Shown piece by piece: positions 1 to 43,611 of a stretch of DNA of 43,611 bases (position 1 is its first letter; each line of letters opens with the position of its first letter). The DNA is taken from NCBI GenBank assembly GCA_023131225.1, contig JAGLZW010000037.1, forward strand, positions 1 to 43,611. Direction: 5' to 3'. The notes below the pieces were generated by a model. The model saw only the letters and a list, made by a program, of their open reading frames with translations, did no database searches and was not told the DNA's origin. A program made the position numbers and the translations under genes. This DNA comes from Candidatus Bathyarchaeota archaeon (GTDB taxonomy: Archaea; Thermoproteota; Bathyarchaeia; Bathyarchaeales; SOJC01).

Positions 1-709
1 TGTAACTTTCGGCTACGACCCAGCTAACCCTGTACTAGAAAATGTAAACATCCACGTTGAACCGAGAAAGACATTAGCTATCGTAGGTCCAACAGGAGCT
101 GGAAAGAGCACTATTGCGAAGCTTCTCAGCAGATTTTATGAACCTCAGAAAGGAAATATAACGGTTGATGGCCACGACATTCAAAAAGTAACCTTGAACT
201 CGCTTCATAAACAGATTGGGATTGTTTTGCAGGAGCCTTTCCTTTTTTCTGGAGCGATCATGGAAAACATAAAATATGGAAAACTTGACGCATCTGACGA
301 CGAGGTTAAACAGGTTGCGAAGATTGTTAGAATCCACGAATTCATCAGTAGCCTTCCTCAAGGATACGAGACTGATGTTGGTGAAAGAGGAGCAAGACTC
401 TCTGTTGGACAAAGGCAACTGGTGTCTTTTGCAAGAGCCCTTCTAAGTAATCCTCCAATTCTAATTCTAGATGAAGCAACATCAAGTGTTGATCCTTACA
501 CCGAACTGAAAATAAAGAAGGCACTCGCGGTTCTCATGAAAAACAGAACATCACTCGTCATTGCCCACAGACTTTCCACAGTTAGGAACGCTGATGACAT
601 TGTAGTTGTTAACAAGGGAAGAATCATAGAGGAAGGGAACCATAGAGAACTTATGAAAGAGAAAGGAATGTATTATCACCTCTACAAGAAACAGTTCAAA
701 GACACATAG
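1..709 (+). CDS. ABC exporter, nucleotide-binding domain (5' end cut by window)
   Basis: This is the C-terminal ATPase domain of an ABC exporter half-transporter of the MsbA/MdlB/LmrA type. The reading frame is open from base 2, so the N-terminal membrane domain lies outside the window. Visible in order are Walker A (GPTGAGKST), the Q-loop (IVLQEPFLFSG), the ABC signature (RLSVGQRQ), Walker B with the D-loop (ILILDEATSSVD) and the switch His (IAHRLST). All motifs are intact, so the ATPase should be active. The residues between the Q-loop and the signature (GAIMENIKYG) follow the exporter pattern rather than the importer pattern. Such proteins work as dimers in the cytoplasmic membrane and export lipids, peptides or drugs; the substrate cannot be read from this domain. 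The gene ends at TAG 707-709, next to a nuclease remnant. Confidence 0.93.
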   Translation, partial: VTFGYDPANPVLENVNIHVEPRKTLAIVGPTGAGKSTIAKLLSRFYEPQKGNITVDGHDIQKVTLNSLHKQIGIVLQEPFLFSGAIMENIKYGKLDASDDEVKQVAKIVRIHEFISSLPQGYETDVGERGARLSVGQRQLVSFARALLSNPPILILDEATSSVDPYTELKIKKALAVLMKNRTSLVIAHRLSTVRNADDIVVVNKGRIIEEGNHRELMKEKGMYYHLYKKQFKDT

Positions 710-716
710 CTGATGC

Positions 717-947
717 GTGCATGACATCTTTGCTAGAGACAAGAACGGAAATGATGTGCTCATTGAACTGAAATATCCCTCTGCATCAAGCTCAGCTATA
801 GGGCAACTGCTCAAATATCGAGAAGACTACAAAAAGAAGAGTAAGAATGAACAAGTGCGATGTGTCTTGGTGGCTCCACAGATTCCAGAAAGGCTTAGCA
901 CTTCTCTAGAGCAAAACCAGATGGAATATAAAGAAATCATTCTCTAA
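717..947 (+). pseudogene. NucS/DUF91-like endonuclease C-terminal remnant
   Basis: A 76-codon frame encodes only the end of a PD-(D/E)xK nuclease domain of the NucS (DUF91) kind. It contains DIFARDKNGNDVLIELK, which fits the family core D...D..G...viElK, then AIGQLLKY (the conserved QL.rY helix) and a VRCVLVAPQI strand. NucS proteins are about 230-250 residues long, so the N-terminal binding domain is missing. A TGA lies directly upstream in frame (711-713), and the only start is GTG at 717, just after the ABC gene. The most economical reading is a truncated gene left after a rearrangement. An active single-domain nuclease is possible because the D and ExK residues remain. Family assignment is fairly sure; function is not. 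Confidence 0.6.
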
Positions 948-1075
948 TGAACATGCATGCAATGTCCATTCGCACGCGCGCGCATTTTCTTACATCTTTT
1001 GTTCTAGTAGTTAGTTCCAATAGTATTTTTATTATGGTTGTATACAATATAATACGAAAAATTGGAGCATAGAAG

Positions 1076-1543
1076 ATGGAAATTAAGAAGAAGTATTTAA
1101 TAGGACTGTTAGCGTCAGCTGTGCTAATTGGTGTCGTCTCAGGTGCTTTCATTGTTAGATATGTTTGGCAAGTTAACATGAGCATGGAATTAGTGGTGTC
1201 CTACGAACTGCAACTGACTTATCAATACGCCCCTTTTTCAAGTTACGACTGGGGACAGTTTAATCCTTCGGAGAAAAAATCGGTTTCATGCGGGCTGAAT
1301 TATACAGGTAATGTGAATGCCAACGTTACATGGAACACTGTCAACTTACCGTCAGGATGGATTTTAACGGTCGAGGAACCGGATGGGGAAGGAGGTTTAG
1401 TGCTGTGGCCGGCTGGTGAATACCATGTGTATACACCTGGACTAGTAACCGGTGCTTACATATCCTTACAAGAATTTGATGGAGTGCCAAATCAATCAGA
1501 AACTTTCACTCTGAACTGGACGGCAAGTGAGTATACGCCTTAA
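1076..1543 (+). CDS. secreted or membrane-anchored beta-rich protein (paralogue 1)
   Basis: I do not recognise a named family. The 155-residue product begins with a short basic head (MEIKKKY) and a hydrophobic segment at about residues 8-28, so it is exported or N-terminally anchored. The rest looks like one compact beta-sandwich with several Asn-x-Ser/Thr sites. Segments SYELQL, YDWGQF, one Cys in a CGLNYTGN-like stretch, W/NLPSGW, and PNQSETFTLNW near the end recur in the next gene, so the two are a tandem duplication. ATG at 1076 follows a GGAG at 1063-1066. An AT-rich promoter-like stretch lies around 1025-1055. A pilus or surface-layer role is possible but unproven. Confidence 0.7.
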   Translation: MEIKKKYLIGLLASAVLIGVVSGAFIVRYVWQVNMSMELVVSYELQLTYQYAPFSSYDWGQFNPSEKKSVSCGLNYTGNVNANVTWNTVNLPSGWILTVEEPDGEGGLVLWPAGEYHVYTPGLVTGAYISLQEFDGVPNQSETFTLNWTASEYTP

Positions 1544-1718
1544 ACAGGAAAAAAACCAGTATCTACATCCGTTGCCTTTCTACTGTGAAGTAGCATAAGC
1601 AATTCCTAAGCTATGGCTGTGTTTATTAGTTCAGTTTACAGCCGTGAAAAATGAGGTTCTACTTCTCAAAATTTATGAGAATTAACGTCGTAATAGTTGC
1701 TAGGGAAGATAGACACAG

Positions 1719-2195
1719 ATGAAAAAGCTTCACCTAATTGGTCTACTGATACCAATGCTAGTAGTTGTAGGTATCATGGGAGCGTTAGTCTCGAGTTTTT
1801 TCCTTAATATAGCCATGGCAAAAAGACCAGGTGTATTGTCCTATGAATTGCAATTGCAGTACCTTAATGGCACACGAGTTGAAAGCTACGATTGGGGACA
1901 GTTTTCAAAAGGACAAGCTAAACAGCTCAATTGTCAACTTGCCTATATGGGAAATGCGACTGCAAAGATTGCATGGAACTCAACGGTTCCTTCTGGTTGG
2001 AGTGTAGAAGTCTGGGATTACTCAACCGCTAAGTCTAGACAGTGGTATAACGGAATAACTAAAACTTTTACGCCAGGAAAGGTTCGATATATTAGAATCA
2101 TCTTGAAAGAAGTTAATGGAGCACCCAATCAACCTGAAACATTCACAATCAACTTTATATCACTGACAACTGGTAGTAGGGCAAAACTAGGTTAA
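1719..2195 (+). CDS. secreted or membrane-anchored beta-rich protein (paralogue 2)
   Basis: The 158-residue product is a paralogue of the gene ending at 1543. It starts MKKLHLIGLL, has a hydrophobic segment to about residue 34, and shares the blocks LSYELQLQY, SYDWGQF, LNCQLAYMGN, WNSTVPSGW and APNQPETFTINF in the same order. The single conserved Cys and the YDWGQF motif are the best signature of this small family. It has its own AT-rich 175-bp upstream region, so it may be transcribed separately. A function cannot be given; a type-I-signal surface protein is the cautious reading. Confidence 0.7.
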   Translation: MKKLHLIGLLIPMLVVVGIMGALVSSFFLNIAMAKRPGVLSYELQLQYLNGTRVESYDWGQFSKGQAKQLNCQLAYMGNATAKIAWNSTVPSGWSVEVWDYSTAKSRQWYNGITKTFTPGKVRYIRIILKEVNGAPNQPETFTINFISLTTGSRAKLG

Positions 2196-2314
2196 GATAT
2201 TTCACTCATAAACTTTGAAACTGATGATTACCACGTTAAAGTTGCAACATCATTGCATGTATGCAAAATAGCATTATGAGCGTGGTGTAAAAGGAGCATG
2301 CTTGTATTACATGT

Positions 2315-2509
2315 TTATAAGTGAAGAGTAGGGTTTTTACATGTTTTCGTGTCAATTTCACTGCGACGTACATGACGGCTCATAGTGCGAAGCTGATGGC
2401 TACACTTAGGGCACCTGGGCCTATCTGAGACATCGCGCCATTCTCTGCCGTGCATTATCCACTTGCAACAAGCACCACACCAGTAACGAGTGTTGTAGCG
2501 TGAAGACAT
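2315..2509 (-). CDS. small zinc-ribbon-like protein
   Basis: This 64-residue basic protein carries YWCGACCKW near residues 9-17 and RCPKCSHQL near residues 32-40, two CxxC knuckles spaced as in a zinc ribbon. It is rich in Arg and His. It starts with ATG (MSSRYNTRYW) and is divergent from the aIF2-gamma gene, with which it shares an upstream region of about 135 bp. Small zinc-ribbon proteins of this type are common beside archaeal translation genes. A nucleic-acid-binding role is inference only; the tail after residue 50 looks non-conserved. Confidence 0.55.
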   Translation of the reverse strand: MSSRYNTRYWCGACCKWIMHGREWRDVSDRPRCPKCSHQLRTMSRHVRRSEIDTKTCKNPTLHL

Positions 2510-2645
2510 GGCAGTATATGTCTGTTTTTGGACATATTAGCGTTTACGTCGCAAACGTTTTTTAGCCACACCACCAATTCACAATAAAGCACATTCATTG
2601 GAGAGGCCAAACATTTCAGAAAAAACCCATAAAAAAACAGTAACC

Positions 2646-3920
2646 ATGCCCCAGCAACCAGAAATAAACATAGGAACAATCGGTCATGTAGATCATGGAA
2701 AAACCACATTAGTACAAGCCTTATCGGGCGTGTGGGCTGCCAAACACAGCGAAGAATTGAGACGAGGTATCACAATAAAGCTTGGATATGCTGACGCCTC
2801 CGTGTACAAATGCCCAAAATGTGACATCCCAGAATGCTACTCCACGGAGCCAAAATGTCCAGCTTGCGGCACAAAATGCGAATTTCAAAGAGCTGTCAGT
2901 TTCGTAGACGCCCCTGGACACGAGGCGCTAATGGCAACAATGCTTTCTGGCGCTGCCATAATGGACGGTGCAATACTCGTCATCGCTGCAGATGAACCTT
3001 GTCCACAACCCCAAACACGCGAACATTTAGCAGCCATACAAATTGTCGGCATAGATAAAATAATTATCGTTCAAAACAAGATAGACATAGTTGACGAAAA
3101 AAGAGTCATGGAAAGCTATCGCGAAATCACCGAATTCGTCAAAGACACAATTGCAGAGGACGCTCCCGTCATCCCAATCTCAGCTCAACATGCTGTTAAT
3201 ATCGATGCCCTCGTCCAAGCCATCGAAGAACACATTCCTACACCCAAACGCGACATAACAAAGTCTCCTCTAATGTACATCGTCCGTTCCTTCGATATCA
3301 ACAAACCAGGAACCTCCATTGACGACTTAGTAGGCGGCGTTATAGGCGGCAGCATTATACAAGGACAATTCAAAATGGGCAACGAAATAGAAATCCGCCC
3401 AGGCATACGAGTGGAAAAGCAAGGCCAAAGCGTATATGAACCTTTACACACCGAAATTGTTAGCCTTCGAGCGGGTGGAAAAGACATGGACGAAGCACAA
3501 TGCGGAGGCCTAGTGGGAATAGGAACGATGCTCGACCCATCTTTAACCAAGGCAGACAGTCTCACTGGAAACCTAGTTGGGCTGCCTGAGAAGCTTCCTC
3601 CAACAACATCAGAGCTTACCGTAGAAACGCATTTTTTTGAACGTGCAATAGGAACGAAAGAAATGATTGTGATAGACAGAATACATCTCAAAGAAAGCCT
3701 CCTTTTAGACATAGGAACAACAATCACTGTAGGCGAAGTCGTTTCAGTCAAAGGAGATGAGGCGACATTAAAGCTGGGACGTCCAGTGTGCGTCGAAAAG
3801 GGAACGCGCGCAGCGTTAAGCAGGAAAGTAGCTGGAAGATGGCGATTAATCGGCTATGGTATAGTTAAGCAAATTGGAAACAAGCGCAAAGCTACAACAC
3901 AAGAGAAACCTCAAGGATAA
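2646..3920 (+). CDS. eif2g: translation initiation factor aIF2 subunit gamma
   Basis: This is the GTPase core of the archaeal initiation factor that delivers initiator Met-tRNA to the small ribosomal subunit. The protein has 424 residues from ATG 2646. It shows the G1 loop GHVDHGKTT (residues 13-21), the switch I region RRGITIKLGYA, a zinc knuckle with two CxxC pairs around residues 57-77, the G3 motif DAPGHE, the G4 motif NKID and the G5 SAQH-like stretch. EF-Tu-like domains 2 and 3 follow, ending in AGRWRLIGYG. An in-frame TTG at 2598 would add 16 residues, but family members begin just before the PEINIG strand, which favours ATG 2646. It heads a cluster with a PIN gene, rpo7 and spt4 that recurs in archaea. 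Confidence 0.97.
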   Translation: MPQQPEINIGTIGHVDHGKTTLVQALSGVWAAKHSEELRRGITIKLGYADASVYKCPKCDIPECYSTEPKCPACGTKCEFQRAVSFVDAPGHEALMATMLSGAAIMDGAILVIAADEPCPQPQTREHLAAIQIVGIDKIIIVQNKIDIVDEKRVMESYREITEFVKDTIAEDAPVIPISAQHAVNIDALVQAIEEHIPTPKRDITKSPLMYIVRSFDINKPGTSIDDLVGGVIGGSIIQGQFKMGNEIEIRPGIRVEKQGQSVYEPLHTEIVSLRAGGKDMDEAQCGGLVGIGTMLDPSLTKADSLTGNLVGLPEKLPPTTSELTVETHFFERAIGTKEMIVIDRIHLKESLLLDIGTTITVGEVVSVKGDEATLKLGRPVCVEKGTRAALSRKVAGRWRLIGYGIVKQIGNKRKATTQEKPQG

Positions 3921-3933
3921 AGGGAAAAAAAGT

Positions 3934-4353
3934 TTGTCTTTAAAAAAATCAAGAAAGGTATTAAGGGTCATATTGGACTCAAGTTTTCTCTTTATTCCTT
4001 GCCAATTCAACGTAGATATTTTTGAAGAGCTAGCAAAAATTCTAAATCGACGGTTTGAACCAATAATCCTCTCTCCGACCTACAAAGAGTTGCAGAGAAT
4101 AACTGAAAGCCGATCAACGAAATTGCGTCGACAAGCAACTTTTGCTTTGAAGTTTACTCAAAAATGCCGTCAAATCGCTGCGGAGAGAGACGAGGGTGAG
4201 TCGCATGATGACATAATTGTTCGGGTGTCGACGGAATTGAATTGCTGTGTTGCAACAAACGATAGAGTGTTAAGAAAAAGACTGAGGCGTAAAAACGTGC
4301 CAGTTATTTATCTAAGGCAAAAGTCACATTTAGCAGTAGATGGAGCCATCTAA
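3934..4353 (+). CDS. PIN-domain protein (Fcf1/VapC9-like RNase)
   Basis: A PIN-fold protein encoded directly behind aIF2-gamma, as in many archaeal genomes. The first catalytic Asp is in VILDSSFLF, a second acidic cluster is in ESHDDIIV, and the last conserved Asp is in ATNDRVLRKRL. These are the usual metal-binding positions of PIN nucleases. The close tie to translation genes argues for an RNA-processing or ribosome-related role rather than a free toxin; no antitoxin partner is visible. There is no ATG: TTG 3934 lies 13 bases after the aIF2-gamma stop, behind a purine-rich AAGGATAAAGGG stretch, and gives 139 residues. TTG 3874 would overlap the previous gene and give 159. Start choice is uncertain; family is sure. 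Confidence 0.85.
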   Translation: MSLKKSRKVLRVILDSSFLFIPCQFNVDIFEELAKILNRRFEPIILSPTYKELQRITESRSTKLRRQATFALKFTQKCRQIAAERDEGESHDDIIVRVSTELNCCVATNDRVLRKRLRRKNVPVIYLRQKSHLAVDGAI

Positions 4354-4420
4354 CTTTGTTACTGAAGCGCCAACTAGAATGCTTCTTTTAGTCAATAACT
4401 AAAGACGCTTCAAAAAGCTT

Positions 4421-4428
4421 TTTAAAAT
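4421..4428 (+). promoter_or_regulatory. TATA box for rpo7 operon
   Basis: The stretch GCTTTTTAAAATCC contains a TTTAAAA core with a purine-rich run just upstream. It lies about 60 bases before the rpo7 ATG, in the 120-bp gap after the PIN gene. Transcription would start near 4450, leaving a short leader with the AGGAG ribosome site at 4468-4472. Confidence 0.45.
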
Positions 4429-4481
4429 CCCTTAGAAGTTTATGTAAGGCGCGAGTTTATTCAAGTCAGGAGAAAGTGATA

Positions 4482-5093
4482 ATGTTTAAGATTCTCGTTC
4501 TGGAAGACACAATTCGTATACCCCCAGAAAAATTCGGTGAACCTCTTACACAAGCGGGTCATGAACAGCTGAGAGTGAAATACGAGGGCATGGTAGATGA
4601 TGAACTTGGCTATGTAGTAGCTGTTACTGATATTAACGTCAACCCAACTGGAAAGATAATTCTTGGTGATGGCGCCACATACCACAGGGTCTCCTTTTCT
4701 CTTATTACCTTTTATCCAAAAATTCAAGAAATCGTTGAAGGTGAAGTCGTGGAAATTGCTGATTTTGGGGCGTTCATTCGTGTTGGCCCAATTGACGCGT
4801 TGCTTCATGTATCACAACTGATGGATGATTTCATTTCTTATGATGAAAGGCAAGGTGTGTTGATGGGCAAAGAAACTAGAAGGAAACTATCGTCTGGAGA
4901 TCATGTTAGAACTCGTATAACAGCGGTTTCACTGGCTCGGGGCGGGAGCTCTGGCAAAATTGGGGTAACTGCCAGGCAGCCATTTCTTGGAAAGCTTGAA
5001 TGGATAAAGGAAGAAGTAAAAAAAATAAAGACCGAAGCTGAAAAAGGAAAGGCTATTGAAAAAGCTAAGGAGCAGGAGAAAAAACAGCAATGA
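4482..5093 (+). CDS. rpo7: DNA-directed RNA polymerase subunit Rpo7 (E')
   Basis: Rpo7 forms the stalk of archaeal RNA polymerase with Rpo4, binds emerging RNA and helps open-complex formation. The N-terminal RNP-like half (residues 1-80) includes LEDTIRIPPEKFG and the conserved GDGATYHRVSF. An S1/OB domain follows with EGEVVEIADFGAFIRVGP and DALLHVSQ. The C-terminus from about residue 170 is a charged Lys/Glu tail. AGGAG at 4468-4472 is well placed for ATG 4482 and too close to GTG 4476, so the ATG is chosen. The stop overlaps the next gene's start by four bases (ATGA), indicating coupled translation with Spt4. Confidence 0.96.
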   Translation: MFKILVLEDTIRIPPEKFGEPLTQAGHEQLRVKYEGMVDDELGYVVAVTDINVNPTGKIILGDGATYHRVSFSLITFYPKIQEIVEGEVVEIADFGAFIRVGPIDALLHVSQLMDDFISYDERQGVLMGKETRRKLSSGDHVRTRITAVSLARGGSSGKIGVTARQPFLGKLEWIKEEVKKIKTEAEKGKAIEKAKEQEKKQQ

Positions 5094-5275
5094 ATGAGAA
5101 AGCCTGTCGAGAATGTCACACACTCACCACAGGCGCGCTGTGCCAAAAATGCAAAACCGCAACTCTAAGTGACGATTTCAGCGGTCTTGTAATTATCATC
5201 GACCCAGAAGAGTCAGAAATAGCGAAAGTGATGGAAATCAAGGAAAAAGGACGTTACGCGCTACGCGTCCGATAA
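5090..5275 (+). CDS. spt4: transcription elongation factor Spt4 (RpoE'')
   Basis: A 61-residue protein with one zinc ribbon: CRECHTL near the N-terminus and LCQKCKT after it give the two CxxC pairs. Conserved SDDFSGLVIIIDPEESEIA follows and matches the Spt4 core that docks on the Spt5 NGN domain. The Spt4/5 complex closes over the RNA polymerase cleft and aids processivity. The gene overlaps rpo7 by four bases. Length and position (rpo7-spt4) are exactly as expected. Confidence 0.95.
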   Translation: MNEKACRECHTLTTGALCQKCKTATLSDDFSGLVIIIDPEESEIAKVMEIKEKGRYALRVR

Positions 5276-5337
5276 CACAGCATTTCGCAAGTTATTAATT
5301 TGCATGAATTTTCCACAGAAAATAGGGGATAACTAAA

Positions 5338-5544
5338 ACGCAACAAAAAAAGTCATGTCCAAATCTTGAAGCGAATTTAAAAAACTGTAGCTGCACCTAT
5401 CCATCGTGTGACAAGAAAGGGAAATGTTGTGAATGTATTCGTTTTCATAGAGAGCGAGATGAACTGCCAGGATGCTTGTTTCCGCCCGAAGTTGAAAGAA
5501 CATATGATAGGTCAATAGAGAGATTCATTGCAAGCCATGGGTGA
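5338..5544 (+). CDS. small Cys-rich DUF6485-like protein, no canonical start
   Basis: An open frame between TAG 5323 and TGA 5542-5544 encodes a conserved-looking small protein with blocks SCPNLEANLKNCSC, TYPSCDKKGKCCECI, RFHRERDELPGC and PPEVERTYDRS. Eight closely spaced cysteines suggest metal binding. The pattern matches what I remember of the DUF6485 family, whose members start just before the CPN motif. No ATG, GTG or TTG is in frame. ACG at 5338, nine bases after AGGGG (5324-5328), or ATA at 5329 could initiate; an indel near the start (an out-of-frame ATG lies at 5355) is the alternative. The stop overlaps the GTG of the next gene as GTGA (5541-5544), typical of coupled translation, which supports a real gene. 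Confidence 0.7.
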   Translation, partial: TQQKKSCPNLEANLKNCSCTYPSCDKKGKCCECIRFHRERDELPGCLFPPEVERTYDRSIERFIASHG

Positions 5545-6062
5545 TTGACATCCGCTATCTCACACCGCAGCTTCGAAAAAAGCTAAAAAAGCCCTTAGGA
5601 ACATTGTTTCAAGGCTCTTTGGAAGAAACAATGAAAATACTAGAAACATTAATTGAAAAAGAAAAACCAGCAAAAATAGTAACAGTAGGCGACCGAGTTT
5701 CACAAGACTTAACCACCTATTCTCTTTTGCCCGATGTCTTAATAATTGATAACAAGATCATGAGAAAAGAAATACCTCCCATCTCTGCAACGGCTGACAA
5801 AGTCATAAAAGTAAAGAATCCGCCTGGAACCATAACTGACGAAGCTTGGTTGGCAATAGAAAGGGCGATGCGCGATTCTCAGCGGACAAAAATTATCGTT
5901 GACGGGGAAGAAGACTTGCTAACATTAGTTGCCATCCTAACAGCACCTGAAAACTCGCTAGTACTCTATGGGCAACCCCACAAAGGAGTCGTGGCGATCA
6001 AAGCAACAGCAGAAACGAAGCACAGAGTGCAAGAAATTGTTGAAGCAATGAAAAGCAATTGA
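5541..6062 (+). CDS. GTP-dependent dephospho-CoA kinase (DUF359)
   Basis: This enzyme performs the last step of coenzyme A synthesis in archaea, phosphorylating dephospho-CoA with GTP; it is unrelated to bacterial CoaE. The 173-residue protein shows family blocks in order: VTVGDRVSQDL (around 47-57), PDVLIIDNKIMR, VKNPPGTITDEAW, VDGEEDLLTL and LVLYGQPHKGVV. The length is normal. The GTG start overlaps the stop of the Cys-rich gene by four bases. Its place after spt4 and before eS24 is the usual archaeal context, although here extra DNA separates it from eS24. Confidence 0.92.
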   Translation: MIDIRYLTPQLRKKLKKPLGTLFQGSLEETMKILETLIEKEKPAKIVTVGDRVSQDLTTYSLLPDVLIIDNKIMRKEIPPISATADKVIKVKNPPGTITDEAWLAIERAMRDSQRTKIIVDGEEDLLTLVAILTAPENSLVLYGQPHKGVVAIKATAETKHRVQEIVEAMKSN

Positions 6063-6071
6063 AGAAAACAT

Positions 6072-6281
6072 CTAGGTGAAAATCGAGCCGCCTGAAAAAA
6101 CATTAGTAATCAACACGATGAGCCCCGCCATTCCTAAGAACATACCTATTACCACAAGAAACGAGTTGGAGACTGCATTTGCAGGGGTCATGTTGTTTGT
6201 CCCATACATAAAAACAATAAGACCTAAAAGGCATAAGACTACTCCCACAAAAACACCTCTGGTTTCCAACGTGATCGCCAA
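6072..6281 (-). CDS. small two-helix membrane protein
   Basis: A 69-residue hydrophobic protein with two clear transmembrane segments: GVFVGVVLCLLGLIVFMYG (about residues 9-27) and FLVVIGMFLGMAGLIVLITN (about 41-60). A short loop with NNMTPANAVSN lies between them. It starts with TTG, directly after an in-frame TAG. It is convergent with the dephospho-CoA kinase and inserted in what is normally a compact cluster. No function can be assigned. Confidence 0.6.
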   Translation of the reverse strand: MAITLETRGVFVGVVLCLLGLIVFMYGTNNMTPANAVSNSFLVVIGMFLGMAGLIVLITNVFSGGSIFT

Positions 6282-6453
6282 CTAATTATTCACTTACCAG
6301 ACGAAAAGTGTTAAGCATGCAAAATCAATATTTGTAATATGAGTTTCTATGAAAATATTTAATAACAAGCAGAGTGGGCCCTTTCAAAAAGGATAATACA
6401 TTCAAAAACATGTTGTATATGGGGGAAAATGTGAAGAAAGCGTCTCTAGCGCT

Positions 6454-6603
6454 AATGTTGTCTTAGCTGCCAGTGCCTATAGTTCTACACCTTTAGACCC
6501 TAAGTGGAACCTCCACTGTGACATAGTAGAGCCTTATGGAATCATAGACATATTCGACATAGTCATAATCGCTGGAAGCTAGGGAGAAGAATACAAACCC
6601 TAG
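6454..6603 (+). pseudogene. decayed dockerin-like C-terminus
   Basis: This frame reads as the end of a dockerin-bearing secreted protein: VLAASAYSSTPLDPKWN, then CDIVEPYGIIDIFDI, then TAG at 6580-6582 where a Tyr codon is expected, then GEEYKP and a final TAG. It closely matches the last 50 residues of the intact beta-helix protein at 41631-43364 (YSSTPLDPHWN, CDITEPYEIIDIYDI, SYGEEYNP). No start and no upstream part of the gene can be found. The rest of 6282-6660 is AT-rich and holds nothing else except the eS24 promoter. Confidence 0.75.
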
Positions 6604-6621
6604 TACTTATCAAAAGGAATG

Positions 6622-6633
6622 AAACTTTATAAG
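6622..6633 (+). promoter_or_regulatory. TATA box for eS24/eS31 operon
   Basis: GAAACTTTATAAGG is a strong archaeal TATA element with a purine-rich BRE-like flank. It lies about 60 bases upstream of the eS24 start and would drive eS24, eS31 and probably the following gene. Confidence 0.55.
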
Positions 6634-6685
6634 GACAAAAACACTTTTTTCTGTGCCATAACTACTCGTTAACGGAAGAATAGAT

Positions 6686-7141
6686 TTGAAGTTGAAAATC
6701 CTCTCCCAAAAATACAACCCTTTACTAAAAAGAAAAGAAGTTGTCTTTGAAGTTGACCACAGTCAAGAAGGACAAACCACTTCACGTTTAGAACTAAGAA
6801 AAAATCTGGCGAACATGCTAAAGATAGAAATCGACTTGGTGTTCGTGGAGAAAGTAGAAACGAAAACCGGCACCATGACCGCCATAGGAGAGGCAAACGC
6901 TTACGAATCCCCCGAGCAAGCAAAACTAATCGAACCCGAACACATCATAGCCCGTAATGTTTCCTCTGAAAAACCCGCAGAGGAAACGGAAAAACCAAAA
7001 ACACCGAAACTAGAAGAAAAAAAGGCGACAAAAGAAAAAAAACTTGAAGAAGGAGAACCCGAGAAAGGAGAAGAGGCAAAGGAAGTACCCTCCACTCCTA
7101 AACCCGAAAACCAAAAAGAAGAAGGAAAGAGAGAGGAATAG
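6686..7141 (+). CDS. rps24e: ribosomal protein eS24 with long charged tail
   Basis: Residues 1-91 are a complete archaeal eS24: LKILSQKYNPLLKRKEV, TSRLELRKNLANML, a VEKVETKTGTMTAIGEA core and YESPEQAKLIEPEHIIARN. The usual protein ends here at about 95-100 residues. This one continues with about 60 residues almost entirely of Lys, Glu, Pro and Thr, probably disordered. The start is TTG 6686; a second TTG lies six bases on. It is followed after three bases by eS31, whose N-terminus carries a similar charged extension. Confidence 0.93.
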   Translation: MKLKILSQKYNPLLKRKEVVFEVDHSQEGQTTSRLELRKNLANMLKIEIDLVFVEKVETKTGTMTAIGEANAYESPEQAKLIEPEHIIARNVSSEKPAEETEKPKTPKLEEKKATKEKKLEEGEPEKGEEAKEVPSTPKPENQKEEGKREE

Positions 7142-7144
7142 TAA

Positions 7145-7432
7145 ATGTCTAAAGAAACTGAAAAATCAGAGGTCAAAGAAGAAGCTGGGACTGAAGAAGT
7201 TGCAGAGGAAGTTGTAGAAGAAAAACCCGTAGAACCTGAGAAGACAAAGGTGGAAAAAAAGAAGAAAAAAGAGAAAAAAGTTTTTGGCTACTACAAAATT
7301 GAGGAAAAAGGCTTGACACGGCTACGACCGTTCTGTGAAAGATGCGGTCCAGGCTACTTCATGGCAAACCATGGCAACCGATACACATGTGGACACTGTG
7401 GCTTTACACGGTATAAACAAAACCAAGAATAG
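7145..7432 (+). CDS. rps27ae: ribosomal protein eS31 (S27ae) with acidic/basic N-terminal extension
   Basis: Residues 47-95 are the eS31 zinc-ribbon protein: FGYYKIEEKG, RPFCERCGPGYFMANH and YTCGHCGFTRY, with cysteines 64, 67, 82 and 85 as the zinc site. Archaeal eS31 is normally about 50-65 residues. Here about 45 residues of Glu-, Val- and Lys-rich low-complexity sequence precede it, ending in a Lys run. ATG 7145 follows the eS24 stop by three bases, so the two are co-translated. The extension could be skipped only if a start inside it were used, but no in-frame ATG follows before the folded part. Confidence 0.93.
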   Translation: MSKETEKSEVKEEAGTEEVAEEVVEEKPVEPEKTKVEKKKKKEKKVFGYYKIEEKGLTRLRPFCERCGPGYFMANHGNRYTCGHCGFTRYKQNQE

Positions 7433-7461
7433 CGAGGCGCAGAAGACTGAACCAGCCAAAG

Positions 7462-7887
7462 ATGAAAATCCGCGTCAACGTTTCCATAAACAACATATCC
7501 GCTGAACGCTTCTGGGAAATCAGACGCCCCCTTCCTCCAGTAAAGATCGCTACAAACCTCAACCTCATAAGTATAAACAAACCAAGTGAAGATTTGTTGG
7601 AAGTACCTTTTGTTTTTACCATAAACTACAATCCTGCAGTGGCTCAAATCAGTGTTAAAGGCAAGGCTAACGTCACGGGAGATAAAGAAGAGCTTGAGAA
7701 GATATATGCTGATTACGGAGAGAAGAAAGCGCCACCGCCTATGATTGTACAGACCATTTCTAATGTTGTGTTTTTGGAATCAGTGCTTATTTCCAGAACT
7801 CTGAATATTCCCCCACCTATTCCACTTCCTAAAGTACCATTAGCAAGCAGAAAAAAGAAGAAAACTGAACCAAGTTATCGCGCGTAG
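7462..7887 (+). CDS. conserved archaeal protein, possible SecB-like fold
   Basis: The 141-residue product has an N-terminal beta segment (KIRVNVSINNISAERF), a middle VFTINYNPAVAQISVKGKA strand pair, an acidic helix EELEKIYADYGEKK, a helix around IVQTISNVVFLESVLISRTL, and a proline-rich IPPPIPLPKV near the end followed by a Lys-rich tail. This order resembles small archaeal proteins thought to share the SecB chaperone fold; I recall the pattern but cannot confirm it. It lies 29 bases after eS31, probably in the same transcript, and is convergent with uS19. A co-translational chaperone role is only inference. Confidence 0.65.
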   Translation: MKIRVNVSINNISAERFWEIRRPLPPVKIATNLNLISINKPSEDLLEVPFVFTINYNPAVAQISVKGKANVTGDKEELEKIYADYGEKKAPPPMIVQTISNVVFLESVLISRTLNIPPPIPLPKVPLASRKKKKTEPSYRA

Positions 7888-7904
7888 AAAATTATTGCAA
7901 CTAT

Positions 7905-8309
7905 TTATTTCAATGGCACATACATCGACGACCTTGAAGCGCCAATGCCTGGTTGTCCATGTTTTACAGGCTTATTTGTGATTGCGTATTCTCCAAGATA
8001 ATGCCCAATCATTTGAGGAGCGATTTCAATGGGGAGAAATTCTTTCCCATTGTGAAGTAATATTGTCACACCGGCCATTTCTGGGAGTATGACCATGTCT
8101 CGGGTGTGGGTTTTAACTATGACACTTTGTCCTTTATCCATCGCCGCTTTTGCAGCTCTTACGTTTTCCAACAAGATTCGTTGCTCAGCTTTGAGTCCGC
8201 GTTGTAGGCTTCTGCGATGGCGGGACGGGAGCAAAAGTATAAACTCGTCCATCGAAAGACTCTGCAATTGTTCGAGAGTATGTCCCCGGTACATGAATAC
8301 TTTCGGCAT
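7905..8309 (-). CDS. rps19: ribosomal protein uS19
   Basis: uS19 sits in the head of the small subunit. The 134-residue archaeal form is complete: FMYRGHTLEQLQSLSMDEF, LLPSRHRRSLQRGL, KTHTRDMVILPEMAG, then HNGKEFLPIEIAPQMIGHY, LGEYAITNK and a basic end. It follows uL2 at a spacing of 57 bases on the minus strand, as in the universal S10 operon. The next expected gene (uL22) is absent; a convergent gene ends 17 bases away. Confidence 0.95.
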   Translation of the reverse strand: MPKVFMYRGHTLEQLQSLSMDEFILLLPSRHRRSLQRGLKAEQRILLENVRAAKAAMDKGQSVIVKTHTRDMVILPEMAGVTILLHNGKEFLPIEIAPQMIGHYLGEYAITNKPVKHGQPGIGASRSSMYVPLK

Positions 8310-8366
8310 TTTTTACGTTCGCCTACCCAATGCATCTTTAGGGCTGTTTATTAACCTTTTCCGAAG

Positions 8367-9101
8367 TTACTTTCTTCTTCTTTTCTTCCTACCAGTACTT
8401 CTAGCCGCAATTAAGCCTACTTTCTTGCCTGGTGGCGCCCCGCGTGCGACTGTGGTGACTTTGCGACCACCTCTCTTACTACTCCCGTAAGGATGCGCGG
8501 CAGCGACCATGGCTCTGCCACGTGTTCGTGGATATTTATGCCCTTTCGCCTTCTTTTTGTGGTATTTTCTACCGGCTTTAAGGAATGGTTTCTCAAGCCG
8601 CCCAGCTCCGGAGACTACGCCTATAGTAGCGCGGCATAAATCATTGATGTATTTCGTTTTCCTCGAAGGAAATTTTATCATGGTTCCTTGTGGTGTGTGG
8701 GCGACAACGGTTGCATATGTTCCGGATGAACGTGCTATCTTTCCTCCGTCACCTGGTGAGAGTTCTATTCCGCAGATCATGGTGCCTTCTGGTATGTTGC
8801 TTAGAGGAAGGACATTACCTATTTCGATTAGTGCTTGGCTGCCAATTTGGATTCTTTGGTCTTCGTGTACGCCTTCAGGAACTATGAAGTGATAGGCTTG
8901 GTTGTCTTGGAGTTTTATTCTTGCGAGGGGTGAGCCTCGTCCGGGTTCGTGGAAAATTCCTTCTATTCTGCCCTCGACGACGCCTTCTAGTTGTTCGTTG
9001 CTGATTGGAGGGTATTTGGCTGGAGCTATTCTCTTTTGGGTGGATGCTTGGAAGGTTGGTCCTCCTCGTCCTCGTCTTTGCACTCGAATTCGTACACCCA
9101 T
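8367..9101 (-). CDS. rpl2: ribosomal protein uL2
   Basis: uL2 binds 23S rRNA near the peptidyl transferase centre. The 244-residue protein begins MGVRIRVQRRGRGG. It has the OB-fold half (EGVVEGRIEGIFHEPGRG, QALIEIGNVLPLSNIPEGT), the SH3 half (MIKFPSRKTKYINDLCRATIG-like segment) and the conserved GRAMVAAAHPYG loop near the end, where VAAAHP contains the active-site-proximal His. ATG 9101 is preceded on the minus strand by TAGGAGGCAGGTC, a strong ribosome site, so longer in-frame extensions are rejected. A TATA-like TTTAAA at about 9140-9148 marks its own promoter. uL3, uL4 and uL23 are not upstream. Confidence 0.95.
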   Translation of the reverse strand: MGVRIRVQRRGRGGPTFQASTQKRIAPAKYPPISNEQLEGVVEGRIEGIFHEPGRGSPLARIKLQDNQAYHFIVPEGVHEDQRIQIGSQALIEIGNVLPLSNIPEGTMICGIELSPGDGGKIARSSGTYATVVAHTPQGTMIKFPSRKTKYINDLCRATIGVVSGAGRLEKPFLKAGRKYHKKKAKGHKYPRTRGRAMVAAAHPYGSSKRGGRKVTTVARGAPPGKKVGLIAARSTGRKKRRRK

Positions 9102-9226
9102 GATTCTGACCTGCCTCCTATGTGAAAGAAGATGGCTGTTTAAATTCTTTACTCTAGCAAATCTTGCTATTGTACATGTATGTTTTGGCGAGAATTGCGC
9201 GTGCACGAGATTGATGGAAAAGGTTG

Positions 9227-10231
9227 TTATGCTGGGAGGGGTTTTGCTTCGATTCCGAGTTGCTTCTTTATCTGTTTTGCAAGCGCATATGCATCACCAG
9301 CTCGGTAGTTATCGGTTATGGCTAGTTGTGGGTTGCTCTGCCTGACGTATTCCAGCAAACCTTTGAAGTCGGAGTGGTCGCTCAAGGCTACAACGTATTC
9401 TTTTTCACCTGTTTGCCTGCAAGGCGAGTTAAACTCCCAACCACTCACACAAACTCTAAACCTGTTCAAACCTATTTTTTTGCGCCAATTCATGTGATAA
9501 AAGGCAACATACTGCGTTTCTTCTTGTAAGGTGAGCTGTAGTTCATGCTTGGTTACGAATAGAGGTCTACAAATTCTTACTCCGTGTTTCTGATGGATTT
9601 TCGAAATTTGAAGGATTCTTTCAGGCATTATAAATGGTGCATTAATCTTTGCTTCGTGTAATATCTGCATTACCTCTTGAAGTTTTCCGTGATATCCGAA
9701 AACATAAACAGGGCCTTGTTTCAATCCTTTCTCAACGATAGAAACCAGCATATGTTCTACCTCGTCTCCGAAGTTCCTTGTGCGCCATGGACTACCATAA
9801 GTAGCCTCGATGATTAGAACGTCTGACTGAATGACAGGAGTGTTTTGGATTCGAAAGTCACTTGTGTAAAGGATACGTATACCATCAGCGTCCTCCACGA
9901 GCACTTGAGCCGTGCCAAGAATGTGGTCAACTTTGTGAAGAGTTAACTGCTCATCGTCAAAAATCAAAGGCTTATCGAACTCGATTGCTTTTACATTGCC
10001 CCTCAAGAGAAAACTCTGTCCTCTCATGACATCAATCAAATCTTTAGTTGCGGGCGTCATCACCACTGTGTCACAGTTTTTCAAACTTCGATGTAACCCG
10101 TTCATGTGGTCAGCGTGCGCGTGGGTCACAACTCTCAGAGGCCTGTTTTCTTCATGAGCGTCACAGGTTACATGTTTTCCCAAAAGGATTGCGCCTTTAC
10201 TTGTCACATTCGCCTTCAATAGCAAGTCCAT
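9227..10231 (-). CDS. metallo-beta-lactamase-fold hydrolase, RNA 3'-end-processing type
   Basis: The 334-residue protein has the zinc motif HAHADHMNG, a third-motif stretch DHILGTAQV (normally GHxxGS), the Asp in ILYTSDFR and the C-terminal ALSDHSDFKGLLEYV, the pattern of COG1236-type (mRNA cleavage factor/exonuclease-like) proteins. It is shorter than full beta-CASP RNases (about 420 residues and more) but has an intervening domain. Substrates in this group are RNA or, in relatives, DNA ends. A TATA box at 10254-10265 places the transcript start near 10231-10234, so the mRNA is probably leaderless from ATG 10231; an in-frame TTG at 10240 is less likely. Confidence 0.82.
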   Translation of the reverse strand: MDLLLKANVTSKGAILLGKHVTCDAHEENRPLRVVTHAHADHMNGLHRSLKNCDTVVMTPATKDLIDVMRGQSFLLRGNVKAIEFDKPLIFDDEQLTLHKVDHILGTAQVLVEDADGIRILYTSDFRIQNTPVIQSDVLIIEATYGSPWRTRNFGDEVEHMLVSIVEKGLKQGPVYVFGYHGKLQEVMQILHEAKINAPFIMPERILQISKIHQKHGVRICRPLFVTKHELQLTLQEETQYVAFYHMNWRKKIGLNRFRVCVSGWEFNSPCRQTGEKEYVVALSDHSDFKGLLEYVRQSNPQLAITDNYRAGDAYALAKQIKKQLGIEAKPLPA

Positions 10232-10253
10232 GTAAAGCAACCAAACTGCACTA

Positions 10254-10265
10254 TTTGTTTAAAGG
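10254..10265 (-). promoter_or_regulatory. TATA box for the hydrolase gene (leaderless transcript)
   Basis: On the minus strand the sequence reads CCTTTAAACAAA, centred about 28 bases before ATG 10231. That spacing places transcription initiation at or next to the start codon, the usual archaeal leaderless arrangement. Confidence 0.5.
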
Positions 10266-10485
10266 CACTAAAATCATTTATCACCCGACTTTACGCATCG
10301 CTGAGGTGTTGCCCTCCCTCTATGTGCTCCCGATAGGTTCTTAATAGACCCGGAGTATAGTTTTTTTTTGAGGAAACTGGTTTTTCATTAATCATCTTAA
10401 CATCTGAAAAATTTCCTTAGTTCAAATATTGATTCCCTCTTCATAATGGATTTTAAGACAAAAAGAAATTGCATTCCGAACTGAA

Positions 10486-10620
10486 ATGGGTAACCTTAAA
10501 GAAATTCGTTTAAGAGTTGCTAAGCTTCAGATGGAGACTAAGGAACTCAAACGCTTAAAATCAGACTGTGACCACATGAAAAAGTTCCGCAAAATGATTG
10601 TCAGAGAAAAATTCGACTAG
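10486..10620 (+). CDS. small charged helical protein
   Basis: A 44-codon frame from ATG 10486 to TAG encodes a strongly charged, probably all-helical peptide (MGNLKEIRLRVAKLQ, then KELKRLKSDCDHMKKF). The heptad-like spacing of Leu, Val and Met suggests a coiled coil. It ends 15 bases before the next gene, which may be its operon partner. No family is recognised. The upstream 10266-10485 contains a T-rich run near 10362-10370 but no gene. Confidence 0.4.
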   Translation: MGNLKEIRLRVAKLQMETKELKRLKSDCDHMKKFRKMIVREKFD

Positions 10621-10635
10621 CAGTGCGATGATTTA

Positions 10636-10926
10636 ATGGAAAAGAAACTAGAAGAGACCTTGGGAAAAGCTCTTGACAAACTGCTTCAAGGGACTCTTGA
10701 AACCTACTACCAACTGGTGAACAAAAAATTTCTCAGTCTTGTAAAATCAAAGAGAGACTTTCTCTTTGGTATCATAGTAGGAGACTTACTTGAGGGCTTA
10801 GGCTTCTGCACATATGGAGCATATAAGAGATACCCTAACGATGAAGAATTCAAAGATTTACTCAAGATGATCCAAGAAAAATCAGAAGAAATACGAGAAA
10901 ATATCAAGTCAATACTTTCAAAATAA
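10636..10926 (+). CDS. hypothetical 96-residue helical protein
   Basis: No known family is recognised. The product is mostly helical and charged at both ends, with a more hydrophobic middle (DFLFGIIVGDLLEGLGFC) that might be a buried or membrane-touching helix, and a Lys/Glu-rich coiled-coil-like tail. ATG at 10636 follows the small charged gene by 15 bases. It is convergent with the ECF-like membrane protein. Confidence 0.55.
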   Translation: MEKKLEETLGKALDKLLQGTLETYYQLVNKKFLSLVKSKRDFLFGIIVGDLLEGLGFCTYGAYKRYPNDEEFKDLLKMIQEKSEEIRENIKSILSK

Positions 10927-10957
10927 ATCCATCACAATAGAACACTATTGACTAAGA

Positions 10958-11584
10958 TTATTTTTTCTCTAGCTGCTTTTTCATTGAACGTATCGGGTAA
11001 GAAAGGAATCTTGAAATAAAATCTCTGAAGCCAACATTCCCTACCAACGCCCCCATAAGAAAGCTCATTATTATAATTTCAATCCAGGCTTTAGGGATAA
11101 TTATCGGTAGCATAAACATCATGGCAGAGCCATAAACGTACAAGACTAGGTAAAGGAAATAGAAAACTGTAAACAAGCATTCAGGAATGAATGATAGAAG
11201 TACAATGGGAACAGTGTGAGTAGAAGGGCGTGAGCTTTTGTTTATTTTTAATCCTTTGAAGAGTAAACCAGTTGTTAGGCCTGTTAGAGCCTTTCCGACT
11301 GGTATCCCAATAAGGGAAAGGAATCCAAGGCTACCTACTGTGAAGCCAAACGAGTATCCTGAATATATTCCACCAAGGAGCCCTACAATTGCTCCTATAC
11401 TAGGACCTCCGAAGATTGCGGCGATAAACGTTGCAATGTGTGAGAAATCTAATGCTGCTCCACCCCCACCTGGGGAGGTGGCTGCTAATATTGGGGCAAC
11501 GTTAATTGAAATTCCAGCGAGGACGTTTCCTAAGGCGCTCATTACAGCAATGAAAGCTATTTGTTTCGAGTTTAAGAAGACCAT
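10958..11584 (-). CDS. ECF transporter S-component-like membrane protein
   Basis: The protein of about 208 residues has five to six transmembrane helices and the hallmark S-component opening KQIAFIAVMSALGNVL, followed by glycine-rich FGGPSIGAIVGLLGGI and a GIPVGKALTGLTTGLLF helix. S components bind vitamins or metals and are energised by a shared EcfT/EcfA module, which is not in this window. The substrate cannot be told. ATG 11584 or GTG 11596 may be the start; a TATTTAA element at 11623-11629 (minus strand) would place the transcript start near 11600. It is divergent from the phosphatase gene. Confidence 0.75.
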   Translation of the reverse strand: MVFLNSKQIAFIAVMSALGNVLAGISINVAPILAATSPGGGGAALDFSHIATFIAAIFGGPSIGAIVGLLGGIYSGYSFGFTVGSLGFLSLIGIPVGKALTGLTTGLLFKGLKINKSSRPSTHTVPIVLLSFIPECLFTVFYFLYLVLYVYGSAMMFMLPIIIPKAWIEIIIMSFLMGALVGNVGFRDFISRFLSYPIRSMKKQLEKK

Positions 11585-11667
11585 AGTGTTAACCACGCGA
11601 TTTTACAAGGTAAACCACTAGCTATTTAAGAGTAACTACTCAAAAAAGAGTGGAAATCGTGTAGGTA

Positions 11668-11677
11668 TTACATAAAT
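11668..11677 (+). promoter_or_regulatory. TATA-like box for the phosphatase gene
   Basis: TTACATAAATG lies about 23 bases before ATG 11695, the right distance for a leaderless transcript starting at the ATG. Confidence 0.35.
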
Positions 11678-11694
11678 GTTATACTTTGCATACT

Positions 11695-12639
11695 ATGTCA
11701 GGGCTAGTCGAACAAATGACAGATCTTGTCGAAATATCTCGCAAAGCACTGAAAGCCAACAGCAAAGAATACATTAGCTTGATCGATGAATCCGTTGAAC
11801 TCTTGGCTTCAGAAGAAGGGCAAATGGGAAGATTGAGCATTGAGGGGCGGGTCATTAAAGCGAAGCCTTCTGGGGAGGTAATTGTTATAGGTGATCTGCA
11901 TGGTGACCTGGAGAGTCTTGTGTATGTGCTGAAAGCTTCAAAATTCATGGAAAAGGTAACACAAAATAGTGTTCTCTTGGTTTTTCTCGGCGACTACGGA
12001 GACAGAGGTTCCAATTCTCCGGAAGTTTACTATTTAATCCTGAAATTGAAGCAGCTTTTTCCGCAGAAAGTGGTGTTGATGCGAGGGAACCATGAAGGTC
12101 CAGACGACTTGTTGGCTTATCCCCATGACTTGCCAGAAAACCTGCAGGCAAGGTTTGGTAAAGAAGGCTCAGTTGTCTATTCAAAAATTCGTGAACTGTT
12201 CCAGTATTTGTTCACTGCAGTTGTTGTAGATGGGCTTTGTGTGATGATTCATGGTGGAGTGCCAAGTTGTGCTTCCTCATTAAAAGATTTAATTTTTGCT
12301 CATTTGATGCACCCAAAGGAAAGACATCTTGAAGAAATTCTCTGGAGCGACCCAGATGAAACTATCATAGGAACCCATTCATCGCCCAGGGGAGCTGGAA
12401 AACTCTTTGGTGAAGATGTCACCAAAAAATTTCTTGACATGTTAAATGTCAAATTTCTGATTCGCGGGCATGAGCCCTCTCAAAGCGGTTTCAAAATCAA
12501 CCATGAAGGCAAAATACTAACATTGTTCTCAAGAAAAGGACCACCTTACTTCAACTCTTCAGCAGCATACTTGCAACTTGACTTATCCATCAAACCGCAA
12601 AACGCATATGAACTCATGCCATATATTCACAAGTTCTAA
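11695..12639 (+). CDS. PPP-family serine/threonine protein phosphatase
   Basis: A metal-dependent phosphoprotein phosphatase of the eukaryote-like PPP family. The signature motifs are intact: GDLHG at 66-70, GDYGDRG at 99-105 (usually GDYVDRG) and RGNHE at 130-134, followed by a metal-ligand His in MIHGGVPS and the IRGHEPSQSGF segment that holds the last active-site His. The 314-residue length is normal for the catalytic subunit; about 60 extra N-terminal residues look helical. ATG 11695 is preferred over TTG 11686 because of the promoter spacing. No kinase or partner subunit is next to it, so its targets are unknown. Confidence 0.9.
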   Translation: MSGLVEQMTDLVEISRKALKANSKEYISLIDESVELLASEEGQMGRLSIEGRVIKAKPSGEVIVIGDLHGDLESLVYVLKASKFMEKVTQNSVLLVFLGDYGDRGSNSPEVYYLILKLKQLFPQKVVLMRGNHEGPDDLLAYPHDLPENLQARFGKEGSVVYSKIRELFQYLFTAVVVDGLCVMIHGGVPSCASSLKDLIFAHLMHPKERHLEEILWSDPDETIIGTHSSPRGAGKLFGEDVTKKFLDMLNVKFLIRGHEPSQSGFKINHEGKILTLFSRKGPPYFNSSAAYLQLDLSIKPQNAYELMPYIHKF

Positions 12640-12732
12640 CTCTCTAATTTCGACCAACTATCTTTTTAGCAAAAATATGCATAATGTTTAGCAAGCTAAG
12701 GATTAGGAAGAGCCCTAAAGAATGAACGTTGA

Positions 12733-13974
12733 ATGAGAGAATTCAGCATGGCTATAACAAAGAAAAAACGAAGGAAATCGGAGAAAGCTGAGACAACTGA
12801 CGTAGAAGAATACTTAAAACCGTTGCCTGCTCCTCCTGAAGAACATGCTCACGAGTTGAAAATGGAGAAACGCCTAAAACGCTTGCTTGAGGAACAAGAG
12901 AAGAAGCTCTCAGATGAAGAGTTGCAGTTTTACTCAAGGCAGATAATGTTAGAAGAAGTAGGATATGAAGGGCAGCTGAAACTGAAGAGGGCAAAGGTCT
13001 GTGTAGTAGGACTAGGGGGTCTCGGCTCTACGATAGCCATCCAGTTAGCAGCCATGGGTGTAGGACATTTAAGACTTGTTGATCGAGATGTTGTTGAAGA
13101 ATCTAATCTGCAAAGGCAGCATCTTTACGATTTTGATGTCATTGGCTTTCCAAAGGTAGAAGCGGCTGTGAGGAAGCTGGAGAGGTCGAATCCCTACGTG
13201 AGATTTGAACCGCTTCCTCTTTCCCTTAATGAACACAACGCGGATGAAGTATTAGGTGAGGTGGACGTAGTTGTTGACGGTCTAGATAATATGACCAGCC
13301 GATATGCTTTAAACAGAGCTTGCGTGAGACTCGAAATTCCCTACGTGTTTGGCTCTGCCATATCAACCTTTGGAAACGCGTCCACAATCATCCCACAAGA
13401 GACTGCATGCCTAGAATGTTTCTATGGAAACCTTGATGACAACAGCTTGCCATCATGCGCTACAGTCGGAGTGCATCCGTCAGTCATAGGCGTCGTAGCA
13501 AGCGTAGAAGTCGCTGAAACTGTTAAAATCCTCTTGGGAAGGTCGCCAAGTCTCAAAAATAAGCTTTTATACTGTGATATTGGCTTTATGTGCTTTGAGG
13601 AAATTGAGATTGCACGAGCTGAGAGCTGCCCAGTTTGCGGGTGTCAACCTAAAGCTAGCCCCTTACCCTTGAAGCATGTTCTGGTTGAAGAGAGCTGTGG
13701 AAGAAACAACAAGAGAGTTTTCGTTGTAGTCCCAAAAGAAAATTTAAACTTGAAAATGGAGAAATTAGTTGGTCTTTTGAAGCGAGAAGGGGCACAGCTA
13801 AATGTAGAAGCCAAATTGGGTGTAACCTTCACGGCAAAAAGCGGAGTTCTGGCAAGCATCCTCAAGAGTGGAATCATGATAACTACGGGAACGAACAGCA
13901 AAGAAGAGACATTAGACTTTTACAAAGAAATCGTGGTTGATGGAATGGAAACCCCTTGGGCTTGCATAAGATAG
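12733..13974 (+). CDS. E1-like adenylyltransferase (ThiF/MoeB/UbaA family) with extra C-terminal domain
   Basis: This enzyme adenylates the C-terminal glycine of a ubiquitin-like partner (SAMP, MoaD or ThiS). Residues 1-60 are a Lys/Glu-rich extension. The Rossmann ATP site is VVGLGGLGST (91-100), followed by VDRDVVEESNLQRQ and VVDGLDNMTSRY. Cys242 in SCATVGVHPS sits where E1 proteins carry their catalytic cysteine. CLEC (226-229) and CPVC (299-302) form the structural zinc site. About 90 residues after 310 make an additional alpha/beta domain of unknown role. No rhodanese domain is present. In archaea such proteins serve protein tagging, tRNA thiolation and molybdopterin synthesis; which applies here cannot be told. 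Confidence 0.9.
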   Translation: MREFSMAITKKKRRKSEKAETTDVEEYLKPLPAPPEEHAHELKMEKRLKRLLEEQEKKLSDEELQFYSRQIMLEEVGYEGQLKLKRAKVCVVGLGGLGSTIAIQLAAMGVGHLRLVDRDVVEESNLQRQHLYDFDVIGFPKVEAAVRKLERSNPYVRFEPLPLSLNEHNADEVLGEVDVVVDGLDNMTSRYALNRACVRLEIPYVFGSAISTFGNASTIIPQETACLECFYGNLDDNSLPSCATVGVHPSVIGVVASVEVAETVKILLGRSPSLKNKLLYCDIGFMCFEEIEIARAESCPVCGCQPKASPLPLKHVLVEESCGRNNKRVFVVVPKENLNLKMEKLVGLLKREGAQLNVEAKLGVTFTAKSGVLASILKSGIMITTGTNSKEETLDFYKEIVVDGMETPWACIR

Positions 13975-13980
13975 TGATCT

Positions 13981-14517
13981 TTAGTATTCGATGCCTTTCC
14001 TAGGTGGCACTCCCTTTCTGAAAGGATGTTTAATCTCCTTCATTTCTGTAACCAGATCAGCCATCTCAATAATTTCTGGATGGGCATGTCGTCCCGTTAA
14101 AACCAGCTCTACATGCTTAGGTTTATTCTTAACCAGCTCGATAACATCGCCTATTTTTATCAGTTTCAAGTTAAGTGCCACATTGATTTCGTCTAGTATT
14201 ACGATGTCGTACTCGCCGCTGACAACAACTTTTTTGGCTAATTCAAAAGCTTCTCTTGCACACCCTACGTCAACCTTTTCTGGGGGTTTTTTTGTTATGA
14301 ATTTTCCGCGGCCAAAGGCTTTTAACTTCAAGTTTGCAAGTTGCTTGACGGCGTAAAGTTCGCCGTAGTCGAAGCCGCCTTTAATGAATTGTATTACATA
14401 GACTTTTAACCCTCGACCGATGGCTCTGAGGGCTAGGCCGAACGCGGCGGAAGTTTTTCCTTTTCCGTTGCCTGTGTAAACTTGCACTAAACCGAGTTCT
14501 AACTGTTGTTTTTTCAT
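13981..14517 (-). CDS. cob(I)alamin adenosyltransferase (BtuR/CobO type)
   Basis: The enzyme transfers the adenosyl group of ATP to cob(I)alamin, making the cofactor the mutase in this operon needs. The 178-residue protein shows the P-loop TGNGKGKTSAAFG near the N-terminus, the conserved FIKGG and YGEL segments, DIVILDEIN (Walker B) and the HVELVLTGRHAHPEI stretch typical of CobO/BtuR. ATG 14517 lies five bases after the MeaB stop, so the two are tightly coupled; an upstream in-frame ATG at 14556 would overlap MeaB. It is the last gene of a four-gene B12 operon. Confidence 0.93.
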   Translation of the reverse strand: MKKQQLELGLVQVYTGNGKGKTSAAFGLALRAIGRGLKVYVIQFIKGGFDYGELYAVKQLANLKLKAFGRGKFITKKPPEKVDVGCAREAFELAKKVVVSGEYDIVILDEINVALNLKLIKIGDVIELVKNKPKHVELVLTGRHAHPEIIEMADLVTEMKEIKHPFRKGVPPRKGIEY

Positions 14518-14521
14518 CTGG

Positions 14522-15487
14522 TTATTTGTCCTTATTGGGGTTTTTAAGCTGTTCAACTAGCGCTTTTTCTGCTGCGGTGAGCGGGTCGATTTTCTTTGCT
14601 AGGATTTTTGAGATTAACACGTCTAGTTCGCCGCTCCTTCTCAGTGTCTCTATAATGTATTCAGTGGTTTTCTGCCTTATCGCGTCTACAAGTTCTGTTT
14701 CCACTATTCTTTTCTGTCTCAGGTCGGCTTCGCCTTTCTCGAGGTATTCTCTGTGTTCATCCATCTTGTCTAAGAGTTGGACGGTCCCCTCGCCGGTAAT
14801 GGCTATGGTTTTGATTATTGCTGGGGTCCATTTACCTTTTTTATTACCAAGTTCTAACATGGCTTGGATGACGGTAACTGCTTTGTTTGCGTTTTCGCGG
14901 TCAGCCTTGTTGATGACGAAAATGTCACCTATTTCCATGATGCCAGCTTTTATTGCTTGAATTTCGTCACCAAAGCCTGGAGTTAGAACCACAACAACCG
15001 TCTGGGCTACTTTAATGATGTCTACTTCTGACTGTCCGGCTCCGGCAGTTTCCACGATAATTACATTTTTGCCAGCTGCGTCCAGGACGCGAACAGCATC
15101 TTTTGTGGCTTTAGACAAGGCTCCAGGGTTATTTCGTGTTGCCATGCTTCGGATGAAAACTCCTTTGTCAGTGCTAAGATCTTGCATGCGTATGCGGTCG
15201 CCTAAGAACGCTCCGCCAGAAAATGGGCTGGTGGGGTCAACAGCCACTACTCCTACAGTTTTACCTCGCTGCCTCAGTTCCCTGACTAGTTTCTCAATTA
15301 AAGTGCTTTTTCCCGCTCCGCCTGGTCCTGTTATCCCGATTATTCGTGCTTTCCCAGTGTGGGGATAAAGCAGTGATATGATTTTTTTGGCTTCCAGGGT
15401 GTTATTTTCTATGAGTGTTATTACTCGGGCTACAGTTCTGCGGTCTCCTTTCAGTACTGCGTCGACAAGCTGTTGAGCGTCGATCAA
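14522..15487 (-). CDS. meaB: MeaB/ArgK-family GTPase, mutase chaperone
   Basis: MeaB is a G-protein chaperone that gates adenosylcobalamin loading into, and protects, acyl-CoA mutases. The 321-residue protein has Walker A GPGGAGKST, the Mg-binding region VAVDPTSPFSGGAFLGDRIRM, ETAGAGQSE (switch II) and the base-recognition NKAD. A C-terminal dimerisation arm follows. It lies between the B12-binding subunit (six bases away) and the adenosyltransferase, so delivery of cofactor and its chaperone are co-encoded. Confidence 0.95.
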   Translation of the reverse strand: MIDAQQLVDAVLKGDRRTVARVITLIENNTLEAKKIISLLYPHTGKARIIGITGPGGAGKSTLIEKLVRELRQRGKTVGVVAVDPTSPFSGGAFLGDRIRMQDLSTDKGVFIRSMATRNNPGALSKATKDAVRVLDAAGKNVIIVETAGAGQSEVDIIKVAQTVVVVLTPGFGDEIQAIKAGIMEIGDIFVINKADRENANKAVTVIQAMLELGNKKGKWTPAIIKTIAITGEGTVQLLDKMDEHREYLEKGEADLRQKRIVETELVDAIRQKTTEYIIETLRRSGELDVLISKILAKKIDPLTAAEKALVEQLKNPNKDK

Positions 15488-15493
15488 TTCTTA

Positions 15494-15898
15494 TCAACGG
15501 CTTTTCTCTACACTTTTTTTGACAAAATTTACTATGGTTTCTGTTGGTGTGCCAGGTCCAAAGGTTTCTTTTATTCCTAGCTGCTTAAGAGACGAAACAT
15601 CTTCTTCTGGGATTATACCACCAGCAAATACAATGACATCATGTAGTCCCTTTTGCTTGATGAGTTCCATTATTCTAGGGAAAAGTGTCATGTGAGCGCC
15701 TGACAGTATGCTAAGTCCTAGAATGTCAACATCTTCTTGTAAAACTGTCTCCACTATTTGTTCGGGTGTTTGTCTCAGCCCTGTGTAGATGACTTCCATT
15801 CCAGCGTCTCTTAAAGCCCTCGCCACAATTTTTGCGCCTCTATCGTGGCTATCCAACCCTGGCTTTGCTACAAGAACTCGGATTTTTCTATCTTGCAA
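15494..15898 (-). CDS. acyl-CoA mutase small subunit, B12-binding domain
   Basis: A stand-alone cobalamin-binding subunit of 134 residues. DSHDRGAK (from residue 16) is the DxHxxG motif whose His18 is the lower axial cobalt ligand. LSILSGAH and [11 protein letters not shown] are the other dimethylbenzimidazole-pocket motifs. It pairs with the large subunit encoded immediately upstream (17-base gap) to make a two-subunit mutase, common in archaea, instead of the fused bacterial enzyme. Confidence 0.94.
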
Positions 15899-15915
15899 TG
15901 TCTAAATGCCTCCTC

Positions 15916-17604
15916 CTAAACAACTATCAATTCCTTATATTCTCCATACACTTTTCGAAGGACACCACATATTTCACCTATCGTCGCATAAGCTTTTACA
16001 GCTTCAATTATTATAGGCATCAAGTTTTGGTCTTTGTCTGCCGCATCATGAAGTTTGCCTAAGGCTTGTTCTACTTTAGCATTATTGCGTTCGCGCCGAA
16101 GCTTTTGAAGTGTCGCCACTTGTTGTTCTTCAACTCCAGGGTCGATGCGTAGGAGTTCGATGGGGCATTCAGGTTCTTCGATGAAATATTCGTTCACGCC
16201 AACCAACGTTCTCTCATTGCTGTCAATTTCACGTTGGTACTTATAGGCGCTATCAGCGATTTCTTTTTGGAAGAATCCTCTTTCGATGGCTTCGTAGACG
16301 CCACCCATGTTGTCGATTTTTTCAATGTATTCCCTGGCTTTTTCTTCCATCTGATTTGTTAATGTTTCCACGTAATAGCTTCCTCCAACTGGGTCTATCG
16401 TATTTGGGACACCACTTTCGCATGCAATTATCTGTTGTGTGCGCAGGGCTATACGAACAGCTTCGTCGGTGGGAAGGCATAACGCTTCGTCGTGACTATT
16501 TGTGTGCAAGCTTTGTGTCCCCCCAAGTATTGCAGCAAGCGATTGGATTGTGACGCGGATTATGTTGTTGAGCGGCTGATTAGCTGTTAATGTACAGCCA
16601 GATGTTTGGACATGCATGCGCATCCACATGGAGCGTGGCTTTTGGGCGTGGAATCTGTTCTTCATAAGTTTCGCCCAGAGTCTACGTGCCGCTCGGAATT
16701 TAGCTATTTCTTCGAAAAGATCGTTGTGGCTGGCGAAGAAGAAGCTTAAGCGTGGGGCGAAGTTGTCTACTTTGAGTCCTCTTTCAATGGCTGCTTCTAC
16801 ATAGGCGATGCCGTCGTAAAGTGTGAAGGCTAGTTCTTGAATGGCGTTTGAGCCTGCTTCGCGGATGTGGTAGCCACTTATGCTTATAGGGTTCCATTTT
16901 GGCAGATTTTTAGTGCAGTATTCAACTATATCTATGACAAGTTTGACTGATGGCCTTGGAGGAAATATGCAGAGTTTTTGAGCGAAGAATTCTTTGAGAA
17001 GGTCGTTTTGTGTCGTGCCTCCAAGCATTGTGCGTGGAACGCCTTGTTTGTCTCCTATGGCGACATACATTGCCAACAGTATGGCTGCAGGGCCGTTTAT
17101 GGTCATGCTGGTTGTTACTTTGTCAAGAGGAATTCCGTCAAAGAGAATTTCAAAATCTTTGAGCGATGCAACTGCGACACCGCATCTGCCTACTTCGCCT
17201 TCTGACATCGAATGGTCAGAGTCGTAGCCCATGATACTAGGGTAGTCGAAGGCGATACTGAGACCCGTTTCCCCTTCATGAAGAAGATATTTGAACCGTC
17301 TATTCGTTTGCTCTGCAGTGCCAAAACCGCTGAACTGGCGCATTGTCCATAAGCGGCCTCGATACATTGTGGCATGTACGCCGCGGGTGAAGGGGTATTC
17401 TCCTGGGAATCCTATGTCTTGAATGTAGTCGACGCTATTGGTGTCCGTCGGGGTGTAGAGTCGTTCTATTGGGATTTCTGAGGTGTTGTAAAATTCTTTT
17501 TTTCTTTCCGGATGGCGTTTTAGCCAATTCGAAGCTGTGGTTTTTTCCCATTGTTCTTGTTGTTTAGTAAGTTTGTTATGTTCCTTGGGTTCTTGAGAGG
17601 TCAA
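15916..17604 (-). CDS. B12-dependent acyl-CoA mutase large subunit (isobutyryl-CoA-mutase-like active site)
   Basis: The 562-residue TIM-barrel subunit carries FTRGVHATMYRGRLWTMRQ, GYDSDHSMSEGEVG, GTTQNDLLKEFFAQ and SLHTNSHDEAL, all typical of the methylmalonyl-CoA mutase superfamily. The substrate-selecting pair is Phe91 (in TMRQF) and Gln209 (in FFAQK), 118 residues apart. Known enzymes use Tyr89/Arg207 (methylmalonyl), Phe80/Gln198 (isobutyryl) or Ile90/Gln208 (2-hydroxyisobutyryl), each also 118 apart. The sequence thus predicts interconversion of isobutyryl- and butyryl-CoA, not methylmalonyl- and succinyl-CoA. The TTG start has AAGGAG upstream. No epimerase is nearby. It heads the operon with the B12 subunit, MeaB and adenosyltransferase. 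Confidence 0.93.
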   Translation of the reverse strand: MTSQEPKEHNKLTKQQEQWEKTTASNWLKRHPERKKEFYNTSEIPIERLYTPTDTNSVDYIQDIGFPGEYPFTRGVHATMYRGRLWTMRQFSGFGTAEQTNRRFKYLLHEGETGLSIAFDYPSIMGYDSDHSMSEGEVGRCGVAVASLKDFEILFDGIPLDKVTTSMTINGPAAILLAMYVAIGDKQGVPRTMLGGTTQNDLLKEFFAQKLCIFPPRPSVKLVIDIVEYCTKNLPKWNPISISGYHIREAGSNAIQELAFTLYDGIAYVEAAIERGLKVDNFAPRLSFFFASHNDLFEEIAKFRAARRLWAKLMKNRFHAQKPRSMWMRMHVQTSGCTLTANQPLNNIIRVTIQSLAAILGGTQSLHTNSHDEALCLPTDEAVRIALRTQQIIACESGVPNTIDPVGGSYYVETLTNQMEEKAREYIEKIDNMGGVYEAIERGFFQKEIADSAYKYQREIDSNERTLVGVNEYFIEEPECPIELLRIDPGVEEQQVATLQKLRRERNNAKVEQALGKLHDAADKDQNLMPIIIEAVKAYATIGEICGVLRKVYGEYKELIVV

Positions 17605-17902
17605 TGTTTATGGTGCTCCTTTGGAGAGTTGAGATAGATAGAGTTGTTAGATAGCCTAAAAAGTTATCTTCTTCGATGGTTTTGCATCTCGATTATTTAT
17701 GTTTCTGTAGCCTATGATTGCATTCTTTCTGTTGTATTCAGAATAATATGATCAAGTCTTTGAGAGAGTATGCTTGTCGCTTTTGGGTCGAGTTGTCCAA
17801 CGTAGCCTTCAAATGTGTGGGCGGGATTTTCAGCTCTTGATTTTCAGAGGGTCTTTTAATAATGATGCGAGTGTATTAGGCAAGCTATAAATAGAGATTG
17901 AT
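17605..17902. other. intergenic region between mutase operon and HTH gene
   Basis: This 298-base divergent region has no convincing gene. It contains the mutase ribosome site (AAGGAG on the minus strand just before TTG 17604), AT-rich stretches that may hold the mutase promoter, and near its right end GCTATAAATAG (17884-17894), a strong TATA box for the HTH gene. Confidence 0.5.
17884..17894 (+). promoter_or_regulatory. TATA box for HTH gene
   Basis: GCTATAAATAG is a near-consensus archaeal TATA element. A start site about 25 bases on (near 17912-17916) would lie after the first GTG (17903), suggesting translation really begins at a later GTG/TTG such as 17927, 17930 or 17939. Confidence 0.5.
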
Positions 17903-18121
17903 GTGAAAATTAAAGCTCTCATATGTGTGGTGTTGTTATTGGGAAAGCTTGACAAACCTGTCCTTGAACTGTTGCGAAGCTCTCCAGGGCCTTTAACTTT
18001 GGCTGAAATCGCTGAGAAACTCAGCAAACCAGAAAAAACCGTCTATAGAACTCTGAAGAGGCTCTTCGAAAAAAACCAAATAAACACCAAGGGCCGCCAA
18101 TACACAATTGCAAAAGAATGA
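17903..18121 (+). CDS. winged-helix HTH transcriptional regulator
   Basis: A small DNA-binding protein. Residues from about 14 form a winged helix: LDKPVLELLRSSPGPLTLAE, then EIAEKLSKPEKTVYRTLKRL (turn and recognition helix), then a wing ending GRQYTIAKE. It resembles ArsR/MarR-like single-domain wHTH proteins of archaea. The listed GTG gives 72 residues; promoter spacing favours a shorter form of about 60 starting near GKLDKP. It is divergent from the mutase operon and could regulate it; nothing in the sequence proves this. Confidence 0.7.
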   Translation: MKIKALICVVLLLGKLDKPVLELLRSSPGPLTLAEIAEKLSKPEKTVYRTLKRLFEKNQINTKGRQYTIAKE

Positions 18122-18430
18122 GTCTAGCTTAACATAAAATCAAAACGACTAATGCGATTTTAGAAATCTATAATGTGTTTGTACAGATATTGCGTGTGCA
18201 TATAGTATTGTTATCGGATTTATGATGGAATTGCTTGTAGGAAAACTCTTGCACAATCCATGCATATATACGTGCAAAAACATAAGAAGGAGAACACGCA
18301 TCAGAAGAAAAGAAACAGTTGGTAAGAGATTTAAATAATGGTCTATTGCACCAAGAATGGTGGCTCGATTGTTATTTATTTGCCTTGCCTGTCTGTATGA
18401 AAATGCTATGCTTAGCTGGAAGTTTGCATC
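18122..18430. other. intergenic region upstream of valS
   Basis: No gene is supported. There is an AT-rich TTTAAATAATG element near 18330-18340 that could be the valS TATA box. Long apertures on the minus strand here are antisense to valS and show no family pattern. Confidence 0.4.
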
Positions 18431-20887
18431 ATGAAGCCTTTGCCCAAAAAAATTGATTTTCTTGCCACTGAAGAAAAGTGGCAACGTAAGTGGGAAGAAT
18501 GGGGTATCTATCACTTTGACTGGAACGATTTTTCTAAACCTACTTTCAGCATCGATACTCCTCCGCCCTACCCAAGCGGCGAATTTCACATGGGTAATGT
18601 TCTTGACTGGACTTATTTCGATATCATTGCCCGCTACAAACGCATGCAAGGCTATAATGTCTACTTCCCCCAAGGCTGGGACTGCCATGGCTTGCAGATT
18701 GAGAGAAGAGCTGAAAAAGAATATGGAGTCAGAAAGTCTGATACTACAACGGCTGAATTTATCAACCTCTGCAAAAAATTCGTGGATAAATACATTAGCA
18801 TCATGAAAACCGCCATAAAACAGCTGGGCTGCAGCAACGACTGGACAGTTGAATACAAAACCATGAACCCTGACTACTGGCGCCGCACCCAACTAAGCTT
18901 CATAATGCTCTACAAGAAAGGCTACATCTACCAGGGCACTCACCCAGTAAACTGGTGTCCCAGCTGCGAAACAGCCATAGCGGACGCCGAAGTAAACTAC
19001 GAAACACGCCAAGGCGCTCTCTACCACATCAAATTTCCACTAGAAAAAAGCGGCTACCTAACTATTGCCACCACACGTCCCGAACTTATACCAGCCTGCG
19101 TCACCGTCGCCGTTAACCCAAAAGATGAACGCTACAAAAAGTATGTAGGCAAAAGCATTCACATTCCAACTGCAAACCGCACCGTTAAAATAATTACTGA
19201 CAACATGGTGGACCAGGAATTTGGCACTGGCGTAGTCATGATTTGTACTTATGGCGACAAAGCAGACGTGAAAACTGTAGCTAAACACCGGCTCCTTTCT
19301 GTCACAGTTCTAACCAAAGACGGGAAAATGAATAAAAACGCAGGTAAATATGAAGGCTTAACGATCCAAGAAGTCAAAAAAGCCATTGCAGAAGACCTCA
19401 AGCAACAAGGGTTGCTGATTAAAATTGAGCCTATTCAACAAGAAGTCGGCTTATGTGACCGTTGTGATACTCCAATCGAAATATTAGAAACAAAGCAGTG
19501 GTTTATGAAAACCCGCCAGCTGACAGAGCAAGTGGAAAAAACAGCGAACGCACTAAAATGGTATCCAAACTACATGAAAACCCGCCTTATCGACTGGGCA
19601 AAATCCCTTGATTGGGACTGGGTCATCAGCCGCCAACGAGTCTTTGGCACTCCAATTCCCATATGGTACTGCAAGAAATGTGGCGAAATAATATTGGCAG
19701 AGGAGAGTTGGCCACCGATAGATCCGAAACAAGAAAATCCAAGAATCAAGGGATGCTCAAAATGTGGTCACGAAAAATTCGTTGCTGAAAGAGACGTCTT
19801 TGATACTTGGATGGATTCTTCCATAACTTGTGCTGTGCATGCAGGATGGCCCGACAAGTCAGAAGAGGAGTGGCGTAGACTTTTTCCTGCAGATCTTCAC
19901 CCTTCAGGAACAGACATCATCCGTACCTGGGCCTACTACCTTATGGTACGTCACCTCGCGCTTTTCAACGAAACACCTTACAAGGCCTGTCTCATTAATG
20001 GCATGGTTCTTGGCGATGATGGGCGTAAGATGAGTAAAAGTCTTGGCAACTACATTACCGCTCATGAAGTCTTCAAGAAGTATGGTGCAGATACAAGTAG
20101 GCAGTGGGCGGCAGGCGGCGGTACTACAGGCTCAGACATACCTTTCCGCTGGCCAGACGTAGAGTATGCATGGCGTTTTCTCATAAAACTATGGAATGCC
20201 TCCCGATTCGCTGGTCTGCTGTTGAAAGACTATGAACTGGCAAAAACTCCAGAGCTAACTCTTCTGGATAAGTGGGTTATAGCTAGAATGAATCGAGCAA
20301 CGCTGAGGGTTACTGAGGCCTTGGAAAAGTGTCAATTTAACATAGCCATTGAAGAAATTAGAAATTTCGCTTGGCGTGACCTCTGTGATAATTATATTGA
20401 AGCGGCGAAGCATAGACTCTACAAAGGCGACGTGTATGGCCAAGAGAAACGTGAAGCCGCCCAATACGCACTTTATACTACTCTTTATCGTCTTCTTCAA
20501 ATATTCGCCCCAATCGCTCCCCACATTACGGAGGAAATCTATCAAACGATGTTCGCTGAAAGTGTAAAACAAAAAAGCATACACTTGTCACCGTGGCCAC
20601 AAGTGGAAGAGGCGAAGATTGACGAGGAAGCTATTGAGAAAGGTGACTTACTTGTTGCGGTGATTGGTGAAATCAGGCGAGAGAAAGCAAGAAAGAGGAT
20701 GCCGTTGAACGCTTCGATTGAAGAGTTAACGATCTACGGAGGAACTAAAGAAAATGCTAAAACGTTGGCCGAGTCTTCTGAGGACATCGAAGGTACTTGC
20801 AAGATTGAAAAGATAAACATACTACCACGAGAGGGCGAAGGTGTGGAGGTTGAAGGTCACCTTGAGATACGGTTCGTTGGCTTATAG
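18431..20887 (+). CDS. valS: valyl-tRNA synthetase
   Basis: Class I synthetase charging tRNA-Val. The 818-residue protein begins with a WQRKWEEWGIY segment, then PPPYPSGEFHMGN (HIGH equivalent, 44-56) and LDWTYFDIIARYKRM. The editing (CP1) domain includes TIATTRPELIPACVTVAVNP. Zinc knuckles WCPSC, CDRC, CKKC and CSKC are visible, and the KMSKS loop is GRKMSKSLGN. TTGSDIPFRW and the anticodon-binding helix bundle follow. The C-terminus lacks a bacterial-type coiled coil, as in archaea. Length and motif order are normal. Confidence 0.96.
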   Translation: MKPLPKKIDFLATEEKWQRKWEEWGIYHFDWNDFSKPTFSIDTPPPYPSGEFHMGNVLDWTYFDIIARYKRMQGYNVYFPQGWDCHGLQIERRAEKEYGVRKSDTTTAEFINLCKKFVDKYISIMKTAIKQLGCSNDWTVEYKTMNPDYWRRTQLSFIMLYKKGYIYQGTHPVNWCPSCETAIADAEVNYETRQGALYHIKFPLEKSGYLTIATTRPELIPACVTVAVNPKDERYKKYVGKSIHIPTANRTVKIITDNMVDQEFGTGVVMICTYGDKADVKTVAKHRLLSVTVLTKDGKMNKNAGKYEGLTIQEVKKAIAEDLKQQGLLIKIEPIQQEVGLCDRCDTPIEILETKQWFMKTRQLTEQVEKTANALKWYPNYMKTRLIDWAKSLDWDWVISRQRVFGTPIPIWYCKKCGEIILAEESWPPIDPKQENPRIKGCSKCGHEKFVAERDVFDTWMDSSITCAVHAGWPDKSEEEWRRLFPADLHPSGTDIIRTWAYYLMVRHLALFNETPYKACLINGMVLGDDGRKMSKSLGNYITAHEVFKKYGADTSRQWAAGGGTTGSDIPFRWPDVEYAWRFLIKLWNASRFAGLLLKDYELAKTPELTLLDKWVIARMNRATLRVTEALEKCQFNIAIEEIRNFAWRDLCDNYIEAAKHRLYKGDVYGQEKREAAQYALYTTLYRLLQIFAPIAPHITEEIYQTMFAESVKQKSIHLSPWPQVEEAKIDEEAIEKGDLLVAVIGEIRREKARKRMPLNASIEELTIYGGTKENAKTLAESSEDIEGTCKIEKINILPREGEGVEVEGHLEIRFVGL

Positions 20888-20900
20888 GGCTTGGCTTTTC

Positions 20901-21365
20901 TTAGATTTCCACCAATGACTTTTCGTAGTCTAAGACAACGTATTTTTTACCTTTTTGGAGCACTTTATGACCTTCGCTTTCTAGAAACTTTCTTTGTGCT
21001 TCTACCCCACCAGGATATTTTGGATTTATGACCCCACCTGTTTTTAGGATGCGCCAATAAGGCGTAACGTCTTTCCCACCCTTCTCTTTTTCTTCCTCAG
21101 CGGCGTTGGCTGCAATCCAAGCAAAGATACCTGTAGTTAAAGGACATCCGATTGTTGCATTATGCTTTTTAGCAAGGGCAATGCGAATTTCGTTTAAGGT
21201 TATAAGATTTCCTTTAGGCACTTTTTTCATCATCTCGTCAACTTCTATAGGTGCAGGGATGACTACTGTTCCCGTACCCCACCTTTTGCTCATTTTATCA
21301 GTGATTTTTTCCACTTTTGGCAGATCTTTGCTGTCTTTCAACTTTTCAGACCAGCTTTTTGGCAA
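20901..21365 (-). CDS. alkyltransferase-like (Ada/MGMT-fold) DNA-binding protein
   Basis: Residues from about 45 follow the C-terminal DNA-binding domain of O6-alkylguanine alkyltransferases: VPKGNLITLNEIRIALAKK, a winged-helix region ending IAANAAEE, and TPYWRILKTGGVINPKYPGG. In true methyltransferases the active-site motif is PCHRV; here it reads PYWRI, so the acceptor Cys is replaced by Tyr. That makes it alkyltransferase-like, marking alkylated bases for other repair rather than removing the alkyl group. The first 45 residues are a Lys-rich extension. It is convergent with valS, 13 bases apart. Confidence 0.78.
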   Translation of the reverse strand: MPKSWSEKLKDSKDLPKVEKITDKMSKRWGTGTVVIPAPIEVDEMMKKVPKGNLITLNEIRIALAKKHNATIGCPLTTGIFAWIAANAAEEEKEKGGKDVTPYWRILKTGGVINPKYPGGVEAQRKFLESEGHKVLQKGKKYVVLDYEKSLVEI

Positions 21366-21568
21366 AGTCTACTCCTCGGTTTATTGTTCGATCGCTGTGC
21401 TAATAAGCGTTGGTAAAATCGGAGTGGCCAAGAAATCATGTGCTACGTTTAGACTTTTCTCGACAATATTTGGAATCAAGTAGCGCGCGTCAAGAGGAAT
21501 ATTGTTTACGGAGTTAGGTTCGTATCTTTGTTTAAATTTTTAGAATAAACCTCAAAGCCTGGTTTATT
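21366..21568. other. intergenic, between two minus-strand genes
   Basis: About 200 bases, AT-rich, no coding pattern. It would hold the promoter of the alkyltransferase-like gene; no distinct element stands out. Confidence 0.3.
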
Positions 21569-21913
21569 TTATCTGGAGTCTCCTTTGATGAGGTCTTTTA
21601 ACACTTCTTTCACAGGCATCTCAAAAAGCTCTCGCAGACGATTCAACAATTCTGTTCCATTTTGGGTTATCGAATAGTATTTAATGCGACGTCTACCCCT
21701 TTGTGTCCACTCGCCAGCTATGAAACCTCTTTCTTCTAACTCATATAAGAGAGGATATATTATTCCCGGATGGAAGTTTTGTCCAGTTAATCTCTTCATC
21801 TCCTTAACAAGTCCGTAGCCGGACATGGGTTTCTGGCTTATAAGCCATAGAATAACGACTCTGCTGAAGCCCCTCAAAGTGGCTCTAATTAAGTCTCTTT
21901 CCGCCTCAGTCAT
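21569..21913 (-). CDS. PadR-family transcriptional regulator (copy A)
   Basis: A 114-residue winged-helix repressor. ILWLISQKPMSGYGLVKEM is the first part of the PadR domain, HPGIIYPLLYELEERGFI the recognition helix region, and GRRRIKYYSIT the wing; a short C-terminal helix for dimerisation follows. PadR proteins commonly repress adjacent membrane-protein or transporter genes. It is transcribed away from a second PadR gene, and the two share about the same pattern throughout (KRLTGQ, IYPLL/VYPLL, GxR wing), suggesting an inverted duplication. Confidence 0.9.
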   Translation of the reverse strand: MTEAERDLIRATLRGFSRVVILWLISQKPMSGYGLVKEMKRLTGQNFHPGIIYPLLYELEERGFIAGEWTQRGRRRIKYYSITQNGTELLNRLRELFEMPVKEVLKDLIKGDSR

Positions 21914-21995
21914 AAAGTAGACACCTCAAATAGGGTTCATTTTGATTATATCCAACATTCTTATTAACTCCTTTCCACATAACACCTGCAAAAGG

Positions 21996-22007
21996 TTGAT
22001 ATATCAA
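21996..22007. promoter_or_regulatory. palindrome between divergent PadR genes
   Basis: TTGATATATCAA is a perfect 12-base palindrome in the 126-base gap between two head-to-head PadR genes, a typical place for a PadR operator. A related palindrome, GATATATATC followed by AAAAC, occurs at 23933-23942 before the radical-SAM gene. It could also serve as the TATA region. Confidence 0.4.
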
Positions 22008-22039
22008 AATTCAAACTATTATTATGGAGTTGGGTCTCC

Positions 22040-22375
22040 GTGGTTAACATCATCAATGCGTTTCTAACTGGCCTCGAGAGACCGCTCGTACTTTGGCTTT
22101 TGTCTCGTGGACCTATGCACGGATATGAAATTATTAAGGAGTTTAAGAGATTAACGGGGCAGAAATTGAAGCCAAGTAGCGTGTATCCCCTTCTCCACTG
22201 GTTAGAGGACGAGGGTTTTCTCGTCAGTGAATGGATTAAAAAAGGTAAACGCAACCTAAGGCGTTATCGCTTAACCGCGAAAGGAGAAAATCTTCTTTTG
22301 AAAGTGCGCAACTTTTTCAACAAGCCAATTAGAAATGTAATCGCTGACTTGTTAAGTGAACAAAAAGGAAAATGA
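22040..22375 (+). CDS. PadR-family transcriptional regulator (copy B)
   Basis: A 111-residue PadR protein: VLWLLSRGPMHGYEIIKEF, KPSSVYPLLHWLEDEGFLV and a basic wing KKGKRNLRRYRLT, then a C-terminal helix ending in a Lys-rich tail. It starts at GTG 22040, 33 bases after the palindrome. The gene is convergent with the UbiA gene, two bases apart. It probably senses a small molecule and controls neighbouring membrane or lipid genes; the ligand is unknown. Confidence 0.9.
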   Translation: MVNIINAFLTGLERPLVLWLLSRGPMHGYEIIKEFKRLTGQKLKPSSVYPLLHWLEDEGFLVSEWIKKGKRNLRRYRLTAKGENLLLKVRNFFNKPIRNVIADLLSEQKGK

Positions 22376-22377
22376 GT

Positions 22378-23325
22378 CTACAAGCCAAGTATTTTTCCCA
22401 CCAACACATAAGCCCCTACTACAGTTATTATTATAACTCCAAATTTTCTTGCTGTTTTCTGTAGGCTGACAACATTTTCTGTCGTTGGATTTTTAGTCGT
22501 AATTAGGTAACGCTTGGCAATTGGTATGAAAAACGGGAGCGGTAAGAAAAACAGAAGAAAATAGTTGAAAGGCAATAAGCCAAAAGCCGCGTAGATGAAA
22601 GGCAAGAGCCCAGTTATGAAAGATAAAAATCCTATAGTAATAATGCCTTTCTTTCTTCCATACTTAACAACGAAAGTTTGAACTCCCATCTTATGATCTG
22701 CTTCATAGTCTCCAAGTGCTTGCAAGATGTGGCCGCTAGAGTGAGCTAACATAAACGGTATTGCACCCGCCAGAATGAGCAGGATGTTGACATTCGATTT
22801 GGAAGATGCGCCTACTCCCATTAAAAACGGAAGCAGACCAGCACCTACGCCTGAAACGACGAAATCCATAACCGGCACACTTTTCAGACGAAAAGGCGGG
22901 ACAGAATAGGCAATCCAAAGGGTAAAATAAACAAGGAACAATGATATAAGAACCCTGTCAACTAAAAATATTGAGAATAAACATAAAATAATCAGTGAAA
23001 AAGAAAGAATTAACGCTGTTCGTGGCGCTATCTTTCCAGAGGCAACAGGGAGATTAGATTTTACTACGTTCCCCTGATCCTCCTCTCTGTCGAAATATTG
23101 ATTCAAAATAAAGATGCTGGCTGTAGCAAATGAGAAAGCAAACAAGACAATAACAATGCGTTCAGGGGGAGGTAAACCTAGGAAAATGCTCCCAAACCCC
23201 AAACAAAAAATCCACCCAAGCCAGCTCTCGATTCTGGCAACTTTGAGGTACTCCTTAAGAATCTTAGTTCCCTCCTGTGCGGCTTCACTTCTTTTCGTGA
23301 ACCAACATAGGGCTCCGGGCTTCAT
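22378..23325 (-). CDS. UbiA-family prenyltransferase
   Basis: A membrane enzyme of about nine helices that transfers a polyprenyl chain. The first Asp motif is NQYFDREED (75-83) and the second is GDYEADHKMGVQ (around 210-221); both are needed for Mg-diphosphate binding and are intact. NLPVASG after motif 1 is more like ring or quinone prenyltransferases than the NRPDRP form of archaeal DGGGP synthase, so the acceptor is open. From ATG 23325 it overlaps the upstream gene by 41 bases; an AGGAGG lies just after that gene's stop, eight bases before an ATT at 23262 that would start the protein just ahead of its conserved ARIESW helix. Confidence 0.9.
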   Translation of the reverse strand: MKPGALCWFTKRSEAAQEGTKILKEYLKVARIESWLGWIFCLGFGSIFLGLPPPERIVIVLFAFSFATASIFILNQYFDREEDQGNVVKSNLPVASGKIAPRTALILSFSLIILCLFSIFLVDRVLISLFLVYFTLWIAYSVPPFRLKSVPVMDFVVSGVGAGLLPFLMGVGASSKSNVNILLILAGAIPFMLAHSSGHILQALGDYEADHKMGVQTFVVKYGRKKGIITIGFLSFITGLLPFIYAAFGLLPFNYFLLFFLPLPFFIPIAKRYLITTKNPTTENVVSLQKTARKFGVIIITVVGAYVLVGKILGL

Positions 23326-23506
23326 ACGTTATTAAGTAAACTACAGTCGTGATGTGTTCTCGACTTCCAAAACTAAGTTTCACGTCCAAGATTTTAGCAC
23401 CCTTATTCTGAAGGCTTTTTAATATTCTGTTTATTGACGTGGTATCCTTTTCTGTGTCAAATCTGCCCGTGCTAAAGGAGCTAACTAATTGGACAAAAAC
23501 AGGCAT
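23285..23506 (-). CDS. hypothetical 73-residue protein upstream of UbiA
   Basis: No family is recognised with confidence. The product is a small alpha/beta protein: a strand (MPVFVQLVSSFS), a helix with INRILKSLQNKGAKILDVKL, then TVVYLITYEA as a second hydrophobic strand. This beta-alpha-beta order is found in small dimeric DUF4177-like proteins, but that is a guess. It starts with ATG, overlaps the annotated UbiA start and is probably co-transcribed with it. Confidence 0.6.
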   Translation of the reverse strand: MPVFVQLVSSFSTGRFDTEKDTTSINRILKSLQNKGAKILDVKLSFGSREHITTVVYLITYEARSPMLVHEKK

Positions 23507-23517
23507 TCTTTCGCTCC

Positions 23518-23628
23518 CTATCCATATTTAAGCACTTGGACTGGGTCCATCTTTCGTGCTTTTTGTGCTGGATAACATCCGAAGAGAATGCTGACATGTA
23601 CAACAGCGGAAGTTGGCTTTGCATCACT
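23518..23628 (-). pseudogene. C-terminal stub of an FtsX/MacB-type ABC permease
   Basis: A minus-strand frame from a TGA at 23629 to TAG at 23518 encodes VHVSILFGCYPAQKARKMD followed by PVQVLKYG and the stop. This is the standard last helix and tail of FtsX-type permeases (YPAxKAxxxDPVxaLrY). Only about 36 residues remain and there is no start. It implies that an ABC permease, a common PadR target, once stood here and was lost. Confidence 0.7.
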
Positions 23629-23640
23629 TCATTTGCCTCT

Positions 23641-23904
23641 TCAGGTCGCAGATGGACGCATTTCTTCGTAAAATGTGACCTCTCCAGTGTCTGTGTTTAT
23701 CTGAAGCTTAGAAGATTTCGAGAAAGCAAAGAAATACGCCCGTTTGAATTGTAATTCTCCTTGTAATACCCAATTATTCTTCTCTTTATACACTGTCCTG
23801 AAAAGAATCCTCTCCACTCTAGAGTGTCTTTGTTTAATGAACTCCCTAGCTTTCGCTTCTACATGTGTGCGCTCTTTCTCTACTGTATCTGTAAAGGTTT
23901 TCAT
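23641..23904 (-). CDS. hypothetical 87-residue protein
   Basis: Unrecognised but gene-like. An N-terminal charged helix (VEKERTHVEAKAREFIKQ) is followed by strands in a pattern ending LQINTDTGEVTFYEE, which resembles a PepSY-type or cystatin-like strand pair (xIDxxTGEVxxxxE). It begins with ATG 23904 and is divergent from the radical-SAM gene, sharing a 156-base upstream region that contains the palindrome GATATATATC at 23933-23942. Confidence 0.5.
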   Translation of the reverse strand: MKTFTDTVEKERTHVEAKAREFIKQRHSRVERILFRTVYKEKNNWVLQGELQFKRAYFFAFSKSSKLQINTDTGEVTFYEEMRPSAT

Positions 23905-23932
23905 GGGTCATACCCCTTATCACCACAAGATA

Positions 23933-23942
23933 GATATATATC
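23933..23942. promoter_or_regulatory. palindromic promoter-region element
   Basis: GATATATATC followed by AAAACTTAAA resembles the PadR intergenic element GATATATC followed by AAAATTCAAA (near 21998). It sits between divergent genes and could be an operator or an extended TATA region. Confidence 0.3.
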
Positions 23943-24060
23943 AAAACTTAAATGTTTTGCGAAATGGCATATTGGCGTTACATGTAATAGGGAAAAAGGA
24001 ACGCGTGGTGGGATGGCGTGACTCATACATGGCATTCATTTGATCTCAAAGGGAAAAAAC

Positions 24061-25626
24061 ATGTTAAGTGAACAAGGAGTAAAAATTGTCCTAACAGCTT
24101 CAGCGACGGAAATGAGTGACTTCTTCAATAACCCGTTCATTGCCTTCGTAGGAGGGTTTTCGAAGGGACCAATACCATTATGGCTTACAAGAAAGCAGCT
24201 GTATCCACCAGTTAAGAAAAACCATAATGGCACTGCGAAATATGCGCCTTATGGACTTAGGAAGGTTGAGGGGATTCTTATAGAAAACGGATTCGACGAA
24301 TCCGATATTGCTGTTGCTCATCCCAACAATCTTGGCTCCTTCGTTGGTCCAAATACAAAGGTTGTAGGCATATCAAGTATGGATCCTCTGGGAATGGGAT
24401 ACGTCAGTAAAACATATTCTTCACTAGTTGGCGGTGGGGAACCCATGAACGCGATAGAATTTAGAAACTTGATGAAGCATGAGAGCCTCCAAACACACAA
24501 ACCAAAGGTTATAGTTGGTGGTGCTGGGGCGTGGCAGCTTGAATACAAAAACGTAATGAAATCTTATGGAATCGATTGTATCGTGATGGGAGAAAGCGAA
24601 ACGGTAGTAGCCGAGCTTTTTGCCAAAGCTGTGAAAGGTGAAAGTCTTCCTCAAGTAGTTCATGTTAATGCAAGCCCAAAGGATGAGAGTATACCTACGA
24701 TAAAGCATGCATCGATTCATGGGTGCGTTGAAATCTCAAGAGGCTGTGGTCGAAACTGTCAGTTTTGTACACCTACAATGCAGAAGAGAAGGAATTTCCG
24801 ACTAGACAAAATTATGGAAGAAGTGAAAGTTAACATCAAAGAAGGAGCTGAGATGATAACTCTCAGCACCGAAGATGTTTTCCTATACGGTGCCAAGAAC
24901 AACGGTTTTATTCCCAATAAGAAAGCAGTTTTGAAATTGCTTAGAAGCGTCGCCTCCCATCCAAGAGTTAAAGCTATCCAACCATCTCACATGTCGTTGG
25001 CACCAGTTGTTCACGATCCCGGCATGGTTGAGGAAGCATCGGAGATACTGATTGAACACAGCTGGTATAGCCACAGTGGGAAACCGATTGTAACGGCTGA
25101 GACGGGAATAGAAACTGGTAGCACTCGCCTTATCCAAAGATACATGGCAGGGAAACCACTTCCATTTAAACCTGAAGATTGGAAAGAACTTGTCTCTCAA
25201 GCCTTTGGAATTTTGAACGACAACAATTGGTATCCGCTTGCTACTTTAATAGTAGGTCTGCCGGACGAAATTGAAGACGACGTAATAACGACACTTGAAT
25301 TGATTGATGACCTAAGCGAGTACAGGGCTTTTTTTGTCCCATTACTTTTTGTTCCTTTAGAAAGTTGTCTCTTGAGCAAACAACACGGCGCCGAATTGGA
25401 TTCGCTTTCGAGAGCACGATGGGAGCTTCTCACAAAATGCTGGAAATACAATGTCCATGTTTGGCATTCATCCTTCCTTGAATGCCGAGTCCGCAACCCT
25501 TTGCTTTACAATTTCATTACGAAATTTCTACTTCCCTCAGTCGGGTTTCTCTCAGGGCTCTACTATGGAGCAAAACACGGAAAAATCGTTCAAGATTCGA
25601 TCTGGGATATGGCTGGAGTTACATGA
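24061..25626 (+). CDS. B12-binding-type radical SAM protein (A)
   Basis: A 521-residue radical S-adenosylmethionine enzyme. The cluster motif is ISRGCGRNCQFCTP, with the three cysteines at 229, 233 and 236. Before it, residues 100-200 look like the Rossmann-like cobalamin domain of class B proteins (KVVGISSMD, KVIVGGAGAW, CIVMGESETVV), although no DxHxxG is present. After it come TLSTEDVFLYG, TAETGIETGS and ATLIVGLPDE, the usual later radical-SAM strands. ATG 24061 has AAAGGGA upstream and is preferred to TTG 24040. Such enzymes methylate or rearrange unreactive carbons. It is followed by a second enzyme of the same class after 43 bases. Confidence 0.9.
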   Translation: MLSEQGVKIVLTASATEMSDFFNNPFIAFVGGFSKGPIPLWLTRKQLYPPVKKNHNGTAKYAPYGLRKVEGILIENGFDESDIAVAHPNNLGSFVGPNTKVVGISSMDPLGMGYVSKTYSSLVGGGEPMNAIEFRNLMKHESLQTHKPKVIVGGAGAWQLEYKNVMKSYGIDCIVMGESETVVAELFAKAVKGESLPQVVHVNASPKDESIPTIKHASIHGCVEISRGCGRNCQFCTPTMQKRRNFRLDKIMEEVKVNIKEGAEMITLSTEDVFLYGAKNNGFIPNKKAVLKLLRSVASHPRVKAIQPSHMSLAPVVHDPGMVEEASEILIEHSWYSHSGKPIVTAETGIETGSTRLIQRYMAGKPLPFKPEDWKELVSQAFGILNDNNWYPLATLIVGLPDEIEDDVITTLELIDDLSEYRAFFVPLLFVPLESCLLSKQHGAELDSLSRARWELLTKCWKYNVHVWHSSFLECRVRNPLLYNFITKFLLPSVGFLSGLYYGAKHGKIVQDSIWDMAGVT

Positions 25627-25669
25627 AGTATGCGGCTGAATCTAAACGGTCTGAAAGGATGCATGTAGA

Positions 25670-27529
25670 ATGGCTTATAAAAGAGTTTTATTGGTGAAAC
25701 CGAAAGGAAGGAAAGGTTTAGGTTTTGCACTAGACCTGATTCCAATTGGTTTGGAATACATCGCTGCATCAATAGAGAATGTCGTAGAAGATGTTCACAT
25801 AATCGACATGGAACTTGAGCAACATCCACTCAAACATTTTCTTGATCTTTTTCGTCCTGATTTAGTAGGAATAACAATGTCGGCAACTGATCACAAAGAG
25901 GGATTGCACCTTGCCAAAATTGCCAAGAAAAATGACATCGCAACTGTACTTGGAGGCTATCATCCTACCCTTGTTCCTGACGAGTTACTTTCGCATTTAC
26001 AAGTTGATATGGTAATTCGTGGTGAAGGAGAGTATACAATGAAGGAACTTATACAGAAAGGCTGTCCAAAAGGCGTTCTTGGTGTTTCGTACAAAGAAAA
26101 CGGAAAAATGGTTCATAATGAAGATTGCCCGATGATTGAAAACTTGGATTCGTTACCGTTTCCAGCTAGACACTTAAGGAGACACAAATACGACCACATG
26201 AACAGCAGAGGTAGGGAAATGGATGTCATTTGCATCTCCCGCGGCTGCTTGGGAAGGTGCAGCTTTTGTTGTGAACCTATTATGAATGAGGGTCGCCAGC
26301 GTTTCCGCTCGTCTGAAAATGTCATGGCTGAACTATTAGAGATCGCATCCTTCCATAATGGAAAACCACTCCGAATCCTTGTGGTGGATCCAAATTTTAT
26401 GGGAAATCCTAAAAGAATTGATCGTTTGTGCAATTTGTTGCACGACCATAAACTGGATATAATGTTCTCAGTAATGGCAAGGGTTGACAGCGTTGCCAAA
26501 CATCCTCAGCTCATCAAGAAGATGTGTGAAAACGGTTTTCTTGACTATGAATTGGGAATTGAAAGTCCAAGTTTAAGGGATTTGAAGAACACACGAAAAG
26601 GCATAACCCTCGAGATGCAAAGAAAGGCCGTGAAAATACTTCGGGATAACGGTGCCGACGTTTCAGGAACTTTTGTCATCGGTCTACCAGGTCAGACTGA
26701 GGAAGAGATAAAGCAGTTTTCTGTTTACGCAAAAGACCTGGGCTTAATGAACGCAGCATTCGGTATTGCGACCCCATTTCCTAGAACCGAATTTTACAGC
26801 AACCTGGATAAAAATGGTTTGATAGTCGAGCGCGATTGGGTGAAATACGATGAAATGCATTCTGTGTTCAGGTTGGATGGCATAAGCAGAACACGACTAG
26901 AAGAATTAGAAACCTATTGCATGGCAAGATTTTGGACGTTAAATACACTTTTGGATCGGGCTAAGGTTTTGCAGAGAAGATCTGGAAAGAAGATATCATT
27001 AAAGGATTTTATAGATGATATTGTTGGAAAGATAACGTTCGGTAGGAATGTTGGGTGCGACCTGCGAAAGGGAGCTTTTGAGAATCACCTCAAGGCGGTT
27101 TTAGAGGCGATTGTGGACGCTGAAAGTGAAGAAAGGGTAAGAAAAATAGACATGCACGATGTCATAGAAATGTCAAGGGTTCTTGGAATTCTCGGTTCAC
27201 AGAAGATACAGTGCACTCTTACATACAAAGAACAGCCTCCTGTTAGCTATATCATAAAAACAAAGCGTAGCAGCAGGGGCAATGTGGAGTACATAAAAAC
27301 TGTTTATGGGAAACAAGATGACGCGACAATAAGTGTTGACATTGACTTAAATGACGTGATAAATTCAGTTAATGATGATTTGTCGTTTAACCCCATAGGA
27401 ACGGCCATCTTCTTGGTAAGATCTGCACGAAGCCTGAAGGGTGTATGGAATGTATTCAGGCTGTGTGCCGCAATAAGCATAGATTTTACCATCACATTCC
27501 TCAATGAAAAGGTGAAAAATAAGATGTGA
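25670..27529 (+). CDS. B12-binding-domain radical SAM protein (B) with extra C-terminal domain
   Basis: A 619-residue class B radical-SAM enzyme. The cobalamin-binding domain is residues 1-130 (LIPIGLEYIAASIE, VGITMSATDH, VLGGYHPTLVPDE, MVIRGEGEYT). The cluster motif ISRGCLGRCSFCC has cysteines 193, 197 and 200, followed by the barrel with LGIESPS and TFVIGLPGQTEEE. Residues from about 470 form an additional domain ending in hydrophobic helices, unlike typical members. The closest described relatives by architecture are lipid- and hopanoid-modifying methylases and archaeal lipid enzymes such as GrsA/B, but this is not proof of the substrate. It lies in one operon with protein A and the next gene. 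Confidence 0.9.
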   Translation: MAYKRVLLVKPKGRKGLGFALDLIPIGLEYIAASIENVVEDVHIIDMELEQHPLKHFLDLFRPDLVGITMSATDHKEGLHLAKIAKKNDIATVLGGYHPTLVPDELLSHLQVDMVIRGEGEYTMKELIQKGCPKGVLGVSYKENGKMVHNEDCPMIENLDSLPFPARHLRRHKYDHMNSRGREMDVICISRGCLGRCSFCCEPIMNEGRQRFRSSENVMAELLEIASFHNGKPLRILVVDPNFMGNPKRIDRLCNLLHDHKLDIMFSVMARVDSVAKHPQLIKKMCENGFLDYELGIESPSLRDLKNTRKGITLEMQRKAVKILRDNGADVSGTFVIGLPGQTEEEIKQFSVYAKDLGLMNAAFGIATPFPRTEFYSNLDKNGLIVERDWVKYDEMHSVFRLDGISRTRLEELETYCMARFWTLNTLLDRAKVLQRRSGKKISLKDFIDDIVGKITFGRNVGCDLRKGAFENHLKAVLEAIVDAESEERVRKIDMHDVIEMSRVLGILGSQKIQCTLTYKEQPPVSYIIKTKRSSRGNVEYIKTVYGKQDDATISVDIDLNDVINSVNDDLSFNPIGTAIFLVRSARSLKGVWNVFRLCAAISIDFTITFLNEKVKNKM

Positions 27530-27533
27530 TAAA

Positions 27534-28643
27534 ATGATCGGTCAATTACGCAGTAAACCAGTTTTTAGTTCTATAGAAGTTCTTGGCAAACTGAAGAATA
27601 AGGCAAGCAAAATACAAAGGGTCGAAGAAACTTACAGCCTTATACGAAAACTTGCTTCCATAAGCGGATCGAACGTGAGTAATGTAATATTAGATCGTGT
27701 TATGTATAGCACCGAAATGTTGCCTCCTTTAGGAAAGGAGTACTGGTGGTTCCTTTTCTTCGGTCGAGATGGAGAAAGACCGAAGCAACTGATGTTATTG
27801 ATATTCAGAAAATATGGGCAAAGCATGTTATTCAACGATAAGAGAATCGCTCTCGAGAAACTGACAGAAAACAGATTTCAAGCTGCTACCGCCTGCTGGA
27901 TATATGACGGAAAAAAGTTTCATGATTTAGGGGACACGAATGCCATAACAACAGTATATCCGAAAAGAAAAATGATAATTTCTGACATTTCAGGTCATGA
28001 AATGGTGCTTAACGGTGGTTTTCCAAATTATAAGCTGAAAGTGGACAACGTTATTGATTTGAATATTAGAAAAGGAGATTATCTCGAAGATAAGGATGCG
28101 CGTGGCGTATTCATACCTCCGTTTGGCATTGGTTGGGTAGATGTTTTTTCAGATGCAGAAGGTATTGTGCTAGGAGAAAAATTCAAGGGAACAGCACACC
28201 TACAAAAAGTTGTCGGCATCACAACATTCGGATCATTTCATTGGGGAAGAGTATTTTTTCAAAACGGTTCTTCAACTTCATTCTTCTGTCTAAAAACAGG
28301 CAAGAAATCAAAAAGGTACTTCCATAGATCTCTAACTTTTCACGATTACAAAAGAAAAAAGATCATTGAATTCAAGAAGCCAAAACTCAAAATCTCAAAA
28401 ATAGAAGGAAAAACGCCAACATGGATTGTTGAAGGGCAAGATGGTAATAAAAAACTCAGGATAACCTTAGGATCTTACGCAACAAAGAAATTCGCTATGG
28501 AAGGCGGCGGTTCACAAGTTTACATAGAATATGCGGTTACACCGAAAGAATTTAGCCTAAAAACAACGAGTCAAGTAATCACCCTAGACGAGTTGGGTGA
28601 AGGCATAGGAACATTTGAGGACGCTTATGGTTCACCGATCTAA
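27534..28643 (+). CDS. lipocalin/CrtC (AttH)-like protein
   Basis: The 369-residue product is beta-rich, with no signal peptide or membrane helix. Blocks such as EYWWFLFFGRD, the central GIGWVDVFSDAEG, FGSFHWGRVFFQ and SQVYIEYAVTP fit the two-barrel layout of carotenoid hydratase CrtC and AttH/DUF2804-type proteins that bind hydrophobic isoprenoids; this assignment is by pattern memory and moderate. ATG 27534 is four bases after the radical-SAM stop, so it is surely in the same operon. A role in binding or modifying an isoprenoid made by the neighbours is inference. Confidence 0.6.
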   Translation: MIGQLRSKPVFSSIEVLGKLKNKASKIQRVEETYSLIRKLASISGSNVSNVILDRVMYSTEMLPPLGKEYWWFLFFGRDGERPKQLMLLIFRKYGQSMLFNDKRIALEKLTENRFQAATACWIYDGKKFHDLGDTNAITTVYPKRKMIISDISGHEMVLNGGFPNYKLKVDNVIDLNIRKGDYLEDKDARGVFIPPFGIGWVDVFSDAEGIVLGEKFKGTAHLQKVVGITTFGSFHWGRVFFQNGSSTSFFCLKTGKKSKRYFHRSLTFHDYKRKKIIEFKKPKLKISKIEGKTPTWIVEGQDGNKKLRITLGSYATKKFAMEGGGSQVYIEYAVTPKEFSLKTTSQVITLDELGEGIGTFEDAYGSPI

Positions 28644-28658
28644 CAACGCATCAGCTAA

Positions 28659-28671
28659 CGCGCAAAGCGCG
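28659..28671. repeat. small GC hairpin after the operon
   Basis: CGCGCAAAGCGCG is a perfect 5-bp stem with a 3-base loop, 15 bases after the stop of the lipocalin-like gene and before the glycosyltransferase gene. It may help end or stabilise the upstream mRNA; archaeal terminators usually rely on T runs, which are absent here. Confidence 0.35.
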
Positions 28672-28735
28672 AAGCTTAAAGTGCGCTAGTATTAACCTTA
28701 AAATCCCGACAAAAGGCAGAATAGTTAACAGTGCG

Positions 28736-29851
28736 ATGACACTCGAAATGAAGAAAATTAGTGTCTTTATACCAGTTTATGAGAATTCGGACTGGTTGGA
28801 GAAGTTGTTAGAGGAATTAACGAACGACTCGTATGAAAATAAGGAAATTTTTGTTACGATAGATAAACCTAATGAAAAATCGCTAAAAGTTGCCAAGAAA
28901 TATGGGCGCCAAGTATTTTTTATTATGAATGAGCAGAGAAGAGGCAAGGTGGATGCTCTAAACAGCGCTGTGAAAATCTCGGAGGGTGAAATTCTAGTTT
29001 TTCTTGACTCTGATGTCAAACTTGGGGATTCAAAGGATTTTTTGGGAATAATAGAATGGGAGATGAGAGACATTAGTATTCTTGACGTGAAAACGAAAAT
29101 TGTACGAGATTCTTTCATACCAAGAATGGTGAATTATGAGTACATTAGCTCCAACTTTGCAAATTACCTTTATTCAAAGCTGATAAAGAGATGTTTCGGC
29201 ATTAACGGAGCTGCTTTCGCTCTGAAAAGAGAGACTTTTGAAGAAGTTGGAGGGTTTTCTAAGGTAGTTTCAGAGGACCTAGATATCGCAGTAAAGGTTC
29301 TTCTAAAAAATAAGCGTTTTAAATACACAGATAAGGTGGAGGTTTACACAAGGGCTCCTTCAAGCTGGAGAAGCTGGTTTGCTCAAAGGAAAAGATGGGG
29401 CATAGGTACTGGTTTATGGCTTAAGGATCATTGGAGAAACTTATTAAAGTATGTAGCGAAGTATCCGCACGTTGCGATCCCAAGCATCCCTATCCTTTTT
29501 CCAACCTTAATTCCACTAGTCCTCAATTATGTTTTCTCTGACTTCCTAGGTTATAAAATTCTTAATTTCGTTTTCATGCTTTTGGCAACACAGTTCAGTT
29601 TTTTGATTCCATTTGTCTTTTCAGTTTCAATGGTACTGGTTCTTTTCACAAGTTTCGTGAATTTTTTCATCAGTTTTCTTCTTTTTTCGGCTCTGTTTTA
29701 CTCAGCCTCACGAAAGCTAAAGCTACACTTCAATTTCTTAGAATTTTTGATATATTACTTCTTTTATCAACCCCTCACCTTCTTTACACTGACAGTGAGT
29801 ATGATAATGCCATTTCTCTTTTCGGAATATGAATTGGATTGGAAAGTCTAA
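28736..29851 (+). CDS. membrane glycosyltransferase, family 2
   Basis: The 371-residue protein has a cytoplasmic GT-A domain: FIPVYENSDWLEKLL at the N-terminus, LDSD (Asp91 and Asp93, metal and sugar-nucleotide site), SEDLDIAVKVL (acceptor acid), and QRKRWGIGT, the QxxRW motif of processive enzymes. From about residue 240 there are four to five transmembrane helices. Members make polysaccharide or glycolipid. It lies 92 bases after the radical-SAM operon on the same strand, so it may glycosylate the lipid product of that locus; this is inference. Confidence 0.9.
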   Translation: MTLEMKKISVFIPVYENSDWLEKLLEELTNDSYENKEIFVTIDKPNEKSLKVAKKYGRQVFFIMNEQRRGKVDALNSAVKISEGEILVFLDSDVKLGDSKDFLGIIEWEMRDISILDVKTKIVRDSFIPRMVNYEYISSNFANYLYSKLIKRCFGINGAAFALKRETFEEVGGFSKVVSEDLDIAVKVLLKNKRFKYTDKVEVYTRAPSSWRSWFAQRKRWGIGTGLWLKDHWRNLLKYVAKYPHVAIPSIPILFPTLIPLVLNYVFSDFLGYKILNFVFMLLATQFSFLIPFVFSVSMVLVLFTSFVNFFISFLLFSALFYSASRKLKLHFNFLEFLIYYFFYQPLTFFTLTVSMIMPFLFSEYELDWKV

Positions 29852-30071
29852 TGTTGCTCGGTTTTTAACAAGGCCATTTTTCTAATCGAGCGTTGTTACA
29901 CATGCACAGACTTGCTACTGCCCCCGATTATTTTTGTTACAATATGCGAATGTTGTTAGAATGGTGAAATGTCACAAATTGAAAAGCACGCGAGTTTGAA
30001 CACACTCTGCTGTATTGTTGCTAATTTGGAGAATGCTTTCACGAAATTGCTGACTAGATGAAATAAGCATT
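29852..30071. other. intergenic, convergent genes
   Basis: About 220 bases between convergent genes with no coding pattern. T-rich stretches (TTTTTCTAAT near 29874) may end transcription of the glycosyltransferase gene. Confidence 0.3.
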
Positions 30072-30752
30072 TTAAGATGCGTCTTTCTCTACTAGATGTG
30101 CTTTTCTTACGAGTAAATATCCGTTTTGGCCTTTCCAGATTGCTTCTATTTCAACTAGGTCGATTTTTTTCTTGAAAAAGGGTGCGTCTAGAACTAGTGT
30201 TTCATATTCGCCGCCTTCACCTATGAGTGAAATGTGATATTTGCGGTTTAGGTCTTTAAGAGCATCTATAGTGTCTGTGTCTATATGTTTTCCTAACCAG
30301 TTTTTGTTGAAGCCGTGGGCGTAGACGCCAGTTATTATAGCTTTGAACTTCAGATTAACTAGTTCTTTCAGAAGTTTCAGAGGGTTCTTTTTCCAAAGTG
30401 GTGTAATCGAATTGAGACTTAGCTCCTTGCAGATTTTGTCAATTCGCTGCTTTTGATATTGAGAAGCTACTGCTCCAGATATCACGCCTTCTATGTCTAA
30501 TGTGGCTAGTACACGTTTCAAGTCTTTTAGTTCTTCTTCTTTAACCCCCGCTGTTTCTTCCTTTACTAGATGGATGCCTGCAGCTTCTGCGAACAAGTTG
30601 GTTAAGTGGATATTTAGGTAGTGAAACATCCAACTGTCGTCTCTTTTTGGTATCATTGTAACTAAGAACTTTACATCGTGTCCTTCTTGTAAGGTGCGGT
30701 GAAGCGCTAAAGCTGAATCTTTCCCTCCGCTAATCAACGCTGCAACACGCAT
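30072..30752 (-). CDS. dph6: diphthine-ammonia ligase (Dph6-like)
   Basis: An ATP-pyrophosphatase of the adenine-nucleotide alpha-hydrolase fold that amidates diphthine on elongation factor 2. The 226-residue protein starts MRVAALISGGKDS, with the PP-loop SGGKDS at 8-13. It contains MIPKRDDSWMFHYLN, EGVISGAVASQYQK and the diagnostic GEGGEYETLVLDAPFF. The length is normal. ATG 30752 is chosen; a longer frame would overlap the upstream reductase. The two genes are 38 bases apart. Confidence 0.92.
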   Translation of the reverse strand: MRVAALISGGKDSALALHRTLQEGHDVKFLVTMIPKRDDSWMFHYLNIHLTNLFAEAAGIHLVKEETAGVKEEELKDLKRVLATLDIEGVISGAVASQYQKQRIDKICKELSLNSITPLWKKNPLKLLKELVNLKFKAIITGVYAHGFNKNWLGKHIDTDTIDALKDLNRKYHISLIGEGGEYETLVLDAPFFKKKIDLVEIEAIWKGQNGYLLVRKAHLVEKDAS

Positions 30753-30790
30753 AATCAAATCAGACCTTAGTGTCTGTCGTGAAGTAATAA

Positions 30791-32152
30791 TTACTTTTCG
30801 AGTTTTGTTATGGTTTTCTGAAATATCTCTTGGGCTTTCGTTTTCCATTCTTCAAAGTCGTTTGGTGACGCTGGATAATTTCTATACAATGTTTTTATTT
30901 CGTTCATAGAGTCTACCGCGCTTTTTAATTTTATAAGCATGTTAAGCTTCTTTACCCCTTTGACTGCTCTCCTCATTTTCTCGTTGATTGTAAAGTGTAC
31001 ATCTTCGCCCATGCTCGCCTTCAAAATGTCTTCTGCAGTTAGAAGTCTGTTGTGCATTCCATAGTTGAGTTCTTCATCGTCCATGTTCTGTAGAAGTATG
31101 CGAAAGATTTCTAACCCCGCCTGTTTCGCACCATAGTTCCTGGTATACTCTGCATTGTAATCCCATAATCCCTCACGGCTTACGTCACCTTTTTCCAAAG
31201 CCTTTGCGGCTGTCTTCCCTGCTAATGTGCCAGCTATCATTGATGGTCCCATGCCGCCTCCATGAATTGGATTAACTTGGCACGCTGCGTCGCCAACAAT
31301 AATAACGCCGTTGCCCACCATGCTGTCTAGTGGTCTTCGAGTAGGCACATACCATGTCCCCTTGTCAACTATTGAAGAATCTTCAAACAGTGGTTGGGAA
31401 AGAACATGCGTGTAAAGTTGCTCTCTCGGATTCGGAAATCCTTCTGTCATAGCTACCCCCAAGCCTACGTTCACCTTGAGTCCGCCTTCTGCAAAAATCC
31501 AATAATAACCGCCTAGTGCTATTTTTTGAGTGATGTAGATTTGGCAAAGGGAAGGGTCATCTAAAGGCTGTTTCAGCTGCCGTATTTCTCGATAACAAGC
31601 TTCCACGTCTTCATTGGCCACTTTGGTATCAATTGCAATTTCTGGTTTCAACTTCTTTCGAATAGCGGCAAAGAAGCCTGTTGCCTCTACTACTAAGGAG
31701 CTTCGCAGTACATTTTTTTCTCCAGTTTTCAAGTTTTTTGTGGAGACTCCGCATACGAATCCTTGCTCTATCACCGGTTCTAAAACTTGAGTTGCATCAT
31801 ACAAGACAGCGCCAGCATCTACTGCTTCTTTTACCAGCCTTTGCCCGAAACGGCGTCGGTTCAGAATATACCCATACAACTGTTTACCTTTGACAACGTA
31901 ACTGGTTTGCTCATCAGGTGAATACATTTCAATTCCTTCCATTACCCGTTCGAGCTCGTCAGCAGCAGGTTCTTTCAAGCCAAGGTTGTCAAAATGGTGT
32001 TTGCCTATGGCGTCTCCACAGATTTTCTTCCCAATGTCTTCTTTGCTCTTGATGTCGATAAAGCAAACTTTGAGCCCAGCTTCTGCTGCTGTTTTAGCTG
32101 CTAAGCACCCTCCTGTTCCGGCACCAGCAACTATGACATCTAACTTTTCCAA
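30791..32152 (-). CDS. geranylgeranyl reductase family FAD oxidoreductase
   Basis: A flavoprotein that saturates isoprenoid chains; in archaea its main job is reducing digeranylgeranyl phospholipids. The 453-residue protein has the FAD dinucleotide site VAGAGTGGCLAAKTAAEAG, KKICGDAIG, the substrate-site YYWIFAEGG (YxWxF motif) and the second FAD motif IIVGDAACQVNPIHGGGM. A helical C-terminus follows. Archaeal genomes hold several paralogues, so which chain or quinone it acts on is open. Its closeness to UbiA and the radical-SAM enzymes hints at lipid or isoprenoid work. Dph6 follows on the same strand. Confidence 0.9.
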   Translation of the reverse strand: MEKLDVIVAGAGTGGCLAAKTAAEAGLKVCFIDIKSKEDIGKKICGDAIGKHHFDNLGLKEPAADELERVMEGIEMYSPDEQTSYVVKGKQLYGYILNRRRFGQRLVKEAVDAGAVLYDATQVLEPVIEQGFVCGVSTKNLKTGEKNVLRSSLVVEATGFFAAIRKKLKPEIAIDTKVANEDVEACYREIRQLKQPLDDPSLCQIYITQKIALGGYYWIFAEGGLKVNVGLGVAMTEGFPNPREQLYTHVLSQPLFEDSSIVDKGTWYVPTRRPLDSMVGNGVIIVGDAACQVNPIHGGGMGPSMIAGTLAGKTAAKALEKGDVSREGLWDYNAEYTRNYGAKQAGLEIFRILLQNMDDEELNYGMHNRLLTAEDILKASMGEDVHFTINEKMRRAVKGVKKLNMLIKLKSAVDSMNEIKTLYRNYPASPNDFEEWKTKAQEIFQKTITKLEK

Positions 32153-32482
32153 GTTTCATCCCTTTCTTCTGTTGGTTGATAACTGTGTATGAAAAGTTCA
32201 TAACATTTTTGCTTTTCGATGCCGTCAATATCGAAAGATGCCATTTAATTTATGCTTCAGAATAACATTCTAGACAGAATGCTGTGACTTCCGTTTTACC
32301 ATATGGTTATCTAAAAGATGAACGATGTAGTTCTTGCGGTGGAGCAATTTTTCCTCGAACGTAAATATAGCCTAGTATTTTGCCGTATTTCACCTTTTCA
32401 AATTGTAGTCCGGACAAAATTCTCATTGAAAAAAGATTTGCAAAAACGAGGACTTATTCGTTCTGTTCGTTGGGAGCTATCT
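32153..32482. other. gap upstream of the reductase
   Basis: A plus-strand frame here (32318 onward) runs into the end of the isochorismatase gene and has no recognisable motif, so it is not called. The region must contain the reductase promoter on the minus strand; no clear TATA element stands out. Confidence 0.35.
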
Positions 32483-33043
32483 CTATTTTTCAAATCCCTT
32501 TATTATCTCATTAACCGTTTTTATTTCGGCATTGTAAATATCTTTTAGGTACTTTAATCCTTCCTCGTGGGCTTCTCTTGTTAAGGCTTCAACTCCGTCT
32601 TCGGCTGTGACTATCTTGTAGCCGCGGAAAAAGGCGTCAGCACTGGTGTGCCTGACACAAATGTTTGTATGCAACCCGCCTAAAATCACGATTTTCACTC
32701 CTTCTCCGTTGTAGAGGCTTCTCAGCAGTGGTTCGAGACCGGTTTCATAAAAACCGCTATATGTTCTTTTTTCAACGATAAAATCTTGTTTCTTAGGCTC
32801 AAGTTCTGGGATGACTTCTGCGCCTGGGGTTCCTTTTATAGCGTGTCCGCCCCACTTGTGGACGACTTCGGCATCCATAGGATAGTGAGCATCATTCGAA
32901 TAAACTATTGGAATTCCATGTTCCCTAGCCGCCTTCACAAGCTTTCTCAGAGGTTCAATTATCCTAGCTGCCCGTTCTGCGCGTAACTCGCCTGTGACAA
33001 AATCGTTTAACATGTCGATGATTATAACTGCTGGCTTTTCCAT
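32483..33043 (-). CDS. isochorismatase-family cysteine hydrolase (nicotinamidase-like)
   Basis: The 186-residue alpha/beta protein has the complete catalytic triad: Asp10 in IIDMLNDFV, Lys92 in EKRTYSGF and Cys129 in LHTNICVRHT. A GTPGAEV segment with a cis-peptide-type oxyanion loop is also present. This is the nicotinamidase/isochorismatase fold; members hydrolyse amides or related bonds. A nicotinamidase is the first guess because of DAHYP followed by HAIKGTPGAE, which matches its metal-site region, but other amidases fit. It is monocistronic, ending in a region shared with no other gene. Confidence 0.85.
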   Translation of the reverse strand: MEKPAVIIIDMLNDFVTGELRAERAARIIEPLRKLVKAAREHGIPIVYSNDAHYPMDAEVVHKWGGHAIKGTPGAEVIPELEPKKQDFIVEKRTYSGFYETGLEPLLRSLYNGEGVKIVILGGLHTNICVRHTSADAFFRGYKIVTAEDGVEALTREAHEEGLKYLKDIYNAEIKTVNEIIKGFEK

Positions 33044-33212
33044 GGTGGTTCACCCAGGATATTGTCTTTTTTGCCTTTATTTCACTATCGCTCTAAAGCG
33101 TGCGCTGCGCTAGGATTAACTGAATTATTTCAGAAGGTAGTATTCCTTTTTATCTTTTGATGCTCAGCAGATACCTATTAGCTTCTTGTCTACGAGCGGG
33201 TTAGCGGATGCC

Positions 33213-33653
33213 TTACAGAGCTCCGAATCGTTTTCTCATTGCTTCCCTAATCATTTCAGTATTTGCCTTTTCTTCATCTAGTATTTGCTCTCGGATGCGT
33301 TGAGCTGTATCAGCTTCAAGAGCTTCTGCTTCTAGGTTATATCTGTCAATACCCTTGTTGGTTTGCTCCATAACTTCTTTAACCCAATCAAGTTTTTCTT
33401 CAACATTGTCTGGTGAGGTTACAAGCCTAAGTTTATCACCCATCACGTAGAGTTTTCTATCCCACAGATGCCTGCTTGACTTCCATTCTCGTTCAAAGAT
33501 GTCCTGCCAAACGTGGTCAGGTGAAGAATCTAGAGGAAGATCGATTATGTAAGCGTTAGAAAAATAGCGATCTCTCTTTATATCAATTTTGTCAATGTCG
33601 ATGTGCTTCAAGAATTTTACTTTTTTAGCTACTTCCTTCATATTCACTCCCAA
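33213..33653 (-). CDS. hypothetical 146-residue protein
   Basis: No family is recognised. The first half is alpha/beta with a hydrophobic YIIDLPLDSSPDHVW stretch and RKLYVMGDKLRLVTSPDN, while the second half (from about residue 85) is a long charged helix likely to form a coiled coil. It starts MGVNMKEV; a second ATG at codon 5 is an alternative start. Its codon use looks like its neighbours, so it is probably a real core gene. Confidence 0.6.
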   Translation of the reverse strand: MGVNMKEVAKKVKFLKHIDIDKIDIKRDRYFSNAYIIDLPLDSSPDHVWQDIFEREWKSSRHLWDRKLYVMGDKLRLVTSPDNVEEKLDWVKEVMEQTNKGIDRYNLEAEALEADTAQRIREQILDEEKANTEMIREAMRKRFGAL

Positions 33654-33753
33654 TTGTTAATTGCTTTACTTTGCTTTAAATGTTCTATACCCATAGATCG
33701 TGGCTTTCGATGAACCGAAACTGGAGTATGTCCTTAATAGCCCATGAGTTGTT

Positions 33754-33780
33754 AGGGCCAGGCAGGGATTCGAACTTGGG
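33754..33780 (-). other. tRNA 3'-end-like fragment
   Basis: On the minus strand the stretch reads GTTCGAATCCCTGCCTGGCCC, which looks like a T-loop, the 3' half of a T-stem and the 3' acceptor strand of a tRNA. The 5' T-stem side does not pair and no D or anticodon arm is present. Such 21-nt tRNA tails are typical attachment-site remnants of integrated elements. Confidence 0.4.
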
Positions 33781-33859
33781 ATTACATATAGAAAATTGCT
33801 TCAAAAGTCTTATCAACAGTTCGTATACAGTTAGAACAATGATTATGGGAGGCAGAAAA

Positions 33860-34735
33860 GTGAGAATTAAGGCGCTTTCAATCCTTCTGCTGTTTGTACT
33901 GGCTACAAGCTTTTTTGCACTTGTGCAAGCTCGGCCGCAGACCCATCGAAAAGGCGCATCATCCATAGATTTTTACAAGACATCTCGTGGGAAACCTCCG
34001 AAACCTGGACGGCCTAATAAAGGGATTGCCACTGGGGTTGTTTCGGATCCTCCACCTGCAAGTGATAGATGGGCAGTTATCATAGGCATATCAGACTACA
34101 AGGGCGACGCGTATGACCTTGACTACTGTGATGACGATGCATGGGATTTCTATGATGCATTGGTTAGCAAGTACGGTTGGAGTTCCAGTAATATTAAGAT
34201 GTTAATTGATGGCCAAGCTACAAAGGCAAGCATTCTAGGTGCAATCGATTGGATGAGAACTAGGGAAGACTTGGGCGACGAAGTAGTGTTCTTCTACAGT
34301 GGACATGGCTCGGTAAGCAATCGTAATGCAGACAACGATCCTGAGCGGAAAGATGAATGTATAATTCCATGGGAAATCGAGTGGGACTACTATATTTGGG
34401 ATGGAGACCTCCAAGAAGAATTTTCCAGCTTCGAGTCCACACGCATCCTCTTTTACTTCGACAGTTGCTACTCAGGTGGCATGACAGATCTTGCTGGTAA
34501 CGGGCGTCTAATCTGCATGGCGTGCAAAGAAAGGCAATCTTCATGGGAGATGAGTGCTTACGAGAATGGCCAGTTCACTTACTATTTTGTTGATCAAGGC
34601 ATGTTGGCTGGCGAAGCAGATGCCAACAATGACAATGTTGTAACTTGCGAAGAGGCCTTCGACTACGCAAAAGCTAACTGTAAGAGTCAATCTCCTACTC
34701 CGAGCGACAACTTCGAGGATGACATGTTACTATAA
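33860..34735 (+). CDS. secreted caspase-like (metacaspase/C14-type) peptidase with EF-hand loop
   Basis: A clan CD cysteine peptidase. The first 25 residues (MRIKALSILLLFVLATSFFA, then LVQA) form a signal peptide, so it acts outside the cell. The caspase fold starts at RWAVIIGISDY. His149 in FFYSGHGS and Cys203 in FDSCYSGG are the catalytic dyad. Residues 254-265 (DANNDNVVTCEE) form a complete calcium EF-hand loop near the end. Acidic residues around Cys203 suggest Arg or Lys specificity as in metacaspases. GGAGG at 33848-33852 is spaced seven bases before GTG 33860, which decides that start. It neighbours dockerin-bearing secreted proteins, also calcium-dependent. Confidence 0.9.
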   Translation: MRIKALSILLLFVLATSFFALVQARPQTHRKGASSIDFYKTSRGKPPKPGRPNKGIATGVVSDPPPASDRWAVIIGISDYKGDAYDLDYCDDDAWDFYDALVSKYGWSSSNIKMLIDGQATKASILGAIDWMRTREDLGDEVVFFYSGHGSVSNRNADNDPERKDECIIPWEIEWDYYIWDGDLQEEFSSFESTRILFYFDSCYSGGMTDLAGNGRLICMACKERQSSWEMSAYENGQFTYYFVDQGMLAGEADANNDNVVTCEEAFDYAKANCKSQSPTPSDNFEDDMLL

Positions 34736-34779
34736 AATAAAAGGCTGCAGCAAGACCACAATCTCCCTTTTTTCTAATC

Positions 34780-34926
34780 ATGATAACATCTTTGAGAAAC
34801 TGTGAAAAAAAGTTTCGAACTATCAGCGACGTGAAGACGGGGCAGGCGGGGCTGACCTACGAGCAGAGGCGGATAAAGCGGGGGATAGAGAGGGGGCTTG
34901 TCAGGTTCGAGACGATCAGGATGTGA
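34780..34926 (+). pseudogene. GC-rich remnant of a foreign gene
   Basis: A 48-codon frame changes character midway: the start is AT-rich, then from 34828 it is GC-rich and encodes VKTGQAGLTYEQRRIKRG and VRFETIRM, the look of a C-terminal fragment. Base use is unlike the neighbours. GC-rich DNA continues to about 35010. Probably a remnant of an inserted element; no family is assigned. Confidence 0.4.
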
Positions 34927-34942
34927 GGAGCTCATCCGCTGA

Positions 34943-34958
34943 AATCAACCTACTGGAT
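34943..34958 (+). repeat. direct repeat, left copy
   Basis: AATCAACCTACTGGAT recurs as AATCAACCTACTAGAT at 36135-36150, one mismatch in 16. The copies bracket the dockerin-propeller gene (35096-36100) and both adjoin GC-rich patches. Confidence 0.5.
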
Positions 34959-35077
34959 CCTCCAAGGGGGCGGCCCGAGCCCTCGAGGCTATGTGCGCTC
35001 CGAAAACTTTCTTCTATGGTAAGGTTTCACAAGTTCTAAATGCTTGTTGTCCCATCTTATTATTGTAGAGGGAGTAA

Positions 35078-35087
35078 GGGAGGTGAT
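35078..35087 (+). promoter_or_regulatory. strong ribosome binding site
   Basis: GGGAGGTGAT is complementary to the 16S rRNA 3' end and is nine bases before ATG 35096. Confidence 0.6.
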
Positions 35088-35095
35088 ATAAGATT

Positions 35096-36100
35096 ATGAA
35101 ATTTCCATTTTCTACATTGGCAAACATATTTCTGGCGGGCATATTTTTGTCTTCTATGTTCTTGATAGGCATAACAACAAGTATCAACAGCTATTCAGCT
35201 CTGCCGGGTGAATATGATCCATGGTGTGACCTTAACGATGACGGCGACATCAACATATATGATATTGTTGACATCGCTGGCAGGTACGGTACCACAGGGG
35301 AGAACATAACGAAGGCATCAATTGAATACGACAGCGGATGGATAGACATAACCGACAAAGCAGGGCAATACTTCAACATAACCCACAACCTGAACAGCAC
35401 AGACATAATCGTAGACATCCAAGGGAAAACGACGATAAATGGCGGAGTTCATCAGAGATACCTTGGAGGAACTGACTATGTGCATGGGTGGAACAGAACA
35501 TATGGAGGAGCGAGCGACGATTACGTTGGTTTAACGAAGTGTCTAGTTCAAACATCCGACGGGGGATATGCAATGGCAGGCGGCTTCAACCACAGTTGGG
35601 AACCAATACCAAGCGGCGATGCTTGGCTGGTTAAGACGGATGCTGCTGGAAACATGCAGTGGAACAAAACATATGGAGGAACGGGGGATGATTGGGCTCA
35701 CTCCGTGGTTCAGACAGCAGACGGAGGATATGTAATGGCAGGTCTAACCGACTCTTTCGGAGCAGGCAGTTATGATTCTTGGCTTATTAAGACTGACTCG
35801 TTTGGAAATATGCAGTGGAATCAAACATATGGAGGAATAGGTTATGATACGGCGTGGACTGTCGTTCAAACAAGTGACGGAGGATACGCAGTAATAGGCG
35901 AGACAGGGTCTTTCGGTGCTGGAGGTTCTGACATGTGGTTGATTAAGACAGACTTGGCTGGAAATCCTTGCCCAAGTTTTAAGTTTGGTCTGGCTTGGAC
36001 CGATTCCACAAACGATACGATGACTCTGTGCAGGGGTGCGACCGACCCCTACTGGAACCATGTGCGAGTCCGCATCTGGAAAATCAAAGAAACCCCATAA
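35096..36100 (+). CDS. secreted dockerin plus three-repeat beta protein
   Basis: Residues 1-36 are a signal peptide or anchor. CDLNDDGDINIYDIVDIAG (44-62) is a dockerin-like EF-hand half-module placed at the N-terminus. A short linker domain follows. Then come three tandem repeats of 50-55 residues, each WNxTYGGxxxD, VVQTxDGGYxxxG, then WLIKTDxxGN, the DGGY beta-propeller-like type. Only three are present, too few for a whole propeller, so the gene may be shortened. The tail LAWTDSTNDTMTLCRG forms a final strand set. The protein belongs on the surface. Direct repeats flank it, and GC-rich remnants lie on both sides. Confidence 0.75.
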   Translation: MKFPFSTLANIFLAGIFLSSMFLIGITTSINSYSALPGEYDPWCDLNDDGDINIYDIVDIAGRYGTTGENITKASIEYDSGWIDITDKAGQYFNITHNLNSTDIIVDIQGKTTINGGVHQRYLGGTDYVHGWNRTYGGASDDYVGLTKCLVQTSDGGYAMAGGFNHSWEPIPSGDAWLVKTDAAGNMQWNKTYGGTGDDWAHSVVQTADGGYVMAGLTDSFGAGSYDSWLIKTDSFGNMQWNQTYGGIGYDTAWTVVQTSDGGYAVIGETGSFGAGGSDMWLIKTDLAGNPCPSFKFGLAWTDSTNDTMTLCRGATDPYWNHVRVRIWKIKETP

Positions 36101-36134
36101 CCCTTCCTTTTTTTGTGTAAGCAGAGCTTTCATG

Positions 36135-36150
36135 AATCAACCTACTAGAT
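36135..36150 (+). repeat. direct repeat, right copy
   Basis: AATCAACCTACTAGAT, second copy of the sequence at 34943-34958 with one mismatch. Confidence 0.5.
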
Positions 36151-36241
36151 TTTTTGATGCCAACCAGAGCATGCTACTGCCTCGGACTTTCCCTTAGGGG
36201 GCAATAAATAGCCCGACGCGCATGGTACCATATGGAGTGAT

Positions 36242-36559
36242 ATGTTCAAAATGAACAACAAGGTGTCTACCTGCCTTTACATTGACAGAGAGACGTTAGA
36301 GGCCGCGAGGCGGATCGGGCTCAACGTCTCGAGGGTCTCCGAGAACGCGCTGAAGGAGGCGATAGGGCTCCTGCAGGGACCGAAACGTGGGGCCTGCCCC
36401 GATGGCCTTTTGCGCTTGGAGGGCCGGGGCCGGGATTTGAACCCGGGCGCTAGGCTTCACAGGCCTATAGGCTACCAGGCTACCTCACCCCGGCCTCTAA
36501 TCAGTTATCAACCTTTTGATGTTTGCTGGTGCCTATTTACATTTTCTAATCAAGACTAA
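36242..36559 (+). CDS. ribbon-helix-helix (CcdA/CopG-like) protein, C-terminus runs into tRNA
   Basis: The first 42 residues form a ribbon-helix-helix domain: VSTCLYIDRETLEAARRIG, then LNVSRVSENALKEAIGLL, typical of archaeal CcdA-like antitoxins and plasmid or virus regulators. GGAGTGAT lies directly before ATG 36242. The sequence is GC-rich, unlike its surroundings. After residue 45 the frame continues through the tRNA-His gene in antisense (RGRDLNPG pattern), so that part is not native. No toxin gene follows. Probably the end of an inserted element, cut at the tRNA 3' end; expression of a shortened repressor is possible. Confidence 0.6.
   Translation: MFKMNNKVSTCLYIDRETLEAARRIGLNVSRVSENALKEAIGLLQGPKRGACPDGLLRLEGRGRDLNPGARLHRPIGYQATSPRPLISYQPFDVCWCLFTFSNQD
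36422..36495 (-). tRNA. tRNA-His (GTG)
   Basis: Full cloverleaf on the minus strand. The acceptor stem is GCCGGGG paired with CCCCGGC; G-1 (base 36495) is encoded and pairs with C73 (36422), the identity mark of tRNA-His. The anticodon arm is TAGGC, loop CTGTGAA, GCCTA, giving anticodon GTG. The variable region is four bases, and the T arm is CCGGG, TTCAAAT, CCCGG. There is no intron. Its 3' end faces the GC-rich ribbon-helix-helix gene, a common place for element insertion. Confidence 0.95.
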
Positions 36560-36594
36560 CCATTCTCTTGAACAACAAAAAAGTTTGAACGAAG

Positions 36595-37085
36595 CTACCA
36601 GCTTTCCCCGTAGTTTCCAGCTGCAACCACTATGTCGTAAATGTCTACGTCTCCGTCACTGTGAACGTTACGGTTAGCAATGTATCTTAAGGTTACTTCT
36701 GTGCGCGTAGAATTGGGGCCATAGGGTTGTTGTATGGCGTTCTTTGCTGTTTTTTAACTTGATGAAATATGCTAGAAGGCTTGCCCCGACTACAGTTATT
36801 ATCACTATCATGGCTACAATCCATAGTGGAAGAGGTTTTTGGGTTTCTATGCTGAAATAAGCCATTTCAGAAGCCCCAGTATTTCCGGCTAAGAAAACCC
36901 TAATCCTTCAAGCTTCAGCAATTCCAACAGCCTTTCAACGCCCTTCACCGTCACGCACCCCCCTAAAATTGACACTTTTTATCAAATTGAAGTCTATTTC
37001 CTCTGGTTCTCCCTGCACCTTGGAGAAGCTGAACACCACTAGCAGCAAATTCAGTCAGCAAGCTGCCCCCTGAGACACCTCGAAG
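36595..37085 (-). pseudogene. decayed membrane-anchored dockerin protein
   Basis: On the minus strand, several frames join into the remains of one secreted gene. From high to low coordinates: KVQGEPEEIDFNLIKSVNF; a shifted frame with VERLLELLKLEGLG; another shift with AGNTGASEMAYFSIE and the membrane helix LWIVAMIVIITVVGASLLAY (around 36800) plus a Lys-rich anchor; then near 36680-36595 DGDVDIYDIVVAAGNYGESW and TAG. The last piece matches the end of the 37178-40609 protein (DGDIDIYDIVAAANNYGESW). At least two frameshifts separate the parts, so it is not functional. Confidence 0.6.
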
Positions 37086-37177
37086 AAAAAAGACACCAAC
37101 CAATAATCAGTATCTTCAGTGAATAAAATCTTTGCGATGATGCATTAGAAAAAAGGGGAAAATGGTTTGTTAGGCAG

Positions 37178-40100
37178 CTACCAGCTTTCTCCATAGTTGT
37201 TCGCTGCTGCTACTATGTCGTAGATGTCAATATCGCCATCGCCATCTATGTCACAGTTGGGATCATACAGTGGATCTGGCTTTAAGACGCCATAAATGCC
37301 AGCCATTTGAACAATGTCATAGATATCTACGTCGCGGTCTCCATCAACATCGCCTGGCAGAGTTACAATGACCCAGCCGTAGACCATTGAGTCGTCTGCT
37401 GTGGCGCTTATAATGTAGTTTCCTTTTGCCTCGCCTGTAGTGTTCCATGTGAAGATGACAATCGTGGAGGTTTCGGCTGTTAGAGTTACATTCTGTAGGT
37501 CTACGATGACTTCGTCTCCGAGGAGGATTTCATTCTGATCTGCGTAAACAGTGACGTTGAAGGTTTTGGTGAAGTTACCTTGATTGTAAATTGTCACGTT
37601 GAAGGTTGACGTGTATCCTTGCCCTATGACAGTTTTTAGGGATGAGACATTTTCTAAAATCGCGTCTGGAGTTGCTTGTTGGATACTTATTTCATGCGTG
37701 CTTAGTGTGATTTCAAAGTAGACAAAGTAGTGGGTACCATTGGTTGTGATTATGGGGAATGGTGGATAAGTAAGCCTAGAACCGTCGACGAATACTTTGA
37801 TTTCTGTTGTGTTTAATACTACTGGAACGGTAGAATTCACATATGCCGTTCGTCCTTCAGGTCCTGAAGTCGTGAATCGTAAGGAGCTCCGTGTAGCTCT
37901 GATTTTAGTAAGAGTTGCGTCACTCTCCACAGCTATATCATGCTCTTGACCACCTACTTTAACGACGACCGTGTATTCAACAGGCTCTACTGTAATCATG
38001 TCATCTATCAAAATGTTGTCCCACAAGCTCCTTTCGTAGTCAACGGGACCTGCATATGCACTTATAGTGTAACTTCCCGTGAATCCTGTTGTATCCCACG
38101 TTAACTCTAGGGTGGTGTCTTCTCCACTTGACAATGTAACTTCAGTCATGGTCACTTCAGCCTCGTTGGCGTGAACACTAACATCAAAAGTCTCAGTGTA
38201 GTCTCCCGGGTTTTCCACTGTTATGCTGATAGACACTATGGTTCCAGATGTGACCTCTGTTTGAAGAGGCGTGACATCAACGAGAGTGACATTATGATAC
38301 TCAGCATTCGATGACATTGCAGCCACCACTACGGCAGCGTCAAATTCGTCAATGACACCGCCAAAGGGGAACAAATCAGCTCCTGGAAACCAGCTCGGGT
38401 CAGGAATCCTTATTCCTTGGCTGCCGTAAGCACTCCCTAATATCACGAGATCAAATGCATCCACTTTGAACTCGCCATTAGGCTTTCTGACAAAATCAAT
38501 CTCGCCTAGCACTGGTGTTTCCATCCAGTAGTGTGGGTTTTTCTTCAGGTCCAAGCCGCCGCCTACTCCCGGTGCAAAGCCTGTTACATAGTACATACCG
38601 CATCCTTCTAGGATAGTGTTCCATGGCTGGTTGTTCGGTGTGTATCCGTAGGGATTGCCGACAGCTAGGTAGGTGACTGTTATGGCTTGGCCATAGTATG
38701 TTGGGTTGATTATTCGTATGTCAGCCGCGTTCGTGCTCAAGTCAGACATGTATATGTCGTAGTCTACGCCGAGAGTTAGTGGTGTGGCGCCTGCTGCTGC
38801 GCTTTTAACCCAGAACACTTTGTCGGTTGTGCCTAGGTAGCCAGTGGTCGCGTCTGCAGTTAAGGTTTCGGTGGTTTCTATGCTAATGCTGCCGGCTGTG
38901 AACCAGTCGAATGACTGGATGTATACGCTTCCTTGGTATGTGCTCCAGTATCCTGGAACGTTCCAGTAGTATTCAATGGTGCCCGCGTCGGGGATGCGGA
39001 GGGTCTTGATGTCTTGAACACCTGGGTTAATCCATGCATCTACCACTTGGTAGTAGTACCAAACGCTAGCGTAGATGTGAGTCGTGTTAACGTTTTCTCC
39101 TTGGTTGCCAGTTACTGGTTCAGTGAAGTAGCCGTCGCTTCTATAGGTCTTGGTGATATGCGATTTTGTCACGCTATCGTCTGGGTCTACCCAAGTGCTA
39201 GTTGTCCAACCAGTAATGAAGCCGGTTTGATCGTTGCTACTGTCATATGGTGGTGTCTCTATGCCGCTATCTAAGTTGAACCGGTCAAGGTTCTGATAGT
39301 CGCAGGACCAACCAGTTGAAGAAATGATGTTCATCGCTATTGGTGCATTGCAGAGTCCCAATCTGATGGGTTCATTAGTGGGTTGAGGTCTGCCGTTGAC
39401 TATGTCATAGCGGTAAGCATTCATGAATGTGTAGTCGTTTACTGGACCGACGCCCTCCATGTTGACGACGCCTAACAATTTGCTATTCCAAGCCCAGAAG
39501 CTCCGTGTACTCCACAACGGAATGTTGATAGCCATGTCAACGTGATAGCCTAAGGCCTTCTTTAAGGCTACCAGAGCTGTTGTATAGTCTGGCGGGAAGC
39601 GGGCGTCATACAAGTAGCTGTCAAGTATAGGGTAGTTACCAAGGTTGCTCTCGCTCTTGCCAGTGACGCAGTTTGGACCATTCGGGTACCAGAATAGGTC
39701 ATTGTACAGGTCGTAGCAGCTTATTGCCGGGAACCTTCCAAGGCTCCATCTACCCGTGTAAATGTGGTAGTCCCTGTTCACCATGACTTTGTTGTACAGT
39801 GAATTTAGAGCACCGTAAGTGGGGTTGCATGGAATACCCATTTTTAGCATGATGTCAAGCAGTATGTTTCCAGCATTAAACATTCTGAGATCGTCGTTCC
39901 TGATGCAGATCTCAATGTCATCCAAGTCTACGCCAGGCTTAGTCGGGTGATCGCTAGGATAAGTTCGAAGATACTCAGCTGACCAACTCAACGTATCGTC
40001 CCAGTCAGGATTCCACGTCGCACCTTGCACGTAGCCGGCTGCGTCTAAGAGAGTAGCAGCAGCGTCGGGGTTATACTCGTATGGATAAGTGCCATCTTCA

Positions 40101-40609
40101 TACCAGCGAGATTGATTTCTCCAGCCACGCCACCCGTACGCTATGGGCTGATCAATCCTGTCGGCAAATCCTCCACAACACTCAGTTACAAAGAGGTCTT
40201 TGGGGGTCATCAATGCAAGGGCTTTCCTAAAGTCCGCTCGTTTTACACCGAACAACGGCGACTCTATACCAGAAAGTGACTGGATAGTGTGATTGTTGTT
40301 CAAGTCAAACTCGCACATGCCTCGGTCTCCGACGTGAGCTAACACGATGTTAGCATCGTTGATTGCGTCCCCATACAGATCTGCTGTGAGTTCACATCCA
40401 ACGATGTCAATTAATCCAGCTTTTAATGCTCCATAAGCCTGTTCCACGTTAGTATAGTAGCGAATGATGAGGTCGTCAGTCCTAGGACCATTCACCGCTG
40501 TCACCGAAGAAGTTGGATGATTAGACATATCCAGTAGAGCCACAGAAAGCAGAAGAACGATTGTCAATCTACTTATAACCGATAGAATTTTTCCTTTGGT
40601 TCCTTTCAT
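37178..40609 (-). CDS. giant secreted family 5 solute-binding protein with CARDB and dockerin domains
   Basis: The 1143-residue product has a signal peptide (about 1-40). Its N-terminal 450 residues resemble oligopeptide-binding protein family 5: RTDDLIIRYYTNVEQAYGAL, ADFRKALALMTPKD, YPYEYNPDAAATLLDAAGY. An extended middle region follows with a degenerate dockerin-like KVDAFDLVILGSAYG (around 745-760). Two CARDB-like beta-sandwiches come next (about 790-880 and 985-1085, with VENPGDYTETFDVSVHA and IYNQGNFTKTFNVTVYA). The last 56 residues are a two-repeat dockerin (DGDRDVDIYDIV, DGDGDIDIYDIV). No permease or ATPase genes are near, so it may act as a surface peptide or glycan binder. AAGGAGAT lies before the ATG. 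Confidence 0.88.
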   Translation of the reverse strand: MKGTKGKILSVISRLTIVLLLSVALLDMSNHPTSSVTAVNGPRTDDLIIRYYTNVEQAYGALKAGLIDIVGCELTADLYGDAINDANIVLAHVGDRGMCEFDLNNNHTIQSLSGIESPLFGVKRADFRKALALMTPKDLFVTECCGGFADRIDQPIAYGWRGWRNQSRWYEDGTYPYEYNPDAAATLLDAAGYVQGATWNPDWDDTLSWSAEYLRTYPSDHPTKPGVDLDDIEICIRNDDLRMFNAGNILLDIMLKMGIPCNPTYGALNSLYNKVMVNRDYHIYTGRWSLGRFPAISCYDLYNDLFWYPNGPNCVTGKSESNLGNYPILDSYLYDARFPPDYTTALVALKKALGYHVDMAINIPLWSTRSFWAWNSKLLGVVNMEGVGPVNDYTFMNAYRYDIVNGRPQPTNEPIRLGLCNAPIAMNIISSTGWSCDYQNLDRFNLDSGIETPPYDSSNDQTGFITGWTTSTWVDPDDSVTKSHITKTYRSDGYFTEPVTGNQGENVNTTHIYASVWYYYQVVDAWINPGVQDIKTLRIPDAGTIEYYWNVPGYWSTYQGSVYIQSFDWFTAGSISIETTETLTADATTGYLGTTDKVFWVKSAAAGATPLTLGVDYDIYMSDLSTNAADIRIINPTYYGQAITVTYLAVGNPYGYTPNNQPWNTILEGCGMYYVTGFAPGVGGGLDLKKNPHYWMETPVLGEIDFVRKPNGEFKVDAFDLVILGSAYGSQGIRIPDPSWFPGADLFPFGGVIDEFDAAVVVAAMSSNAEYHNVTLVDVTPLQTEVTSGTIVSISITVENPGDYTETFDVSVHANEAEVTMTEVTLSSGEDTTLELTWDTTGFTGSYTISAYAGPVDYERSLWDNILIDDMITVEPVEYTVVVKVGGQEHDIAVESDATLTKIRATRSSLRFTTSGPEGRTAYVNSTVPVVLNTTEIKVFVDGSRLTYPPFPIITTNGTHYFVYFEITLSTHEISIQQATPDAILENVSSLKTVIGQGYTSTFNVTIYNQGNFTKTFNVTVYADQNEILLGDEVIVDLQNVTLTAETSTIVIFTWNTTGEAKGNYIISATADDSMVYGWVIVTLPGDVDGDRDVDIYDIVQMAGIYGVLKPDPLYDPNCDIDGDGDIDIYDIVAAANNYGESW

Positions 40610-41002
40610 TTTACTTATCTCCTTTCTCGGTCACTTTCTGCTCTACATCTTGAGCTAAGCAGTTTCCCGCTTCCCCGACTTTTGTCAAGGCTTAAATGTT
40701 AAAAGGGGAACCACAAGAATATCTCCCTTGTAAAGAGAGTGTTTCTTTTAATGATGTATTTATAATTTCTGGAACTTTCTTCTATGAGCTTTTTTATCGT
40801 CTTTATATTGTTTGCAACGTTTTTCACAATACTCTTCTGTATGTGCATTGTGAAAGCTCTCTAGAAGGGAATTTTTAGGTCGGTTCTGCAAGCAAAAAAG
40901 GGGGAAGATGCGGGAGATATCTCCACTGTGGCCTGAAATATTTCACCCGGCCACTTTTCACAGACTTTTTCCTGACTCCGACCACTTTTTAGACGGTTGG
41001 GG
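40610..41002. other. gap with duplicated palindromic repeat
   Basis: No reliable gene. It contains the ribosome site and promoter region of the solute-binding protein, a stretch of AT-rich DNA at 40730-40860, and GGGAAGATGCGGGAGATATC with the next five bases (40902-40925), repeated near 43452. The remaining 40926-41002 is downstream of the integrase stop. Confidence 0.4.
40902..40925 (+). repeat. 24-base repeat with palindromic core, copy 1
   Basis: The sequence shares 23 of 24 bases with 43452-43475. The core GGAGATATCTCC is a perfect palindrome. Both copies lie upstream (minus-strand sense) of genes for dockerin-bearing secreted proteins. Confidence 0.55.
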
Positions 41003-41345
41003 TTATTTGCGTTTTCGGAAGATTTTGCAGCCATCGTTGTATTCGCTAGTGACGTATTCAAAGCCTGCTTCGATTAGTGAGGCTGCTTCGCCGATGTTGC
41101 GGGTGACGCGGACGGTAAAGCTATCGTCGCAATCTTTGAATAGTTTTTGGTCTAGTTGAACATAAAGGAGTGTGTTGTCGCTTTTCTTGTGTCCGAGGAA
41201 CGCCATGATGTGTAAGAGGTCTTTGGTGCGGTGGTATTCCATGGTGGCTTTCCGATGCCGTAGAGTGTGAAAGCTTGTGTTTAGCAATCGGGATTCTGGA
41301 GTCTTGTGGCTAACTGTTTTCCTTTGTGTAGAATTGTTGTTTGAT
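41003..41345 (-). pseudogene. tyrosine recombinase (integrase), frameshifted C-terminal remnant
   Basis: The 94-codon last frame holds the catalytic end of a tyrosine integrase: SFHTLRHRKATMEYHRTKD (HxLRH with the second Arg), IMAFLGHKKSDNTLLYVQL (LGH His and nucleophile Tyr), then GFEYVT and KIFRKRK at the end. Just upstream another frame reads KGKQLATRLQNP, which the family expects to join directly to RLLNTSFHTLRH; one missing base near 41289 breaks it. Farther upstream the frame is ruined and the N-terminal half is absent. So it is inactive, a trace of an integrated element. Confidence 0.8.
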
Positions 41346-41630
41346 GTAGATTACGGTTTTTGAGGGAACACTCAAGCTCTATTGGCATAGAAACCGAACC
41401 GGTCTCATGCTGTTAGGGCAGATTTCAAATCTTGTGCATTCGTCACAAAATAGGGAGGGGGGGAGGGGAGGGGGGGGTCGGTGTCTCTGTCTTCCTGAAA
41501 TCCCCTGCACTATATACAAGAGCAATAGTTGTTAGGGTTAATGTGTATCGTTGTGAGCGCGGGAGATCAACGACTATTCATATTCAACTACAAAAGTTCT
41601 TCAATGTGCGTGCACCAAGAAAGAGCTAAT
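41346..41630. other. gap with G-rich tract
   Basis: Apart from the G tract at 41453-41477 and traces of integrase sequence at its left end, no gene is supported. Confidence 0.35.
41453..41477 (+). repeat. 25-base G-rich tract, possible G-quadruplex
   Basis: The run is G3 A G8 A G4 A G7: 22 Gs in 25 bases in an otherwise AT-rich region. It offers four or more G3 blocks with one-base spacers, enough for an intramolecular quadruplex, and could hinder polymerase or sequencing. Confidence 0.6.
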
Positions 41631-43364
41631 TCAAGGATTGTATTCTTCTCCATAGCTCATGCAGATCATTGTTATATCGTAAATGTCTATGATTTCGTAG
41701 GGCTCAGTTATGTCACAGTGAGGATTCCAGTGGGGATCTAAAGGTGTGGAACTATAGGCGCTACAAGCTAAAACAGCATCGTAAATGTCAACCCTTAAAT
41801 CATGGTTAACGTCTCCAGGACTCCAATATAGATTCATCAGTGGATAGTTGTCTACTCCTTCCCAAGGAAGATAAGTATCACCAACGCCATCACCATCCAA
41901 ATCAGTGCCGTTATAGTCACTCCAAAAGTTTCCTTCACAGCCATTATCCCAAGTGTTGTTTGTGCTGAGTTCGTCAATCGACATTATGTTGGGGCCTTCA
42001 TCCGCTAAGAAGGAGTTGTGATAGAGAACGTTGCACTTTGACTCTGTGAAATATATGTGCCCTCCAAACAGGGGGGCGGGTTGCCACATGGTGTTTCCTA
42101 CAATTGAGTTGTTGTGAGATTTCTCTATAGTGAAGTAAAAAGGCACGAAATGCCCCGATATATAGTTGGAAGAGATGATATTATTGCTCGAATTGTGCAT
42201 AGTAAGCGCAGAATGGCAGTCTGAGCTCAGATTGTTATTACTGACAACGTTACTGCTGGAGTTTACGAGTTGGAGCCCGTGAAAGACACAAGAACCATCG
42301 TACCCCACAACATTATTATCTTTAACGCTGTTTTCAGAGCCCCCCTTAACACGGATGGCATACACAGCTTTTACGATGTTCCCACTTATGACGCTTTTCG
42401 AGGAGTGATTTAAAGTAATGCCCCAATCTCCCCACGCGATTGAGCAATTCCGTATCTCAAAGCCGCTAATAGTCACGTTATCTGAATCTACTTGAATCAC
42501 TGTTCCAGCTCCACCACCATCGATAACTGTGTTTTCTCTATCCTCACCAAGTAGAGATATAGATTTGTTCACGACAACATTCTCGTAGTATGTTCCATTT
42601 CTAGCAAAGATGCTGTCTCCTTCATTAGCATTGTTTATGGCTTCTTGTATTGTTGGGTAGTCGTCCGGAACTATTATTTTTGCGTCAACTATCTTAAAAT
42701 ATGTGGTCAATCCCCATTCTTGCGTGTCCTTTATTATGTAGGTTCCTGGGTTTACATAGTCATCTGTAGACAGGTCATATTGATCCCAAGTGAAGCTATC
42801 ACTCTCGCCAGGCTCTAACGACCATGCCAGAAATATGTAAACCGTGGCAAGTATTTGCTGCTCTTCTGGGTAGGTGAATATATACCAAGCTGGATACCCT
42901 CCAATCGTCACTGTCTCGCTACCAATGTTGGTTAGTGTGATTGTGATGTTTTCTCCCAGCTTGTAGATATATTTGTCAGTTTCCAGCAACAGGTTAGGCG
43001 CATACACCCATGATTGAACCTGAACATAGTAACCCATCATCTCGTAGAGAACCACACCATAGACAGTAATAATGCTGCCATTCAACGGAATCATATACGG
43101 TTCAATATAAACCCATATTCCAACCCAAGGAGAATCCGAGGCTTCTAGGAAAACATTTCCTGGCTGCTCTGGAATCTTGACGACATCCAACCGAACCATT
43201 CCAGTCGTTTGGATCAAAATGCCTAGAAACTCTTCTGGGTGTGTTGCCAAATAAGATAAATCAACCCATGCATACTCCGCTGAAACTGAAGGTACATTAG
43301 ACGCCGATGCTAACGAGCCTATTAGAAGGAATGTAAGCAATATTTCGAAAACTTTTTTCTTCAT
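41631..43364 (-). CDS. secreted beta-helix (NosD/PbH1-type) protein with C-terminal dockerin
   Basis: The 577-residue protein has a signal peptide (MKKKVFEILLTFLLIGSLAS). An N-terminal OB-like domain (about 30-130, TTGMVRLDVVKI and IITVYGVVLYE) is followed by a beta-sandwich with DKYIYKLGENITITLTNIG. Then comes a right-handed beta-helix from IVPDDYPTIQEAINNA through about ten PbH1 turns (SxxNxISxNxIS pattern, rich in Asn and Ser). NNTWDNGCEGNFWSDYNGTD is typical of NosD-like ends. It ends in a dockerin-like pair (DVNHDLRVDIYDAV, IIDIYDITMICMSYG). ATG 43364 has GGGGAGA upstream, so TTG 43376 is rejected. Such proteins bind or cleave surface polysaccharides. Confidence 0.88.
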   Translation of the reverse strand: MKKKVFEILLTFLLIGSLASASNVPSVSAEYAWVDLSYLATHPEEFLGILIQTTGMVRLDVVKIPEQPGNVFLEASDSPWVGIWVYIEPYMIPLNGSIITVYGVVLYEMMGYYVQVQSWVYAPNLLLETDKYIYKLGENITITLTNIGSETVTIGGYPAWYIFTYPEEQQILATVYIFLAWSLEPGESDSFTWDQYDLSTDDYVNPGTYIIKDTQEWGLTTYFKIVDAKIIVPDDYPTIQEAINNANEGDSIFARNGTYYENVVVNKSISLLGEDRENTVIDGGGAGTVIQVDSDNVTISGFEIRNCSIAWGDWGITLNHSSKSVISGNIVKAVYAIRVKGGSENSVKDNNVVGYDGSCVFHGLQLVNSSSNVVSNNNLSSDCHSALTMHNSSNNIISSNYISGHFVPFYFTIEKSHNNSIVGNTMWQPAPLFGGHIYFTESKCNVLYHNSFLADEGPNIMSIDELSTNNTWDNGCEGNFWSDYNGTDLDGDGVGDTYLPWEGVDNYPLMNLYWSPGDVNHDLRVDIYDAVLACSAYSSTPLDPHWNPHCDITEPYEIIDIYDITMICMSYGEEYNP

Positions 43365-43451
43365 CTTTCTCCCCAAATATAATGTGCATTAGAAACTATT
43401 AATTCTTTTGAAAGAAACTTCTATTTAGATGAATGCACAAACACAAAAAAT

Positions 43452-43475
43452 GGGAAGGTGCGGGAGATATCTCCA
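43452..43475 (+). repeat. 24-base repeat with palindromic core, copy 2
   Basis: Matches 40902-40925 except one base. It lies 88 bases upstream of the beta-helix ATG. Confidence 0.55.
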
Positions 43476-43481
43476 ATTGTC

Positions 43482-43504
43482 TGGGGTTCAAATCCCACCC
43501 CCAC
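43482..43504 (+). other. tRNA T-arm/3'-end-like fragment
   Basis: GGGGTTCAAATCCCACCCCC resembles the T loop with a 3-bp stem and the 3' acceptor strand of a tRNA, but no D or anticodon arm can be folded upstream. Likely an attachment-site remnant. Confidence 0.35.
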
Positions 43505-43611
43505 ACACACATTTTGCGAACTGAGGGCTGATTTGCTCGAATGAAAGTGCAGTGTCAAGGCGCGCAGTTTATAAGCGACTCTAAGGTAAGCATTCCAGAA
43601 TTAGTGTTCTG

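Follow-up and report, generated by a model that had tools for sequence, protein, structure and literature searches.

What does a bathyarchaeal gene cluster make that brings together two PadR-family regulators, a UbiA-superfamily prenyltransferase, two radical-SAM proteins (RSAM1 and RSAM2), a lipocalin-like protein and a glycosyltransferase? We analysed the cluster in a window of 43,611 nucleotides, in which all of these genes are present where a preliminary description of the DNA had placed them (Table 1). The tight spacing claimed there was recovered as well, with 43 bases between RSAM1 and RSAM2, 4 between RSAM2 and the lipocalin-like gene and a further 92 before the glycosyltransferase. 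The PadR genes do not bound the cluster, as had been proposed, and instead form an adjacent divergent pair at its left end. A small conserved gene, divergent from RSAM1, had gone unmentioned. We consider it probable that the locus serves to modify tetraether (GDGT-type) lipids under the control of PadR.

Table 1. Features of the cluster and its right-hand flank, with positions in the window
Feature	Position	Strand	Basis or remark
PadR-family regulator 1 (PadR1)	21569..21913	-	PF03551 60.7 bits, cut-off 27
cis element TTGATATATCAAAATTCAAA, PadR1/PadR2 intergenic region	21996..22015	+	presumed PadR operator/promoter
PadR-family regulator 2 (PadR2), divergent from PadR1	22040..22375	+	PF03551 64.4 bits, cut-off 27
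UbiA-superfamily prenyltransferase	22378..23325	-	PF01040 105.5 bits, cut-off 34.2
Small conserved protein, 87 aa, divergent from RSAM1	23641..23904	-	conserved in place in L073 and L074
Second cis element copy GATATATATCAAAACTTAAA, upstream of RSAM1 and the small divergent gene	23933..23952	+	match to ATATATCAAAANTYAAA
RSAM1, Grs-family (GDGT ring synthase-like) radical SAM protein	24061..25626	+	homology to GrsA-like/GrsB-like proteins, trees, fold
RSAM2, cobalamin-binding class B radical SAM protein, nearest HpnJ/BchE	25670..27529	+	Pfam and NCBIfam scores
Lipocalin-like AttH/CrtC-fold protein, candidate hydratase/cyclase	27534..28643	+	predicted fold
Family-2 glycosyltransferase (GT2)	28736..29851	+	PF00535 67.7 bits
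Diphthine-ammonia ligase gene, overlapped by the geranylgeranyl reductase gene	30072-30848
Geranylgeranyl reductase, probably core DGGGP-lipid reductase, outside the cluster	30791..32152	-	NF041080 507 bits, cut-off 580

The radical-SAM pair

Judged from sequence comparison, RSAM1 is a member of the Grs (GDGT ring synthase) family, and neither GrsA nor GrsB. It is a full-length homolog of the GrsA-like protein L198 (33% identity over 491 aa, E 8e-81) and the GrsB-like protein L191 (31% over 463 aa, E 8e-76), shares TIGR04013 with both as the best NCBIfam model, and carries the radical-SAM CxxxCxxC motif (C229-GRN-C233-QF-C236, invariant in alignment A2). Its fold matches are class B/MTTase-type rSAM enzymes, and it has long C-terminal helices of the kind reported in GrsA (PMC11186832). 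The assignment of the two reference proteins is based on phylogeny, relatives in the Sulfolobales and map position rather than on record names. Metallosphaera, Aramenus and other Sulfolobales have proteins 75-81% identical to L198, which in turn shares 32% identity with L191; the reported GrsA/GrsB similarity is 31% (PMC8473941). Their positions, 1.354 Mb (L198) and 0.199 Mb (L191), approximately follow the ratio of the locus numbers Saci_1585 and Saci_0240, which are given for GrsA and GrsB where PMC8473941 and PMC9385802 describe the work of Zeng et al. 2019. A profile search found two Grs-type copies in most Sulfolobaceae-like genomes and usually three in families f29 and f61.

In the trees, GrsA and GrsB each form a 100/100 clade that excludes RSAM1, which falls into a separate clade of Bathyarchaeia only; its reaction may therefore differ from theirs. 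RSAM1 differs from GrsA and GrsB also in its company, as it clusters with RSAM2, the AttH-fold protein, the glycosyltransferase and the PadR pair. The phylogenetic comparison suggested at the outset thus groups RSAM1 with a lipid family. The initial labelling of both radical-SAM proteins as class B holds firmly for RSAM2 and less so for RSAM1, whose Pfam radical-SAM match (35.2 bits) is above its cut-off and whose B12-binding match (19.4 bits) falls short of the B12-binding cut-off (32.1). An alternative TTG start of RSAM1 lies at 24040.

RSAM2 can be firmly assigned, by its domains, to the cobalamin-dependent class B radical SAM proteins (B12-binding and Radical_SAM, 66.8 bits each, both above cut-off). 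Its closer placement is less clear than that of RSAM1. The nearest family appears to be HpnJ, a hopanoid-lipid enzyme, followed by BchE; these are its top two NCBIfam matches, with scores of 163.5 and 140.8 bits that are far below the equivalog cut-offs of 577.6 and 481.35, and RSAM2 reaches the cut-off of no named family. It differs from both by a C-terminal part of about 200 residues past the matched region, and from HpnJ furthermore in that its genome has no SQS/PSY and therefore no hopanoid context. HpnJ and BchE are non-methylating cobalamin radical-SAM enzymes tied to ring formation or rearrangement (PMC13142503). The near relatives of RSAM2 act on hopanoids, porphyrins and peptides.

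The calditol synthase route likewise combines a glycosyltransferase and a radical-SAM enzyme, there for the ring contraction of a tetraether headgroup (PMC9385802). We considered calditol synthase as the Sulfolobaceae counterpart of RSAM2 and rejected it: judged by position only, the RSAM2 homolog of genome G326 (L232, at 1.551 Mb) does not agree with the gene number quoted for Cds and is closer to that of the outgroup protein Saci_1785.

A shared upstream motif and the link to tes

The cis element TTGATATATCAAAATTCAAA is conserved in other PadR1/PadR2 intergenic regions. Within the window, GATATATATCAAAACTTAAA at 23933 is the only other match to ATATATCAAAANTYAAA, and the contig L073 carries the element at the same place upstream of RSAM1. 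When nine whole genomes were scanned for the motif, 12 of the 16 matches fell either at PadR pairs or ahead of Grs-like, UbiA, RSAM1 or tes genes, six of these 12 being partly circular as the motif had been derived from the window and L073 sites; the reversed-pattern control gave 3. The motif was not found upstream of the window's UbiA gene, and the PadR consensus ATGT-N-ACAT has no match inside the cluster. An ordinary BRE/TATA element of archaea could account for the CAAAATTTAAA half of the motif. The cluster is apparently switched by the PadR pair. We know of no earlier case of PadR regulation of tetraether lipid genes, for which this cluster suggests a first example.

A second connection leads to the tetraether synthase Tes (MJ0619, 7TOL). 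In genome G234, a tes gene (its product matches PDB 7tol with 562 bits) lies immediately upstream of the RSAM2-lipocalin-like pair. A PDB sequence search returned no Tes match for either RSAM1 or RSAM2, and the tes-family gene of the host genome is on another contig. Control of this host gene by the motif was considered and discarded, since the motif is absent from its vicinity at up to 3 mismatches.

The lipocalin-like protein, the prenyltransferase and the kind of product

The lipocalin-like protein matches neither Pfam nor NCBIfam models at E<=0.01. Its early labelling as CrtC/AttH-like is nevertheless borne out at the level of the fold by an AF2 model (pLDDT 88.7), for which all 22 Foldseek matches with E<=0.001 belong to the AttH/CrtC-type lipocalin-like superfamily. 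They include AttH (2ich), the pericyclases CghA, Fsa2 and Phm7, kievitone hydratase and 25-phosphosteroid lyase (E 5e-8 to 4e-5), and the protein is thus predicted to have a fold typical of hydratases and pericyclases. It is set apart from these relatives by 8-14% identity, TM values of 0.39-0.51 and an N-terminal helix of about 30 residues. To our knowledge, no AttH/CrtC-fold protein has been described from an archaeal lipid cluster. A carotenoid or squalene substrate, as the CrtC-like fold might suggest, is disfavoured because the host genome has a tes-family gene and lacks SQS/PSY (no PF00494 match).

The UbiA protein of the cluster is, by its sequence scores, different from the canonical DGGGP synthase of the genome: it reaches 48.8 bits with the DGGGP-synthase model PRK12882 (cut-off 296), compared to 205 bits for the paralog on contig C13. 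This low score would suit a cluster that makes an isoprenoid small molecule, such as a polyprenol or a quinone-like or meroterpenoid compound. In such a cluster, the acceptor prenylated by UbiA would be an aromatic compound or a sugar, the radical enzymes and the AttH-fold protein would tailor the product, and RSAM1 would have left its tetraether role. The fungal natural-product pericyclases and kievitone hydratase among the AttH-fold relatives, and the RiPP and natural-product enzymes among those of RSAM2, are in keeping with such a product. However, RSAM1 belongs to the Grs family, the RSAM2-lipocalin-like pair directly follows tes in G234, and the motif ties the cluster to tes and Grs-like genes, so that we regard a small-molecule product as unlikely. 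Nothing in the analysis favours the quinone that had been named at first as an alternative product. Whichever the product, we infer that it may be glycosylated, as initially proposed.

Recurrence of the gene order and a proposed lipid pathway

A search of related genomes, as the preliminary description had advised, found the genes together. RSAM1, RSAM2 and the lipocalin-like gene are contiguous in three genomes, and RSAM2 adjoins the lipocalin-like gene in six. The full set (both PadRs, UbiA, glycosyltransferase, both RSAMs, lipocalin-like) occurs on one other contig only, L073, which has PadR, PadR, Grs-like, UbiA, glycosyltransferase, RSAM1, RSAM2, lipocalin-like, geranylgeranyl reductase. 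PadR1 and PadR2 have orthologs in L073, L074 and L084 (67-81% and 63-67% identical, respectively), and the divergent PadR pair is found again in 10 of the other class loci compared. UbiA orthologs (56-59%) adjoin PadR/Grs-like genes in L073 and L084, while the glycosyltransferase has an 83% ortholog in the L073 cluster and a 43% one adjoining PadR/PadR/Grs-like in L137. The small divergent protein, which matches no Pfam or NCBIfam model, keeps its location in L073 (63% identical) and L074 (41%).

The neighbourhood could in part be fortuitous, with a PadR/PadR/Grs-like/UbiA module and an RSAM2-lipocalin pair of separate functions having been joined in a few genomes. The RSAM1 ortholog is indeed mostly found without RSAM2 or the lipocalin-like gene, and most RSAM2 orthologs lack the latter; in G130, RSAM2 is 8 kb distant and no lipocalin-like gene is present, and G034 and G035 have a lipocalin-like gene without an adjacent RSAM2. 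Against this stand the same contiguous order in three genomes, the gaps of only 4-43 bases in the window and the linkage of RSAM2 to tes elsewhere. As this order is shared by several genomes, the cluster is more than a chance neighbourhood. Moreover, cluster proteins are 76-79% identical between families f1 and f4, more than those of a same-genus relative (RSAM1 69%, RSAM2 56%), which is the pattern to be expected if the cluster was transferred as a unit. A partly fortuitous assembly is thus improbable. A bacteriochlorophyll- or porphyrin-type pathway, with RSAM2 as BchE, UbiA as BchG and the reductase as BchP, is barely credible even though an uncultured crenarchaeote reportedly has an archaeal bacteriochlorophyll synthase (Meng et al. 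2009, as cited in PMC11193907), because the scores of RSAM2 to BchE and of UbiA to BchG/ChlG (36-54 bits) are far under the cut-offs (481, 212 and 313), other host radical-SAM proteins score higher to BchE (253 and 213 bits), as does the DGGGP-synthase-like UbiA of C13 to BchG/ChlG (96 and 115 bits), and RSAM1 and the AttH-fold protein would have no role.

Tetraether modification is favoured by the Grs-family membership of RSAM1, the co-occurrence of the genes, the tes adjacency in G234, the motif common to PadR, Grs-like, UbiA and tes genes, and the lipocalin fold; the earlier proposal of a modified isoprenoid or tetraether lipid is upheld in this respect. In the proposed pathway, the PadR pair would bind TTGATATATCAAAA in its own intergenic region as well as the similar copy in front of RSAM1, and would permit transcription in response to a membrane or envelope cue. 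RSAM1 might then form a carbon-carbon bond (ring) in a biphytanyl chain of the Tes-made lipid, RSAM2 could catalyse a second radical step (ring formation, rearrangement or methylation), and the AttH/CrtC-fold protein may hydrate or cyclise an isoprenoid double bond. UbiA would prenylate an alternative acceptor, and the glycosyltransferase would add a sugar headgroup.

Anoxic sediments harbour abundant Bathyarchaeia, from which butanetriol tetraethers have been reported. We know of no genes for these or for several other reported Bathyarchaeial lipids. More tentatively, we propose a PadR-regulated Bathyarchaeia tetraether regulon, in which Grs-like, cobalamin radical-SAM and AttH/CrtC-fold enzymes successively modify isoprenoid chains or headgroups to yield an undescribed membrane-spanning lipid, e.g. 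hydrated, newly carbocyclic or methylated tetraethers; its products possibly include types without known genes, such as the butanetriol tetraethers. If so, an AttH/CrtC-fold protein would be placed in archaeal ether-lipid chemistry, and the cluster would also matter to GDGT-based environmental proxies, as a dominant sediment group would be regulating how its tetraethers are modified. The conserved cluster, with its candidate element, Grs-family enzyme and two more candidate enzymes, provides a testable gene set for Bathyarchaeial lipids, whose composition and modification a recent review names as subjects for further work (PMC12694404).

The geranylgeranyl reductase noted earlier about 1 kb beyond the cluster is a real gene and was considered as a further member. 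It is probably, by sequence, the core digeranylgeranylglycerophospholipid reductase and lies outside the cluster, because it is core-like, is encoded on the opposite strand and overlaps the diphthine-ammonia ligase gene. In L074, the reductase stands in a three-gene order with a 125-128 aa and a 453-454 aa gene, presumably Pth2 and TruD; as this order is repeated on host contig C31, the L074 linkage reflects housekeeping. Only in L073 does a reductase gene directly follow the lipocalin-like gene, with 17 bases in between.

Layout and gene content

All genes listed in the preliminary description were recovered at their positions by gene calls, Pfam and NCBIfam in the window, a contig (C37) of the 1.9 Mb host genome. 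The two PadR genes are divergent, the UbiA gene is convergent with PadR2, and RSAM1, RSAM2, the lipocalin-like gene and the glycosyltransferase gene GT2 follow each other on one strand, separated by 43, 4 and 92 bases. A small conserved gene, absent from that list, is divergent from RSAM1; its product (87 aa) is without family match, and shows 63% and 41% identity to same-place counterparts in two relatives (93 and 96 aa). The geranylgeranyl reductase described nearby is placed outside the cluster, because it scores closest to the core DGGGP-lipid reductase (507 bits, cut-off 580) and lies on the opposite strand. The methylmalonyl-CoA mutase and MeaB genes of the window are consistent with B12 use by the organism.

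Features of the window
Feature	Position	Strand
Methylmalonyl-CoA mutase and MeaB genes	14522-17604	-
PadR1	21569-21913	-
TTGATATATCAAAATTCAAA, PadR1/PadR2 spacer, kept in equivalent spacer of other genomes	21996-22015	
PadR2	22040-22375	+
UbiA	22378-23325	-
Small conserved gene	23641-23904	-
GATATATATCAAAACTTAAA, related to TTGATATATCAAAATTCAAA, upstream of RSAM1	23933-23952	
RSAM1	24061-25626	+
RSAM2	25670-27529	+
Lipocalin-like	27534-28643	+
GT2	28736-29851	+
Geranylgeranyl reductase	30791-32152	-
Peptidase_C14 caspase-domain protein (63 bits), in an archaeon	33680-34735	+
Large solute-binding/CARDB protein, envelope-type	37178-40609	-
NosD/beta-helix protein, envelope-type	41631-43376	-

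Predicted roles of the cluster proteins

Judged by its sequence, RSAM1 belongs over its full length to the GDGT ring synthase (Grs) family, and is the sole Grs-family match in the host genome at E<=1e-25 in a profile search. Across the phylum, this search yielded two copies for most Sulfolobaceae-like genomes (f42) and, as a rule, three for genomes of f29 and f61. The two copies of the complete 2.2 Mb genome G326 share 32% identity (31% similarity is reported for GrsA and GrsB; PMC8473941) and lie at 0.199 and 1.354 Mb, roughly the ratio expected from Saci_0240 (GrsB) and Saci_1585 (GrsA); the 1.354 Mb copy (L198, GrsA-like) shares 75-81% identity with proteins from Metallosphaera, Aramenus and other Sulfolobales. 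RSAM1 shows 31-33% identity to each of the two G326 copies, but just 23%, over 354 aa, to RSAM2. In our trees, GrsA and GrsB form separate, fully supported clades, RSAM1 falls into an additional, Bathyarchaeia-only clade apart from both, and most PadR-linked Grs paralogs belong to yet another. The predicted structure of RSAM1 (pLDDT 77) is similar to those of class B and methylthiotransferase-type enzymes, MgmA being the best match, and ends C-terminally in long helices, similar to those described for GrsA (PMC11186832).

RSAM2 has clear B12-binding and radical-SAM domains. Its best named relatives, HpnJ (163.5 bits) and BchE (140.8 bits), both far under cut-off, are non-methylating cobalamin enzymes, a type that serves ring formation or rearrangement (PMC13142503). 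Methylation may still be a function of RSAM2.

The lipocalin-like protein matches no family in Pfam or NCBIfam. Its predicted fold (pLDDT 88.7) matches AttH, fungal pericyclases, kievitone hydratase and 25-phosphosteroid lyase, and all 22 significant structure matches fall within the AttH/CrtC-type superfamily (moderate TM-scores, 0.39-0.51), so that the proposed CrtC/AttH-like assignment is borne out at fold level. A host UbiA gene on contig C13 reaches 247 and 205 bits to archaeal models and most likely encodes the host's DGGGP synthase; on sequence grounds, the cluster UbiA, with a 59% paralog on host contig C32, is not this enzyme.

Conservation and a probable tetraether link

When 257 genomes from the class were scanned and fetched contigs inspected, conservation emerged on three levels. 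A divergent PadR1/PadR2 pair adjoins a Grs-like radical-SAM gene in many families (ten loci); RSAM2 adjoins the lipocalin-like gene in six genomes (the host, G065, G048, G256, G234 and, decayed, G156); and RSAM1, RSAM2 and lipocalin-like gene are contiguous in three (the host, G065, G048). In the RSAM2 tree, the six lipocalin-linked copies group on one side of a weakly supported branch (bootstrap 55/99). The G065 contig (L073) has two PadR genes, a second Grs-like gene and a geranylgeranyl reductase, along with UbiA (56% identity to the window), GT (83%), RSAM1 (77%), RSAM2 (78%) and lipocalin (76%). These values, which compare families f1 and f4, are higher than those against G189, a genome of the same genus (RSAM1 69%, RSAM2 56%), and suggest that the cluster moved as a unit by transfer. 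A 43% GT2 ortholog lies beside PadR/PadR/Grs-like genes in L137.

The G156 pair (contig C50, 7408-9752) is apparently decayed, with a broken RSAM2 frame and a lipocalin gene lacking its middle part; an RSAM1 ortholog (82%) lies on a different contig. Distant lipocalin-like homologs (22-28% identity, ~370 aa) occur without adjoining RSAM2 at four loci of families f14 and f15.

In G234, a tetraether synthase gene (562 bits to the Tes structure 7tol) lies directly 5' of RSAM2-lipocalin. The host has its own tes-family gene, and an SQS/PSY gene was not found in its genome. We consider it fairly probable that the cluster serves tetraether lipids. At this G234 locus (C240, 3414-7900), the PadR-spacer motif lies ~50 bases 5' of tes; a TAA near the 3' end of the RSAM2 frame may reflect decay or mis-assembly.

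Taking the RSAM1 family, the predicted lipocalin-like fold, the gene linkage and the motif distribution as established, we envisage that the PadR proteins would bind the candidate element, RSAM1 would perform ring or other C-C chemistry and RSAM2 a second radical step, the AttH-fold protein could catalyse hydration or cyclisation, and UbiA and GT would transfer prenyl and sugar groups, respectively. The Grs, Tes, PadR, UbiA and AttH-fold types of protein are each already known; the open-licence literature searched yielded no description of this gene combination, the Bathyarchaeia-only Grs clade or the PadR-associated element.

Candidate regulatory element

Within the window, ATATATCAAAANTYAAA has no match beyond the two tabulated sites. 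A scan of nine whole genomes (<=1 mismatch) gave 16 matches, and three with the reversed pattern as control. Of the 16, twelve occur at PadR spacers or precede Grs-like, UbiA, RSAM1 or tes genes: G065 contributes four (it has no other matches), the host and G118 two each, and G130, G132, G223 and G234 a single one each, that of G234 preceding tes; six of these twelve are partly circular, as the motif was derived from host-window and G065 sites. The remaining four lie at neither PadR pairs nor such genes, and the motif was not found at the host's own tes gene. An ordinary promoter element may account for the right half of the motif. The site 5' of a Grs-like gene on G118:C2 came from the blind scan alone.
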